Positions 1 to 64,000 of a stretch of DNA of 64,000 nucleotides are shown in pieces (position 1 is the first letter of the stretch; every line of letters begins with the position of its first letter). Below the pieces are notes generated by a model, which was given only the letters and a program-made list of their open reading frames with translations, was not told the origin of the DNA and did not search any database. The translations under genes and the position numbers were made by a program. The stretch is from Onthophagus taurus (lineage: Eukaryota; Arthropoda; Insecta; Coleoptera; Scarabaeidae): positions 10,106,001 to 10,170,000 of the forward strand of contig NC_091968.1 in assembly GCF_036711975.1 (NCBI RefSeq), in the 5' to 3' direction.

Positions 1-289
1 TTGGAAAGCTAAAAATATGCTCTTTTCAGTAATATCATAATAAAGTATAGTTTGTATTTAAAAAAATACAACTTTATGTTATATCTCAAAAATTATCAGC
101 TATGTTAAAAATTTTTCAACGACAGTATATTCTACTCATAAAAGTGTCTTAAGAATGCATTAACCCCATTTCTCTAATTTCAAAAATAAACGAAATATGA
201 GCATTTTTTGAAATCACTAAAATTTGACTTTTTGGCTATAACTTAAAAACAAAAGAAGATAGAGATTTGGTCTTTACGGGATTGGATTA

Positions 290-390
290 GTCTCGGAAAA
301 AGAGACCGGGACATGGCACCTACTATTTTTGTATCTCTTATAGTTTCTGAGATAGCCTATAATAACACCCAAATTTGCCCACCCTGTACA
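290..390 (-). repeat. Dispersed repeat terminus (copy 1)
   Basis: Read on the minus strand from 390, this begins TACAGGGTG and continues with a block containing TAGGCTATCTC and a run like AAACTATAAGAGATA. The same order appears on the plus strand from 62921. It is a diverged dispersed repeat end of unknown class. Nothing coding is convincing in it. Confidence 0.45.
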
Positions 391-1241
391 GCCTAACAAC
401 CTTATACTGTTATCGTACAAACAGCTAACACCTTTAAATTTGGAAATGTATGGCTGTAATAGTATATTAAAAAACAAGTTTCGTAAGACACGCTTGAAAT
501 GCACGAATTCAAGTTGAAAAACGAGTGGCGAAGCCACGAGTTTTTTAATGAATGAGTGCTTTAAGTCTTATGAAACGTGTTTTTTATGCTATTTTTTGTA
601 ATTCGCGTTTTTATCCTTTTTTTTCTCAAAAATAAAATAAATTTTGACAATGTAGGGAAATAGGTATGTACCAGTTGGTAATACCGTAACACTTGATAAT
701 AGAAATTTGAATTGACAATTAGAAACTGTCAAAACACAAAATGTATTCACCTGACAAAAATGTTTCATGTACACCTCCCAAAATAAGAGAAATTGCTCAG
801 AGTTCAATGTCCTCATCATTGTGGACCTTGTATTCGATGCTAAGAACGCGTTTAAACATCCATAGACAAACATTGTCACATTGACAACTAGAAAAATTAA
901 TGACCCAATGTCACCAACTTGAACTGGTTCCATAAAATGTTACTAAAATCTCATTACAGCATCGGATGCTGTAAGGAGTCTCATTACAGCACCCGTTCGA
1001 GTACTGTTATAGCTTCCATTACCGTAGCGAATTACAAAAAATAATTTTATAAACGCTGGTGCGTTTTTACACCAGTGGGACTAAATGGGTTAAGCTTCCT
1101 ACTAAACTTGGTATTTGCTTAATTAAAACTTTCATCTTGATTCGATTTTAATTGGGTTTATCAATAAAAATCAAAGATGTATTAAAACAATTTTAATTTT
1201 AATGATAAGATACAAAAAAAACTAACATAATTAAAAAAAAA
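391..1241. other. Intergenic stretch, no supported gene
   Basis: AT-rich DNA downstream of MOCS3. A short minus-strand open frame at 589-933 has no recognisable domain. The segment TTTTTTGTAATTCGCG near 592-607 is mirrored as GCGAATTACAAAAAA near 1027-1041, which could be the ends of a small inverted-repeat element of about 450 bp. I see no splice-linked exons here. Confidence 0.3.
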
Positions 1242-2652
1242 TTAATAAATAGGGAATGCAGAATCGACGTATTTCGAGTACGAATGCAATCCACCTTTAA
1301 CGTTTAAAAAAACAACGGGTAAGTTACCAAAAAGTTCCCTCAATTTTAAAACGGCTCGTTGCGAATCGTTTCCTCTGCGACAAATAACTAAAACGTTGTT
1401 TGATTTCCCGTTACAAGTCGAGGTAATTTTTAGTTTTAAATCTTCTAAACAATCGTTTCTTTGTATACTAGTGTAGGGATAATTATAAGAGTTAGGTAAT
1501 TTGCACATAATAAATTCGGTGATGGGTCGCACATCGATCAATAAATTATTTTCGTTTAATTTGTTTTTCAAATCGCGTACATCTAAATGATCCCTCTCAT
1601 CCAATAAATCAATATCGATGATTTTATCGTGTGATTTTGCACCGCAAAATTGTTCGTAATCAATTAAAGTTCCAATCGATGGGTTATCCCCGCAAATAGC
1701 ACATCGATTATTTTTCGTTCGCAATTTAATGTTTCTAAAAACCGTATCACAACCATCAAAAGTTAATAATTTCGCTGATAAAACCCCTTCCTCTCGAATT
1801 ATAATTTTAATAGTTTCCAATGCTTGTAAAACTCCGATCACCCCAGGAATCATTCCTAAAACTCCTCCATCTCCACAACTTGTAACAGTTTCAACTGGAG
1901 GTGGGACAGGAAATAGGCAACGATAACATGGTCCATTATCGTAATTATATACAGTTAATTGTCCCTCCATTTGTAAAGCACTCCCCGAAACTAACGGGGT
2001 GTTATTTAAAACGCAAACATCGTTCAATAAATATCGTGTTGCTACGTTATCGGTACCATCGACAACGACGTTATATTTATGCTTCTCAAATAATTCAGTA
2101 AATGATTGGCTATCCGCGTGAAGCTGTTTTGGGATAATTTTAATTGAACTGTTTATATTTTTTAATTTTTCATAAGCAGATTTGACCTTCGATACACCCA
2201 AATCACATTCCGTGTGTAAAATTTGACGATGCAGATTTGTTTCTTCCACTACATCATCGTCAACTAAAGTTATTTCTCCTACACCAGCCGCCGCTAAATA
2301 TAAAGCGCAAGGGCAACCCAATCCGCCCATACCAACTATTAAAACTTTGCTTCGTTTCAGAGCTATTTGCCCATCTAAGCTTACTTGCGAAAGAAGCATT
2401 TGTCTACTGTAACGGATTACATCAGTGCTAAGTAACCCCGGACAATAATGATTGATCTGATGGGTTTTCTAAAACAAAGAAATTTATTTAATTCGTCCTT
2501 AAGTACTTAATAAGAAATTGTGATTTGATTTATAGGTTATGTCAAACCATTTTCTTAAGCTCGTGCAATTGACGTTCTTTCTTTTGAAGCTCCAACTTCA
2601 ATTTTCGAATATCAGCCTCTAATTCTTTAATAATTTGGGTATCCCCCGACAT
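1242..2652 (-). CDS. MOCS3: Adenylyltransferase and sulfurtransferase MOCS3 (UBA4 homologue), two exons
   Basis: E1-like enzyme that adenylates and then thiocarboxylates the C-termini of URM1 (tRNA wobble-uridine thiolation) and of the molybdopterin synthase small subunit; cytosolic. Exon 1 is 2652-2548 (35 codons, Glu/Lys-rich helix starting MSGDTQIIKELEADI). A 79-bp GT-AG intron (2547-2469) follows, and exon 2 runs 2468-1242, giving 443 residues, close to the family's usual 450-460. The spliced start supplies the family signature VIRYSRQMLL that the exon 2 ATG at 2399 would miss, so I chose 2652. Visible features: ATP loop GMGGLGCP (about residue 80), Arg finger NLHRQ, zinc pairs CYRC and CAIC, catalytic Cys in VTSCGDGG, and a C-terminal rhodanese domain with active-site loop CRRGNDSQ (Cys about 398). 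No breaks are seen. The start and the intron are inferred from sequence only. Confidence 0.95.
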
Positions 2653-2736
2653 TTTCCGCAAATATAATTTTAAAAAACCACAAATTCACAAAAATTTGAC
2701 AGATTTCAAACAAAAAACATATGAGTTTGAAATTGA

Positions 2737-2766
2737 ATTAATCAACGATCCGGCAACGTCGCTCGC
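2737..2766 (-). promoter_or_regulatory. Upstream motif shared with EMC3
   Basis: About 85-115 bp upstream of the MOCS3 ATG, the sense strand reads GCGAGCGACGTTGCC, then GGATCGTTGATTAAT. The same string with minor changes lies upstream of EMC3 at 19533-19564, also in the sense direction. It may be a shared promoter element or a dispersed repeat. No known factor site is assigned. Confidence 0.4.
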
Positions 2767-3348
2767 GCGTTAAAAACTGTCCTATTGATATATACAGAGT
2801 GTTTGTAAAGAAGTGAATGTTACAGCTTCAGCATTTTGATTTGTTTTTATTTAAAATACGGATTAAAGAATTAAAAAATGGATTATAATGAAAACTTCAT
2901 AATTTTGTTATTATTAAGGTTATCCAACTTGAACAAATTAACGTTGGTGGGGTGAAGTAGGCAACGTGACGTCATTGGAGGAAAAATATAATATACAGTG
3001 TGGTAATTAATTATCATACCCGAGAAAGTATGCAACCAATATCACAGATTGGTATTGCAACATGACAAAAGTTCCTAAAAACGATTCATTAATTTTAAAA
3101 GCCGTTTAAAATATATTTAGATATAATTTAATAATTTCAAAAATATTTTAAATCTAAAAAAGATCTAACTTTCTGTCCTTTTATTTAAAATAATTTTTAG
3201 TGTCTTTCAAAAGAGTAGTGGTTATTTTGATTTGTTTATTGACTAACCGCTTAACCCTTTGTGTCCCAAGAAGTCAAAAATTTTGAAACTTTGTGATAGA
3301 ACTAAAACAGTATCAAAACACACTCAGTAAAGGCCTTTGGAATCAATT

Positions 3349-3582
3349 TTAGCAAAATATGCAATCTCCCCATTTAATAATAAGATAATGGTACTTGAGA
3401 GTACCATCAAGCATTGCACTTCCGCTTTCTTTTGAACTTGCGCTACAACATTTTCGTGGACGTAGTAAATTTGAATATTTATTTATCAGCCCTGTAGCTA
3501 CAGAACGACGAAAATCTGATAGAATATTGAGAAAAAAATATATTGAGCAAAAACTAACATTTTCGCATAATCTAAGTATCAA
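3349..3582 (-). pseudogene. piggyBac-like transposase C-terminal fragment
   Basis: 77-codon open piece. It contains DFRRSVATGLINKYS, then a basic stretch, then MLDGTLKYHYL and a Cys pair (CIFC) at the stop. This order (FRxxVxxxLI helix, L-D-G-x-H, then the first Cys pair of the C-terminal zinc-binding domain) recalls piggyBac-derived transposases. The DDD catalytic core and the rest of the Cys-rich domain are absent. The 5' side runs straight into the 190-bp tandem array. Identification is by motif order only. Confidence 0.45.
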
Positions 3583-4620
3583 AAAGAATGCTAATTTAAA
3601 AATTCCTGGAAGCCGTATTTATTGAAATTAAGGAATGAGACTTGTTCTAAATTAAAGCTCAAAGCTTTCTCTTTAAAATGATCTATAATAATTGTTGGGT
3701 TGGATCGGAAAAATATTGAGAAAAAAAATGTTGAAACAAGACTTATATTTTCATATAACCCAAAAGTGTCAAAAAAGATGCTAATTTAAAAATTCCTGGA
3801 AGCCGTATTTATTGAAGTTAAGGAATGAGACTTGTTCTAAATTAAAGCTAAAAGCTTTCTTTTTAAAATGATCTATAATAATTGTTGGGTTGGATTGGAA
3901 AAATATTGAGAAAAAAATGTTGAAACAAAACTTACATTTTCATATAACCCAAAAGTGACAAAAAAGATGCTAATTTAAAAATTTCTGGAAGCCGTATTTA
4001 TTGAAAATAAGGAACGAGACTTGATCTAAATTAAAGCTCAAAGCTTTCTCTTTAAAATGATGTATAATAATTGTTGGGTTGGATTGGAAAAATATTGAGA
4101 AAAAAATGTTGAAACAAAACTTACATTTTCGTATAACTTAAAAGTGTCAAAAAAGATGCTAATTTAAAAATTCCTAGAAGCCGTATTTATTGAAATTAAG
4201 GAATGAGACTTGTTCTAAATTAAAGCTCAAAGCTTTCTTTTTAAAATGATCTATAATAATTGTTGGGTTGGATCGGAAAAATATTGAGAAAAAAATGTTG
4301 AAACAAAACTTACATTTTCGTATAACCTAAAAGTGTCAGAAAAGATGTTAATTTAAAAATTCCTGGAAGCCGTATTTATTGAAATTAAGGAATGAGACTT
4401 GTTCTAAATTAAAACTCAAAGCTTTCTCTTTAAAATGATGTATAATAATTGTTAGGTTGGATTGGAAAAATATTGAGAAAAAAAATGTTGTAACAAAACT
4501 TACATTTTCGTATAACCTAAAAGTGTCAAAACAGATGCTAATTTAAAAATTCCTGTATGCCGTATTTATTGAAAGTAAGGAAGGAGACTTGTTCTAAATT
4601 AAAGCTCAAAGCTTTAAGGT
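3527..4620. repeat. 190-bp tandem repeat, about six copies
   Basis: The marker AATTCCTGGAAGCCGTATTT recurs at 3601, 3791, 3980, 4170, 4358 and 4548, a period of 188-190 bp. Copies differ by scattered point changes. The left edge grades into the piggyBac-like fragment, and the last copy runs into a Penelope-associated end at 4619. No continuous coding frame crosses the units. Confidence 0.9.
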
Positions 4621-4850
4621 CAGACATGGAATTAAAAAGGCGCACGGCGAAAAGAACAGTTCTAATGTTGAGGCGGCAGAAAAATGGAATAGTATAAGTA
4701 CGAAGGCTTTCACGGCCGGTGTGAATTAAACTAAGATTAGAATTAAAACTACAAACTTTCAGGTTTTGCCGTGCGTCTTTTAATAAAAGGTTTGACCTTT
4801 CGGGAGCCATGTTGCAACCTTCTTCAGAAACTGGTTCGAAGTGACGAGAT
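4619..4850 (-). repeat. Penelope-like element terminal segment carrying a captured Tigger piece
   Basis: 4619-4688 is an inverted copy of part of the Tigger-like transposase at 6660-6736 (shared strings GCGCACGGCGAAAAGAACAG and GAGGCGGCAGAAAAATGG). 4690-4850 contains ACGGCCGGTGTGAATTAA, GCCGTGCGTC and CATGTTGCAACCTTCTTCAG. These pieces recur at 50015-50157 and adjoin the Penelope-like GIY-YIG gene here, so I read the segment as a terminal (pLTR-like) part of that element. Confidence 0.5.
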
Positions 4851-4916
4851 CAAAAAATCGGTAACTATATATAAGTCGGAAAAACTAATTAATAATCAGT
4901 TAACGCTAATTACAAA

Positions 4917-5570
4917 CTAATTAATAACTAATTGCGTCACGTCCGGTGTGAGGCGGGAAGAGGTCTTCGTGTTCACCACCATCTTCCATGCTCTGCTAAG
5001 CTCCCAGCCATCCTCTCTGTTGACGTTATTTTTATGTCGGTGAATCTCTATGGCTTCTCTTGTCAGTCTTTGATAGTATCTGTTGTCCCTAGCCAGCACC
5101 TTTGTTTGTTCGAAGTTTATTCGGTGCCCCTTTGCATGGCAATGTTCCGCAACCGCCGACTGCTGGATCTTCTTCAGTCTTACATCCCTCTCATGCTCCT
5201 TGATGCGGCACTCGACGTTGCGCCCAGTTTGGCCAACATAAACCTTCCCACAACTACACGATAGTCGATAGACTCCCGCTCCTTTTGTGTTCCGAATTTT
5301 GCTGACCGTGCCGTACCGCACTACGATGTCGTTCTTCTTGAGGTGCCTAGCAATTCGTTCCGTTACACCTGAAACATAGGGAAGACAGATAAATCCAAGT
5401 GGTTTTGTACTTACCGTGTCCTCTTTCTGTTTTCGCTGCTTGATGGCCTGGTTGATGTCCCTCGAAGTGCATCCATTCTTCTGCAGCACGCCTCGTAGAA
5501 AGTGTTGCTCCTTCTTCAAGTTCTCTCCTTCACATAGTCTCGCTGCTCGCTGAAATAATGTACGGATCAC
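4917..5570 (-). pseudogene. Penelope-like retroelement, GIY-YIG endonuclease end of the polyprotein
   Basis: 217-codon open frame with the linker and GIY-YIG domain of Penelope-like elements. The GIY core appears as GVYRLSCSCGKVYVGQTGR (about residues 98-116), followed by ECRIKEHERDV, a conserved EHCHAKGHRINF block and the REAIEIHRHKNNVNRE helix with the metal-binding Glu. The frame is clean, but the reverse transcriptase expected upstream on the same strand is missing. The nearest RT-like piece (5640-5745) points the other way, so this is the 3' part of a rearranged or 5'-truncated copy. Confidence 0.85.
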
Positions 5571-5639
5571 GGACCTCTTCTGTTGGGGATGATGATGTGA
5601 ACATGCCTGTAAATACCTGTTGGTATGGGTCTTCTTTCG

Positions 5640-5745
5640 GTATACACCAAGTTCTATATCTCCATTTGTCGTCCTGGTGAAACAGAAACTGCCAAAAAAC
5701 TACCTTTCCTAGATGTGTTGGTCACATTTTTTGTAGATAAAGTCT
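5640..5745 (+). pseudogene. Penelope-like RT fragment in opposite orientation
   Basis: In one plus-strand frame the piece reads ETAKKLPFLDVLVTFF. This matches the K-L-P-F-L-D-V-L-V block after the catalytic YxDD in Penelope-like reverse transcriptases. It is short and ends at a Tigger relic boundary. Together with the minus-strand GIY-YIG gene it marks an inversion junction. Confidence 0.45.
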
Positions 5746-7180
5746 TCGCAGGAAATACCGCCGCAATTCACTGACACAATATTTTGCATCTTTATGAGTG
5801 ATTGGATGGAGTTCCATATCATCTATCTCCTCGTCTGTTTCTTCAACAACTGACTTATCTGCGAATTCTCTAATAATCTCGTCTTCATAATTACTTTCGT
5901 CTTGATTGACAGCGTATCGTCAATATTAATAAACTCTTCATAGTTTCTTCTCACTGTTAGCAATTTTATCACCTCGAGTGTCATCTACGCAATGCCCAAA
6001 GCAGTGACGTATTGTATCGCTCTTGATTTCATTCCAACTGTCAGCTATAAAGTGAATAGCCTGGAAAATATTTATATTTGCGCTTACTTCTGTTGCGGTT
6101 GAGGACAACGATGTTTTCCTCTATCTTATCGATGTAGGTTGTTAATTTTTTATGATACAATATTTTAAGATTCTTAATAACTCTCATATCCAAGGGCTGC
6201 GTTATTGCTGTCGTATTAGGTGGTAAGAACTGACTTCTTATGTTTTGTAGATAATTCACTGGAGGGTGTGCTGCGCAATTATCGACCATTAAAATTATCT
6301 TTTTTGATGTTTTCGTCAATTCTTTATCCCAAGTTTCTAGGTAACGCTTAAAAATCTCCGCGGTCATCCATGCATTTCGGTTGGATTCACATTACACAGG
6401 TAACAAATCCATCCATAATCCTTTAAAGCAACGCGGCTTTACTGCTTTACCAATTACTAATAGTTTCCGTTTATCAGTAGCCGACATGTTGGAACAACAT
6501 AACACTGTTACTCGGTCTAACGCTTTTTTATGACCAGCTAGTATTGTATGTTTGTACACAAGAGAACCATCAGGTGTTGCACGATAAAACAAACCTGCTT
6601 CATCGGCATTATAGATGTTATCCGGTTCATATAATCTTAAGATGTTTGGTAAATCTTCTTTCCATTTTTCTGCCGCCTCAATATTACAACTGTTCTTTTC
6701 GCCGTGCGCCTTTTTAAATTGAATTCCATGTCTGATCTTCCATCGAGATAACCACCCATCGTTTGCGTTAAAATTTTCATGACCTGGTAGCCTTTTAGCA
6801 AAATTGTCTGTTTTTCTTTTAGTATTGTACCACTCACTCGGACACCTAGTACTCTGACTAGTAACCGTTGCGAACCATCGGTTAAGCGCTTCGTCTGTGT
6901 CAGGATTTTTAGCTCCACGCTTTCGTTTTCGCGAAGAATTTTTATTTATATTTTCTCATTCATCACCAATCTTATTGTTTTCCTTCACCAACCGTAAAAG
7001 AGTTGTTTTTGGCATTCCAGTTATCTGACTCAACTCTCGATGAGTGCGGTCCGATTAAGCGGAATGTTGGACCGATTAAGTGGACCAACTTATAAGAGTA
7101 CTTGATTTTATTTTTGGCGATTTGGTCCATTTAAACGGCTGGTCCGTTTATCCAGTGCTCCAATAAAGCGGCATCTACTG
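5746..7180 (-). pseudogene. pogo/Tigger-like DNA transposon with broken DDE_1 transposase
   Basis: The 5' terminus is near 7180, where the minus strand starts CAGTAGATGCCGCTTTATTG next to a TA. The transposase runs from a psq-type helix-turn-helix (RELSQITGMPKTTLLRLVKE, about 7040-6975), through a CENP-B-type HTH, to the DDE_1 core. First Asp: NADEAGLFYR. Second: ILMVDNCAAHP. Third: ITQPLDMRVIK. It ends with an acidic tail and a final EL..YF..R segment near 5760. In-frame stops (for example after KIGDE near 6955) and frameshifts near 6640-6900 and 6370-6400 break it. The 3' terminus is not recognised; it abuts Penelope-like sequence. The transposase is dead as read. Confidence 0.85.
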
Positions 7181-7182
7181 TA

Positions 7183-7745
7183 CATATATGTCACTACATA
7201 TTGAAATATGCATTCAATATTACACAGGTCAGTGTACGTTAGCCGTCTAGTTAGGTCTATTAGGTCTAGTGTTAGTTCAACATAGTAACAGTGCTAGTGT
7301 AAAACTAGAACTAACACCATATCTAGAACTAGAATCATTCGGGTTTAGCCGTCTTTAGAGACGTGCGGCTAAACCCAAATGATTCTAGTTCTAGGTATGG
7401 AGTTAGTTCTACATAGTAACAGTGCTAGTGTAACACAGAAGTGTTAGTTCTAGTTTTACACTAGCACTGTCACTAGAAATAACATTCAGGTTTAGCCGTA
7501 CGTCTCTCAAGACGGGTAAACCGAATGTTTCTAGTTCTACGTCTAGTGTTAGTTCTAGTTTTAGTTCAATAAAAACGTGCAGCATAGTGATATTTTCTGC
7601 TAACTAGCGCTATCACCTACCAGCCGTCTTAAGAGAAGTACGGCTAAACGAAATGTTTCTAGTTCTAGGTCTAGTGTTACTTCTAGTATTAGTCTAGTTT
7701 TGTTTGTTATTCAGCGTTAAATTGTTGTATCTTTTAATTGAGCGA
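7183..7745. repeat. Palindrome cluster with CTAGTTCTAG-type simple motifs
   Basis: 7323-7394 is a near-perfect palindrome. Its arms carry CTAGAACTAGAATCATT and GGGTTTAGCCG, with a short GTCT/AGAC inner stem. Diverged versions lie at 7473-7534 and about 7618-7680. Between them are repeats of AGTGTTAGTTCTAG. No protein is encoded. It lies directly upstream of the gypsy LTR and probably formed the target. Confidence 0.8.
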
Positions 7746-8533
7746 TGTAACAAACCGCATTTTGGGATTCGAAAGCGATTAAAAAAAAATAATAAAACGC
7801 AATACAGGCAGAACTTTGTAATTTAATTACGAAGTTGCGTCTTGAGAACCGAGGGTCCAGACTAAATACTACGTAGGCGGTTCTGGCAGGAATGTGCCGA
7901 GGTGGCAGTTAGAGTAGATGGAGCAGGGAAGAAATGAAGAAAAAATCGGGGAGTCGGTTACGGGATTGGAATAGAAAAGCATCGGGCGAAACCGGGAAAT
8001 CAAAGTTTTTGTTGTGTTTTTAAAGTCGAAACGTGCGATTTGAACGTATAGCAATTTAGTTATAAAATTCGTTGAATTGGATTCTCTTTCTTCGATGAAT
8101 ATTTTACTTTAACAAACGGGTAAGCGTTATTAAAATCTTAAACTTCCGATTTCTCATTGAACCTGCTAACCACCTCGGCAAATTTCGTAATGATGTTGTT
8201 GAATAGCTTATGTCATGTAATTTTTACTTTTTAAAATCTTTGTCAGTTGTTTTTTTTTTTATATAATATAATACGTTCTTTTTCAAAAATAAAGCAAACT
8301 TATTCTTTAGCAGTGAAATTTCGTTTTCTTTCAATCTATTTTTATTCTTAATTTCAAATTACTGCCGTTCGCTTTCAAGTGAACGAATGCAGTGTGCCAA
8401 ACCCTAACTCAGTCATTGCTAGCTATCAAGAAAACGGTAGTGCGTGGACAGTTGGGTACGCGAGCCGCTCCGTGGACCTAGCTAGGAAACCCACTACGGG
8501 AAACGAGCAGTTCTCGAGAGCTAGTTTGTGACA
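7746..8533 (+). repeat. 5' LTR of the gypsy element
   Basis: 788 bp, TG...CA ends. It contains the polyadenylation-type signal AATAAA (near 8288) after an AT-rich block. It matches 16937-17724 along its whole length. Confidence 0.95.
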
Positions 8534-8536
8534 AAC

Positions 8537-8557
8537 TGGTGTCAGGTGTGGGGTTGG
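8537..8557 (+). promoter_or_regulatory. Primer-binding site
   Basis: Three bases after the 5' LTR the sequence starts TGGTGTCAGGTGTGGGG. The leading TGG pairs with a tRNA 3' CCA end. I cannot name the tRNA from memory. Confidence 0.65.
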
Positions 8558-8781
8558 CACAATTTGATGTAAAAGTAGAAATAAAATCTAATTGTTATTT
8601 TTTTATTTTGTTTTTGTTACTATTTCCTGTTTCAAAATTTAAAGATTTCGAGTTAATTTTCTTTAATGTTTTGTCAATCATTCTTTTGTTTGTACGTATA
8701 AAGTAATAAATTTTGTCGTGCAGGGGTTAGTAGGTGAATATTTTGTGACTATCATTAAAAATAATAAAAATCTTAATCACT

Positions 8782-9897
8782 ATGAACGCCGATGATAACG
8801 TAGCAGAAATTCCGGGCGAAGCTGAAGGTTCTATTCTAACAACACCAATGATGGTTACACCGATTTCTTTAGGAATGTTAGCAGGAACGGTAGAATCTTT
8901 TTCAGGTCGAGAAAATGTTAAACTGTATTTTGAAAGGTTAGAGCAACGTGCGATCTTAGATAATTGGAATGAAACACAAATGCTTCATATTGTTAGGTAT
9001 CGATTGAGTGGAGAGGCTTATAAATTTTATAAGGCGGAAACAAACTTACAGAGTAATCAGGTCACATATGTAGAATTACGGGAAAAATTAATTAAAAAGT
9101 TTACCCCGCGAAAATTACCGGGAGAAGCACTAGGGAAATTAATGCGCGCGTTCCAAAAACACGATGAATCCGTGTCGTCTTACGTAACCAGTATAAAGTC
9201 TATCGCGAATGAGATTATCGAGGAGGACAAAGCGAAAGTAACAGCAGCAGAATTACCGGGAGTTATTATAAAAATTAATGAATTAGCACTAAGTCAATTT
9301 AAAGTGGGAATGAAACGTGAATTAAGTCAAATGGTAGGAACGTTACTTATGCGTGAAACGGATTTAACTCTAGATAAAGCGGAAGAGATCGCATCATTTG
9401 AAGAATTAAATCAGGCTACAAACCGAAATCGTCCAAATCGAATTAATATAGGAGCGGTGGATACGACTACTAGATTATGTTACAGATGCGGAAAGTCAGG
9501 TCATTTTGCGAAATTTTGTAATGCACAGACAACCGTGTTTAATTGTTATAATTGCGGAAAACCCGGTCATATTAGTAAACAATGTAGGTTACCTTCAAAT
9601 AAAATGCAACCGAACTACGACCAAAGGCGTGACCTCCCACGCCGTGTTAGTTTTCAAGAGGGTCATTCATCCGATAAGGTAAACAACCGCGACCGAAGAA
9701 ATTTTTATTACCAACAGCGAGATTATCAAAACGAACCGCGACGTAATGTAAACGATAACAATTATACGGGCCGACAATCGCCCCCGCGGGTTACTAGATC
9801 ACCGCAAATTCCCGCAAATAACAGGTACAATGAGACGAACTCTTTAAACGCATATCGTCCTGCGGTGAATACCCGAACCGCAGGAGACTCGAATTAA
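8782..9897 (+). CDS. gag: Gypsy gag (capsid and two zinc knuckles)
   Basis: 371 residues; forms the particle and packages the RNA. The retrotransposon gag (capsid) region is about residues 40-215, with the typical YRLSGEAYKFY and ELREKLIKKFTP segments. Two CCHC knuckles follow: CYRCGKSGHFAKFC (from 233) and CYNCGKPGHISKQC (from 255). The C-terminal tail is basic and rich in Asn and Arg. The ATG at 8782 is the first in frame after the 250-nt leader. The last 64 nt overlap the pol frame in the -1 phase, and the frameshift signal at 9843-9885 lies inside this overlap, so part of the product should continue into pol. No stops or frameshifts break gag. Confidence 0.93.
   Translation: MNADDNVAEIPGEAEGSILTTPMMVTPISLGMLAGTVESFSGRENVKLYFERLEQRAILDNWNETQMLHIVRYRLSGEAYKFYKAETNLQSNQVTYVELREKLIKKFTPRKLPGEALGKLMRAFQKHDESVSSYVTSIKSIANEIIEEDKAKVTAAELPGVIIKINELALSQFKVGMKRELSQMVGTLLMRETDLTLDKAEEIASFEELNQATNRNRPNRINIGAVDTTTRLCYRCGKSGHFAKFCNAQTTVFNCYNCGKPGHISKQCRLPSNKMQPNYDQRRDLPRRVSFQEGHSSDKVNNRDRRNFYYQQRDYQNEPRRNVNDNNYTGRQSPPRVTRSPQIPANNRYNETNSLNAYRPAVNTRTAGDSN
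9843..9885 (+). promoter_or_regulatory. -1 ribosomal frameshift signal (slippery heptamer plus stem-loop)
   Basis: TTTAAAC at 9843-9849 sits in the gag frame as T TTA AAC, the phase needed for -1 slippage. After 8 nt, TCCTGCGGT (9858-9866) pairs perfectly with ACCGCAGGA (9877-9885) around a 10-nt loop. pol is in the -1 frame relative to gag and is open from 9834. This fits the known architecture of retroviral -1 signals; function is inferred. Confidence 0.85.
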
Positions 9898-9965
9898 AGG
9901 GTTACGATAAGTCAATAAAGCCTGTCGAAAATTATGACCCAACTGTAAATAAGATTATACCGCAT

Positions 9966-12900
9966 ATGAGACTCATTTTTGAAACACCTTTTTCTATTAA
10001 ATTGTTCAATAAAAACAAACCAATAACGATGTTAGTAGACACCGGTTCTCCTGTTACGATAATTAAACATTCTTGTGTAATTTCGGAAGCAATTAAACCT
10101 ATGTCAGGAGATTTTAGTATTTCGGGAATAACGGGACACGGAATTGACATGCTAGGTACGACTGAGTTAAATTTTTCATTGGGGAATGAATCGAATTTAG
10201 GAGATTTCTCGTGCTATGTATGTTTGGACAATTTGCCTTTAACCACAGATGGAGTATTGGGACGCGATTTTATGGAATTTCACAATGTAATTATTGATTT
10301 TAGTAAAGGTAGCCTAAATGTAGGAGGTATTGATGTTAGATTTTCAAGTATCATGAACGTCAATTTGGGGTCGCAGCGTATTGTGTCTACAGATTCCCTT
10401 GAATGTAGAGAATCCACCACATCAGGTTTGGGTGTAGGTCAGGTAGATAATTTGGAACTCGCGAATGATTATGTATCAGAATTATCAACGGAAATAAATT
10501 TAATCGAACCGCAAGTAACGAGGACGGAGTATCTAATAAAGAAACGTGAAGTCGAAGAAAAGTACGTAACCGAGGAGACGAATCAACGAACGAGGTTTAT
10601 GCCACTCGAGGTAAATGTTTTGGTAGAAGAGTTTGGGGAGTTAAGTTCAGATAGCAACGATGACTATGAAACCGGGTATCGCCGAATGATCGATGTAAAT
10701 GTGGACAGGGATTGTCACGATAAAAGAATAGAAGAAGAAGAAAAAAAAATAGAGAAATTAAAGACTAAAGAAAGTCATAGGGAGAGCCGAGAAGGCGAAA
10801 TTCAAGAAGACCCCAGCGGAAGTAGTGGATTAGTGACGCAGAAGTCACGAATTGTTGCAGAAAATAATGAGTTAAGGGAATGCGAAAATGAAGAAGAAAT
10901 TAAGGATGAAACTAATATGAAAGATACGAAAGAAAACGAAATAAACAATGATAAAAACTGTCAATGTAATCCTGTTATCACCGTTGAAGAAGATATCGTT
11001 GAACCGTTTACAGAGAAGGTGTTAGCGGTTGACGTGCGTAATAATAATAAAAAGAACGACATTGTAATTGAATCAAGTAAAACGCCCTTTCATCCAAATA
11101 TATTAATAGGAAGATGTGCTGTTCCAAGAGGGGAAAAACCACGAGTATTGGTTGCAAACATAGGAGAAGAATCAATAACGATCCCAAAGCATACAGAGAT
11201 AGCTAGAGCGTATAGTTGTATAATACCGAATAAGAAGGTTAATCCAGAAGTAAAAAGCGAGATGGTTGCAATGATAAGAGAAGACGGAGAGACATCAACA
11301 TTTTTGGAATCGATCTCATTGGCTCATCTATCAGAAACAGACAAAGAGAAAGTTGAAAAATTGTTATTGGATTATCGAGATATTTTCGACAATGGTGACG
11401 AAAGGTTTACGAAAACTCACAAGGTCAAACATCAAATTATTACTGAGAATGTACCACCAATTAGTAAACGTCCATATAGAGTACCAGTTCATCAACGAGA
11501 GTTCTTACAGGAAGAAATAGATAAGCTGTTAAAGAAAAATATTATTAAACCATCTCATTCACCCTGGTCGGCGCCGGTTGTAATCGTTAACCGGCAGATG
11601 TCAGACGGATCGATAAAACCCCGAGTATGTATAGATTACCGAGGACTCAACGCGGTAACTAAGAAAGATGTGTACCCGTTGCCGAATCTGCAAGAGACAG
11701 TAGATGTGTTAGGGAAGACTAATCTGTTTAGCGTGTTTGATGTAGCGTCGGCGTACCATCAAATAGAAGTGGAGAAGAATGACCGAGAAAAAACAGCTTT
11801 CTCCACGCCGTTCGGGCACTATGAGAGCAACCGAATGATGTTTGGGCTAGTAAATGCCCCCGCGACGTTTCAGCGCTTCATGAATTTTACATTTTCGGGA
11901 TTATTAGGTACTCATTGCCTCGTCTATTTAGATGATATAATAATTTTCAATGGAACGGGTGTCGACGATCATGTGAACAAACTACAAACTATTTTTGATA
12001 GAATCCGAGATGCAGGACTAAAACTTAAGATGGAGAAAAGCCAGATCGCGGTCCCAAAGGTGTCTTATCTTGGTCACATAATATCTGCCCAAGGCGTTCA
12101 ACCGGATCCGGGAAAAATCAACTCGATACAGAATTTCCCCGTTCCAAAAAACGTTAGGAATTGTAGAGAATTTTTAGGGCTGGTGGGATGGTATAGGAAA
12201 TTTATACCGGACTTTACCCGATTAGCGGCCCCAATTACGAAGTTAACGCGCAAAGATGTCGCGTTTAAATTCGAAAAAGAGCAATTGGAAGCGGTGGAAA
12301 GCTTAAAGGCCGCGATAACATCAGAATCGGTATTAATTTTCCCAGATTTCAATGAGCCTTTCATCTTGGCTACAGACGCGAGTAACACAGGATTAGGTGC
12401 TATACTTAGCCAGGTGAGAGAGGGAAATGAACGCCCTGTGGCTTTCGCTAGTAGAGGACTAAAGAAGGCTGAGCTAAACTATTCGACTACCGAAAAAGAG
12501 TGTCTTGCTGTCATATTTGGGATAAAGCAATTTCGGTGCTACTTATATGGACGCCGTTTCACTATCATAACAGACCACAGACCATTGAAATGGTTGATGA
12601 ATATCAAAGACCCGAGCTCGAGACTAGCACGATGGGCTTTAATGCTAATGGAGTATGACTTCGAGATTATCCACAGACCGGGCCGAAAGCATGGAAACGT
12701 GGATGCTCTCAGCCGAAACAGTATAGTTTCCCTAATCCGAAAGGATGAGAAAGATAAGTTATGCATTAATGAAGTAGAGGGAAATTTGTTTGATGCTCCC
12801 CAAGGTTGGGTATTAGCTCATTGCGTTTCGGCGGATTTTGCGATGGGAGCTGGTATTGCAAAGGAATTTAAAAAGCGATTTGGCTCCGTTGAAAAATTAA

Positions 12901-14912
12901 GATCCGAGGAGAAAGGAGTTGGTGACATAGTACCGCAAATAGCGGAGAAACGAAAAATATACCATTTAATTTCAAAGGACGAATACTACCATAAACCAAC
13001 GTACCACATGTTGAGACAGTGTCTAGAAACGTTACGGGAGGAAATGAATAAATCTGGGGAGAGATATTTGGCAATACCCAGAATAGGATGTGGTCTCGAT
13101 AAACTAAAGTGGAGCCTAGTTAAAGAAGAATTAAGAGAATGTTTTGAGGGAACGAATACCATGATAATGGTATATAAATTACCTTTCGTTAAAAATAAAA
13201 CACTATGTAAAATACAGGAAAATATAGCAACGCCAGTTTGGGATAAAAATGTTATTTTGAAAGAACAAGATAAGGACGAGTTTTGCATTGAAATACGGGA
13301 TTCGCTTTCATCAAACAAAGATCTTAGGGATAGTTATTTCATAGATAATGATAAGCTCTTATTTAAAACTGATGAGTTAGGAAAAGAAGTACTAGTGTTG
13401 CCGAAATCATTTGTGCAGAAGGCTTTGCATGATTACCACGATTTACCATTTGCAGGTCATGGCGGTCAAGCGAAAACATTAGCTTTACTTAAGGATAGGG
13501 TATTTTGGCCGTCTATGACACGTGATGTTAAAAAGTATTGTTCGAATTGTGAGTCATGCAATAGACGTAAAACTTCCCCCCATATGTCTAGAGCACCCTT
13601 GCAAAAATTTACAACTGTTCGAAAGCCATTCGAAAGAAGTTCAATGGACATAGTGGGTCCGTTACCAACAACATACAAAGGAAACAAGTATATACTTACG
13701 TTCCAGGACTATTTCACCAAATATTTAGAGGCAGTAGCCTTACCTGATCAGAAGGCTGATACTGTGGCTCGAGCTTTTGTAACGCAAATAGTAAGTCGCC
13801 ACGGTACTCCTCTGCAGTTGCTCACCGATCAGGGTACAAATTTTGTGTCGTCACTCATGAAGGAAATTTGTAAGCTATTAAATATCGACAAAATACAAAC
13901 CACACCGTATCATCCCGAGTGCAATGGTCTTATCGAGAGAAGTCATCGGGTGATCAAAGACGTACTATCTCACTATGTTAAAAAGGACCAAAGAACCTGG
14001 GATGAATGGTTACCCTATGTTCTTCTGGCGTACAGATCAACGGTGCATAGCAGTACGGGCTATACCCCCCACTTTTTGTTATACGGCAGGGAAATGGAAT
14101 TACCAGTGGATGTTTTTCTCCGACCCTCCAGGTGTAAGTACGACTGTGATGAGAACTATGTGACGGAATTGGCAGCGCGAATGAACCACGTGTATGAGAC
14201 GGTTTTTGAAAGTTTGCAGCTTGCCGCTCGAAGACAGGCTGAGTATTATAATAAAAGAAGTAAGCACAGAGATTTTTACGTAGGAGAGTTGGTACTCTTA
14301 AAAGACACATCTATAAAACCAGGTCTAAATAGAAAATTAGCCCAACCTTGGATAGGACCGTACATGATTACAAAAATTAAAGGACCAGAGAACTACGAAA
14401 TTACATCAGTAAACGGAAAGCTAAAATCTATTGTACATAGTAATAGATTGAAATCATTTCGAACTAATAAAGAATCAACTGCGAAAGAGTGTAAAAGCCT
14501 AGATTCGAATGTACACCTCGAAGAAATAAACGAAGACCGGTATGTTGAGCCACATATGCCGATAATCAGTTTACATACACCGGATCTGACTTTTCGAAAA
14601 AATACAGGAGTAACAGATTTACTAAATGAGACCCCCTGCCCAAAAATTAATATATGTCCGAGACGATTAATTCTAGAAGAGAGTAATGATACTAGTACAG
14701 CAGAAAATCTGGAAGGGAAAAATGAATGTATGAGTAAGGAGTTGTTGGAGTCAATAGCTGAACCTTCTGAAAACCCTTCAGAAATAGAAAGAGAACGTGA
14801 GGACGATAGCATTATTATTAAGGCACCAGAATTAATAGATGAACCCCTTGAAGAACCGTTGGCAATACGACGGGAGAGGAGAGCCATAAAACTTCCAGCT
14901 AGGTATAGGTAA
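9966..14912 (+). CDS. pol: Gypsy pol with embedded TARG1-like macro domain
   Basis: 1648 codons from the first ATG; probably made as a gag-pol fusion, the frame being open from 9834. Domains: aspartic protease with DTGS (Asp25); a Glu/Lys-rich linker (about 130-360); reverse transcriptase with YLDD at 654-657; RNase H with TDAS (Asp804) and ITDHRPLKWL; macro domain about 936-1073; integrase with HHCC zinc finger (about 1156-1197), catalytic Asp1228, Asp1288, Glu1324 (DD35E) and a GPY/F-type C-terminal module (WIGPYMI). The last 170 residues are acidic and unassigned. There are no internal stops. The macro domain is not a standard gypsy part; it has AHCVSADFAMGAGIAKEFKK, LISK (Lys1004) and PRIGCGLD (Asp1045). 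A long-lived pol frame without decay suggests recent activity. Confidence 0.95.
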   Translation: MRLIFETPFSIKLFNKNKPITMLVDTGSPVTIIKHSCVISEAIKPMSGDFSISGITGHGIDMLGTTELNFSLGNESNLGDFSCYVCLDNLPLTTDGVLGRDFMEFHNVIIDFSKGSLNVGGIDVRFSSIMNVNLGSQRIVSTDSLECRESTTSGLGVGQVDNLELANDYVSELSTEINLIEPQVTRTEYLIKKREVEEKYVTEETNQRTRFMPLEVNVLVEEFGELSSDSNDDYETGYRRMIDVNVDRDCHDKRIEEEEKKIEKLKTKESHRESREGEIQEDPSGSSGLVTQKSRIVAENNELRECENEEEIKDETNMKDTKENEINNDKNCQCNPVITVEEDIVEPFTEKVLAVDVRNNNKKNDIVIESSKTPFHPNILIGRCAVPRGEKPRVLVANIGEESITIPKHTEIARAYSCIIPNKKVNPEVKSEMVAMIREDGETSTFLESISLAHLSETDKEKVEKLLLDYRDIFDNGDERFTKTHKVKHQIITENVPPISKRPYRVPVHQREFLQEEIDKLLKKNIIKPSHSPWSAPVVIVNRQMSDGSIKPRVCIDYRGLNAVTKKDVYPLPNLQETVDVLGKTNLFSVFDVASAYHQIEVEKNDREKTAFSTPFGHYESNRMMFGLVNAPATFQRFMNFTFSGLLGTHCLVYLDDIIIFNGTGVDDHVNKLQTIFDRIRDAGLKLKMEKSQIAVPKVSYLGHIISAQGVQPDPGKINSIQNFPVPKNVRNCREFLGLVGWYRKFIPDFTRLAAPITKLTRKDVAFKFEKEQLEAVESLKAAITSESVLIFPDFNEPFILATDASNTGLGAILSQVREGNERPVAFASRGLKKAELNYSTTEKECLAVIFGIKQFRCYLYGRRFTIITDHRPLKWLMNIKDPSSRLARWALMLMEYDFEIIHRPGRKHGNVDALSRNSIVSLIRKDEKDKLCINEVEGNLFDAPQGWVLAHCVSADFAMGAGIAKEFKKRFGSVEKLRSEEKGVGDIVPQIAEKRKIYHLISKDEYYHKPTYHMLRQCLETLREEMNKSGERYLAIPRIGCGLDKLKWSLVKEELRECFEGTNTMIMVYKLPFVKNKTLCKIQENIATPVWDKNVILKEQDKDEFCIEIRDSLSSNKDLRDSYFIDNDKLLFKTDELGKEVLVLPKSFVQKALHDYHDLPFAGHGGQAKTLALLKDRVFWPSMTRDVKKYCSNCESCNRRKTSPHMSRAPLQKFTTVRKPFERSSMDIVGPLPTTYKGNKYILTFQDYFTKYLEAVALPDQKADTVARAFVTQIVSRHGTPLQLLTDQGTNFVSSLMKEICKLLNIDKIQTTPYHPECNGLIERSHRVIKDVLSHYVKKDQRTWDEWLPYVLLAYRSTVHSSTGYTPHFLLYGREMELPVDVFLRPSRCKYDCDENYVTELAARMNHVYETVFESLQLAARRQAEYYNKRSKHRDFYVGELVLLKDTSIKPGLNRKLAQPWIGPYMITKIKGPENYEITSVNGKLKSIVHSNRLKSFRTNKESTAKECKSLDSNVHLEEINEDRYVEPHMPIISLHTPDLTFRKNTGVTDLLNETPCPKINICPRRLILEESNDTSTAENLEGKNECMSKELLESIAEPSENPSEIEREREDDSIIIKAPELIDEPLEEPLAIRRERRAIKLPARYR
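12780..13185 (+). other. Macro domain (TARG1/OARD1-like ADP-ribose hydrolase) inside pol
   Basis: About 136 residues between RNase H and the integrase zinc finger. It starts GNLFDAPQGWVLAHC, with the Gly-rich ligand loop FAMGAGIAKEFKKRFG, then IYHLISKDEYYHKPTY and AIPRIGCGLDKLKW. The order and motifs match the TARG1 (OARD1) branch, which removes ADP-ribose from acidic residues. From memory, human TARG1 uses Lys84 and Asp125 (spacing 41). Here Lys1004 and Asp1045 have the same spacing. Activity is inferred, not shown. Confidence 0.9.
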
Positions 14913-16936
14913 AGTATAAGGTATACAGGTAAAAAAAAAAAAAGAAAAAAATAAATAAATAACTAATAAATAAATAAAAATATTAATATTAAAATAAGTA
15001 AATTAATAAGTTAAATACTAAAATTAAAAAGAAAATAAATTTATTTATTTTTTTTTTAAATAATAAGAAAAATATATAATTAATAGCTTTTATTATTGTC
15101 TATTTTGTTGTTGATTACTAAACACCGGAAAATCGGATTTTTGTTTTTGTTTGTTTCAGCGCTCTTAACTACTTTATTGGCGATTGGAGCCTACATAAAT
15201 ATAGGATTAACAATTTATTATCGCATACGATTGTAGCGCCCGTAGTGTTAATATTAGTCTCATATCGCTAAAAAAAAAAAAAAGTTGGAGATTGTTCACA
15301 AATAAGGTCCAATTATGTAGAAAACATGTTACAAGTGCAAATAGTCCAAAGAGCCCGGATTCACCGACAAATCGTATATAGAAACACATAAAAATCGCTT
15401 ATTATTGGCCCCGTTATCACCAACCACCGTTAGTTTGCTCGCTAAGAATGAAACGAGTTATGTCGGCCGTGCAATCGGAGAAGTCCTGTACATATTGAAA
15501 TGTGTACCAAAGAGAGTGCAAGTAAGAAAAACGTATACTTGTTACCATGAACTTCCTGTCTCTGATACGGATAACCGGTCCTATTTTGAGTCGCCAATGA
15601 CACATGTACTCCTGGACTATGCAGACCAGGTTGACCGCAACCTCATTAGTTCACCAATGTATCAGATTGAAAAGCCCTGGGTAGCCTTAACTCCACTGCA
15701 GGTATCCCAGACACCACCTGATGGACTTCTACCTTATGAAGATTCAGAAATCAAAATTTAGTACCATTATGAATTTGGGAGTGGCCGAAATTTATAACAA
15801 CGAAGACGTCAGACAAGCACAAGAACTAGTACAAGTCGGCTTGGAACGATCAGCTATAAACAATGTCATTATTAGAAAAATCCAGGGAAAGAAGACAGAA
15901 AAATAAGGACTGGATTCAACTATTTCATGCGGAAGAGTTGCGTAAATTTGTTAAGAGCACGTTATCGCACGAGTGATTGTTTTATTGTGTTTCGTAAAGG
16001 GACTCGCTAGCGTGATATTGAATGGCTACGCAATATTTAAAACCTTGGGATGAGGTATCGTCATCTTGGCCAGTTGTGGAAAAATTTTACGATGTGGCTT
16101 TTTAATCAGAGAAGGGGTGAGGATCTTGCTTCGCCAGAAACTCCGACTAACATAGTTCCTGAGGCAACCAATTCCACAAGCCCTGAAGTGATGGTTTCAA
16201 ATATATATTCTGAGGTACCGACCTCTCCAAGTTGGATGCGGAAATAAATGGTAACCAAGATTCAGAAAACTTCGTCTGTTACAGATCCTATTAAACCAAG
16301 AATACTTACTCCGAAATTGTCCTTCATTCAAAAAAATCCTGAAATATACGATTCCTATCATTTGTAAATAATCATTAAATAAAAAAAAAAAAAAAAAAAA
16401 AAACATTCTAAATAAATCAACAATGTCTTATCGTCGACACATAAATGGAGCCAGCTGAGAACATGTTTATTTTCCACCGAACAAATGTAGTAGCACCCGT
16501 CAGGTCGCCCCGAGATGTGATGACAGCTTCTCTACTTCGACTACTTGACTGTGCGTGCGTGGTAGTTCTTAAACGTTTTGGTGTGAAGGACTATGTTACA
16601 ACTTTTAAAATAATTTTTAATAAATTAAGTTTAAAATCGGTGAAAGACTCTTAAGAAAGTGACTAAAATGCATATGAAAAAAAAAAAAAAAAAAAAATTG
16701 ACTTTTTGTTTCAAAAGAATATCATTAAAAATGTGTTTTCGTAATTAAAATTATGTGAAAATTGGACTCTATGTTACTGAGAAGTGTTTAGATGTAGACT
16801 TTTTGTAACGATTGAGATTGTTGATTCTTAAGATTTCAAGTAGATATCGGAAATACTAGAATGCGGTTTGTATTGTTCATTTTGGTATCATAAATAAGGC
16901 TCTTAGGGGAGCCTTCTTTTAAAAAGGTGGGAGGGA
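14913..16936 (+). pseudogene. 3' region with broken envelope-like ORF
   Basis: After pol comes an A-rich stretch, then a decayed third ORF. An open piece (about 15345-15761, no ATG in it) contains TYTCYHELPVSD and a Pro-rich end. The frame then shifts, and the next piece (to 15906) contains NLGVAEIY and ERSAINN. A further open piece lies at 16050-16247. The motif style resembles the envelope glycoproteins seen in arthropod retroelements and chuvirus-like viruses, but this is recollection without alignment. No transmembrane helix or signal peptide survives in a single frame. The region is not functional as read. Confidence 0.45.
16921..16936 (+). promoter_or_regulatory. Polypurine tract
   Basis: AAAAAGGTGGGAGGGA lies immediately before the 3' LTR start (TGTAAC at 16937). 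This is the expected position for the plus-strand primer. Confidence 0.85.
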
Positions 16937-17724
16937 TGTAACAAACCGCATTTTGGGATTCGAAAGCGATTAAAAAAAAATAATAAAACGCAATACAGGC
17001 AGAACTTTGTAATTTAATTACGAAGTTGCGTCTTGAGAACCGAGGGTCCAGACTAAATACTACGTAGGCGGTTCTGGCAGGAATGTGCCGAGGTGGCAGT
17101 TAGAGTAGATGGAGCAGGGGAGAAATGAAGAAAAAATCGGGGAGTCGGTTACGGGATTGGAACAGAAAAGCATCGGGCGAAACCGGGAAATTAAAGTTTT
17201 TGTTGTGTTTTTAAATTCGAGTCGTGCGATTTGAACTTATAGCAATTTAGTTATAAAATTCGTTGAATTGGATTCTCTTTCTTCGATGAATATTTTACTT
17301 TAACAAACGGGTAAGCGTTATTAAAATCTTAAACTTCCGATTTCTCATTGAACCTGCTAACCACCTCGGCAAATTTCGTAATGATGTTGTTGAATAGCTT
17401 ATGTCATGTAATTTTTACTTTTTAAAACCTTTGTCAGTTGTTTTTTTTTATATATAATATAATACGTTCTTGTTCAAAAATAAAGCAAACTTATTCTTTA
17501 GCAGTGAAATTTCGTTTTCTTTCAATCTATTTTTATTCTTAATTTCAAATTACTGCCGTTTGCTTTCAAGTGAACGAATGCAGTGTGCCAAACCCTAACT
17601 CAGTCATTGCTAGCTATCAAGAAAACGGTAGTGCGTGGACAGTTGGGTACGCGAGCCGCTCCGTGGACCTAGCTAGGAAACCCACTACGGGAAACGAGAA
17701 GTTCTCGAGAGCTAGTTTGTGACA
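16937..17724 (+). repeat. 3' LTR of the gypsy element
   Basis: 788 bp, same boundaries as the 5' LTR. About a dozen substitutions and small poly-T shifts distinguish the two, an identity near 98.5% by eye. Confidence 0.95.
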
Positions 17725-18042
17725 GCTATAACGGATACTGCGTTCCTCGTATTGATTCGTTATATCAAGATTTTACTGTAATGTCAATTTATACTGATAT
17801 GAACAGATATATTTTTGTATATTGCATCTTAAGTGAAATTCACTGTATAAATAAAAACATAGAAATGTCAATTCTTCCAATGACGTCACAGGAAGGCCTT
17901 TGCGGGAGGATACGTTCATAACAACAGCGTTCATAGTGAGTTGGATAACCTTACGTGACCTTTGTAATCTTCGTAAAACTGGAATGCACCTAAGCTGGGT
18001 AAGTCTGTTGAAGAAGGTACTTCAACTGAACCGAACTTAACA
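17725..18042. other. Non-coding stretch right of the gypsy element
   Basis: No gene. 17885-17955 (CAATGACGTCAC, then GAGTTGGATAACC) is an inverted, diverged relative of 2918-2980 (GGTTATCCAACTT, then GTGACGTCATTGG). The outer nest therefore holds a second dispersed repeat family on both sides. Confidence 0.5.
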
Positions 18043-19080
18043 TCATGCCGCAAATTCTGGACTTGAGGTACTTGATGAAGTAACTTGATTGAGAGTAACA
18101 GAACTCTCTGTCGGTAACGGAGTACTACTAGGAGTAGGATGATTGAATACTAGTGGTGTATTTTGACCTACGGTTCTAATTTGGTCTCTGTGTCGCTTCC
18201 ATATTCGTTCGTCATTTAGTTGTATCAAATACGTTAATTTTCGTAATTCCTGGTGAACTTTTCCAAATTACCATTTGTCTGTGCTTAAATAATCACGAAC
18301 CGCAACTTTTTCTCCCTCCTCAAAATTTCTAAAAGTGATACTTAAATCATTTAAAAACTTGTCCTTGCATTCTGGTAGCATTAAGTCTAATCGTGTGAAA
18401 ATTTCTCTGTTGAACATTAAATAAGCTGAGCTTAATCCTGCAATTATGTGTGGTGTAATCCTGTAGTCTAATAAAAATTTTGATAAATTCTTGTTAACGT
18501 TAGACTAATTTGTTCCCAAAGTCTTTAATGCTTTTTTGAACGATTGTACATATCGTTCGTTCGTGGCTGGATGATATGGTGGTACAATTCATTTTCTTTC
18601 AAGAAATTTTTGAATTGGCATGATGTAAATGTGGGACCATTGTCAACATGTTGTAAAACGATCTTCTTTATTTACATGTGTACCCAAGAATAAATCTTGC
18701 ATTAATTTTGTAAAAATGGTATCATTTAAGCTTTCTTTTGGTATAGGATACTCAAAAGGATACTTCCTTTTGATGTTTTTACACTATTAACAGTTGCAGT
18801 TGTAAATGGAACGCTGCTTCTTTGTAATTGAGCAGCATCTCTTGCCGAAGTTTGCATGCTGATAGATATTTCCAGTGCCCTTTCAATGGTGACATCTTTA
18901 ACTTCCAGTAAATGGCTCAATTTTGTTTAGGTAGTCGCCAAATTTGCATGTGATTGCCAAACGTTATAATGACACTAAATAATTCTAGACACTCTCTCAA
19001 TCGTTCTGTTTACGTTGTAAAAACCGAAAGATTTCCACTATTGCTAATAGCTCGGGATTGTAATGACGTTTCATTTCTTG
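18043..19080 (-). pseudogene. Internally deleted gypsy relic (gag joined to integrase)
   Basis: Minus strand, reading from 19080: a gag-like piece with EMKRHYNPELL, KFGDYLN and ERALEISISMQTSARDAAQL. After a deletion come integrase-end motifs: PPYHPATNERYVQSFKKALK (about 18600-18530), IFTRLDLMLPECK, and RIWKRHRDQIRTVGQN near 18200, then a Ser/Thr/Pro tail. Protease, RT, RNase H and the integrase Asp residues are gone. Frameshifts and stops occur. The style matches the common K02A2.6-like gypsy group, a lineage different from the intact element. Confidence 0.75.
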
Positions 19081-19532
19081 TGATTATTAAAATATATCTA
19101 AATATATTTTAAACGGCTTTTAAAGTTAATGAATTGTCGCTATCGTTTTTAGGAACTTTCGTTGCGTTGCAATACCAATCTGTGATATTGGTTGCATACT
19201 TTGTCGGGTACGATAATTAATTAACACACTGTACATTATAGCAAGTATTCTTGTGGATCACTTAAAGGAATCATCTCATTCAAGAATATTTTGTTAAAAT
19301 TTAATACTATCTGATTCTCATTAAATGAGTTCTTTTAGTCAATTAATTAATTAATTAAGTTCTCTTTAATTAGGAAACTACCAATTCAAACGGGCCAGTT
19401 AATGAAAAACAATGGTAATATAATTTCAAGAAAAAATATTCTCTAACGGTAAAATGAAATGCTAAAGTTTTTCATTAATTTATTTTAATGTTATTTAAAG
19501 AAAAAGCTAAATGTTATTTAAAGAGAAGCGAA

Positions 19533-19564
19533 GCGAGCGACGTTGCCAGATCGTTGAAATTAAT
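19533..19564 (+). promoter_or_regulatory. Upstream motif shared with MOCS3
   Basis: GCGAGCGACGTTGCCAGATC then GTTGAAATTAAT, about 215-245 bp before the EMC3 ATG. It has the same sense orientation as the copy upstream of MOCS3 (2737-2766). Confidence 0.4.
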
Positions 19565-19779
19565 CCATATTTAGAACGTACCCTAAAACACTATTTATTA
19601 TTATTTATTTATTTCTTTTAATTCTTTTAATAATTCAATTCACCATAATAAAAATATAAATAAATAAATTTTTTTAAATTTAATTTTATTTCGTTAATAA
19701 ACCGTCAAATTACTGAACGCAACCAAACTTAACCTAAAAAACTTAGAACAAAAATCACTTAATCACTTTAAGAGTAAAA

Positions 19780-20505
19780 ATGAGTGATTTAATCGTCGAT
19801 TCTAACATAAGAGGATGGGTTTTTCTCCCAATCGTCGTTATAACATTCCTTGTGGGTATTTTGCGCCACTACATCTCGATACTTTTATCGTCTCAAAAAA
19901 AGGTTGAAATGCAACAACTTCAAGATAGCCAAATCTTACTTCGTTCGCGTATTTTACGCGAAAACGCCCGTTTCATCCCTCGATCGGCTTTCAATATGCG
20001 GCGGCAAGTCTTCAACAATCAAGATAGCGGTTATTTGACTCAAAAACGAGAAAGCCAAGCCCCTAATATGATGACGGATCCGAGTATGATGACCGATATG
20101 CTTAAAGGAAACATAACGAACGTTTTACCCATGATTATAATTGGAGGATGGATTAATTGGATGTTTTCGGGATTTATCACCACCAAAGTACCGTTTCCTT
20201 TAACGTTAAGATTTAAGCCTATGCTTCAAAGAGGTATTGAGTTGAATCATTTGGATGCTTCATGGGTTTCTTCGGCGTCTTGGTACTTTTTGAATGTATT
20301 TGGGTTGAGGAGTATTTATGCTTTGGTGTTGGGTGAAAATAACGCTGCTGATCAGAGTAAGCAAATGCAAGATCAAATGTCTGGAGCTGCTATGGCGATG
20401 CCTCCGGATCCCAAGGTGGCTTTTAAAGCCGAATGGGAAGCTTTAGAGATTGTCGATCATCAATGGGCATTAACTGATGTTGAAAATAATTTAATACAGA
20501 AGTAA
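19780..20505 (+). CDS. EMC3: ER membrane protein complex subunit 3
   Basis: 241 residues, single exon. EMC3 is a core, Oxa1-superfamily subunit of the ER membrane complex that inserts tail-anchored and multi-pass membrane proteins. Visible: an N-terminal transmembrane helix (about 12-33, [20 protein letters not shown]), a cytosolic helical segment with [20 protein letters not shown], the Met-rich cytosolic loop [15 protein letters not shown], and two further helices (about 115-135, [16 protein letters not shown]; about 165-185, [17 protein letters not shown]). The C-terminal [12 protein letters not shown] is a family signature. Length is near that of other insect EMC3 proteins. It lies just outside the transposon nest and just left of an intact hAT element. 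No damage is seen. Confidence 0.96.
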
Positions 20506-20849
20506 TTATCATTGGATGTAAGTGTAATTTTAATTTTTTAAATTATATTTAAGTTAAAAAATTTATTAGTAAATGATTTAGATTGAGGTGTTGCGATTTA
20601 ATGGGTTTAAAACATAATTTCCAATTCCTTTTTCCTTCATTTTGTAATGATTAATGCTTAAAATTAATTAAAACAAATTTTAAGAAAAAAAAGTGAGGTT
20701 AAGTGATTACTACTTTAACAACTGATTATTATTATTATTATTGCCATACTATAAGATCTATTGTAAGTTTATAAATCTGTATAAATAAAAAATATAAGAT
20801 CTATTGTAACTTAACCCTCCAAAAGTTTAGGGTAAATGTAGGTCCTTAA

Positions 20850-23488
20850 TAGGGTTGCCACCTTTTTGACAACGGAAAACCGGGCATTTAACGTTTTGCA
20901 TGCCTCAGAATTTTTGTTTTTTAAATTTAAATGCAAATTATCACCACCAAAATTAAAAAATTACGCAACTTAAAAAAAAAACTACGTTGTAAAAATAATT
21001 ACAATGGGATGTTAATATTTCTAGATAATATTTATTTTATGCCAATAAATGCAATAAAACATATATGTATTTAAAATGGTATTTCGAATTTGATTTTGTT
21101 GCTTTAATAAGGTCTTTTTTGTCCCTTATTAATGAATAAAATTCCGAACAAGAAAGCTGAATGTTCGAACGAATGCACAGTTCTGATTTTACCATTTCAA
21201 CAGATAATCTATTTCTGTCATCATTCCACAGTTGGTTCATCATACTGAATACTCTTTCTACATAAGCATTGCTACAGGGTATAGATAAAATGACACAAAT
21301 AATTCTTCTTAAAATTGGCGATTCTACTTTCTTGAAAAATTTACACCACTTGTCGGCGACAGATATATCTTCATCCATAAAAGATGGAGCTACTTTTTGT
21401 AGGAAACATAGTTCTTCATAAAGATTATCACCATCGGTGTCTTGAAATTCAATACCAATACGCGATGCAATTAAAATTATTTCATTTAATTCTGGAAAGT
21501 GCCCTCTCAAATTGAATGATCTAAACAATAAAAAGACATTGTTTTCAAAATCGAACCATTTTTCTAAATATTCTTGTGCTCTATTGTAGACCTGAACGGC
21601 TTCAGTTTGAAATTGTAATCGAAGGTTTTCTGAAAGCTTCGCTAGTGCTTGGTTGGTTTTGAATCCAAAAAATAAATCTTCCCTGCGCCTTTTTAACTTG
21701 CTTCTTAAATCGGACATAATATCGTATAAATCCGTAATAACTAAATTAGATGTTTCCAGCATTTTAATTGTCGATTGAAATGTGAACAGAATATGATGAA
21801 CAAAATAAATATAACATTCAGCAAAAGTTGGGTGTTCTGAGAGTTGATCTTCTTGATCTCCTATAAATTTCCATATAACACGGTCACAATTTTCATTTCC
21901 TTGTTGCAAAAAATAAGTTTTTATAGCGTTCCAATTTAGTAATAAACGGTTAACAGCCGCATAAAGGCTTAACCATCGCACTGGTATATGTCTCAACACT
22001 TGATGGTATTCTTCTTGAACAAATTGGGAGCACTCTTTGAGATTTTCCACATTTTTTGCGCTACAACTAAAAGTATTAAACACCTTTATTACCAAACATT
22101 CCACATCGAAACTCAATAATTTAAGACAATGTTTCGCTGCATTGTGAACTATGTGACAGTTACAATTAGCTTTGAGAATGTTTGGTTTAATTTCTGTAAG
22201 TTTTTGGTATACTGAACAATGTTTTCCGTAATTCACGGACGCATTATCTGCTCCAAATGCGGTTACATTAGCAATATCAAGTTGCAGTGCATTTAATATT
22301 GTATTTTTTATTGATTCAGAAGTTTCGTCTGCTTCTTCATAAAAATCAAGTAAGCAGTCTCGAACGCCTTCGTTGGGGTCAAAAAAACGTATCACCAAAG
22401 GAAAAAATTTCCTACTGCCTTTGTTGGAAGCGTCCGTAGCTATTGAAAATGGAAGATTTTCTTCTTTTAACTTCCGAATTATAACTTCCAACGAATAAGG
22501 CGCTAAAACATTGCGCGTAATTGCTTCCAGTTTTGTTCGCCCTAAATGTATTTTAGTAGCTATTGCTGAATCTCGGTAAATATGTCCGTCAAGTTTGTTA
22601 CCTAAAGTGAAATAACAGTAATAAAATATACATTACACACAAAAAAAGACATTATTTCAGCATTTCAGCATTATTTCAGCAAATTAAATTTTATTTACCA
22701 CAATCAGATGATAGATAACTAAGGCCATGTTTAACAGTATGATAAGTTTTCGATAATTCGGCTATAGCTACGGAATCCGAATCTTTTAATTCTTTAGAGG
22801 CAAAAAATTTTGTAATACTGCCCATCATACTGCTTTTTTCTAAATTTAAATGTTTTGTTGTAGCACCATGGGACTTTACGGCTTTAATTCCGTCATACTT
22901 TACGCTAAACGTTATTTTACACAGGGTACATTTCGCCATGTTACTATTGTTATCACTTGCCAACCACTTTTTGAAGTTGGGGTCGTTGAACCAATCTTTA
23001 TTGAATTGGCAGTTTCGTAACCTAATTTTCTTTTTAGGTGGTGTGTTTGGAATGTCGTCTTTATCTTTACTACCATCACTCATTTTTACGGACTTCAAAA
23101 ACTTTTTATACCAGAGGTACTATCACGTATCGCACGCAACCGCAAATATAATAGATTAACTAATTGTTAAGCTAACACAAAACGCGTACATCAAACTGTG
23201 TAAGTAAATCCCCACTGGGATTCCCCAGAAAAATAGGACACAATTTTTACGTACCGAAACAAGCTGCCATCTTGTAGTAAAGTATTGAAATTAAAATTAA
23301 TACCGCTAAGTGGGTAACCCAACAATAGATGGCCTGTTATTTGAGCATTTTTAAGTTTTCCCATCTGTGATATCGAACGTATCTGTTAATATGATAAGAA
23401 CCGGCCTTTTTAACATGTTGACCGGCACCCGGCCTGAGTAACAGAAAACCGGCTAAGCCGGTGGAAATCCGGCCAGGTGGCAACCCTA
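20850..23488 (-). mobile_element. Complete hAT transposon with 8-bp target duplication
   Basis: 2639 bp. Ends are TAGGGTTGCCACC on the left and its inverted copy GGTGGCAACCCTA on the right. The perfect duplication GTCCTTAA lies at 20842-20849 and 23489-23496. It contains one two-exon transposase gene on the minus strand with no stops or frameshifts. Perfect duplication plus an intact gene point to recent insertion and possible activity. Confidence 0.93.
21037..23098 (-). CDS. hAT transposase, two exons, intact
   Basis: Exon 1 is 23098-22699 and exon 2 is 22601-21037, joined across a 97-bp GT-AG intron (phase 1, Cys-Gly junction), giving 654 residues. N-terminal BED/TTF-like zinc finger: CTLCKITF then HGATTKHL. 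Catalytic core: first Asp in FSIATDASNKG, second in TAFGADNAS. Then CNCHIVHNA, RWLSLYAAVNRLL, and a C-terminal dimerisation region with NAYVERVFSMMNQLWNDDR, which holds the catalytic Glu. It cuts and pastes the surrounding element. The ATG at 23098 follows MKSVKMSDGSKDKD; the second Met is an alternative start. The family within hAT is not assigned. Confidence 0.92.
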
Positions 23489-23504
23489 GTCCTTAATGAA
23501 CCTT

Positions 23505-23890
23505 TATCTACAACTATTGAATTATCTATTCGTTATACATTTGATTTTTGACGGGTAATGACACTCATTACCCATGACAGACAAAGTGTTGAATAATGAG
23601 GCCATTATTCCACAGTTCTGACACTGCCTACTAATCAAAAAATAAAATATTAACAGAAATGACAGCTTTCTTATATTGAGGTTATGTCTGAAATGTCTAT
23701 CAAGTTTATTTTTTTTTCGTTTTTTTGATTTTTTTTTCAAAATTAAATAGTTGTAGATAAAGTATAGTATTCAACTTGCGTATAATGGATGTTACCCACT
23801 CAGATTACAACACTCGCTCGCTCGTGTTGCAACTTCATCTTCGTGGGTAACAGCCGCCATTATACGCTTGTTGAATAATATACTATAGTA
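23505..23890. repeat. Palindromic MITE-like repeats
   Basis: CTTTATCTACAACTATTGAA (from 23506) is mirrored by TAGTTGTAGATAAAG (to about 23762). Next to it, 23758-23888 is a hairpin: TATTCAACTTGCGTATAATGG and GTTACCCAC on the left, inverted on the right. The loop holds ACTCGCTCGCTCGTGTTGCAA. Non-coding. Confidence 0.7.
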
Positions 23891-24329
23891 TTGCTCCAAG
23901 TACTATTGCCATACAGTGGTACAATAAAGTCTAGATACCCTACATACACCCCAGAAAATCAAAATATCTCCTGAAATGTAATTCAATATTCAGGAGGGAT
24001 ATTAGAAGTGTAACCGGTGTGAAGACAGCAGTAAAAGATAGCAGTAAAAATTTCTGATGATACCCGAACGCCCATAGACGTCCGTAATACCGGACACACG
24101 GGGGCTCAATTTTTTCGAACAAAAAAACATTACATTATCAACTTAAGAAGTTAATTACAGTATATTAAAAGTAATTAATATATTTATCACTAATATCAAG
24201 GTACAATCAGCAATTTTAATTAAAATAACTGGCTCCAGCTCCCTTATTGGTTCGAAGATCCGCACCAAACTTTATATACGCCTTCTAGACATGATAAGAA
24301 ATATATTTATCGAAAGAAATTCCACTTGC

Positions 24330-24810
24330 AAAGGGTCCGCGGGGGTGAACTACCCCGCAGTAGATTATAATTTGCTCTACCGCCCTTATTCGGTCAAAGA
24401 TCCGAACCAAACTTTACACAAGTGATCTAGACTACATTAGAATCAAATATCCGTTAACAATTTCCGCTTGCATACGGACCGCGGGGGTGAACTACCCACC
24501 AGTAGATTTTAATTACCCCTACCGCCCTTATTCGGTCGAAGATCCGAACCAAACTTTACACAAATCTTCTAAACTACATTAGAATCAAATATCCGTTAAC
24601 AATTTCCACTTGCATAGGGACCGCGGGGGTGAACTACCCACCAGTAGATTTTAATTACCCCTACCGCCCTTATTCGGTCGAAGATCCGAACTAAACTTTA
24701 CACAAATCTTCTAGACTACGTTAGAATCAAATATCCGTTAACAATTTTCACTTGCATAGGGACCGCGGGGGTAAACTACCCACCGGTAAATTTTAATTAC
24801 CAATACGAAG
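24330..24810 (+). repeat. Left-arm 142-bp tandem units
   Basis: The CCGCGGGGGT marker occurs at 24337, 24479, 24621 and 24763, an exact 142-bp period. Confidence 0.9.
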
Positions 24811-24829
24811 GGGGACGTTGACACAAATG

Positions 24830-25510
24830 GTCAAATGTGTCAAAACTATATAGTAACTAGAAAAACCATTAGGTCGACTTTATCCTTTCGGGTAAAATTA
24901 TATGGGAAATAATTAATAAAAAACGCGCCAACAAAATAGACAAAATTAAAGCCAAATTCGATCCAAATGATGTTAATGATTACTTTATTAAGGTACCTCT
25001 TGAACTACTAAGTGGCTTAAAAAAGTCCAACATAAATAATAAGTTTGATTGCCTTTTGCAAAAAATTAATGTTGCTGATTGTGGGTTTTCCATTGATCAA
25101 GCAACATTTGTTGAGGTTCGTGACATAATAAACTCGCTAACATACATGGATGATTGCCGTAGGTCCTTTACAAACCATAATATACTGACCTTTCCGTCAT
25201 TGTACATTTTGGAATGTGTAATATTTGTAAGGCGAAATCTCGACGACTTTATTAGTCATGACACTTTACATAAATATCGGACTAGAAACGGTACCCAACT
25301 GAGACCGACCTTTTGTAGACTAGGTCGAAGTCAGTGCCATTTTAAATTTCTTTGAGTAAAATTCTATAACAAAATACCGAACGACATTGCTCGGTTACCT
25401 CCTGAACTGTTCAAGAATAAAATTAAAACTTTTTTAATTCGGAAGACCTACTATTCGTACTCTGACTATTTGTGCGACACCATACACTTGCGTGACTTTG
25501 GTGGTTAATG
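24830..25510 (+). pseudogene. LINE (non-LTR) reverse-transcriptase fragment in the foldback centre
   Basis: Plus-strand pieces recall the 3' part of insect non-LTR pol proteins. A start-linker IWEIINKKRANKID leads after deletion to ILTFPSLYILECVIFVRRNL, HKYRTRNGTQLR and, after a stop, KFYNKIPNDIARLP. The polymerase core with the YxDD box is absent. The piece is a deleted copy trapped between the foldback arms. 25510-26100 shows nothing recognisable. Confidence 0.6.
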
Positions 25511-26102
25511 TTAATGTTTTTGTTCTGTAAACAACGGGATGTTCGATGATTTTTTTGTTAAGTACTAAAGTTAAGACTGCTGACGTATTTATATAAATAT
25601 TGTTAACATTTATACTAAATAAATTCGAATTTGAATCCTCGTTTTTTTCAACAATAAATATGGCAGGAATAAATGCCCACATTTTGTACAGTTTCAGCGA
25701 CAAAACAAAAGTAAAGCCGCAATTTAGAAAAGATTTTCAAAAAAATTTGGTATTGAAGATGAACGGATTTTTGATTGAAAGAAATCAAATAACTACCCTG
25801 AACCAACAGGGTAGTTAAAACCCAAAAGGGAAAGCTCCAAGAACCAACAGATATAGACACTCCATCGACATCGCAGTAAACAGATCCAAGAAGATTCAAG
25901 AAAAATCAGAGAACGATGCCAATTATGAGGTAGGGCTAAAAATAATTATACAACAAAAAAATGTGATGAGTGAACATCACATTATTATTTTTTAAAAGCA
26001 TCTGATTAGAAAACAAGTTTATCTCAAATGTAATGATCCCAATAATTCAGATGACTCATAATAATATTAAATTTTTTTTTTTAATTATTTTAGAATGTCT
26101 TA

Positions 26103-27480
26103 AAATTGTTAACGGATATTTGATTCTAATGTAGTCTAGATCACTTGTGTAAAGTTTGGTTCGGATCTTCGCCCGAATAAGGGCGGTAGGGGTAATTAAA
26201 ATCTACTAGTGGGTAGTTCACCCCCGCGGTCCCTATGCAAGTGGAAATTGTTAACGGATATTTGATTCTAATGTAGTTTAGAAGATTTGTGTAAAGTTTG
26301 GTTCGGATCTTCGACCGAATAAGGGCGGTAGGGGTAATTAAAATCTACTGGTGGGTAGTTCACCCCCGCGGTCCCTATGCAAGTGGAAATTGTTAACGGA
26401 TATTTGATTCTAATGTAGTTTAGAAGATTTGTGTAAAGTTTGGTTCGGATCTTCGACCGAATAAGGGCGGTACGGGTAATTAAAATCTACTGGTGGGTAG
26501 TTCACCCCCGCGGTCCCTATGCAAGTGGAAATTGTTAACGGATATTTGATTCTAAGGTAGTCTAGATCACTTGTGTAAAGTTTGGTTCGGATCTTCGCCC
26601 GAATAAGGGCGGTAGGGGTAATTAAAATCTACTAGTGGGTAGTTCACCCCCGCGGTCCCTATGCAAGTGGAAATTGTTAACGGATATTTGATTCTAATGT
26701 AGTTTAGAAGATTTGTGTAAAGTTTGGTTCGGATCTTCGACCGAATAAGGGCGGTAGGGGTAATTAAAATCTACTGGTGGGTAGTTCACCCCCGCGGTCC
26801 CTATGCAAGTGGAAATTGTTAACGGATATTTGATTCTAATGTAGTTTAGAAGATTTGTGTAAAGTTTGGTTCGGATCTTCGACCGAATAAGGGCGGTACG
26901 GGTAATTAAAATCTACTGGTGGGTAGTTCACCCCCGCGGTCCCTATGCAAGTGGAAATTGTTAACGGATATTTGATTCTAAGGTAGTCTAGATCACTTGT
27001 GTAAAGTTTGGTTCGGATCTTCGCCCGAATAAGGGCGGTAGGGGTAATTAAAATCTACTAGTGGGTAGTTCACCCCCGCGGTCCCTATGCAAGTGGAAAT
27101 TGTTAACGGATATTTGATTCTAAGGTAGTCTAGATCACTTGTGTAAAGTTTGGTTCGGATCTTTACTGGTGGGCAGTTCACCCCCGCGGTTCCTATGCAA
27201 GTGGAAATTGTTAACGGATATTTGATTCTAATGTAGTTTAAAAGATTTGTGTAAAGTTTAGTTCGGATCTTCGACCGAATAAGGGCGGTAGGGGTAATTA
27301 AAATCTACTGGTGGGTAGTTCACCCCCGCGGTCCCTATGCAAGTGGAAATTGTTAACGGATATTTGATTCTAATGTAGTCTAAATCACTTGTGTAAAGTT
27401 TGGTTCGGATCTTTGACCGAATAAGGGTGGTAGAGCAAATTATAATCTACTGCGGGGTAGTTCACCCCCGCGGACCCTTT
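26103..27480 (-). repeat. Right-arm 142-bp tandem units with trimeric higher order
   Basis: CCGCGG markers are at 26224, 26366, 26508, 26650, 26792, 26934, 27076, 27184, 27326 and 27468. All spacings are 142 bp except one 108-bp deleted unit. Unit variants (CTAGATCACTTG with TACTAGTGGG; TAGAAGATTTG with TAGGGGT; the same with TACGGGT) recur in the order A-B-C-A-B-C-A, making a 426-bp higher-order repeat. Confidence 0.92.
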
Positions 27481-27965
27481 GCAAGTGGAATTTCTTTCGA
27501 TAAATATATTTCTTATCATGTCTAGAAGGCGTATATAAAGTTTGGTGCGGATCTTCGAACCAATAAGGGATCTGGAGCCAGTTATTTTAATTAAAATTGC
27601 TGATTGTACCTTGATATTAGTGATAAATATATTAATTACTTTTAATATACTGTAATTAATTTCTTAAGTTGATAATGTAATGTTTTTTTGTTCGAAAAAA
27701 TTGAGCCCCCGTGTGTCCGGTATTACGGACGTCTATGGGCGTTCGGGTATCATCGGAAATTTTTACTGCTATCTTTTACTGCTGTCTTTACACCGGTAGA
27801 AGTGTATATTATTATAATATTTTACATAAAAATTTATAACTTATTATTTACAATGAAAAACACAAAACATAATCTTATTTATAACTCAAAAAAGTCTACC
27901 TACAGTAGTTTACTCGTACATTCACAATCAAAACAACTCAAAATTTACATACTAATTAATGTTTA

Positions 27966-28382
27966 GTAGGTTCTCCCTTGGCAGCAAGAACTGCTGCTAA
28001 TCGTAATCTAGAATCAACTAACTAAATTAGCTGCAATTTCTGGTGAAATACTCTGCTATTCCCGTAATAGTGCAGCTTTTAAGTCGTTTTTATTTTTAAT
28101 ATCTAGTTTCCGAATTTTGCGGTCAAGAAGCTCCCATACGTGCTCTATGGGGTTGAGGTCGGGTGACTGTGGTCAGTGGCGCCGACTACGGGGGGGCTGC
28201 GGGGCTTGAGCCCCCCGAAGTCGGCGCCACGGGGCTTGAGCCCCCCCGGAAAATTGTAAAAATGTAGAATTGTATTGTATAATACAATTGTATTGTAAAA
28301 AGGTGCACCATTTGAAAAAGTTCTGCCCCCCTTAAATATTAAAAAGTCAGCGCCACTGACTGTGGTGCAGGGTTGGGCATAA
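27966..28382 (-). pseudogene. Tc1-like transposase C-terminal relic, split by a MITE
   Basis: The minus strand reads APQSPDLNPIEHVWELLDRK, then IRKLDIKNKNDLKAALLRE and a final LRLAAVLAAKGEPT. This is the last catalytic-residue region of Tc1 transposases (PDLNPIEHVW holds the third acidic residue, E). A 185-bp insertion at 28174-28358 with its duplicated ACTGTGGT interrupts it inside the PQSPDL codons. The N-terminal two thirds are missing, and there is a stop in the tail. Confidence 0.8.
28174..28358. mobile_element. hAT-type MITE inserted in the Tc1 relic
   Basis: 185 bp with inverted ends CAGTGGCGCCGACT and AGTCAGCGCCACTG. A perfect 8-bp duplication ACTGTGGT lies at 28166-28173 and 28359-28366. 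The interior is G/C-rich with GGGGCTTGAGCCCCCC palindromes and has no gene. Confidence 0.9.
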
Positions 28383-28545
28383 TGCACTAAAAAATAAATG
28401 CAATAAGTGTTTCACTACCACTACTTCTTCAGTGGTAGTTAAAACACGAATTTCATTATCACTGAATATATAGCTAGTGAAAAAAAAATTACATTACCAC
28501 TAAATCTTTAGTGATAGTGAAAAAAAATTGCACTACCACTAAATA
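28383..28545. repeat. Short inverted CACTACCACT/AGTGGTAGT motifs
   Basis: Low-complexity DNA with several copies of CACTACCACT and AGTGATAGTG in both orientations. It may be the end of a small transposon starting at CAGGGTTGGGCA (28367). No gene. Confidence 0.35.
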
Positions 28546-29390
28546 TTTAGATATGTGGATGATATCTTTGGTATATGGGAAGGAAATCTTAGCACCTTGG
28601 ACGAATTTCATAAATACCTAAACCAACTACATAATAAATTACAGTTTACCATCGAAATAGAAAATAATCACGTTTTAAATTTTTTAGATCTAACACTTAA
28701 TAATAATATAGAAAATAAGATTAATTTTAACATTTATAGGCAAATTCTTCTATAGCCACAATAATCCCATACGACTCGAATCATCCCATATCACAAAAAT
28801 TGTCTAGCTTCCGATTTTTCATTGAAAGAATTTTTAACTACCCTCTTTCACAAGAAAATAAGATCTCTGAACTTAATTACATATTTGAATTGGCGAAAAA
28901 TAACAAATTTCCCACAAATATAATTAATAAAATAATACATAAAGTTAAATTAAAACAAGATCCTTTGTTTTCTAAGATTCAAAATTCCAATATTCATAAA
29001 CCTATACCCTTTAACTCTATTACAGCTGCAGCTAAAAAAATATTTTTGAAATATAACATTAATCTAGCATTTTCCAATCACACTACTCTAAATAAATTAC
29101 TATCTAATTACCATCTCAACAGTTATAACATAAATAATGAAAGTGATGTTTATTTGATTAATTGTTTTAATTGCGATAACATTTACATAGGAGAAACTGG
29201 CCGAAAGTTGGAATGTAGAATAACAGAACATAAAAATAAAAGTAATTCTAACATTTATAAACACAGAAACGAATCAGGTCGCAATATAGAATATAGTAAC
29301 GTTAAACTTCTACACAAATGCAGCAAAGGTTTTAAATTAGACCTTTTAGAGGCTTATGAAATTAATAAATATAAAAAGAAAAATTGATGT
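28546..29390 (+). pseudogene. Penelope-like element: RT end plus GIY-YIG
   Basis: Plus strand. The 5' end starts inside the RT at the catalytic box (MWMDDIFGIWEG in place of YVDD), followed by FTIEIENNHVLNFLDLTL. One frameshift near 28740 separates this from the next frame, which carries SSFRFFIERIF, a helical linker, and the GIY-YIG domain VYLINCFNCDNIYIGETGR with ECRITEHKNK. It ends at a truncated LINE. This is a different family from the 4.9-kb copy (AT-rich, low identity). It is 5'-truncated and not functional as read. Confidence 0.85.
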
Positions 29391-29830
29391 GTTGGTATTA
29401 GGGCTTTTTCTTCTATGACAGGTTTTAGTCTTTTTAATAGTAATTTTTCAAGTAGTTTTGATAGTAAGGGTAATAATGAGATTGGCTTATATGATGTAAC
29501 ATCTGTGGGGAGTTTACCAGGTTTTGGTATCATTATTATTTCAGCAACTTTCCATATGCTTGGGAAGTATTTCTGTTTAAAAGCAGCATTAATTATGTGT
29601 AATAGTTTTGTAATCGCCCGTTTTGGTAGATGTTTCAGTGTTTCTCCATTAATTAGGTCATAGCCTACTGATTTCTTTATATTTAGTTTTTGTATTTCAT
29701 AATACAGTTCTTTCATTCTTACACATGGTATATTACTCTGCTGATCACTTTGAATTACGCTAAGGACACTATTTAGCATAGTTGTTGGACTGTCTGATGT
29801 AAAAGTTTCTTTCAGATGTTCAGCAAACAA
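29391..29830 (-). pseudogene. LINE ORF2, N-terminal RT part
   Basis: Contains KKSVGYDLINGETLKHLPKR, then IMIPKPGK and SYKPISLLPLLSKLLEKLL, the first RT blocks of jockey-clade elements. It is truncated before the YADD box by the neighbouring Penelope-like copy. 29831-30462 is the same ORF2 linker region but full of stops. Confidence 0.82.
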
Positions 29831-30462
29831 ATTAACTGTTTCTTGATTGCTTTTAGCCCACTTTCCATTATTATTTCGAATTGGAGGTGTATGTGTTTTT
29901 GGAACTTTAAGCTTTCTTTTTGCCTTCCACAGAGAATAATCAGTACTGGCATCGTCAGTAAGGTCTTTTAAGTATTTTTGAATATTATTATCTTTGTGGC
30001 TGTCTGTTAATGCTCTTAATTCGGCTGATATTTTATTTAATTTAGTTTTATCACTAGGAATTCTATTGGTTTGCCATTTCTTTCTTGCTTTCCGTTTTTC
30101 TGCAATTTTGTCTCTAATGAATTTAGCATAAATATTACATTTAGGTTGTGGTGTTAAAATTGGTGTTGAGGCCCAGGCTGCGTTTTGTATATCTTTTAAG
30201 AACTTTTCTACTTCATTGTCTATGTCTTCGTTTCATAAGAGCATTAAGATGAATTTTATTATCTAATGTTTGTTGAAATAGATTCCAATTAGTGAGTTTA
30301 TTAGTTAGTAATAAAAAGGGTTCTTTGTTACATACTTTGTTATTTAGAGTAATAATTACTGGTGAGTGATCTTAGTCCAGCCCTAACTCTTCTTCTATGT
30401 TTATTAAGTTAAGCGATATATTTTTCGTAATAAAAAAATCAAGCAGGTCCGGAATTTTACTT

Positions 30463-30993
30463 CTATCTGTTGGCCAGTAAGGCTGTTGGCTTCCCAGTGG
30501 AGAGCACCGCACAATTTAGGGCCTCTATTGCATGGATCAGCTCTCTTCCTTTTGTATTTGTCAAGCGAGAACCCCAAGGCATATGTTTTGCATTAAAGTC
30601 TTCTCCAAGTATAAATTTGTTGTCAAGATATAGTAGAATTTCTTGATAATCTTCTCTTTTGATATTATGTCTCGGTGGTATGTAAGTCGCTCCTACAGAT
30701 ATTAAGCCATTAGCAGTTTGAACTTTCACCACTGTAGTTTGGTGTTCAGTACTAATTGTATTGTTCAAATAGTGGTCAACATTCCTTTTAATAATAATTG
30801 CACTTCCACCTCGAGCCGCATTAATAGGGTGAATTGTGTGACAAATATTGTAATGGTTGATGTTTATATGCAATTCTCTAAGACATATAATATCAATATT
30901 GTTCCCTTTAAGTGTTATTGGTAGTGTATTTTGATGGTGTCGAAGATCATTGGAATTCCACAGCATTATTTTTAGTTGCTGCTTTTTAGACAT
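30463..30993 (-). pseudogene. LINE ORF2, AP-like endonuclease
   Basis: 176 open codons starting MSKKQQLKIMLWNSNDLRHH. Endonuclease landmarks: DIICLREL (usually L-x-E-T), GGSAIIIKR, GATYIPPRH, and ILGEDFNAKHMPWGS (usually G-D-F-N-A-K-H). The Asp/Asn pair of GDFNAKH survives as EDFNAKH. It is a decayed copy and needs no host function. Confidence 0.85.
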
Positions 30994-31106
30994 TTAGATT
31001 TTTATTTGAATCGCTCCTTGGCTTAAGTTGCTTTCAATGAAATCTAGACATGCATATAATGTTTTTATTGTTTCTTCTTGTTGAAGTATTTTTTCTAGTA
31101 TTAGAT

Positions 31107-32298
31107 CTAATTTACTGTCACAATGCATCCTCGGTAGTTCGCTGGATGATTTTCTCCACAGTTGAAACATTTAGCCGGGATTTCTTTGGTTTTAGTGCAT
31201 TCGCTGGCCCAGTGTTCACCAGCACATTTAACACATCTCGGATTTTTGTGGCAGTAAGCTTTGGTGTGGCTCCAACCTTGACACCTTTTGCACTGGGGCA
31301 TTTGTTTTGGCTTTCTGTACTCTTTGATTTTGACACGCATTCCTAATATGTTTGTTATTTCATGGATTCTTTTTACATCTTCTCACGGTGCAAAATCCTA
31401 GATGTATAAAGGAAGAGGCTCTTTTGTTTCGTATTTTAACATTTGGGTTACTTCACAAATGTTATACTTACGCTCCAATAGATCATCTTTGATATCATTA
31501 ACATCACAGCTTTTACGCATCTTTTTAGTGATCACTTTCAGATTTCTGGTTGGCTTATTTTCATAAGTGGACCAGGACAAATTCTTTTCAGTAAGCATCG
31601 TTGATGCTTCTCTGTACTTTTTTTCCGAATTAATATTCAGTTTTACTGTGCCGTTGTTTAGCGCATGTGTTAAAAATCCATCTTTAATTACGCATTTAAA
31701 TAATTTATAAATGTTATCATATTGTTTGACATTGTAAATTAATGTTGGTGGGTGTAGTAGTACCTTTGTTTTGTTTTTTACGCCAGATTGTACGGGTTTC
31801 TTTTCAGGTTTGCTCAGTGCAACGAAAGAACAAAAAATGATTTTTAGCCATCTAGTTAAATATTTCGGTATAGTTTCTTAACGATGGACATCTTATTAAA
31901 AAGACGCCGACGCCCCTTTTTAGGCGGCGCCCGGGTGTAGTGCACCCCTTGCACCCCCCGGTAGCGCCGCCCCTGTGTTCGCTTACAATTTCCGAAGACA
32001 GTTTAGATGGCGAGGTTTCAGTTTTACATTTTTTGTTTCTTTTAGCTTGTTTTATTATCCAGTCAGTCTCCAAAGCTAACTTGTCTTTGTTTGTGTAATA
32101 CACCACTTTCGTTGTTACTGGAGGGTTAAGATTTTGTTGGGTGTTTAGACCTTCTATAATGCCCCTCAGGTCATCTATTTGTTTCTGAAGAGTAACTTCA
32201 TCTTTAGTGCGTTGCTCCTTTATTTGTTCGATTTCTTTTTTAAGTTCGGCGGATGTGTTCTTTCTTTTTTTAGAGAATTTAACAGGGAGAATTTCCAC
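31107..32298 (-). pseudogene. LINE ORF1 (gag-like, zinc knuckles)
   Basis: Starts MEILPVKFSKKRKNTSAELK with a Lys/Glu coiled-coil. Middle piece at 31598-31398. C-terminal CCHC knuckles at 31340-31107: CKRCQGWSHTKAYCHKNPRC, CVKCAGEHWASEC and CFNCGENHPANYRGC. A GC-rich insertion at about 31895-31978 (ends GGGGCGGCGCT, GGCGGCGCCC) and stops near 31400 and 31110 break it. The insertion resembles a hAT-type MITE fragment. Confidence 0.8.
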
Positions 32299-32300
32299 GT

Positions 32301-32593
32301 TATCGACCCACTTAATTGTTTGTTTTTATTTCACACACATTATTGCGCATTACGCACATTCCGATTTACTTACTTCGTAATAACAGCAATTACGAATTGC
32401 TGAATTGTTATTTATTGTTATAAATCGCGTGTATGATTTATATTATTAATATGTTTATATTGTCAATATCAAAAATATTGTACTGTTCACACTATTTTAC
32501 ATTATTTATATCATCTATAAACAATTTATAAAGCATAAAATAAAACACTTGACGCACTATCGCAAAACACATCCGCTCTTTAGCGATGCATAA
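32301..32593. other. LINE 5' flank, AT-rich
   Basis: AT-rich DNA ahead of the LINE ORF1 that could include its 5' UTR. Nothing else recognisable. Confidence 0.3.
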
Positions 32594-33504
32594 GGGTAGG
32601 CACACACGGTTGATTATTCATCGACGAAACAGTTTAGTTGGATTGGTTTGAAATCCCGATGCATTATCAATTTATAACCGACTAAACTGTTTAGTTGTTC
32701 ATAAATCATGTTGTATGCACACACATATCGATTTCGAAACAACTTGTATTTATATTATATTGAATAATACCGGGAAATAATTCAAATTTTTAAAACAATG
32801 TAATGTTTACTTTAATATACAGTGTGTTAATTAATTATCGTACCCGACGTCATCATTGCAAGTATACGACCAATATCACAATATTGGTATTGCAATACGC
32901 AATTTGCGTATTATGCGTATTGCACTGTGATATTGGTTGCATACTTACAATGATGACGTATGCAACCAATATCACAATATTGGTATTACAATACTCGATT
33001 TGCGTATGAAGCGTATTGCACTGTGATATTGGTTGCATACTTACAATGATGACGTCGCGTACGATAATTAATTAACAAATTAACACACTGTATTTAGTGT
33101 AGTATATAATTAACTGCGATAGTAAAACGGAAAATAATTTAACTTAATTTTTGATATAAATTCACTTATCATAAAATAATTGAGAGAAACTAAAGTAGTA
33201 ATTGATTTATGTTATACTAGAGAAGACACTTCAACTCTCACTGAAGTTGCGCGCGTAACCTATATTCCTAAAGACCTCAACTAAACTATCGACTGTGTGT
33301 GCGCTTCAATATGAAGCTGTGGCATTATCGCAGTTGTACGATAGTTGCACAACTTTTTAATCATAAGTGCACATTGACTCCTTTTGATTAAAAAATCGAG
33401 TTGATCTTCAATTGTGTTGTGTGTGCACATACATTAAACTTAATACATTTATGTCCATCGACTAAACTATCGGCCGACTAAAAATCGACCGTGTGTGCCT
33501 ACCC
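32594..33504. mobile_element. PIF/Harbinger-type MITE
   Basis: Ends GGGTAGGCACACACGG and CCGTGTGTGCCTACCC are perfect inverted repeats, flanked by TAA (32591-32593, 33505-33507), the 3-bp duplication typical of PIF/Harbinger. Inner arms repeat CGACTAAACT-like strings. No transposase. A second MITE at 32820-33090 sits inside it. Confidence 0.85.
32820..33090. mobile_element. TA-flanked MITE nested in the Harbinger-type MITE
   Basis: 271 bp. It begins CAGTGTGTTAATTAATTAT and ends in the inverse, with TA on both sides (32818-32819, 33091-33092). The interior is built from repeated, inverted CCAATATCACAATATTGG and CATCATTGTAAGTATGC-like blocks. The termini equal those at 2996 and 19231, so it is of the same family. 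Confidence 0.88.
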
Positions 33505-33507
33505 TAA

Positions 33508-33965
33508 ATCGAACTGATTTGAAGTTTTGATAAAATTTTTGATGTTGCAATTTTCAGATCTAAAGTATCTTCTTTTTAGAGTTGCTTCGTTAGTTAAATC
33601 AGCATCAAAAAAGTTCATTTAGTATCTTGGATCCAAATAAGTTGACATATCTTATCAGCTTTCTTATTCATTTCATTTTTATTCAAATATCGCAATAATG
33701 TGACAATATAGGGTATCACTTCAGAAATGTACCAGAAATTATAACCATAATGGCCGGATAGATATACCGGATATCAGGCCGAGGGATGCCGAATATCCGG
33801 CTTTTTCAAAATTACTATCCGTTCTATCACTAGTACTTAGTAGGTATTTAAAAAGTGGGTATTTATCTGGGTATTTACTCCGGCCTAGGGTAAATACCCA
33901 AACAGTACATACAAAAGTGATACAAGTAAAAATATAACAGATTCGGACAAAAATGTAGAGGAACA
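33508..33965. repeat. Terminal piece of the satellite-bearing element
   Basis: Matches 48500-48900 in order: part of one satellite unit, then TTTTTAGAGTTGCTTCGTTAG, then CTTATCAGCTTTCT, and a CCGGATA/TATCCGG-rich end. A truncated copy of the element seen at 45.4-48.9 kb. Confidence 0.8.
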
Positions 33966-34035
33966 TGATGAAATGGGCGTTGAAGACGAAGAATTGTCAA
34001 TGATCGAAGACGTATTATAATCAGGTAACCACTAC

Positions 34036-34320
34036 TCATTCTTCATTCTTGCGACGATGATCCGCCCAGTTCCACTTGAGCTTTGCCACAATGTTGACCT
34101 CATCATTTACGCCAGTTCTTCTTCGTAGGTCTTCATTTCGTATGTGGTCCCTCAGGGTTACACCCAGTATCGACCTCTCCATCTTTCTTTGCGTTACGTT
34201 GAGCCTCCTGGTAATGGCCACCGTTAATATTAATGTTTCGGCACCGTATATCATAACCAAAGGAGGAACCACGCATTGATTGACAGCCTTTCTTTTCAAA
34301 TATACAGGAATATCGCCCAT
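34036..34320 (-). pseudogene. LINE RT C-terminal fragment
   Basis: 94 codons with YLKRKAVNQCVVPPLVMIYG, AETLILT, TQRKMERSILGVTLRDHIRN and ELRRRTG-like text (DLRRRTGVNDEV), ending KLKWNWADHR. This is the post-polymerase segment of RTE/BovB or CR1-like pol proteins. The core is missing. An isolated fragment. Confidence 0.8.
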
Positions 34321-34420
34321 GAAAATGTCTTTAAGTTTCCTGTAGGCTGCCTTTGATTATTATCTCTCGATACACGAACCTCATGGCCAAGATATATGGC
34401 TGCGATGCGAACCAACTGAG

Positions 34421-34606
34421 ATGAGTACTTTAAGAACAATAGTGGAAAAGACAAGAAAAGATAGACTTAGGAACAAAATTGTAAGAGAATTTTGTGGATT
34501 CGGATATGTCATGAGATTTGCTAGGGGAGAAATAAAAAAAATTTATGAATACTTCCAAAGAATGGAAGAAACCTGGCTGATTAAGACAAAAGAGACCAAA
34601 GATTAG
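34421..34606 (+). pseudogene. LINE-like fragment
   Basis: Contains KTRKDRLRNKIVREFCGFG, similar in style to the C-terminal TRKDRIRN segment of other LINE pol proteins, but on the opposite strand to its neighbour. Too short to classify. Confidence 0.35.
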
Positions 34607-35074
34607 CTAGAAAGAGATGCGTAAACAGGTTACAACCTGAATAAAAGAAGAAGAATAATAAGATCTTAAACGAACTACTTAATTTAAAATTGGAAATCAA
34701 CAATCTCATGGATCTTGGAATCTTGGATTTGATGGAAATGCAATATGACTAGAAAAGAATCAAACAACAAGAATTAATGAAGCATAAAAACTGAATTTAG
34801 TCATTAATATTAGACTTATACTCAATTCAGGACATTCAAAGTTGTTTTTCAAGCATTAAAGAAATCGTTAAATATTTTCGAAGCGTATTACGTAAACGAG
34901 AATGGTCGGTAGTGAAAATATAAACTTTCCCGAAATATATGTACACTTTAAAGCTAATAACACCAGAAATGTGTATAAATTTGTTAGACAGTTAAGATAA
35001 AGGCACAAATCGCACACAGCTCTATACTGAGATGGAACAGGACAAATAATATGTGATAGTGAAATGAATGACAT

Positions 35075-35265
35075 TTGAAAAAATTATTTCCAAAACCTAT
35101 TAAGCATAGAGAAACTGATTTGGAAACAGACAGCAGTCCGTCACACCATAGAAAGGATAGTGTCATGGCACCTATATCAATCAGTGAGGTTCAAAACGCA
35201 ATCTCTGCGGCAAAATATGGAAAGGTATCAGAGATTAATAACATACCATCGAAAGTATTCTAGAT
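35075..35265 (+). pseudogene. LINE RT linker fragment
   Basis: SISEVQNAISAAKYGKVSEI recalls the segment before the RT (E-V-x-x-A-I ... K-x-G-K-x-x-G-x-D-x-I-P). Here the Gly-Asp are lost and a stop follows at KVF. Confidence 0.4.
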
Positions 35266-35329
35266 GGAATATTCATCATCACCAATATTGATGTTACAGC
35301 TTGGAACAAGATTTGTCCTAAATTTTGTT

Positions 35330-36065
35330 GATATTTAGCCCAACTCTTGCACACGCCTCCTGTATACGTTCAGCATCAGTCTCATCTCTCCAAGGATACC
35401 GAAATAAGGACCATATCGTCCGCGTAGCGCAAATTACTTAAGTATTGCCATCAATTTTTATACCTTTTTGAGTCCAATCCAGTTATTTAAATGCACTCTC
35501 CAGGACTGTGATAAACAATTTGGGTTCACCATTATATCGCCTTGTCTTACCCCACGCTCATTGTAGCATTTTTGTAAATGTTATAAATAAGTTTGGTGTA
35601 TCGATAATGGACTCTGTATTCTTGAAGTACTTGCAAAACTGCCATCAACTCAATTTAAATCAAATTTTATAAATACCTCTAAATACCCATCTTGGGTAAA
35701 TACCCCAGGGTATATATCCAGGGAATATTCCCTTGAAAATAAATACCCGGGTATTTAACAACACTGCTAGTACTAGGGCTTTCTGCGTTAGTTGAGTTAT
35801 GATTGTGTCATATTTACCTCGGATTGTGATTACCAGGTCATCAGCATACCCCTGAATCATGCTCCATTTTTTGTTAATATGTTCATCAAGTCATCAACTA
35901 CCAGACATGTTGTCTACTAAGCATGTTGACTAAAGTATTGATCAATTACCTTTTCCATCCCTTTGAGAAGAAATGAAGTTAGGCTAATTGATCTGTACGC
36001 CTTGGAATCGGCGTTTGAAGGCCTACCACCTTTAGGTATGAAGACTACCTTACTACCTTTGGCAA
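35330..36065 (-). pseudogene. LINE RT fragments (R1/jockey-like)
   Basis: Minus-strand order from 36065: VVFIPKGGRPSNADSKAYRS and ISLTSFLLKGMEKVIDQY (first RT blocks), then MIQGYADDLVITIRGKYDTI (catalytic YADD, about 35860-35800), interrupted near 35760 by a GGGTATTTACCC-rich repeat. A second RT piece with LRYADDMVLIS at about 35440-35400 belongs to another copy. All are broken by stops. Confidence 0.7.
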
Positions 36066-36211
36066 ATGATTAATAATAAAAGAGGTTATGCATTAAAATA
36101 GTTTATATTTAATGTTTTTAGACATAAACTACAAACAAATTGATACATAAAAATACGGAATGTTCTTAATTTTTTATAGAAAATAATTTAAATAATTTAG
36201 TCTTTAATGTA

Positions 36212-39200
36212 TTAACTTAAAAGATCCATGATATCATCTTTCGATAATTTCTCAACATTTTGATTATTATTAAGCTTATTAAAACTGTTTGATGGTTTCA
36301 ATAAAGGTTGACTCGAAGGCATTTGATTCATCGGTAATTTTCCACTTTGTTGAGGTAAAAGGCTATCTAACGCTCCCCAATTTGGACTCCCATCATTTTT
36401 ATATTTAGAAAAATTCGTATTTGTGTTTTGCCCACCAAACGGAGTTAAAGGATTAGCTTGCAATGACGTTGAAGAAGTAGTCGATGACCATTGAAACGAA
36501 TTATTCATATTAAATCCAATCATCGGTTGTGGTTGTGGAATATTTTGTGGTTTATTCATTGAATTATTGAAATTAGTTAAATTCTTTTCTAATAAAGTTG
36601 CGGAAAGGTCTTTAATTTGATTTTGTTTCGACTCAAAATTACGATTTGAAATTGGTTCTAAAGGAATTTGCTTTTGGAAGCTTTTAACGGTTTCTTGTTG
36701 CTTTGATAATCGTTGTTTTTCTTCTAAACTCAAGGAATTCGATTTATTCGTCTGATTTATTTGATTTTTCTCAAAACTTTCTAATCCTAATCCTCCAAAA
36801 ACTTGATCCAATTCGGTTTCGTGTTTTGGAGTCGGAGAGGTTGTCGTAAAACTCGGCATCGAAGCCTCCAAAGCTTTTTGTTGTTGCTGAACGTTATTTA
36901 ATTGTTCCAATTTCGTTCTATGCTCGCTTTCAACCATTTGAAACATTTGCTTAACCAAAGCAACCAAGCTATTAAATTGAGATAAAGTTAATCCATTTTC
37001 GATGCAAAGCGGGATTAAAAAAGGTAAAATCCGCGTTGCTATAACCTCTTTACTTATCCCTAATTTCTTGTGATTCAACGCCAATTTATAAATTCCTAAG
37101 ATTCCCATTAAAACTGCCGGTTCTCGTGATGGGATTTGAGGCAAAAATGGGACCACTTCATCAAGAACTAACCACTTATCGAGATGTTCAAGAAGCCTTC
37201 CGATACATAAAAGACAGTTGACTCTAACTGAGAGGGATGAAGTTGATAAACAAAGCTTTTTTATCCTTGGTAAGAGGCTATTTTTTACGTTTGAGTGGTC
37301 TAAAAGTCCCGCAAAAGTTGGTAAAACGGAAAGACATAATTCATGGACTTGAGGCGCGTTAGAATCCAACCCACGATAAAGCATCGGTAAAACATGTTGT
37401 TGGATATCCGTAGACGGAGTTAATTTTAATAATAATTCCATTCGTTGTAGCATTAAAAGTAAAATCTAAAAACAAAATAAGTAATTAATTACCGGTTGAG
37501 AAGTTAGCGATAGATTCCAGCAATAAATTACTCTCCTACAAATTATTATTATTATTATAATAGATTGTCATTTGTTGTATCAGAGTATCTTATACAGGTG
37601 CTCAAAAATTGAATTATCGTTTTTCCATCGATCGCAAGAAAGTCGGAAATTTTAAATGGAACGCCTCATATTTTTTAACCTACCCAACAGAGAATTTAAT
37701 TCTCTACAAATCATCTATAAACATGCCTATACCTATTTAGCGAAAAAAGATAGACAAGTTAGCGCTCATCAGAGAAATGTTTGATGTTTTTGCTCCTCTC
37801 CATTACATGACGATAGATGAAAAGTTGTAGGGTTTTCGAGGACGCTACTCTTTTAGGCAATATATCCCAAATAAACCCAATAAATATGGAAACAAAATTT
37901 TTGCGTGGTAGATTCCAAATGTTATTTTACATCAAATTTGGAAGTTTATGTTGGTAAGCAGCCAGATGGTTCCTACGTCACACACTGGACTAAATTCCGA
38001 TTCTAGCTGGACAAAAGTAAAAAATCAACGACAAAATATAAGGTTTTCACGCATAGGAAGTTTTTCTCAAGGCTTCAGTAAACCTAATTCTACAAAAAAA
38101 TTTATTATTATAGCGAACAATAGTATGTAAGAAGTTACTTTGAAAATCGTTGAATGCAAATAGACGCTCTCGCCATATCTGTACCTTACAGCTAAAGCGA
38201 ATTTATTGGACTTACTACATTTTGGCTTCAAAAAATTATTTCTGACTGACTGTATGGACTTACAACAAAACAATAATTTGGGACAATAATAACATGTATT
38301 AACTTATTACAACAAAGAATAAATTTTAAAATATATTAACTCATAAACTCATTCATCATCAGGGAAATCTGATGCTTCTTCAGTATGGGGTAAGTTTCTG
38401 AAATAATCCTGATATTCTTCAGGGACCCACTTAAGGAGAATTACAAGATTGTCGTACTTTGCTTTACTTATAGATTTTCTAAAAAATCTTAATTGGCTCA
38501 AACTTTTTGGTATATTTGACGGTTTTCGAATATTTCTATACAAATTAATGGAACAAAAATTGTCATTAAATAACGTTTTATAAAAAAGCCAAACAATGTT
38601 GGACAGTTTAAACTCTTGGCCATCATTGCTTTTCTTTCTAGATATAAATGGCGCTGTTGATAAGGAGTACAATGTACTAAAATTTTTAAAATCTAGGGCC
38701 ATGGAGTACACATTAAATGGAGGCTTTTTACAATTGCGAATAAAATATAGCCAATCGTTACAAGTAAAAATTGTAAATGGTTTCTTCTTTGCACGTTCGA
38801 TGATGCTGTGCTGGCAGTCTACTTCCATATGAGTATGACCCCGTAATAAGAATTTATGATTTATAACTTTAAGACTGGGAAATACTTGCATTGCGTATAA
38901 ATACATTACGATCATCAGCATATTTCGGTTTTGTCCTGCACAGCTGTCAGTCCAAATTGTTAACACCTCAGTGTTTTGATGTTTTGGAATCTCTATAGAT
39001 AGCCATTTAAAAAAACAAGAAGCCACTTCGTTACCACCCCTTCCAACTTTGACTTCATCTCACATCATGCACCACATATTTTTGTTACAAGGATCATGAA
39101 TTGTGTAATTTAGGGTCCACAATTTTCGAACATAAAAGCTTTCCGAATTTGTCAAAAAAGGAGTAGGAAGACATTTTTGAAGATTAGCCATTACTACAAG

Positions 39201-42200
39201 TTGACGTTCATTACTTTCCAAAGCACATTTCTTATCTTCATTCTTCATCTTCTTCTTCATTCGTCATCTAAGTGTAAGTCTTGCTCTTTAGTAATGGCTT
39301 GTTTTTCTTCTGCGCTAAGGTCAGTTTTTAGTTTTATATTAAAATAATCAACACAAATTAAACTGTTCATTAAAGATTTTTCTAAATAGCCATTCTTTAG
39401 CTGGTTCTTCACCTTCCTTTGTTAATTCTTCACAATATAATGTATACATTTTTGAAATATTTAGTTCCTGTCCAAGATACTTTTTAGTAGACCTTTCTCG
39501 GGAATAATGGCTTTCATAAGTAGGATAAGTCTCAATGTGTTTAACAATTTTTCGACAATGTCATTAGAAATTTTATTAATAGGGACTTTTCTTCCTCTTT
39601 GATCCAGTACTGACATATTACGGGTAGATTTCTTTCGTAGAGCGTTATAAACAAATTTCTCGCTGACTGATAATGTGTTCATAAAAAACAGTTTGCAGAC
39701 TCTGATCTTTTTGTTTTGAATATTAAAAGAATAAAAATTTTGTTGTGTACGGCTTTTTTTGGGGCACAACGTCTTGTGGTCTGCGTCGTTTAACTTCTTC
39801 ACTAGAAACACAAGAAATGATGAACCGTCTCTTGCACTCCCAAGAAAGGATTTTTTTCCAAAAATCATTATGAATTTGTTGACGTTGGTTTTCAGGTATT
39901 AACGAACTGCACTTGTATGTGCAGGTCAAGCGACATGGCTTTTTTAATTTTTTATTTGGTACAAGTTTGTTTTTGCAAGATAAATAGAATTCACCTCGTT
40001 GCCTTTTACATTTTCGCACATTTTTCTTCCAATCCTTTTCACGTCTCATACGTTTTCTAGTTTCGTAATTGGTTTAGCAATTGCATTATTTTCTGTATCT
40101 GATTGTGTTTCAGATGAAGAATATGGCACCAATTTAGTAAATGTTTCTTCATTAGTTTCCATGATTGCACATTAAGATTAGCAATAGAACGATTGAACTA
40201 TAGAAACAAATTTTTGACTTAACATAATGTCAACTTTTCATTTATTTTATAAACTCAACCTTATTGGTTGACGTTTCTCAACACTAAAAAGGGTCAAGTT
40301 GTGGGAAGGTTTTTCCTTTAATAAAAAAATTCGGGGACCTCCTGGAAACTCTGATTTTTTGTGGAGTTACGACTATTTGGCGCTAAAACGGTAAGGATTT
40401 TCTTCTTTATAACCCAAAAAATTATTTCGTAATCAATTTTTTTAGATAATGTTATAAAAAATGAAATGTTGTGTTTGACCAGATACTTATTTTAAGCATA
40501 CCTCATTTTCATAAAATTTGGACTTACGTGCCTTTAGCTGTCAGGGGCAGATATATTAATGTGATCTTCCTTCATATTATCTGTTCGGCCACATGTTTAC
40601 CTTTTAGGAAAAAGTTTCAAGCACTGAAAATGTCAGATTGAAGAAGGTAAGTTCCTACCATTCAAATATAAGAGAGAGAAAAAGGGCCATAATGAACCAT
40701 AAATTGAGATAATATAAAAAAATTCTTCAATTAAAACTGATACCATTTTTTCATTTCCTGTTGATTTTTTTTTATAAAACTTATACAAGTGTCAGATAAA
40801 AAACGCCCCAAGCTATAACTCTGTCATTTACATTCCAATTTTCATAAGCCAGGTATCCACAAATGAAATCGTTTAATGAATAGTATGTTTCATGCTACAA
40901 ATAAATTCTTAACGCGAAGAAAAATATACCGAGCAATTTGAAAAACAAAAGTTGACAATCGCTTGAAATTGTAGATGGCGTTGAAAATACTTATTTGTAG
41001 CACGAAACGTAGTATTCATCAAACCATTTCAGTTGATACCTGGCTCATGAAAAACGGAATGTAAATGACAGAGTTACAGCTTGGGGCGTTTTTGTATGAC
41101 ACCCTGTATGTGGTATTGGTGGGATCTTTTGGGGTGCTGATTGCAAATTTGTCAGTATTATAAACTTTTCAAAAATCAAGATGGCCGATACAATATAGAG
41201 AACTAAAATTGCAAGAAAAAGGATAATACAGGAAGCCTTCCAATGCACACTGTAAAAGTTGACAAAGTAGAAAGAATGGGAAATCCGAATACCGGAGATA
41301 CTAGACACCAAAATATGATGATTTAACGTAACATTTCTTATACAAATGTCAGTGGTTTTCGAGGCATAGGGCGTTGAAAGTTAAATTCTTATTTCGAAAT
41401 TTCTTGATAATTTTGAAGGTTTTTGTACTATTAACATAAAATTTGGTAGTTTTACGTTTTCGAGAATGAGAAATACGAATTTGAAACTTGTTTTGTTATT
41501 GCTCGTAGAGGGCGCTAGATACACGCTGCTCGTTTGATAAATCAAATCATAAGTTTTTTGGTTCGACAGCTACGACCAATAAGAGCTGCAAATCACAAAA
41601 AGCATTCAATTTTACATAAAAAAGGTACTCTTATTCAAATTGTCTAAGTCTATCGGTTTTCGAATTATTTACTTTTAAATGTTTAAATGTATTTTTTCTT
41701 CTAAAATATTTATTTTTTAACATAAGCAAACTTGGGTTATTTTTCCGCTTATGTTTCGACAATTGCCTGTTAATTGTCAACATTGATCTAATTTCCGTGT
41801 GCAATAATCATTTTTACCAACAATAAAGTTATTACCAATTTCAAAATGCCACGATATAATGAGTTTTTTAATAGTGAGAAATCCAGATTTAAGTCCACTG
41901 GATTTTTGAAAATGATCACAATATTCCATTGTTATTAATTAATTGTTATTGTTATCGATTATTATCGTTACTAATTGCTATAGTTACTGTGTGTTATTGA
42001 TTTTAAATGTTAATGTTAAAATTACTTTGAAACAATTAAAAGCAGATAACTTGGAAACCAGTAGGCTTAGACAATGTAAGCAAGAGTACCTTTTTTGTGC
42101 AGAATTGAAAACTCCTTCAGAGTTCTGGTTCTAATTCACCATACCTCAACTGACAAAATAGTCATGACTTGGTATCTCAAACGTAGTGTGTATCTAGCGC

Positions 42201-43967
42201 CCTCTACGAGTAATCGTAAAACAAATATCAAATTCGTATTTGTCATGCTCGAAAACATCTAACTACCAAATTTTATGTTAATAGTACAAAAACCTTCAAA
42301 ATTATCAAGAAATTTCGAAATAAAAATTTAACTTTCAACACCCTGTGTATTAAAAACCACTGACATTTGTATAAGACATGTTAGGTTAAATCGTCATATT
42401 TTGGTGTCTACTGTCTCCGGTATTTGGATTTCCCATTCTCTCTGACTCACCCTGTATAAGTATAATATAAATATTTTCTATGATGGTAACGAAATGTTCG
42501 TGTAAAAATAAAATTATCCGATTAAAAGTCAAGCTCTTGTGTATTTATCCCCGAAAAAATTTTACCTTTTATAAGAGTCGTTTCACTTATCCAGAGACAC
42601 ACTGTATATAATTTTTAGGAGAGAAATCTATTGCTGGAATCTAAGGCTAACTTATCACCAGTTAATTAATTTAATTCTAATTATTATTTAAATATTACCT
42701 GAATTGGTTCAATTAAAGCCATAACTGGTTTTAACCCCGGTAAAATACATTGAACGTATTCTTTTTGAGTACAATCTTGAGCGATATCAAAAATACTTGG
42801 TAAAACAAACGGAACCATCGCCGGTTGTGTTAAATCCCGTATTAAACACGGTAAAACTCTCTGTACTTGAACTCGATGTGGTAATTTCTTCAAAGCTTCC
42901 GGTAACCCTTTAAAAAATTGGGATCGTTGCAAATTATCCCATTGCAATAATGAATCAAGATAATTTAAAGTTTTCACTCCAACATCCTCAAAATATGGCA
43001 CTTTAATAAATTGATGAGCATCCGGTCGCAAATCAGGCGTAACATTCATCATTAATTTAGCGTATTCACGCAGATCTTCAGGAATATTTTGAAGTTTACT
43101 CATCGATAAGTTATGTAACATTTGTAATCTTGATTTAAATTGTTGTAATGACTTAACACATTGAAAAGAATCTTCTGATCTTGAATGTAGCGTATAAATC
43201 AACATTCCCAATGAAAAAATATCACTTGATGTTGAATGTGATTGAGCCGAAATGATTTCTGGAGCTGTATAACTTAAACAAGGTTGAGCTATGCTAGGTA
43301 ATGTAGGGCTGTATTCAATGAAGGGATAAAAAGGTGGTGAATTGGGCAAGCTTGTATTCATCACACAAAAATCGAATCCAAAAATTTTCCATGCTCCTTG
43401 TTGATTTATTATTATAGTTTCTGGGCAAATGTTTTTATGTAATAACTTAACGTCGTTATGTAAGAAAGCTAAACCTTCCCCTATTTGTAATAAACCATAT
43501 TTTATTTCGATATCATAAAGCTTATAATCATTCAAATTTGTTGGTTGTGGCATGTTTAAAGTTTGTCCCAATATATTTGCTAAACTTGCAAAAACGGGTT
43601 CGGTTGCAAATGCTAAACTTTCTCTGCTTTCTTCTAAAGGGTGTTGTACTATTAAAATTTGTGGGTGTCTTATTTTTGTTAATTGAGTTATCCCTCGTTT
43701 TAGTGATTCCAAAATTATATCCCGATCGGTTTTATTGTACTTCTCCAATTGCCTTTTTTCAAAAACAAATATTGAAGCTTCTTGTTTCGTCGATCTTTTA
43801 GTACCCTTATAAATTTTCCATAAAAGACCTGGACCTCCGGATGCTATGTGACTTGTCGCGTCGAATTCACGCGTTACCGGATTTCCGGGGAGTACACTCG
43901 ATAATTGCGACACCGTGCTGCTTACCGAGCTACTTACATGCGAATAAATCTTGTTAAAAACTTCCAT
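36212..43967 (-). CDS. SCYL2: SCY1-like protein 2 pseudokinase (SCYL2), two coding exons
   Basis: Clathrin-coat and AP2-associated pseudokinase working in endosome-Golgi traffic. Exon 1 is 43967-42699 (423 codons) with donor CAG|GTAATA. A 5233-bp intron (42698-37466) follows. Exon 2 is 37465-36212, entering with ATTTTACTT (Ile-Leu-Leu), so LIEPIQ-ILLLMLQRMELLL is continuous. Total 840 residues, in family range. The kinase-like domain (about 30-320) lacks the catalytic Lys (IFVFEK in place of VAIK), has HKN for HRD and GFD for DFG. HEAT-like repeats follow (about 330-600), then a Gln/Asn/Ser-rich tail with NPLTPFG, ending DDIMDLLS, a likely clathrin-box-like end. Head to head with ADCK1. The intron is full of transposons, but both splice sites look good. 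Confidence 0.95.
37466..38348. other. SCYL2 intron, proximal part
   Basis: AT-rich intron DNA. Short repeat-like strings (AATTATCGTTTTTCCATCG near 37612) but no supported gene. Confidence 0.4.
38349..40060 (-). pseudogene. Decayed transposon gene of the DUF7869-type family, inside the SCYL2 intron
   Basis: Minus-strand pieces in several frames form one degenerate gene. N-terminal Cys-rich part (40049-39723: CRLTCTYKCSSLI and NDFWKKILSW). Next IRVCKLFFMNTLSVSEKFVYNAL (39750-39650). Then NLQKCLPTPFLTNSESFYVR and KLWTLNYTIHD (39260-39060). Last open part (39026-38349): TIWTDSCAGQNRN and LRGHTHMEVDCQHSIIERAKK. The D-S-C-A-G-Q-N and G-H-x-H-M-E-x-D blocks look like the catalytic core of a family I recall as annotated DUF7869 in arthropods. 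At least three frame breaks. Class of mobile element uncertain. Confidence 0.55.
40789..41103. repeat. Palindromic MITE in the SCYL2 intron
   Basis: About 315 bp folding on itself. The left arm starts GTGTCAGATAAAAAACGCCC with CAAGCTATAACTCTGTCATT; the right arm is its inverse. Arms are roughly 150 bp, about 85% alike by eye. No gene. Confidence 0.8.
41262..42457. mobile_element. Inverted-repeat element in the SCYL2 intron
   Basis: Arms 41262-41530 and 42185-42457 are inverted copies of about 265 bp. Shared strings include AGAATGGGAAATCC, TCCGGTATT-like text, AATTATCAAGAAATTTCGAA and TAGCGCCCTCTACGAG. The 650-bp centre has no recognisable gene. Non-autonomous. Confidence 0.8.
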
Positions 43968-44487
43968 TTTCGTCGAAAATTAATTTTTGTTATGGTTGAT
44001 GAGTCATACAAATAAAAATAAGTTGATATGATTAAAATTATTTTGGATTATTATTTTTTTGTATTATTTACGCGGTATTTTAATAAAACATTTGTAGAAA
44101 CGCGCACTTTAAACATTAATTTGATGGACTTGTATTTTTATTTTTGACACTTCATTAAGTCAACTGCGTCAACTGTCAAATTGACATATTTCCAACGTGA
44201 AGTTGGCTTAATTTAACCTCAAAAAAAATAATGAAACTAAAATTAATTAATGTATTTTATCAAAACTTAAAAAAAATTCTATATTTAAGCTAATTATAGT
44301 TTTATATCCTTATTTATTTTTAAATTACATTTTTGAGGTTAAGGTTCAAGTGGAGAAAGTTTTTTTTTTGACCATGTGATGCAAGCAGAATACATTATGT
44401 AGTATATTGCGTATTCTTTCACGAAACGATCAACAACGTTTCTTTTTTGAAAATTAAAATTTAAAACACATCGATTTTAAGTGCAAT
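43968..44487. promoter_or_regulatory. Shared SCYL2/ADCK1 upstream region
   Basis: 520 bp between divergent start codons. Contains a TGACA/TGTCA-rich AT sequence and no transposon signature. A bidirectional promoter is inferred from arrangement only. Confidence 0.45.
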
Positions 44488-47400
44488 ATGGCCAGTTTTA
44501 GTGCTAAAAAAGTTTTAAGATACGGCATAGTAGGTGGCCTAATTGGAGGCACGGCTTTAAGTTTACACAAAAACCAATATCAACTCGATTCCATTGGAAT
44601 AGTACGATTAGGAAGAGCTGCTATTGCTGTATTTCAAATCGGAAAGATTTACAAAAAAGAACTCTATTTTAAGGAATGGGATAAAACTAGTGTGGAGTTT
44701 AAAGAAAAACAGTCTTTTTGCCATCAACAGGGTGCTAATAGGTTGCTTAAACTATGTTGTGAAAATAAGGGTGTGTATATCAAAGTAGGGCAACATATCG
44801 CGGCTTTAGAATATTTATTACCAAAAGAATATGTTCAAACGATGAAAGTTTTACACAGTCACGCCCCACAAAGTGAACTTAAGGATATTTATCGAGTTTT
44901 AAAAGAAGATTTAAAAAAGGAAGTAAGTAAAAACGAAGTTTTTAAAAATTAAATGTATTTTTATCAAAATTATAATTTATTACATTTTAAAGCGCCATCT
45001 CTTTTTGAATAGATTAACTTAAATTACAGGAAAATAAATTAATTTTAATAATAATTGAAGAGCTTCTTACAAAAAGTCCCCAAGTGTCTTTTACACATTT
45101 TAAGAATTTTCGGTTTTTTGTTTTCAATTTATTCTGGAAATATTGTTAATATTATCTGTTTAATCTTTTAAGGATGTTACCTTGGGAGGTTGTAATTACT
45201 TTTTTAAATTTTTACAGAAAAAAATCCATTTCTCTATAAGAAAAAAAAAGGTAACGATCTTAACTTAGGGACTTTTTAACAAAATTAATCAAAATGTATA
45301 TTAGAGGATTTGTTTATTAAATTTAGCTTATTCTAGAACAATAAAGCTAAATTTATTCGTACTCTTGTATGTACATCCGACTCTGTCTCTCCGTCTTAGG
45401 GATGCAAACTGGTGGTGAAACGGATATCCGGCAACTGTCGGTATTCGGCCTATCCGGCCATTTTTTAAAATCCCGGCCGGATAGTTACTAAATATCCGGC
45501 TTTGGCTTTTAGGTGTTGGACATTGCAGATAATAATCAAGTTCAACCCCAATAGGACTTTTTTCATTGAATACAACTTTATTTATATCATGTTTATCTTT
45601 AGCAACCTCATTGTAACAATCCCAATACGATATATAAAATCTCTTGTTGCAGTTTCGTCTAGTTTCCTTCTCTTCGCTTGCAATTCATTATCATATTCAT
45701 TACTAACAAAACTGTTGCTATATATTATCAATTTCGACTATTAATTAAAGTATCCCCTTTTTAATACAACAAGCCGTTTTGAAAAATCGCTTTTAGTTTT
45801 TGAGAAATAAATTTTTGAAATGATCGACAATTTTTTTGAATTGTGCAATTTTCGCTGATTAAGTTTTAAAAATTCGTATAAAGTCCATTTTCTGTAATAT
45901 AAGTATGAAAATTTCCCAAAATGTTAATAAGAGTATCTTCTTTCCAATGAACCAGTTCGTTTTGAAAAATAACTTTTAGTTTTTTAGACAACAATATTTG
46001 AAGTTTTGATAAAATTTTCGATTTTGCAATTTTCATCGATAATTTTCAAAGTTCGCTATAAAATTAATTTCTTGAAGGATCCTTGTGGAAATATCATCAA
46101 TTATTAATTCAAGTAGCCGCTTTTTAATGCAAGAAGCCGTTTTGAAAAATCACTTTTAGTTCGTGAGAAATAAATTTTTGAAATGATCGACAATTTTTTC
46201 GAATTTTGCAATTTTCGCCGATTAAGTTTTAAAAATTCGTATGAAATCGATTTCTTGGAATATGAGTATAAAAATTTCTCAAAGTGTTAATAAAAGTGTC
46301 CTCTTTCCAATGAACCAACCCATTTTGAAAAATAACTTTTAATTTTTGAGAAAACAATATTTGAAGTTTTGATAAAATTTTCGATGTTACAATTTTCATA
46401 AATAATTTTCAAAATTCGCTATAAAATTAATTTCTTGAAGGATTCTTGTGGAAATATCACCAATTATTAATTAAAGTTTTTAATGCAAAAAGCCGTTTCG
46501 AAAAATCACTTTCAGTTGTTGAGAAATAAATTTTTGAAATAATCGACAATTTTTTCGAATTTTGCAATTTTCGCCGATTAAGTTTTAAAAATTCGTATAA
46601 AATCCAGTTTTTGGATTTTGAGTATGAAAATTTCCCAAAGTGTTACTAAAAGTGTCCTCTTTCCAATGATCTAACACATTTTGAAAAATAACTTTTAATT
46701 TTTGAGAAAACAATATTTAAAGTTTTGATAAAGATGTTACAATTTTCATAAATAATTTTCAAAATTCGCTATAAAATTAATTTCTTGAAGGCTTCTTCTG
46801 GAAATATCACCAATTATTAATTAAAGTTTTTAATGCAAAAAGCCGTTTCGAAAAATCACTTTCAGTTGTTGAGAAATAAATTTTTGAAATGATCGACAAT
46901 TTTTTCGAATTTTGCAATTTTCGCCGATTAAGTTTTAAAAATTCGTATAAAATCCAGTTTTTGAATTTTGAGTATGAAAATTTCCCAAAGTGTTACTAAA
47001 AGTGTCCTCTTTCCAATGATCTAACACATTTTGAAAAATAACTTTTAATTTTTGAGAAAACAATATTTAAAGTTTTGATAAAGATGTTACAATTTTCATA
47101 AATAATTTTCAAAATTCGCTATAAAATTAATTTCTTGAAGGCTTCTTCTGGAAATATCACCAATTATTAATTAAAGTTTTTAATGCAAAAAGCCGTTTCG
47201 AAAAATCACTTTCAGTTGTTGAGAAATAAATTTTTGAAATGATCGACAATTTTTTCGAATTTTGCAATTTTCGCCGATTAAGTTTTAAAAATTCGTATAA
47301 AATCCAGTTTTTGAATTTTGAGTATGAAAATTTCCCAAATTGTTACTAAAAGTGTCCTCTTTCCAATGATCTAACACATTTTGAAAAATAACTTTTAATT

Positions 47401-50400
47401 TTTGAGAAAACAATATTTAAAGTTTTGGTAAAGATGTTGCAATTTTCATAAATAATTTTCAAAATTCGCTATAAAATTAATTTCTTGAAGGATTCTTGTG
47501 GAAATATCACCAATTATTAATTAAAGTATCCTCTTTTTAATGCAAAAAGCCGTTTTGAAAAATCACATTCAGTTCTTGAGAAATAAATTTTTGAAATGAT
47601 CGACAATTTTTTCGAATTTCGCAATTTTCGCCGATTAAGTTTTAAAAATTCGTATAAAATTCAGTTCTTGGAATATGAGTATGAAAATTTCCCAAAGTGT
47701 TAATAAAAGTGTCCTCTTTTCAATGAACCAACCCATTTTGAAAAATAACCTTTAATTTTTGAGAAAACAATATTTGAAGTTTTGACAAAATTTTCGATGT
47801 TACAATTTTCATAAATAATTTTCAAAATTCGCTATAAAATTAATTTCTTGAAGGATCCTTGTGGAAATATCACCAATTATTAATTAAAGTATCCTCTTGT
47901 TAATGCAACAAGCCGTTTTGAAAAATCACTTTTAGTTCTTGAGAAATAAATTTTTGAAATAATCGACAATTTTTTCGAATTTTGCAATTTTCGCCGATTA
48001 AGTTTTAAAAATTCGTATAAAATCCATTTCTTGGAATATGAGTATAAGAATTTCCCAAAGTGTTAATAAGAGTGTCCTCTTTCCAACGAACCAACCCGTT
48101 TTGAAAAATAACTGTTAGTTTTTGAGAAAACAATATTTGAAGTTTTGATAAAATTTTTGATGTTACGATTTTCGTCGATAACTTCCAAAATTCGCTGTCA
48201 AATTCATTTCTTGAAGGATTCTTGTGGAAATATCACCAATTATTAATTGAATTATCCCCTTTTTAATGCAAAAAGCCGTTTTGAAAAATCACTTTTAGTT
48301 CTTGAGAAATAAATTTTTGAAATAATCCACAATTTTTTCGAATTTTGCAATTTTCGCCGATTGAGTTTTAAAAATTCGTATAAAATCCATGTCTTGGAAC
48401 ATGTATATGAAAATTTCTCAAAGTGTTAATAAAAGTGTCCTCTTTCCAACGAACCAACCCGTTTTGAAAAATAACTGTTAGTTTTTGAGAAAACAATATT
48501 TGAAGTTTTGATAAAATTTTCGATGTTGCAATTTTCATCGATAACTTTCAAAATTCTCTATAAAATGAATTTCGTGAAGAATCCTTATGGAAATATCGTC
48601 AATTAGTAATTAAAGTATCCTCTTTTTAGAGTTGCTTCGTTAGTTAAACCAACATCAAAAAAGTTTATTTTGTATCTTGGATCCAAAGAAATTGACATAT
48701 CTTATCAGCTTTCTCATTAATTTCATTTTTATTCAAATATCGCTATAATGTGGCAATGTAGAGTATCACTTCAGTAATGCACCAGAAATTATAACCATAA
48801 TGGCCGTGTAGATATGCCGGATAGCCGGATATCCGGCCGAAGGGGATGCCGAATATTCGGTATCCGGCTTTTCTGAAAATCACTATCCGTTCTATCACTC
48901 TTGCAAACCCAAAAAGGTATTTTGACAAACAGTAACAGATAGTTCCTTAACTATAACTTTGTATTCAAAAACGTTCCTGAGTGATTTACTTTTATTAACA
49001 TGCCGAGCAGCCGGTTTTGCCATTATACAACCTCTTAAATACAAATTTTGCTTACTGTGGCTTAGTTTTTGGAAACTGGCAAATATTTTCTTACCACATG
49101 CGGCAGATATCTTATTTTTATATTTACAGCGACTCTGTGGAATCTTTTTTTTTGTTTTCTTACCGATCGCATTTTGCATCTGATTTCCTCTCCTTCGCGT
49201 TCTTAAGAAGAAGAATAAGAAGAAACATACATTTTATTAACTTACCAGGTACACTACTTGTTTCACTGTCACTCATATTTGGTGTTACATACTAATAAGA
49301 GCAGAATGGGTTGACTATTTTTTACAACATGGGGAATTTTTCCAACAGGGACTTTTTTCAACATAGGGACTTCTCAAAAGAAATAGCCAGTGGAACTATA
49401 CAAACTCATATGAGAATTTTGTTACTTAGGAACGTTATGTACAAAAGCCATTAGTAGCAAATGAAAGTATATGCTATTCTACAACAAGTGGCGCAAAGAG
49501 TACCAAAACCAGAAAATGTCACTTAGGAACTTTTTGCACAAAACCCTTTAATTTAAATTATTTTCTTTGATTTTGGATATGAAGGTTAAATTATTTTTCG
49601 TCTATATCGATATTATTTTTTTATTTATTTTCTTCTACATGTTTCGAGGAAACTGGACCCTTATCTTCAGGAAGAGATCCTGTTACAATTACAAATATCT
49701 AATATTATTATCTTAATTACGCTTTAAATTACCTAAGGTTATGTTATTGAATTCATTCTTAATTAACAAAATATCACAAAATATAATAAACTTACGTCAA
49801 ATTTATGAATAAAAACTTCACCATGTGCAATTTTCGTTAATTAATATTAGTGATGACTATTGATTATTTATATTATTCTTGTTATCTCCTCGTTGTGGCC
49901 TGTTTAGTTTTTGGTAATGGATGAATGTAATATTTCGTATTCGGTTGGTATCACCGAATATTTTTAAAATTCAAATTTTAAATTTTAAAGTTTTCCCTTT
50001 TTTTAAAAACTTAGACCTAGAACTACAAACTTTCGGGTTAAGCCGTGCGTTTTAAAAAAAAAATTTGGATGCCATGTTGCAACCTTCTTCAGAAACAAGT
50101 TCGAACTTGTTAGTTTTAGTTTAATTAACACCGGCCGTGAAAGACTTCGTACTTATACAGTGCTAGCGTAAAGTAACCCCCCCCCTGTTTAACTTCCGAA
50201 CAAATTGAGATATCACTATGAACAAAAAAACGTCAGTTTCTATATTTTATCAGCACAAATATTTTCTTATGGAAAATTTTGCCATCACTTTTAGTTTTTC
50301 CGGAAAATAGATCAACTTTGTTTTTTTAAATGGAACACCCAGTATATTATGGTATCTTCCGAATGATGAAAACAATACGAATCCAACGGTACCTCACAAT

Positions 50401-53400
50401 CAAATATCGGTTTATTAGTTTTTCGCATAAAAATTAAACAAAATGCGGAATTTTGCCGGAAAAACCAACGTATCTTCGTCGACTACCTGTCGAAATGCAA
50501 TCGGCCAGGTAAATGGTGGACGGTCGGTATACGCTCGAGCTAAGACGGATTTAAAATTGCAAGTTCAATTACTTATTTTTTTTAGAAATGAAATAAAAGT
50601 TGTTTGGAAGTATATTAAATTTATGAATTAATCATATTTTATCAAAAAATATTTATAAAGAAAAAAAGTCAATATAAGAAATGAAATTTTCTTATTAAAG
50701 ATTTTGCTAGTATAGGTAACGGTTGAAAAATTTGCTTAGTGTTGTTATTGAATAATAAAAGAATTTTTTATTTATTAAGAATCAAATATTAAGTAAATTG
50801 TTCGATATGATTACCTTGAACTTCTAGGCAGTGGTACCATCTTTGTAGTGTTTCCTCTCTCACACGGCTTAACATGTGATCAATATTTTGGCAGACGTCA
50901 ATAATTTTTTGTTTTAAATCCTCAATACTACCCAACGGAATTTCATATACCTTGGATTTTAAATAACCCCATAAAAAGAAATCTAAAGGTGTCAGATCTG
51001 GTGATCTTGTTGTCCATTAAAATTTTTATCAAGATAATTTCGTACCATTGGCGCATAATGTGGAGGTGCTCCGTCTTGATGAAACACTAGTTCCATTTCA
51101 AAATCGTCAGAATTCTGTTGTACAATTTGCAAAAGTCTTGAAAAAAAAACATTTACTTTCTAATGAAATTGAGTGATAACGTCACGATATTCATGTGGAT
51201 TAACATCACGCCGATGCAATTTTCCACCCAAAAAGAAAGTACATTCATCACTGAAACAAATATGTTTCAAGTATAATCGATTTCGTTCAACCATATTTGT
51301 CATTAGCTCACAAAATTCTGTTCTTCTATATCAGGGTCATCTTCTGTTAATTCATGAAGCATTTTTATTTAAAATGGATGATATTTATTCTTCTTTAAGT
51401 ATTTCCACGTCTTCCAACAACGACGCGGAAATATTTAACACATCACACGTTGATGCGATAGCAGCAGACGACATCATGGGCACATTAAATACTTCTGTTA
51501 ATATCTGACGACCAGTTCTTTTGCGGTCTTCGACGCTTCCACTTTCGAAAAACTTATTCACAAGCTCTCTTAAATATTTTCGACTAATTGGATGTTCAGG
51601 AAATCGTTCCTTAAATTGTCGCCCTGTTTCATGTAGATTTCTGTCAGCACGAGCGAATATTAAAATTGCTTCGATATTGTGCTCTAAACTCCTTCTAGCC
51701 ATTTTGATCTCGCCTTTCTTTGGTTATACTTGGTCGGGTAGAATTCAAAGATAGAAATGAAGGAAAATATTTGCATGCTGCCTTAAATACAAAATTTCAA
51801 AGTACCTACAAACTTTAAAATTGTTGTTATGACAATTTTTTCTTAGAAGTTTTAAAAAGAACTTTCTTTTTATCCTTTTCTTGTATTGATTGTTTCATAA
51901 AAACATTCTAAAAGAATTGCTGATTTTAACCCTGCTTAATCCGAGCGTAGACCGACCTTTAACTGACCGTCCACCATTTATCTGGCCCATTGTATCTCGA
52001 CAGGTAGTCAACGAAGATACGTTGGTTTTTCCGGCGAAATTCCGCATTTTGTTTAATTTTTATGTAAAAAACTAATAAACCGATATTTGATTGTGAGGTA
52101 TCGTTGAATTCGTATTGTTTTATTCTTTCGAAAGATACCATAATATACTGGGTGTTCCATTTAAAAAAACAAAGCTGTTCCATTTTCCGGAAAAACTAAA
52201 AGTGATACCAAAATTTTCCATAAGAAAATATTTGTGCTGATAAAATATAGAAACTGACGTTTTTTTGTTCATATTGATATCTCAATCTGTTCAGAAGTTA
52301 AACAGGGGGGGGGGTTACTTTACGCTAGCACTGTATTTGTCATTTATTTAATTTTTATTCTGTCATTAGAGGTGTGTTGGGAAAGGGTGTAGCTTGTATG
52401 ATAGGATTTATTATTAGGATGGGAGTGTAGCCAAGGGAAGACAAAGTTGCAGAACCAAGGTGCTACTTAACTTGGTTCTCTTGTTCATTTGCCTTTTGTT
52501 TTATATTGTGTTGTTATTTGTTATTGTGTTTTTGGTCAATTCGTTATTTTCCATTTTTTTATTTTTTTTGATTTAGATAAATGATATATTTGAAGAAATC
52601 TCCCCGGAACCAATTGGTTCGGCATCATTAGCTCAAGTACACAAAGCAAAATTAAAAGATGGTACAACCGTAGCTGTCAAAGTGCAACATCCGGCGGTTT
52701 TGGGAAATTCTCGGGTTGATATGAAAACTATGGAATATCTCGTGAAAGTTGTCGAATATTTCTTCCCGGAATTTAAATTCCAATGGTTAGTGAACGAATC
52801 GAAAAAGAACATACCAACCGAGTTAGATTTTAAAAACGAGGGTCTCAACGCTGAAAAAATCGCAGGATTATTCAAAGATGTCCCATGGTTGAGGGTACCA
52901 TCGATTCGATGGGATTTAACAACTAAACGGGTTTTAACCATGGAGTATTTGGATGGGGGGCAAGTTAACGATATTAACTATATTAAAGAAAATAAGATTA
53001 ATCCGTTGGAAGTGTCCGATAAGCTTGGGATGTTATATTCGAACATGATTTTTATTCATGGATTTGTGCATAGCGATCCACACCCCGGAAATATTTTAGT
53101 GAAGAAAAATGAAAAAGGGAATTGTGATATCGTTTTATTAGATCACGGACTTTACGCGGTAAATTTAATTTAATCAAATAAACCAATTAATTGGAATTTA
53201 ATCGTTTTAGACGTTAAATGGAGAAATTATGGTTGCGTACGCAAATTTATGGTTAAGCATTTTAAATCGTGATACGGTAGCAATGCGACTTTACACATCA
53301 AAGTTGGGTATAAAGGAGAATTTTTATGGTTTATTCGCTTGTATGATAACAGGTAGAACTTGGGATTCAGTTATGAAAGGAATTGATAAGTAAGGAAAAA

Positions 53401-53785
53401 ATCTTTCGATTAAAAAAGCTTTATTTTATTTTTTTTTAGGCGCAAACCGACGGAGAAAGAAAAAGAAACGTTCCAAGTACAAATCCCAACGTACGCCTCT
53501 CAAATAATCGACGTGTTAGATCAAGTTAATCGCCAACTCCTTTTAATTTTTAAAACGAACGATTTAATGCGTGGGATTGATCACACTTTGAAGACTAGTG
53601 CCAGGATGGGGTCGTTTCGGGTGATGTCTCAATGTTGCATCGAGACCGTTTATACCAAAAAAATCGATAATTCGAAAGGTAGGTTGAAAAAATTTCAATA
53701 TGGCGTGGCGAAGTTTTGGATGTTGTTTAAAATACGGGTTTATTATACTTTTGCTTCGATTAAAGAATTATTCGGATTGATTTGA
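44488..53785 (+). CDS. ADCK1: aarF-domain (ADCK1/UbiB) atypical kinase, four exons
   Basis: Mitochondrial UbiB-family atypical kinase. Exons: 44488-44922, 52577-53158, 53211-53389, 53440-53785, all with GT-AG introns; the spliced frame gives 513 residues, normal for ADCK1. N-terminal hydrophobic helix (about 11-28, RYGIVGGLIGGTALSL). UbiB KxGQ motif as IKVGQ (99-102). Ala-rich loop PIGSASLAQVH (157-167), the UbiB replacement for the P-loop. Lys in VAVKVQHP (180). Catalytic HSDPHPGN (310-317) and DHG metal motif in LLDHGLYA (334). The first intron is 7654 bp and filled with repeats; the others are about 50 bp. No damage is seen. PLE-, mariner- and hAT-like elements lie only in intron 1. Confidence 0.95.
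45395..48905. mobile_element. Satellite-bearing element with CCGGATA-rich ends, in ADCK1 intron 1
   Basis: The left end near 45398 (AGGGATGCAAAC, then ACGGATATCCGGC) and the right end near 48900 (TATCCGGC, ACTATCCGTTCTATCACTC) are loosely inverted, suggesting a non-autonomous hAT-like element. The interior is an eight-copy tandem array. Target duplication not resolved. A shorter relative ends at 33965. Confidence 0.6.
45770..48620 (+). repeat. 350-364-bp tandem array of dimeric units, about eight copies
   Basis: The marker GATCGACAATTTTTTCGAA (and variants) recurs at about 45822, 46185, 46541, 46891, 47241, 47599, 47961 and 48325. Each unit is two diverged halves of about 180 bp: one has TTGAAAAATCACTTTTAGTT, the other TTGAAAAATAACTTTTAATT, and both continue TGAGAAA. 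This is a dimeric satellite. The middle copies (46.5-47.5 kb) are nearly identical, showing recent amplification. Confidence 0.92.
48895..49290 (-). pseudogene. DUF7869-type transposon gene, N-terminal fragment
   Basis: Minus strand. A start-like MSDSETSSVPG, a possible intron, then KISAACGKKIFASFQKLSHS, KQNLYLRGCI and VIVKELSVTVCQNTFLGLQ. The Cys-rich/FxxL...VC-x-x-F-L arrangement parallels the N-terminal part of the relic at 38.3-40.1 kb. Only the beginning remains. Confidence 0.5.
49300..50014. other. ADCK1 intron 1, no gene seen
   Basis: AT-rich DNA. A string TTATCTTCAGGAAGAGATCC near 49650 looks like a Penelope-type end, but no coding frame accompanies it. Confidence 0.3.
50015..50157. 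repeat. Penelope-like terminal fragment (second copy)
   Basis: Shares GCCATGTTGCAACCTTCTTC, GCCGTGCG and the inverse of CACGGCCGGTGT with 4690-4850. It sits directly beside the TA target of the mariner-like element. Confidence 0.6.
50158..52333 (-). mobile_element. Tc1/mariner-like element with about 390-bp inverted repeats
   Basis: Starts CAGTGCTAGCGTAAAGTAAC and ends in its inverse, flanked by TA (50156-50157, 52334-52335). Inverted repeats reach to about 50545 and from 51945, unusually long for mariner and about 90% alike by eye. The transposase relic lies between them. Confidence 0.88.
50760..51702 (-). pseudogene. Mariner-like transposase relic
   Basis: N-terminal helix-turn-helix half is open (51702-51385): MARRSLEHNIEAILIFARAD, GRQFKERFPEHPISRKYLRE. 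Then, through stops and frameshifts, RNRLYLKHICFSDECTFFLG (first Asp) and, further on, FRFLFMGLFKIQG-type text matching the D-F-F-L-W-G-x-L-K block after the third acidic residue. It is degenerate and could not move itself. The long TIRs could be mobilised only by an active relative. Confidence 0.75.
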
Positions 53786-53880
53786 ATCTTTTAATTTATT
53801 ATTATGTTGTTATATTAATTTATATGTTTTATACATTATTATTGTAAAGTTTTACTCATTTTAAGGGGGTATGCCACCTT

Positions 53881-54900
53881 GGAGAGCCGAATATAAAGAT
53901 AACTTTTGCAACGTGGGGAAAAATGCTTTCTAAAAACGGGTTGTGGGGTTTATATATGCAGCTTTTCTAGTTTTAAAAACGTGTTTTATTAGCATGTGCA
54001 ATGTTAGGCTTGCAAATCGTACAGAGTCAATTGGCGTGCAGGAATTCTCCTAAACCGGAAGTCGAATAATCAAATTTCGAGAACGATTACTTTTTTAAAC
54101 TCAAAAACTAGGGATCTACATAGGATTTTTAAAAAATATTCATTTTTGGCAAAATGTTGCCCATTTGACCAGAAATGTCATATTTATTGATAAAAAACAT
54201 ACGTAAAAATGTTTTTAAAAGAGACAAGTTTAGATACAATATAAAAAAAAAGTTTTTTAAAATCCGTTTAGAAATGCTAAATCATTCGTACAAATTAAAC
54301 AATACGTTTAAGTTGATCATTACGAAAAATTAAATGTTTTCTTTTGAAGCCTCTAACCAGTGATTCCTGCACGGTACATTTGTCCTTCTTGATGGTCTTC
54401 TCAGCTAATCTGGCTGACTATAACTTCTACGGGCTTCTTTAGTCTCATTGGTCATGGAGCGTCAGCGTGGACAATGCGACGTGAGTTTCGTGGAAAAACT
54501 CAAAGAACAATCTTCCAATTGTTAACTTTAGTGCTTGTATTATTTCCATAATGGTTATAAGATCGTCACTAAAATTACAAGCGGCAATATCGAACGCAAT
54601 GCCACTTTCTTTCCACTATGAACTGTTTTTACATAAATTAGAAACTTTTTTTATTATTTGAGGAAATTGTTACGATGTTATTTTTCGCGTTGCTGTGTAA
54701 AAACTCTCTAAAGCCACTAGAAGCGCTTTAACTAAATTGTTATTAATTGAAATCTTTATTTCAATAAAGTATAACAGATAATGTGAACAGATAATACGTA
54801 ATAACATCATAATACAAATTATTTCATTTTTTTGTTCATTAATAGGTAATAATCGTTTTATTAAACCTGATTTGGTTTTTATTTCTACCACTTTAGGACA
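53881..54900. other. Non-coding interior, left part
   Basis: No gene. An AT-rich stretch with AATAAAG near 54767-54775 on one strand could be an LTR remnant of the neighbouring retroelements, but no partner copy is seen. Confidence 0.3.
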
Positions 54901-55014
54901 TTACCACATCATTATCCTTCGTACCAACGTGTTTCCAATGGTTGACTTGGGTTGATTGTTGTATATTAGTAACTCTATTTGATATGTAAATTTTCCATTT
55001 ACGACATTCTACCC

Positions 55015-55293
55015 TTAACCAACTTGTCGAATTGTCGAATCATACCAATAATATAGAGAATCACTCCTCAATTTAAATGTCCTTTGCATTCGTTTCATCA
55101 ATTTTGCCAACAACACAGCACGGCAGCGCACAATTCTAGCTAACCATATTTGGTATAAATCTTCTGACAAAGAATCAACCCAGTCAAGATTTTCTTTCCA
55201 TAACATCTGCATAAAAAGTTTCACCTTTATATGAATTGGACCAACTAAGTTTAACCGATCAAATATGTTGTGTACCTGATCAATAAAACCCAC
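55015..55293 (-). pseudogene. BEL/Pao RT-RNase H fragment
   Basis: 92 codons with NIFDRLNLVGPIHIKVKLFM, QMLWKENLDWVDSL and, after a deletion, CRAVLLAKLMKRMQ and YYWYDSTI. This is the post-polymerase and RNase H start of BEL/Pao elements (D-P-L-G-L-L-x-P...L-x-W-D...; W-x-D-S-T). The polymerase active site is absent. Confidence 0.75.
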
Positions 55294-55543
55294 ATTAGAA
55301 CTCTAAATATAGTATATTTCCTTTAATAACTTAATAACTAACAATAACACACAGTTTTCCCTCCTTCGTTACAAATCTGGTTTTTGTGGTGCCTTTATGA
55401 TTCTTTTAGATTAACGTAAGTTAGGGGTTTTAGGAGATTTGGGAGTAGAGGGATGATCTGAGGAATCCGATTCTGGACTTTGCGGTATCTTAGATTTCTC
55501 CATTGTCTCCATAGTCACAGGTACCTCTTTATCTGTCTTATCT

Positions 55544-56937
55544 TCATTCTTCTGATTGATATCTCACATTCTTCTCATCCTCTGATATATTTTCACTGTG
55601 TTGATTTTTACTTTTATCCATTTTCAAATGATCTACATGCATAAATCTAGTTCCATCATCAAATTCCATCATGTAAGTTCTATAACTCTTCCTTTCTATT
55701 ATTTTTCCTGCCCTCCAATGTCCCAATCTTCCGCCCAAATTAATAAAAGCGAACACTTTATCATTTATATGAAATGCCGCTTGTCTCCTCTTCATCATCA
55801 TTGCCTTTTCTTCATCTTTAACAGCATGTGGATGAATTAATGTAAGGAGTGTTCTTGGAAAACAAGTTCTGTAGGCTTGCGTCCATTTACAGTATTTGGC
55901 ATGTTTCTATGTTTTAAAAGAAAATTATTCAATAGTAGTTGTAGAGATTTTCTACGTTGTCTTTGTTCATTTTCCTTAATTGTTTTGCCAAATTTTTCTT
56001 AACTGTTGCTACATTTCTTTCTGCTAACCCATTAGATTGAGGGTGGTATGGAGGAGAATGTGTTAACAATACGGTATATTGTTAACTTACAAAATTTGTT
56101 AAATTCTGATGATCCAAATGGTGGTCCATTATCTCTAACTATTTGCTGTGGCAACCCAACAGTGGCAAAAATTGATCTTAGCGTAATTATTAATTCCTCC
56201 GCCGTTGTATTTTTAATTACTTTTACTTCCAACCACTTACTGAATCTATCCACCAGCAACACGAAATATCTCCCACACTTCTGAAAAAAATCTAAGTGCA
56301 CTCTCTCAAAACATGTGTTTGACTTTGGCCAAGGTACTATAGTCGTTGTTGATGGTTTGCCATGGGTAAATTTGCAAACATCACATTTATTGCAATACTG
56401 CTCTATATCTTCATCCATCAGAGGCCACCATAAATTATTTCTTGCCAACATTTTCATTCTTACCATGCCAATATGTTGATCATGGAGGAGTTCCAAAATT
56501 CTCATTCTCAATTGGTATTGAATCACAACTCGATTGCCAAGTAGAATACAGTTCTCTTCGATAGACAATTCATTTTGTTTCCTGAAATAAGGCTTAATAT
56601 TGTCATTTTCAACTTTCATAGGCCATCCATTTTGAAGATATTCTTTTATTTGACATAATGTAGTGTCTTGATTTGTGTTACAAGCGATATCTTTTGCTGT
56701 AATTGGGAAATGTGTATCCAGAATATTTATATCAACTTCTTCGATAAGTTCCTTGTTAATGAGCGGCAACTTTGATAGACAATCAGCGTTTCCTATTTCT
56801 TTTCCTCTTTTATATAAGATCTTATAATTGTATCCTGACAAGATAATGGCCCATCTCTGTAATCTTTGAGATACATGAATAGGTAAACCATTCTTTTCTC
56901 CAAACAATATCTTTAGCGGTTGATGATCACTAATCAA
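55544..56937 (-). pseudogene. Gypsy relic: RNase H end and integrase
   Basis: From 56937: MISDHQPLKILFGEKNG (RNase H end), GNADCLSKLP, then the integrase zinc finger HDQHIGMVRMKM...CNKCDVC, core HLDFFQKC (first Asp), VRDNGPPFGS (second Asp). The frame breaks near 56080, and a separate piece at 55801-55544 (NDKVFAFINLGGRLGHWRAG) is the C-terminal GPY/F-like module. The third catalytic residue region is in other frames with stops. Continuous in order with the RT at 57705. Confidence 0.85.
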
Positions 56938-56973
56938 TTCAAATGGTCTTCCATAAAGGTATTTATGACATTT

Positions 56974-58049
56974 TTATACTGTAAAGATGATTGCCAATGC
57001 CTCCTTTTGAAATTGAGCGTAGTTCCGCTCAGTATTGGACAATGTTCTAGAAACAAACATTACTGGTCTCTCCACATCTTCAACAATTTGGCTCAATACT
57101 CCCCCAACTCCTGTTTTAGATGCATCGCAAGTAATGCGTGTAGGATATTTAGGATTAAAATAATCACGTGTAGCATTGGACTTTACTAGATGTTTACTTT
57201 TGTCAAATGCTTTCTGACATTCTTTACTGCAGTGAAAAGGATTAACCTTTCGCTCTAGATCATATAGTGGTTGCAATAGAGATGAAGCGTTTGGAATAAA
57301 CTTATGGTAATAGTTTAAAAATCCCAAATAAGAGCGTAACTCAGTCAAATTTGTGGGGGCAGGTGCTTGCATTAACGATTCTATTTTATTTTCTACAGGG
57401 TGAATACCATTAGCATCCATTTTGTAACCCAGGAACTCAACCGACAATTTATTGAATTGACTCTTTTCATAATTGATGATTACATTATAATTCTCAAGTT
57501 GTTTGCACACGGCATCTACATTTTTCTTCAATTCATCTGCTAATTCATCTCCACCTGCTACGGTAACATCATCTATATAGCATGCGGTCATTGGTATATC
57601 TTTCAAAATCTGGTCCATAATGGATTTAAAAATTCTTAGTGCTGAAGTGACACCAAATGGTAGTCGATTATATTCAAACAATCCAAGGTGGGTATTAATT
57701 GTCAAATATTTCTTACAAGTAGGTTGAACTTTTAATTGTAAATAGGCATTTTTTAAATCGATAATAGTGAAATGCTAACCTCCAGCCATCGCATTAATCA
57801 CGTCCTCCAGTAAGGGTAATGGATAATGGTCTTTCTTCACATTAGGATTCAAGGTCTTCTTAAAATCGACACAAAGACGAATTTTCTTCTCTTCATTATT
57901 TGTGGATTTCTTCTCAACAATAACAATCGGACAATCTCGCTGTGACGTACTGGGCTTATGATATTTTCCTTGACCAACCTCTTTATTTCCTTTTCAATCA
58001 AGTCTCTCTGTAATATAGGAACTGAATAGGCTTTATGGAATACAGGCAA
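56974..58049 (-). pseudogene. Gypsy relic: reverse transcriptase and RNase H start
   Basis: N-terminal part (58049-57849) with FHKAYSVPILQRDLIEKEIK. Main part (57705-56974) with FEYNRLPFGVTSAL, the catalytic CYIDDVTVAG, EFLGYKMDANGIHP, LRSYLGFLNYYHKFIPNASS and RNase H ITCDASKTGVGGVLSQ. Frame breaks near 57775 and between 57850 and 57900 separate the pieces. Same element as the neighbouring fragments. Confidence 0.88.
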
Positions 58050-58268
58050 GGCATCATCTTTTAAAACAATTTTCGCCAGAAAATGTTTTATACAATTATT
58101 TTCATCTGTTTTGAACTTACTTTTTTCATTATTTACACTATTACCACTATTACTGTTTTCTAAACTTTTATTAGACGTATTTGGTTTATTTTTAATTATT
58201 GTATCAACTTTTTACCATTCGGGGACCAATACATCTACCCAGGGACGACCTAATAAACTAAAATTTTT

Positions 58269-59078
58269 TTAATTTATAACGACTACCGGCAATAATACTT
58301 TTTGTTTATTTTTAATAGTTATCCTAACATTGCTCTGACCTGCAACTTTTAGTTTATTGTCACAAACCGACAAAAGTTGTTTTAGACAACTCTGTAATTT
58401 ACAATTTGGTAATATCACATCAAATTTGTCTTTAGATAGTATGTTAACACTAGCACCCGAATCGACCTCCATCGTTACTAGTCTTTTGTTAATACTTATC
58501 TTACTAAATGATAATAACTTATCATGAACTGTATTAATATTTATTTGTTGAATCGCTAATTCACACTCATCACTGCTCTGTTCACTTGTGCCATCGGACT
58601 CCACTTCTGACTCCGCTCCATATATTCATTTTTTCTTCCTGCAGCACGTCGCTATGTGACCTCTACCTTGACAGGCATAACATTTCCAATTAATTACCGG
58701 ACAATCCTCATGATCATGGTTACTTCTCCTACATCTATAACATTTCTTCCTGTTTTCCCTTGCGCTTGACCTTACAGACTGATCCTTTTTATTAATCTCG
58801 ACTTGACATTTCTTTCTTATATCACTTCTCTGACTACTTGACGACTTTCTTGATACATATGACTCTTTTTGACTTTTGTTATATTTAAGATTGATGCGAC
58901 TAACGCCCATGCCAGACGTTTTAAATTCTTTCACTTGGGAATCGGCTAACTCCATATTAACTGCAATTTTTTTTGCGTTTTCCCTTGTTAAATTGTCTTC
59001 CGCCAATAGTTTTCTTTGAAGTGCCAATGATTTTATTCCTACTACGTATCTATCTCTCAGTGCTTCGTTCAGGAACAC
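58269..59078 (-). pseudogene. Gypsy relic: gag end and protease
   Basis: From 59078: FLNEALRDRYVVGIKSLALQ (gag C-terminal half), then CCHC-type knuckles CYRCRRSNHDHEDCP and CYACQGRGHIATC. A separate frame (58604-58269) has the protease VTMEVDSGASVNILSKDKF (active-site DSGA). Order and style place it in the K02A2.6-like gypsy group. The 5' LTR is not found; the gag start is lost at the tandem array near 59180. Confidence 0.85.
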
Positions 59079-59179
59079 CCCAAAATTACACGTATCTATC
59101 TGCTAACTTCTATAACTCCACGACATATTCACTAATATTCTCATGTTCTTCTTGGTCTCTTTTATTAAATTTGAATCTT

Positions 59180-60115
59180 TTACAATTAAATTAATTAAAA
59201 GTGACGTGTAAGTTGGGTTGCTTTGGAGTGTTGATAAAGTAGGAAACTATTTGTATCAAAATTTTTTTAAATTTGGTTAATTTTTGGATAAATTGGATTT
59301 AGTTTGTAATTAAATTAATGTATTAAAAAAGAAACAAGTTTTAAAAGTAAATTGGGTATATTTTTGTTTTATTTATTTATATTTTTCTTTAACAGTAACT
59401 CTTAGTCAGTCTATAAAAATGAAGTTAATTTTTGTTGTTAATGGATTCTCATTCTAGACAGTCTAAAATACACTTTAAACAAAGAAAAACATATTTAATT
59501 TCAAAGGTGGCATACCCCATTAAACATTTTTAGTACAATTAAATTAATTAAAAATGACGTGAAAGTTGGGCTGCTTTTGAGTGTTGATAAAGTAGGGAAC
59601 TATTTGTGTCAAAATTTTTATAAATTTGGTTAATTATTGAATAAATTGGATTTAGTTTGTATAAATTATTGTATTAAAAAAAACAAGTTTTAAAAATAAA
59701 TTGGGTATATTTTTGTTTTATTTATTTATATTTTTCTTTAACAGTAAATCTTAGTCAGTCTATAAAAATGAAGTTAATTTTTGCTGTTAATGGATTCTCG
59801 TTCTAGACAGTCTAAAATACACTTTAAACAAAGAAAAAGAACATATATTTAAATTTCAAAGGTGGCATACCCCATTAAACATTTTTAGTACAATTAAATT
59901 AATTAAAAATGACGTGAAAGTTGGGTTGCTTTTGAGTGTTGATAAAGTAGGAAACTGTGTCAAAATTTTATAAATTTGGTTAATTATTGGATAAATTGGA
60001 TTTAGTTTGTAAATAAATTAATGTATTAAAAAAAAACAAGTTTTAAAAATAAATTGGGTATATTTTTGTTTTATTTATTTATATTTTTCCTTAACAGTAA
60101 ATCTTAGTCAGTCTG
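59180..60115. repeat. 355-bp tandem array carrying transposon right ends
   Basis: GACGTG(A/T)AAGTTGGG-type starts lie at 59203, 59556 and 59911 (353-355 bp). Each of the first two units ends with AAAGGTGGCATACCCCATTAAA, the inverted terminus described for the TTAA-flanked element. The third is cut short at about 60115. Poly-A runs and TTTTGTTTTATTTATTTATA blocks are shared. No coding frame. Confidence 0.9.
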
Positions 60116-60389
60116 ATATTCTCATAATTACCACCTAAATACCGCACTAAAAACTACAAAAAAATAATAATAATAAACAATATACCTCAGTTTTTTTCTT
60201 AAAATAAAAAAAAAACGCTTGTGTATAAATAGTTAACAACAAATTTTTGTGTTACGTATAAAAATCGGGGAGTTAACATCAATCATATTTAAAATCGTGT
60301 TTAATTAATTCTTTTTTAGTTTTATCGTAATAATAAAATGTAATGTAAAATGTAAGAGAAGTTCTCTTGTGACCTTGACCGATTGACAT

Positions 60390-60515
60390 TGAAACACCCC
60401 GAAGGCGAAGGCGAACGCGTGTGCGTGTATGTGGCGTTGTCGTCGCCGAGACGAATTCCGTGAGGACGGAGGCGGCGCGGCGGCTGCTACTCCTCCGGCG
60501 GCGCGTCCTTCGCGA
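60390..60515. other. GC-rich patch after the P450 stop codon
   Basis: About 125 bp rich in CGG/GCG/GCC triplets (GGAGGCGGCGCGGCGGCTGC) beside the CYP307 3' end, in an otherwise AT-rich window. It may be 3' UTR. No repeat partner was seen. Confidence 0.5.
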
Positions 60516-60519
60516 TAAA

Positions 60520-61778
60520 TCAGTCTTTATTCCTCCTCTTCTTGAGCGTTAATTTGAAGCAATCAGGCGGGACCGCAACGCAACCGGGCAAAACGCTTAA
60601 CGAGCCCGATCTCCGTACATCGTACCTCTGAAAGATATTCGACAAAATGACGAACGTGAAGCACTGGACAAGTTTTTGTCCGATACAAGTCCTCCTCCCT
60701 GTACTAAACGGAATGAAATGTGCCGGTTTTGACACTTTTCCGTTTGATAAGAATCTTTCCGGTTTAAACTTTTCTGGTTGCGACCAATAATCAGCCCCCA
60801 TATTCAACGTGTAATTATTAATAAAAACAACTGTGTCTTTAGCGATTGAAAAATCGCCGATTTCGGTGTCGACCGTAGCCACGTGTGGTACGATTGGACT
60901 CGAGGCCACTCTTAAAGTTTCCCAAATGGTTGCCTCTGTATATGGCATCAACTCCTTATCGAATAAATTCACCGGTCTTTCGTTTTTGGTCACCGAATCA
61001 ACTTCTTCTTGGATCCGGATTTGTACATCGTCGTTGTTTTTAACGACTTCGGCCAAAACGACCATTACCAAGTTCCCAATTGCTGAGTGACCGCCCAAAA
61101 AATCTTCAAGCTCAAAAATAATATGTTGCCAGTTCATCGTCGGGTCACTTTTTAAATGTAAAAGCAGCGCATCAGTAAAATCCCTTGGCTCCATGTTTTC
61201 ATCTAAATCTTTGCTATTAATTACAAAAATTAATTAATAAACATTAAAAAAAAATTAATTTCCCTCCAAACGAAAAAAATTGCGACATTACCGGCAATGT
61301 CATTTTTGACGTTTCAAGAAAAATTAAACGTCATTTTTAACTTACTTATGATCATCAACAATCCTCTTTAGAATAAATTTCCTTATTTCCGCCGCCCAAT
61401 TCGACAATTTATTCATATGCCCAGTATAAAAAGGTAATAACCACGGAACGAAATCCACCAAATATCCTTGATTTATTTCCCAAAAAATCTCATCGAATAT
61501 CCTAACGACTTTATTGAATTCGTCGTCTTTATAACCAAAACTGGTTGAACACATATATTCCGTAAACATGTTTGCGCACGCCATCAACACAATAGGTTTT
61601 AAAGCCAAACCTTTCGAAAGATCTTGAATTTCGATGTTCTTTAACATTTCAGCTACCTCTTTAGATGCCACCTTATTCACGTGATCGTACTGTTGTGACG
61701 TAAATCTCGGCGAACAATACGTTCTTGCGATACTTCGTCTCGTTTTTTGCAATGAAGACCAATCGCAAAGAGCTAAAG
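60520..61778 (-). CDS. CYP307-family cytochrome P450 (Spook-like), 5' exon outside window
   Basis: Halloween-type P450 of the ecdysteroid pathway (the 'black box' step after 7-dehydrocholesterol), in the ER of ecdysteroid-making cells. Two exons are seen: about 61778-61346 and 61213-60520, joined over a 132-bp GT-AG intron (HN/KDLDEN junction). Motifs: CDWSSLQKTRRSIARTYCSP, I-helix FLGGHSAIGN, K-helix ETLR, IVPHVAT, NMGADYWSQPEKFKPERFL and heme site FSTGRRTCIGQ (Cys ligand). The I-helix GGHSA(I/V)GN and SSPIVPHVAT text are typical of CYP307. The N-terminal anchor and roughly 130 residues must lie beyond 61778, possibly outside the window. The acceptor is one of two AGs 6 nt apart. The A/B subfamily is not decided. 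Confidence 0.88.
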
Positions 61779-61985
61779 CTAAAAAAAATACTTAAATTAA
61801 TTACATCAAAATAATTTCTTAAATCATTAGTGTGAAGTTGGTTATTAAGTCGAAATTTTTAGGTTGGTACTAAAATTTTTGACGTTAACCTCAAAAAAAT
61901 TAAATAAAAATAAATATGGTGGAGGCGCCGGTGATATTATTTACTTTTTTAACCTAAAATTTTTATTTAAACGATTTAAAAGTAA
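61779..61985. other. Probable CYP307 intron, AT-rich
   Basis: Acceptor-side intron sequence for the P450; no exon seen. Confidence 0.4.
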
Positions 61986-62640
61986 ATTATAAAAAGGTAA
62001 TGGCATCCAAGCCATAAGGAGTATCTCAGCCGGTTGCATAACAGTTGTTAAACTCCTCGCACTAAGCGCGGTTGCAAAGTGAAAGTCCCAATCGAGAAAA
62101 TTCCTGGCGACCAGGAAGCGCGTCGGCCGGCTCCGTAAAAGAACCCGGCAGGAATCCGAGATTAATCAGCGATTAGGCAAACGCAAGCTCGGGCAATTCC
62201 CGTTTTTGTACGACAGCCGGAATGCTGCGGCCAATTAACGCTACAAGGCAAAAGAGAGAACTCGCATCCTCAATAAAAAAACACTTTTAACAATCATTTT
62301 ATAGAAATGCATTTAATTTTTTGGGGGAGAAATAAAACCTGAAAACCAGTCCTCCGTGGCACTACTATAAAGTAAAGTAGTTAGAGGACGAACTCGCCTT
62401 GACCTCGGAACGGTGGCGTAGTGAATTCACGCTCCGCGATGCGGGTCAAGGCCAAGGAACAGTTAGTGAGAGGACGCGAGACCAACGTCTCGAGAGTACT
62501 CACACTTATCGCGAATCCACCGGATATCATTTTACTTTTCATATTAACAACAAGAACTTTCAATAAAAACTCGCATCCTTTATACTTCTAACTTTCAAAG
62601 TTTAACCTTTCGGCAGGCGCGCCTATTTTTATTACACAAG
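61986..62640. other. Locally GC-rich DNA with a tRNA-like patch
   Basis: 62000-62270 and 62380-62540 are much more GC-rich than the surroundings. GGTGGCGTAGTGAATTCACG (from 62412) resembles an A-box region, and GCGGGTCAAGGCC (62441-62453) is a weak B-box-like string, as in tRNA-derived SINEs. The string ACTCGCATCCT occurs at both about 62263 and 62567. No cloverleaf or coding frame is convincing. Confidence 0.3.
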
Positions 62641-62920
62641 CAGGCGCGTAGTGTACAATGTACACATAGCAAAATTTCTTCTTTTGGGGGAAATTTACAT
62701 GTTAATTCACAAAAAAAAAACAATACAGAGAATACACGACACTTTATTGTTATATTTTATGTGTTTACAATAACATAATAACATAATAACAACTAATAAA
62801 TCAATTATGAGTCAGAGTCTGAATGCATTTCACAAGTCGAGCAAGTTATCATAGTTTTTGAGTGTTTTTTACATATGAATTGCTTACATTTACAACATTT
62901 TTGTGTAGTATTTGTATTTG
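62641..62920. other. AT-rich stretch, nothing recognised
   Basis: Contains a repeated ACATAATAACATAATAAC run near 62770. No gene seen. Confidence 0.35.
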
Positions 62921-63150
62921 TACAGGGTGTCCCAATTTCGATGTCCGCATAGGCTATCTCCGAAACTAAAAGAGATAGAAAAAAAGTTGCTTACATGTCA
63001 TGATCTCGTTTTTCGAGAAAATGCTAATGCCGAAAACTCCGAACAGCTATCGTCTTTTGTTTTCGCCCTATCGGCAAAAACTGAAAATTTTGTGAAAACG
63101 ACAATCGCGAATATCTCTCTTATTATCAAAGATGGAGTATTATAAATAAA
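62921..63150 (+). repeat. Dispersed repeat terminus (copy 2)
   Basis: Begins TACAGGGTGTCCCAATTTCG and continues with TAGGCTATCTCCGAAACTAA. It aligns with the inverse of 290-390. Confidence 0.55.
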
Positions 63151-63790
63151 ACATTATATGGGTAACTTTTTAAGAAGAATTCAGTGGCGTAGGTAGAATT
63201 TTTTTTCCATCTTTTATGTTCGAGATTTTAGACGTAACTTTATTTTTTTAAATGGAAACCATAGTTGGCTATGACTTAAAATAATTTGTTATTTTCTTCT
63301 GATAACAAATATATATAGTTTGTGGGGTATATTTCTTATAGTTATTGAATAATTAACAAAAATTCATTTTGTTCCATCTAAATCTAATGTATGTATTTAA
63401 AAGTTAACGTTGCTATGGTGATAACCATACATACTATGATGGAATATAATGTATCAATTTTTTTTGTTCTTTCTAAAACTATTGTATGTATTTAAAACTT
63501 AATGTTGTTATGGTGATAACCATACCATGAGGGAAAGCATTGTTTCCAATTATTGCCAAAGTTTGTAGTAAGGACAGTAGAATCTAACAGGACTGCTACA
63601 TCCATTGTATTTTTGTAGTCGACTACGGGTTGGTTGCTCGCACTCTACGTCACACTATTTGCCACGCCTGGTAGATAACTGTCTATGTTTTTAGAGGTTA
63701 TATGATAGACATTAATACCTCTAAAAAGGCTCAATGTGCTGCCTTAATATATTGAGGTATTTCCCTGAGTTTAAGTTTTTATGGTAGATA
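63151..63790. repeat. Short diverged tandem repeat and unassigned DNA
   Basis: About 63350-63530 holds two diverged copies (about 100 bp) of a unit with ATGTATGTATTTAAAA, GTTAACGTTGCTATGG-like text and GTGATAACCATAC. 63540-63790 shows no gene. Confidence 0.45.
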
Positions 63791-63799
63791 CTATATGCC

Positions 63800-64000
63800 A
63801 AAACTCTATTATCTAAAAGGGCACACCATACATTGAACCCCAATCTTCTTTGAACACTCAGAGACTTCATCGGTCCAGATGACATTTTGAACAAACAGCA
63901 GATTATTTAATTTTTCTAAATATCATCTACAAAATTTTAATCTTAGATTGACATCTCCGGCACGTAAATAATGAGTTAGCCCCGCTTTGTATGGTTTATA
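63800..64000 (-). pseudogene. Mariner-like transposase fragment at window edge
   Basis: The minus strand reads KPYKAGLTHYLRAGDVNLRL, KFCRWYLEKLNNLLF and VIWTDEVSECS, matching the region around the first catalytic Asp (W-T-D-E/S) of insect mariner-like transposases. A stop follows. The 5' part lies outside the window. Confidence 0.6.

What the first reader, a model, noticed from the sequence alone, without database searches (positions are those of the whole stretch)
12780..13185. TARG1-like macro domain built into gypsy pol between RNase H and integrase
Seen: one uninterrupted 1648-codon frame in which RNase H is followed by a complete macro domain and then by the integrase zinc finger. The ligand loop MGAGIAKEFKKRFG, LISK and PRIGCGLD are present. 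The Lys1004-Asp1045 spacing is 41 residues, the same as Lys84-Asp125 in human TARG1 (from memory). Known: TARG1/OARD1 strips ADP-ribose from acidic residues, and macro domains in some RNA viruses counter host ADP-ribosylation. Non-primate lentiviruses carry a different accessory enzyme (dUTPase) at exactly this pol position. Inference: the element captured a host deMARylating enzyme that may counter PARP-type defence or repair signalling at integration.
Basis: partly seen in the sequence, partly recalled or inferred. Interest (0 to 1): 0.92.

Follow-up and report, generated by a model that had tools for sequence, protein, structure and literature searches.

The report
ADP-ribose eraser inside gypsy Pol
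A young retrotransposon family in what appears to be a dung-beetle genome carries, inside its replication polyprotein, what looks like an intact enzyme that strips ADP-ribose marks; related elements carry the same type of domain elsewhere in the polyprotein or as a decayed remnant, so mobile elements may have recruited it more than once against a host chemical mark.

Summary

It is no local chimera: 22 full-length copies at 98-100% identity, this one included, 16 in 1692-codon open frames, and diverged families under purifying selection. Related elements carry the domain between protease and RT, directly before the integrase zinc finger, or after integrase. Others hold a decayed version that lost the ligand-binding loop. 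A single capture for all gypsy macros is moderately rejected (p 0.016 and 0.024); within the window's RT clade it is not (p 0.30).

The host OARD1 is 39% identical; capture from this host lineage is not shown. A probable -1 frameshift signal implies delivery in Gag-Pol.

Best reading: an active hydrolase serving the element's own replication complex. Identity near certain, catalysis likely, target unknown.

The parts
7746..8533 (+). 5' LTR (TG...CA); the BLAST repeat block starts at 7740
   Evidence: 98.4% identical to the 3' LTR over 794 nt, 13 mismatches, no gaps; ends read
8782..9897 (+). gag, 371 codons; CCHC zinc knuckles, Retrotrans_gag below its cut-off
9843..9885 (+). probable -1 frameshift signal: TTTAAAC (9843-9849) in the phase of a slippery site, 8-nt spacer, 9-bp hairpin, in a 64-nt gag/pol overlap (9834-9897)
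   Evidence: phase computed; fold -20.9 kcal/mol, z -3.4, 1 of 200 shuffles as stable
9966..14912 (+). pol from its first ATG, 1648 codons; the stop-free frame begins at 9834
10011..10277 (+). aspartic protease (RVP)
   Evidence: Pfam
11616..12035 (+). reverse transcriptase (RVT_1 match 11616-12002, cut by the end of the piece; RT piece used for mapping 11583-12035)
12345..12656 (+). RNase H (RT_RNaseH)
   Evidence: Pfam E 4.9e-42
12765..13181 (+). TARG1/OARD1-type macro domain
12975..12977 (+). Lys1004 codon (TARG1 Lys84 position)
13098..13100 (+). Asp1045 codon (TARG1 Asp125 position)
13191..13385 (+). linker between macro domain and integrase zinc finger, also found behind the macro in L009, L011 and L020; not macro-like by profile
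13401..13577 (+). integrase H2C2 zinc finger
   Evidence: Pfam, two adjoining pieces
13623..13916 (+). integrase catalytic core (rve)
   Evidence: Pfam
14355..14453 (+). integrase C-terminal domain (Integrase_p58_C)
   Evidence: Pfam
15405..15761 (+). fragment of an envelope-like viral fusion glycoprotein; the longest stop-free stretch in 14913-16935 of this copy is 138 codons
   Evidence: Pfam PF24664 Monjiviricetes_fusion E 3e-25; frames
16937..17724 (+). 3' LTR, preceded by a purine-rich tract

Best explanation
The domain is an ADP-ribosylhydrolase of the TARG1/OARD1 type, made as part of Gag-Pol by -1 frameshifting and so placed inside the particle next to RNase H and integrase. It removes ADP-ribose that host transferases attach to the element's own replication complex: integrase or Gag side chains, or the nascent single-stranded cDNA and its ends, which must be clean for plus-strand synthesis and strand transfer. 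Shown here by computation: homology and predicted fold, catalytic residues, order in Pol, frameshift-like signal, multi-copy spread, purifying selection, recurrence at other Pol positions, decayed versions. Inferred: catalysis, packaging, the substrate, and that ADP-ribosylation restrains these elements.
For: TARG1 ranks above DarG and viral macro domains by sequence and fold. Both Lys and Asp are present in 22 of 22 family copies, in 19 of 23 further own-genome loci of the intact sequence type (exceptions L023 Asn for Asp, L027 Asn for Lys, L028 truncated, L039 gap at the Lys; some of these loci are otherwise broken) and in 18 of 19 retroelement proteins from the databases (exception P0160, truncated). 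Between families changes are mostly synonymous: window-L009 pN 0.19, pS 0.77; L010-L011 dN/dS 0.21. Frameshift-like signal. Other gypsy lineages group with other OARD1s: P0002+P0015 with aphid OARD1 (96/89), P0167 with deuterostome OARD1 (98/81). Literature, passages only: TARG1 removes ADP-ribose from Asp/Glu and from thymidine in ssDNA and needs Lys84 (PMC8501950). In Drosophila parp-1 nulls five of eight differentially expressed mobile elements were up, and nine of ten further, statistically weak, upregulated ones were gypsy-superfamily; the authors say this may be indirect (PMC7712786).
Against: No biochemistry. Many relatives have a decayed domain or none detected: of the 150 best integrase-core matches in the genome (150 scored of 1917 candidates), 51 lie within 4 kb of a macro match of the intact sequence type (broken copies included), 15 of a decayed one, 84 of neither, so the activity is not generally required. 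The Drosophila data concern transcript levels, not integration. The macro evolves faster than the integrase core (amino-acid identity 67% against 87%, window-L009). P0002's place in the macro tree changed with sampling: with the window family at 75/89, with aphid OARD1.
Confidence: 0.55

Rival explanations
1. One reading: the domain binds ADP-ribosylated chromatin or DNA ends and tethers the integration complex, as chromodomains do for other gypsy elements (recalled).
For: It adjoins the integrase in the window family and directly precedes the zinc finger at site ii.
Against: The catalytic Lys and Asp are kept in nearly all intact-type copies; the decayed forms lost the ligand loop, which binding would need; one position lies between protease and RT, far from integrase (L018/L019, P0002).
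Confidence: 0.2
2. Structural spacer or integrase N-terminal module: the macro fold is used as scaffold and catalysis is incidental.
For: In L029-L036 and L071 a recognisable macro without the ligand loop sits before the integrase of frames of up to 1338 codons with no stop in the match. This is probably true for those families; L035 and L036 still show Lys and Asp at the aligned places.
Against: Conserved loop and catalytic residues in the window family and relatives; the domain sits at different places in otherwise similar Pols.
Confidence: 0.15
3. The target is not replication but cellular ADP-ribose signalling in trans (nucleic-acid ends, O-acyl-ADP-ribose, DNA-damage response), loosening host repair or silencing.
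For: The TARG1 family acts on several substrates (PMC8501950 passages).
Against: Fusion inside Pol limits dose and location; whether a free-standing form is released by the protease was not tested.
Confidence: 0.1

Closest known systems
Human TARG1/OARD1 (C6orf130), PDB 4J5Q/R/S
   Different: free-standing cellular protein; here a domain of a retrotransposon polyprotein
Macro-domain genes of teleost endogenous retroviruses (Basta et al. 2009; known to me through one sentence in PMC4977317, and its title in a reference list)
   Same: retroelements that acquired a macro-domain gene
   Different: fish epsilon-like sequences with additional open reading frames; here Ty3/gypsy, fused inside Pol. 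Macro type and position in the fish elements were not seen (paper not held)
dUTPase between RNase H and integrase of non-primate lentiviruses (recalled)
   Same: accessory enzyme at the same Pol position
   Different: unrelated fold and reaction
Enzymatic ORF3s shared among bdelloid retroelements (PMC5408684, abstract)
   Same: one enzyme type recruited by unrelated retroelement classes
   Different: esterase, exonuclease and dUTPase, not ADP-ribosylhydrolase
DarG antitoxin macrodomain
   Different: bacterial antitoxin, 21-26% identity

Membership tests
TARG1/OARD1-type macro domain | closest by sequence and fold to TARG1 rather than to other macro groups | tested here: met
TARG1/OARD1-type macro domain | catalytic Lys84 and Asp125 equivalents | tested here: met
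TARG1/OARD1-type macro domain | ADP-ribose binding and hydrolysis | not testable with these tools
   needs protein
TARG1/OARD1-type macro domain | descent from the host's own OARD1 lineage | tested here: inconclusive
   host gene L037 found, 39% identical; it groups with beetle OARD1, the window macro does not; p 0.06 for holding them together
Ty3/gypsy LTR retrotransposon | LTRs, gag, and PR-RT-RNH-IN order of Pol | tested here: met
Ty3/gypsy LTR retrotransposon | identical target-site duplication around the window copy | tested here: not met
   GCGA before and GCTA after, 3 of 4 bases; may be mutation or recombination of this copy
env-bearing errantivirus-like gypsy | intact envelope gene in this copy | tested here: not met
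   only short frames in 14913-16935, one with a viral fusion-glycoprotein match
MacroD-type macro domains of RNA viruses | closest match to viral macro domains | tested here: not met

The most novel reading that the evidence does not exclude
TARG1-type ADP-ribosylhydrolases have been captured several times by retroelements (at least the window's clade, the P0002/P0015 type, the P0167 type and a lineage near beetle OARD1, besides non-LTR elements), moved between positions within Pol, and decayed in place into an unannotated pseudo-macro module before the integrase of a large gypsy clade. ADP-ribosylation would then be a general, previously unrecognised barrier to retroelement replication in insects and beyond.
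Probability: 0.45. Interest if true: 0.87.

Novelty: new variant of a known kind. Interest (0 to 1): 0.76.

Why it matters
Viral macro domains counter host ADP-ribosylation in RNA viruses. A TARG1-type eraser built into an LTR retrotransposon's Pol, recurring in several lineages, would extend that conflict to retroelements and the germ line, and would make testable whether ADP-ribosylation restrains reverse transcription or integration. The decayed versions would explain an unnamed stretch between RNase H and integrase in a set of gypsy polyproteins.

Tried and rejected
Local chimera or assembly artefact: rejected by 22 full-length copies. Chance macro resemblance: rejected. Direct capture from the present host gene: not supported (39% identity), not excluded (p 0.06).

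One capture: results depend on sampling. 52-row macro tree: 17 retroelement rows p 0.008, 14 gypsy rows p 0.016, 9 RNH-IN rows p 0.034, 7 own-genome element rows p 0.088 (not rejected); 15 insect OARD1 rows as one clade p 0.17 (not rejected). 59-row tree: 24 retroelement rows p 0.057 (not rejected at 0.05), 21 gypsy rows p 0.024, 15 rows of the window's RT clade p 0.30, 11 of these p 0.18. So the several positions within the window's RT clade may be moves of one captured domain. The trees have 147 columns and long branches; many deep forks are unsupported.

A first wording of mine, that the decayed forms all lost the catalytic residues, was wrong: L029-L034 have Gly for the Lys but keep an Asp, while L035 and L036 show Lys and Asp at the aligned places; what is lost is the ligand loop and, where aligned, the His-Cys pair.

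Elements with no macro match: four were fetched (L067-L070), with L071, a decayed-type match. By hhalign L071 95%, L068 67%, L067 10% (none of 40 shuffles reached any of the three); L069 and L070 (1 of 40 shuffles each) and a second segment of P0162 (17 of 40) do not stand out. Structure of Athalia P0010 with two macro-like segments: poor model (pLDDT 40.6), not used. Within-family variation (3 synonymous, 4 nonsynonymous, 1 stop variant over 22 rows, the window's own included) is too small to measure selection.

Print search; none of the papers listed was seen to describe a macro domain in a gypsy element. These were mostly capped listings (up to 25 shown, of up to 13,881; one search had no hit), only open-licence PMC papers are held, and passages were read in PMC4977317, PMC8195603, PMC8501950 and PMC10499221, besides PMC7712786 on PARP-1 (found) and the abstract of PMC5408684. 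Protein searches reach only relatives sharing exact words with the query, so the list of lineages is a lower bound; hits were chosen for carrying the domain, so gains and losses on the trees are biased.

Full report
OBSERVATION. The window holds an LTR retrotransposon on the + strand. LTRs (BLAST blocks 7740-8533 and 16931-17724) are 98.4% identical over 794 nt. Gag is 8782-9897 and pol 9966-14912, 1648 codons from its first ATG; the pol frame is stop-free from 9834 and overlaps gag by 64 nt. The overlap holds TTTAAAC in the phase of a -1 slippery site, followed after 8 nt by a 9-bp hairpin (z -3.4). Pfam on pieces gives protease, RT, RNase H, Macro, H2C2, rve and the p58 C-terminal domain, in that order.

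HOST AND COPIES. One protein hit, P0160, named Onthophagus taurus, lies on a contig of 14,865,323 bases, exactly the length of contig C5 of the window's genome; I infer that the host is this dung beetle. A search of that genome with the domain gives 74 matches (lower bound); 22 are full length at 98-100% identity, the window's own included. Sixteen of these sit in 1692-codon open frames with no stop inside the match, and the integrase-core search again shows 16 frames of 1692. One copy has a stop in the domain. The family is recent and the domain was copied with it; Lys and Asp are kept in 22 of 22.

RELATIVES IN THE SAME GENOME. Pieces of the window's pol were mapped on 32 fetched loci, L009-L040. 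Site i, after RNase H with the linker behind: L011-L016, L020, L022-L024, L040 (L014 lacks linker and zinc finger, L024 and L040 have a shifted frame in the macro); L009 and L039 show macro, linker and integrase but no RNase H match, L038 the same with RT. L010 has the macro after RNase H and only a stub of the linker. Site ii, directly before H2C2: L021. Site iii, between protease and RT: L018, L019, L026, L027 (no protease match in L027); L028 has protease and a cut macro. One search lists nine matches at 45% identity like L019, of which only L019 was mapped. L017 and L025 have few or no Pol pieces. L037 is the host's OARD1: no Pol pieces nearby, a GT-AG intron inside the macro, 60% identity to Tribolium OARD1 over the larger exon.

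DECAYED FORMS. L029-L034, L035 and L036 hold, before H2C2, a domain only 18-28% identical to the window's macro. In L029-L034 the ligand-loop glycine, the His-Cys pair and the Lys are gone (Lys to Gly), an Asp remains; L036 lost the loop and His-Cys but keeps Lys and Asp at the aligned places; L035 is unaligned in the first half and keeps both. They are homologues: the L029 segment matches the intact L019-type macro at 31% identity, E 1e-13; profile comparison gives 99.5%, E 4e-23. Further decay: L071 (95%), the second segment of P0022 (89%; 90.6% as a three-row alignment) and L068 (67%), none reached by 40 shuffles; L067 is weak (10%), L069 and L070 not detectable; integrase, RNase H and RT pieces as controls give 0.1-1.5%. 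In the first RT/RNase H/integrase tree intact L021 is sister to decayed L029/L030 (98/96); with macro-free rows the group is L021, L030, L069, L070 (83/94). This suggests decay in place.

OTHER SPECIES. A search with a 1000-residue piece (words from the macro only) gave 38 proteins among 195 candidates, one with an L019 piece 15 among 107. Polyproteins with the domain: site i P0010 and P0014 (Athalia rosae), P0022, P0162, P0167; site ii P0161, P0163, P0164, P0165; site iii P0002; after the integrase P0013, P0015, P0020, P0166. P0014's record has no H2C2 match and P0010's begins within RNase H. Apart from Athalia their sources are unnamed. Planococcus P0036/P0037 carry the domain in a protein whose P0037 form has an RT domain (precomputed Pfam), and P0009 and P0016 look like non-LTR ORF1 proteins; these readings rest on precomputed Pfam and inspection only. 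Lys and Asp are present in 18 of 19 such proteins, P0160 being cut short.

PHYLOGENY. RT/RNase H/integrase trees: window family, L018, the site-ii and the Athalia elements form one clade (90/86; 100/98; 93/97, where L067-L070 also fall inside); the after-integrase elements, P0002 and P0167 fall outside. Site-i elements are not one clade (p 5e-4, 2e-6), nor are all macro-bearing ones (p 3e-5); 12 least changes of state over 28 rows. Macro tree (59 rows, 147 columns): window, L009, L010, L011 99/91; site-ii macros plus L018's site-iii macro 99/94, so the protease-RT copy in L018 seems to be a moved site-ii domain; P0002+P0015 with aphid OARD1 96/89; P0167 with deuterostome OARD1 98/81; P0013+P0166 98/98 and, with P0020, near beetle OARD1 (83/53, weak). 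Against a simple picture: Athalia P0010+P0022 fall among insect OARD1s (98/91), P0014 with the mealybug P0037 (99/85, long branches), and P0002 stood with the window family in the smaller tree (75/89). Tests of single origin are listed in Tried and rejected; the evidence for several captures is moderate.

SELECTION. Proportion of differing sites, synonymous against nonsynonymous: window-L009 0.77/0.19, window-L011 0.88/0.36; where dS could be estimated dN/dS is 0.21 (L010-L011) and 0.23-0.27 (window-L020, L011-L018, dS 2 or more, near saturation). Integrase core window-L009: 0.89/0.07. Very close pairs (L018-L019, L020-L023) carry too few changes to judge. So the domain is constrained, less tightly than integrase.

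FUNCTION. TARG1 removes ADP-ribose from Asp/Glu and from thymidine in single-stranded DNA through Lys84 (PMC8501950, passages). An LTR element makes single-stranded cDNA in its particle and needs clean ends and an unmodified integrase; a Gag-Pol-borne eraser fits. In Drosophila parp-1 nulls mobile elements are mainly upregulated, partly with weak statistics and possibly indirectly (PMC7712786, passages). This makes PARP a plausible restrainer but does not show the step.

NOVELTY. Macro-domain genes are reported in fish endogenous retroviruses (PMC4977317, one sentence). Nothing on gypsy elements was seen in the listings of eight searches of an open-licence library. The kind (accessory enzyme captured by a retroelement) is known; the enzyme type, the fusion inside gypsy Pol, the several positions and the decayed module are, as far as I could see, new.

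Noticed in passing
window 15405-15761: Fragment after pol matches Monjiviricetes_fusion (PF24664, E 3e-25): an envelope-like gene related to glycoproteins of negative-strand RNA viruses, broken in this copy. Described only.
   Followed up: partly
window 56353-57885 (-): A second, distant gypsy pol remnant (RT, RNase H, H2C2 pieces) without a detected macro.
   Followed up: partly
window 21037-22491 (-): hAT transposase dimerisation domain.
   Followed up: no
window 1242-2399, 19780-20505, 28800-29387, 42684-43967, 60520-61194: Pfam matches outside the element: ThiF+rhodanese, EMC3/TMCO1-like, GIY-YIG, protein kinase, cytochrome P450.
   Followed up: no
window 7742-7745 and 17725-17728: Flanks of the LTRs are GCGA and GCTA, so no exact 4-bp target duplication.
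   Followed up: partly
   Followed up: no
P0011 (Tribolium OARD1-like protein): The protein is long (806 aa) and a second stretch of it (561-646) also matches the host macro exon weakly (28%, E 7e-6), so beetle OARD1 may hold extra decayed macro-like segments.
   Followed up: no
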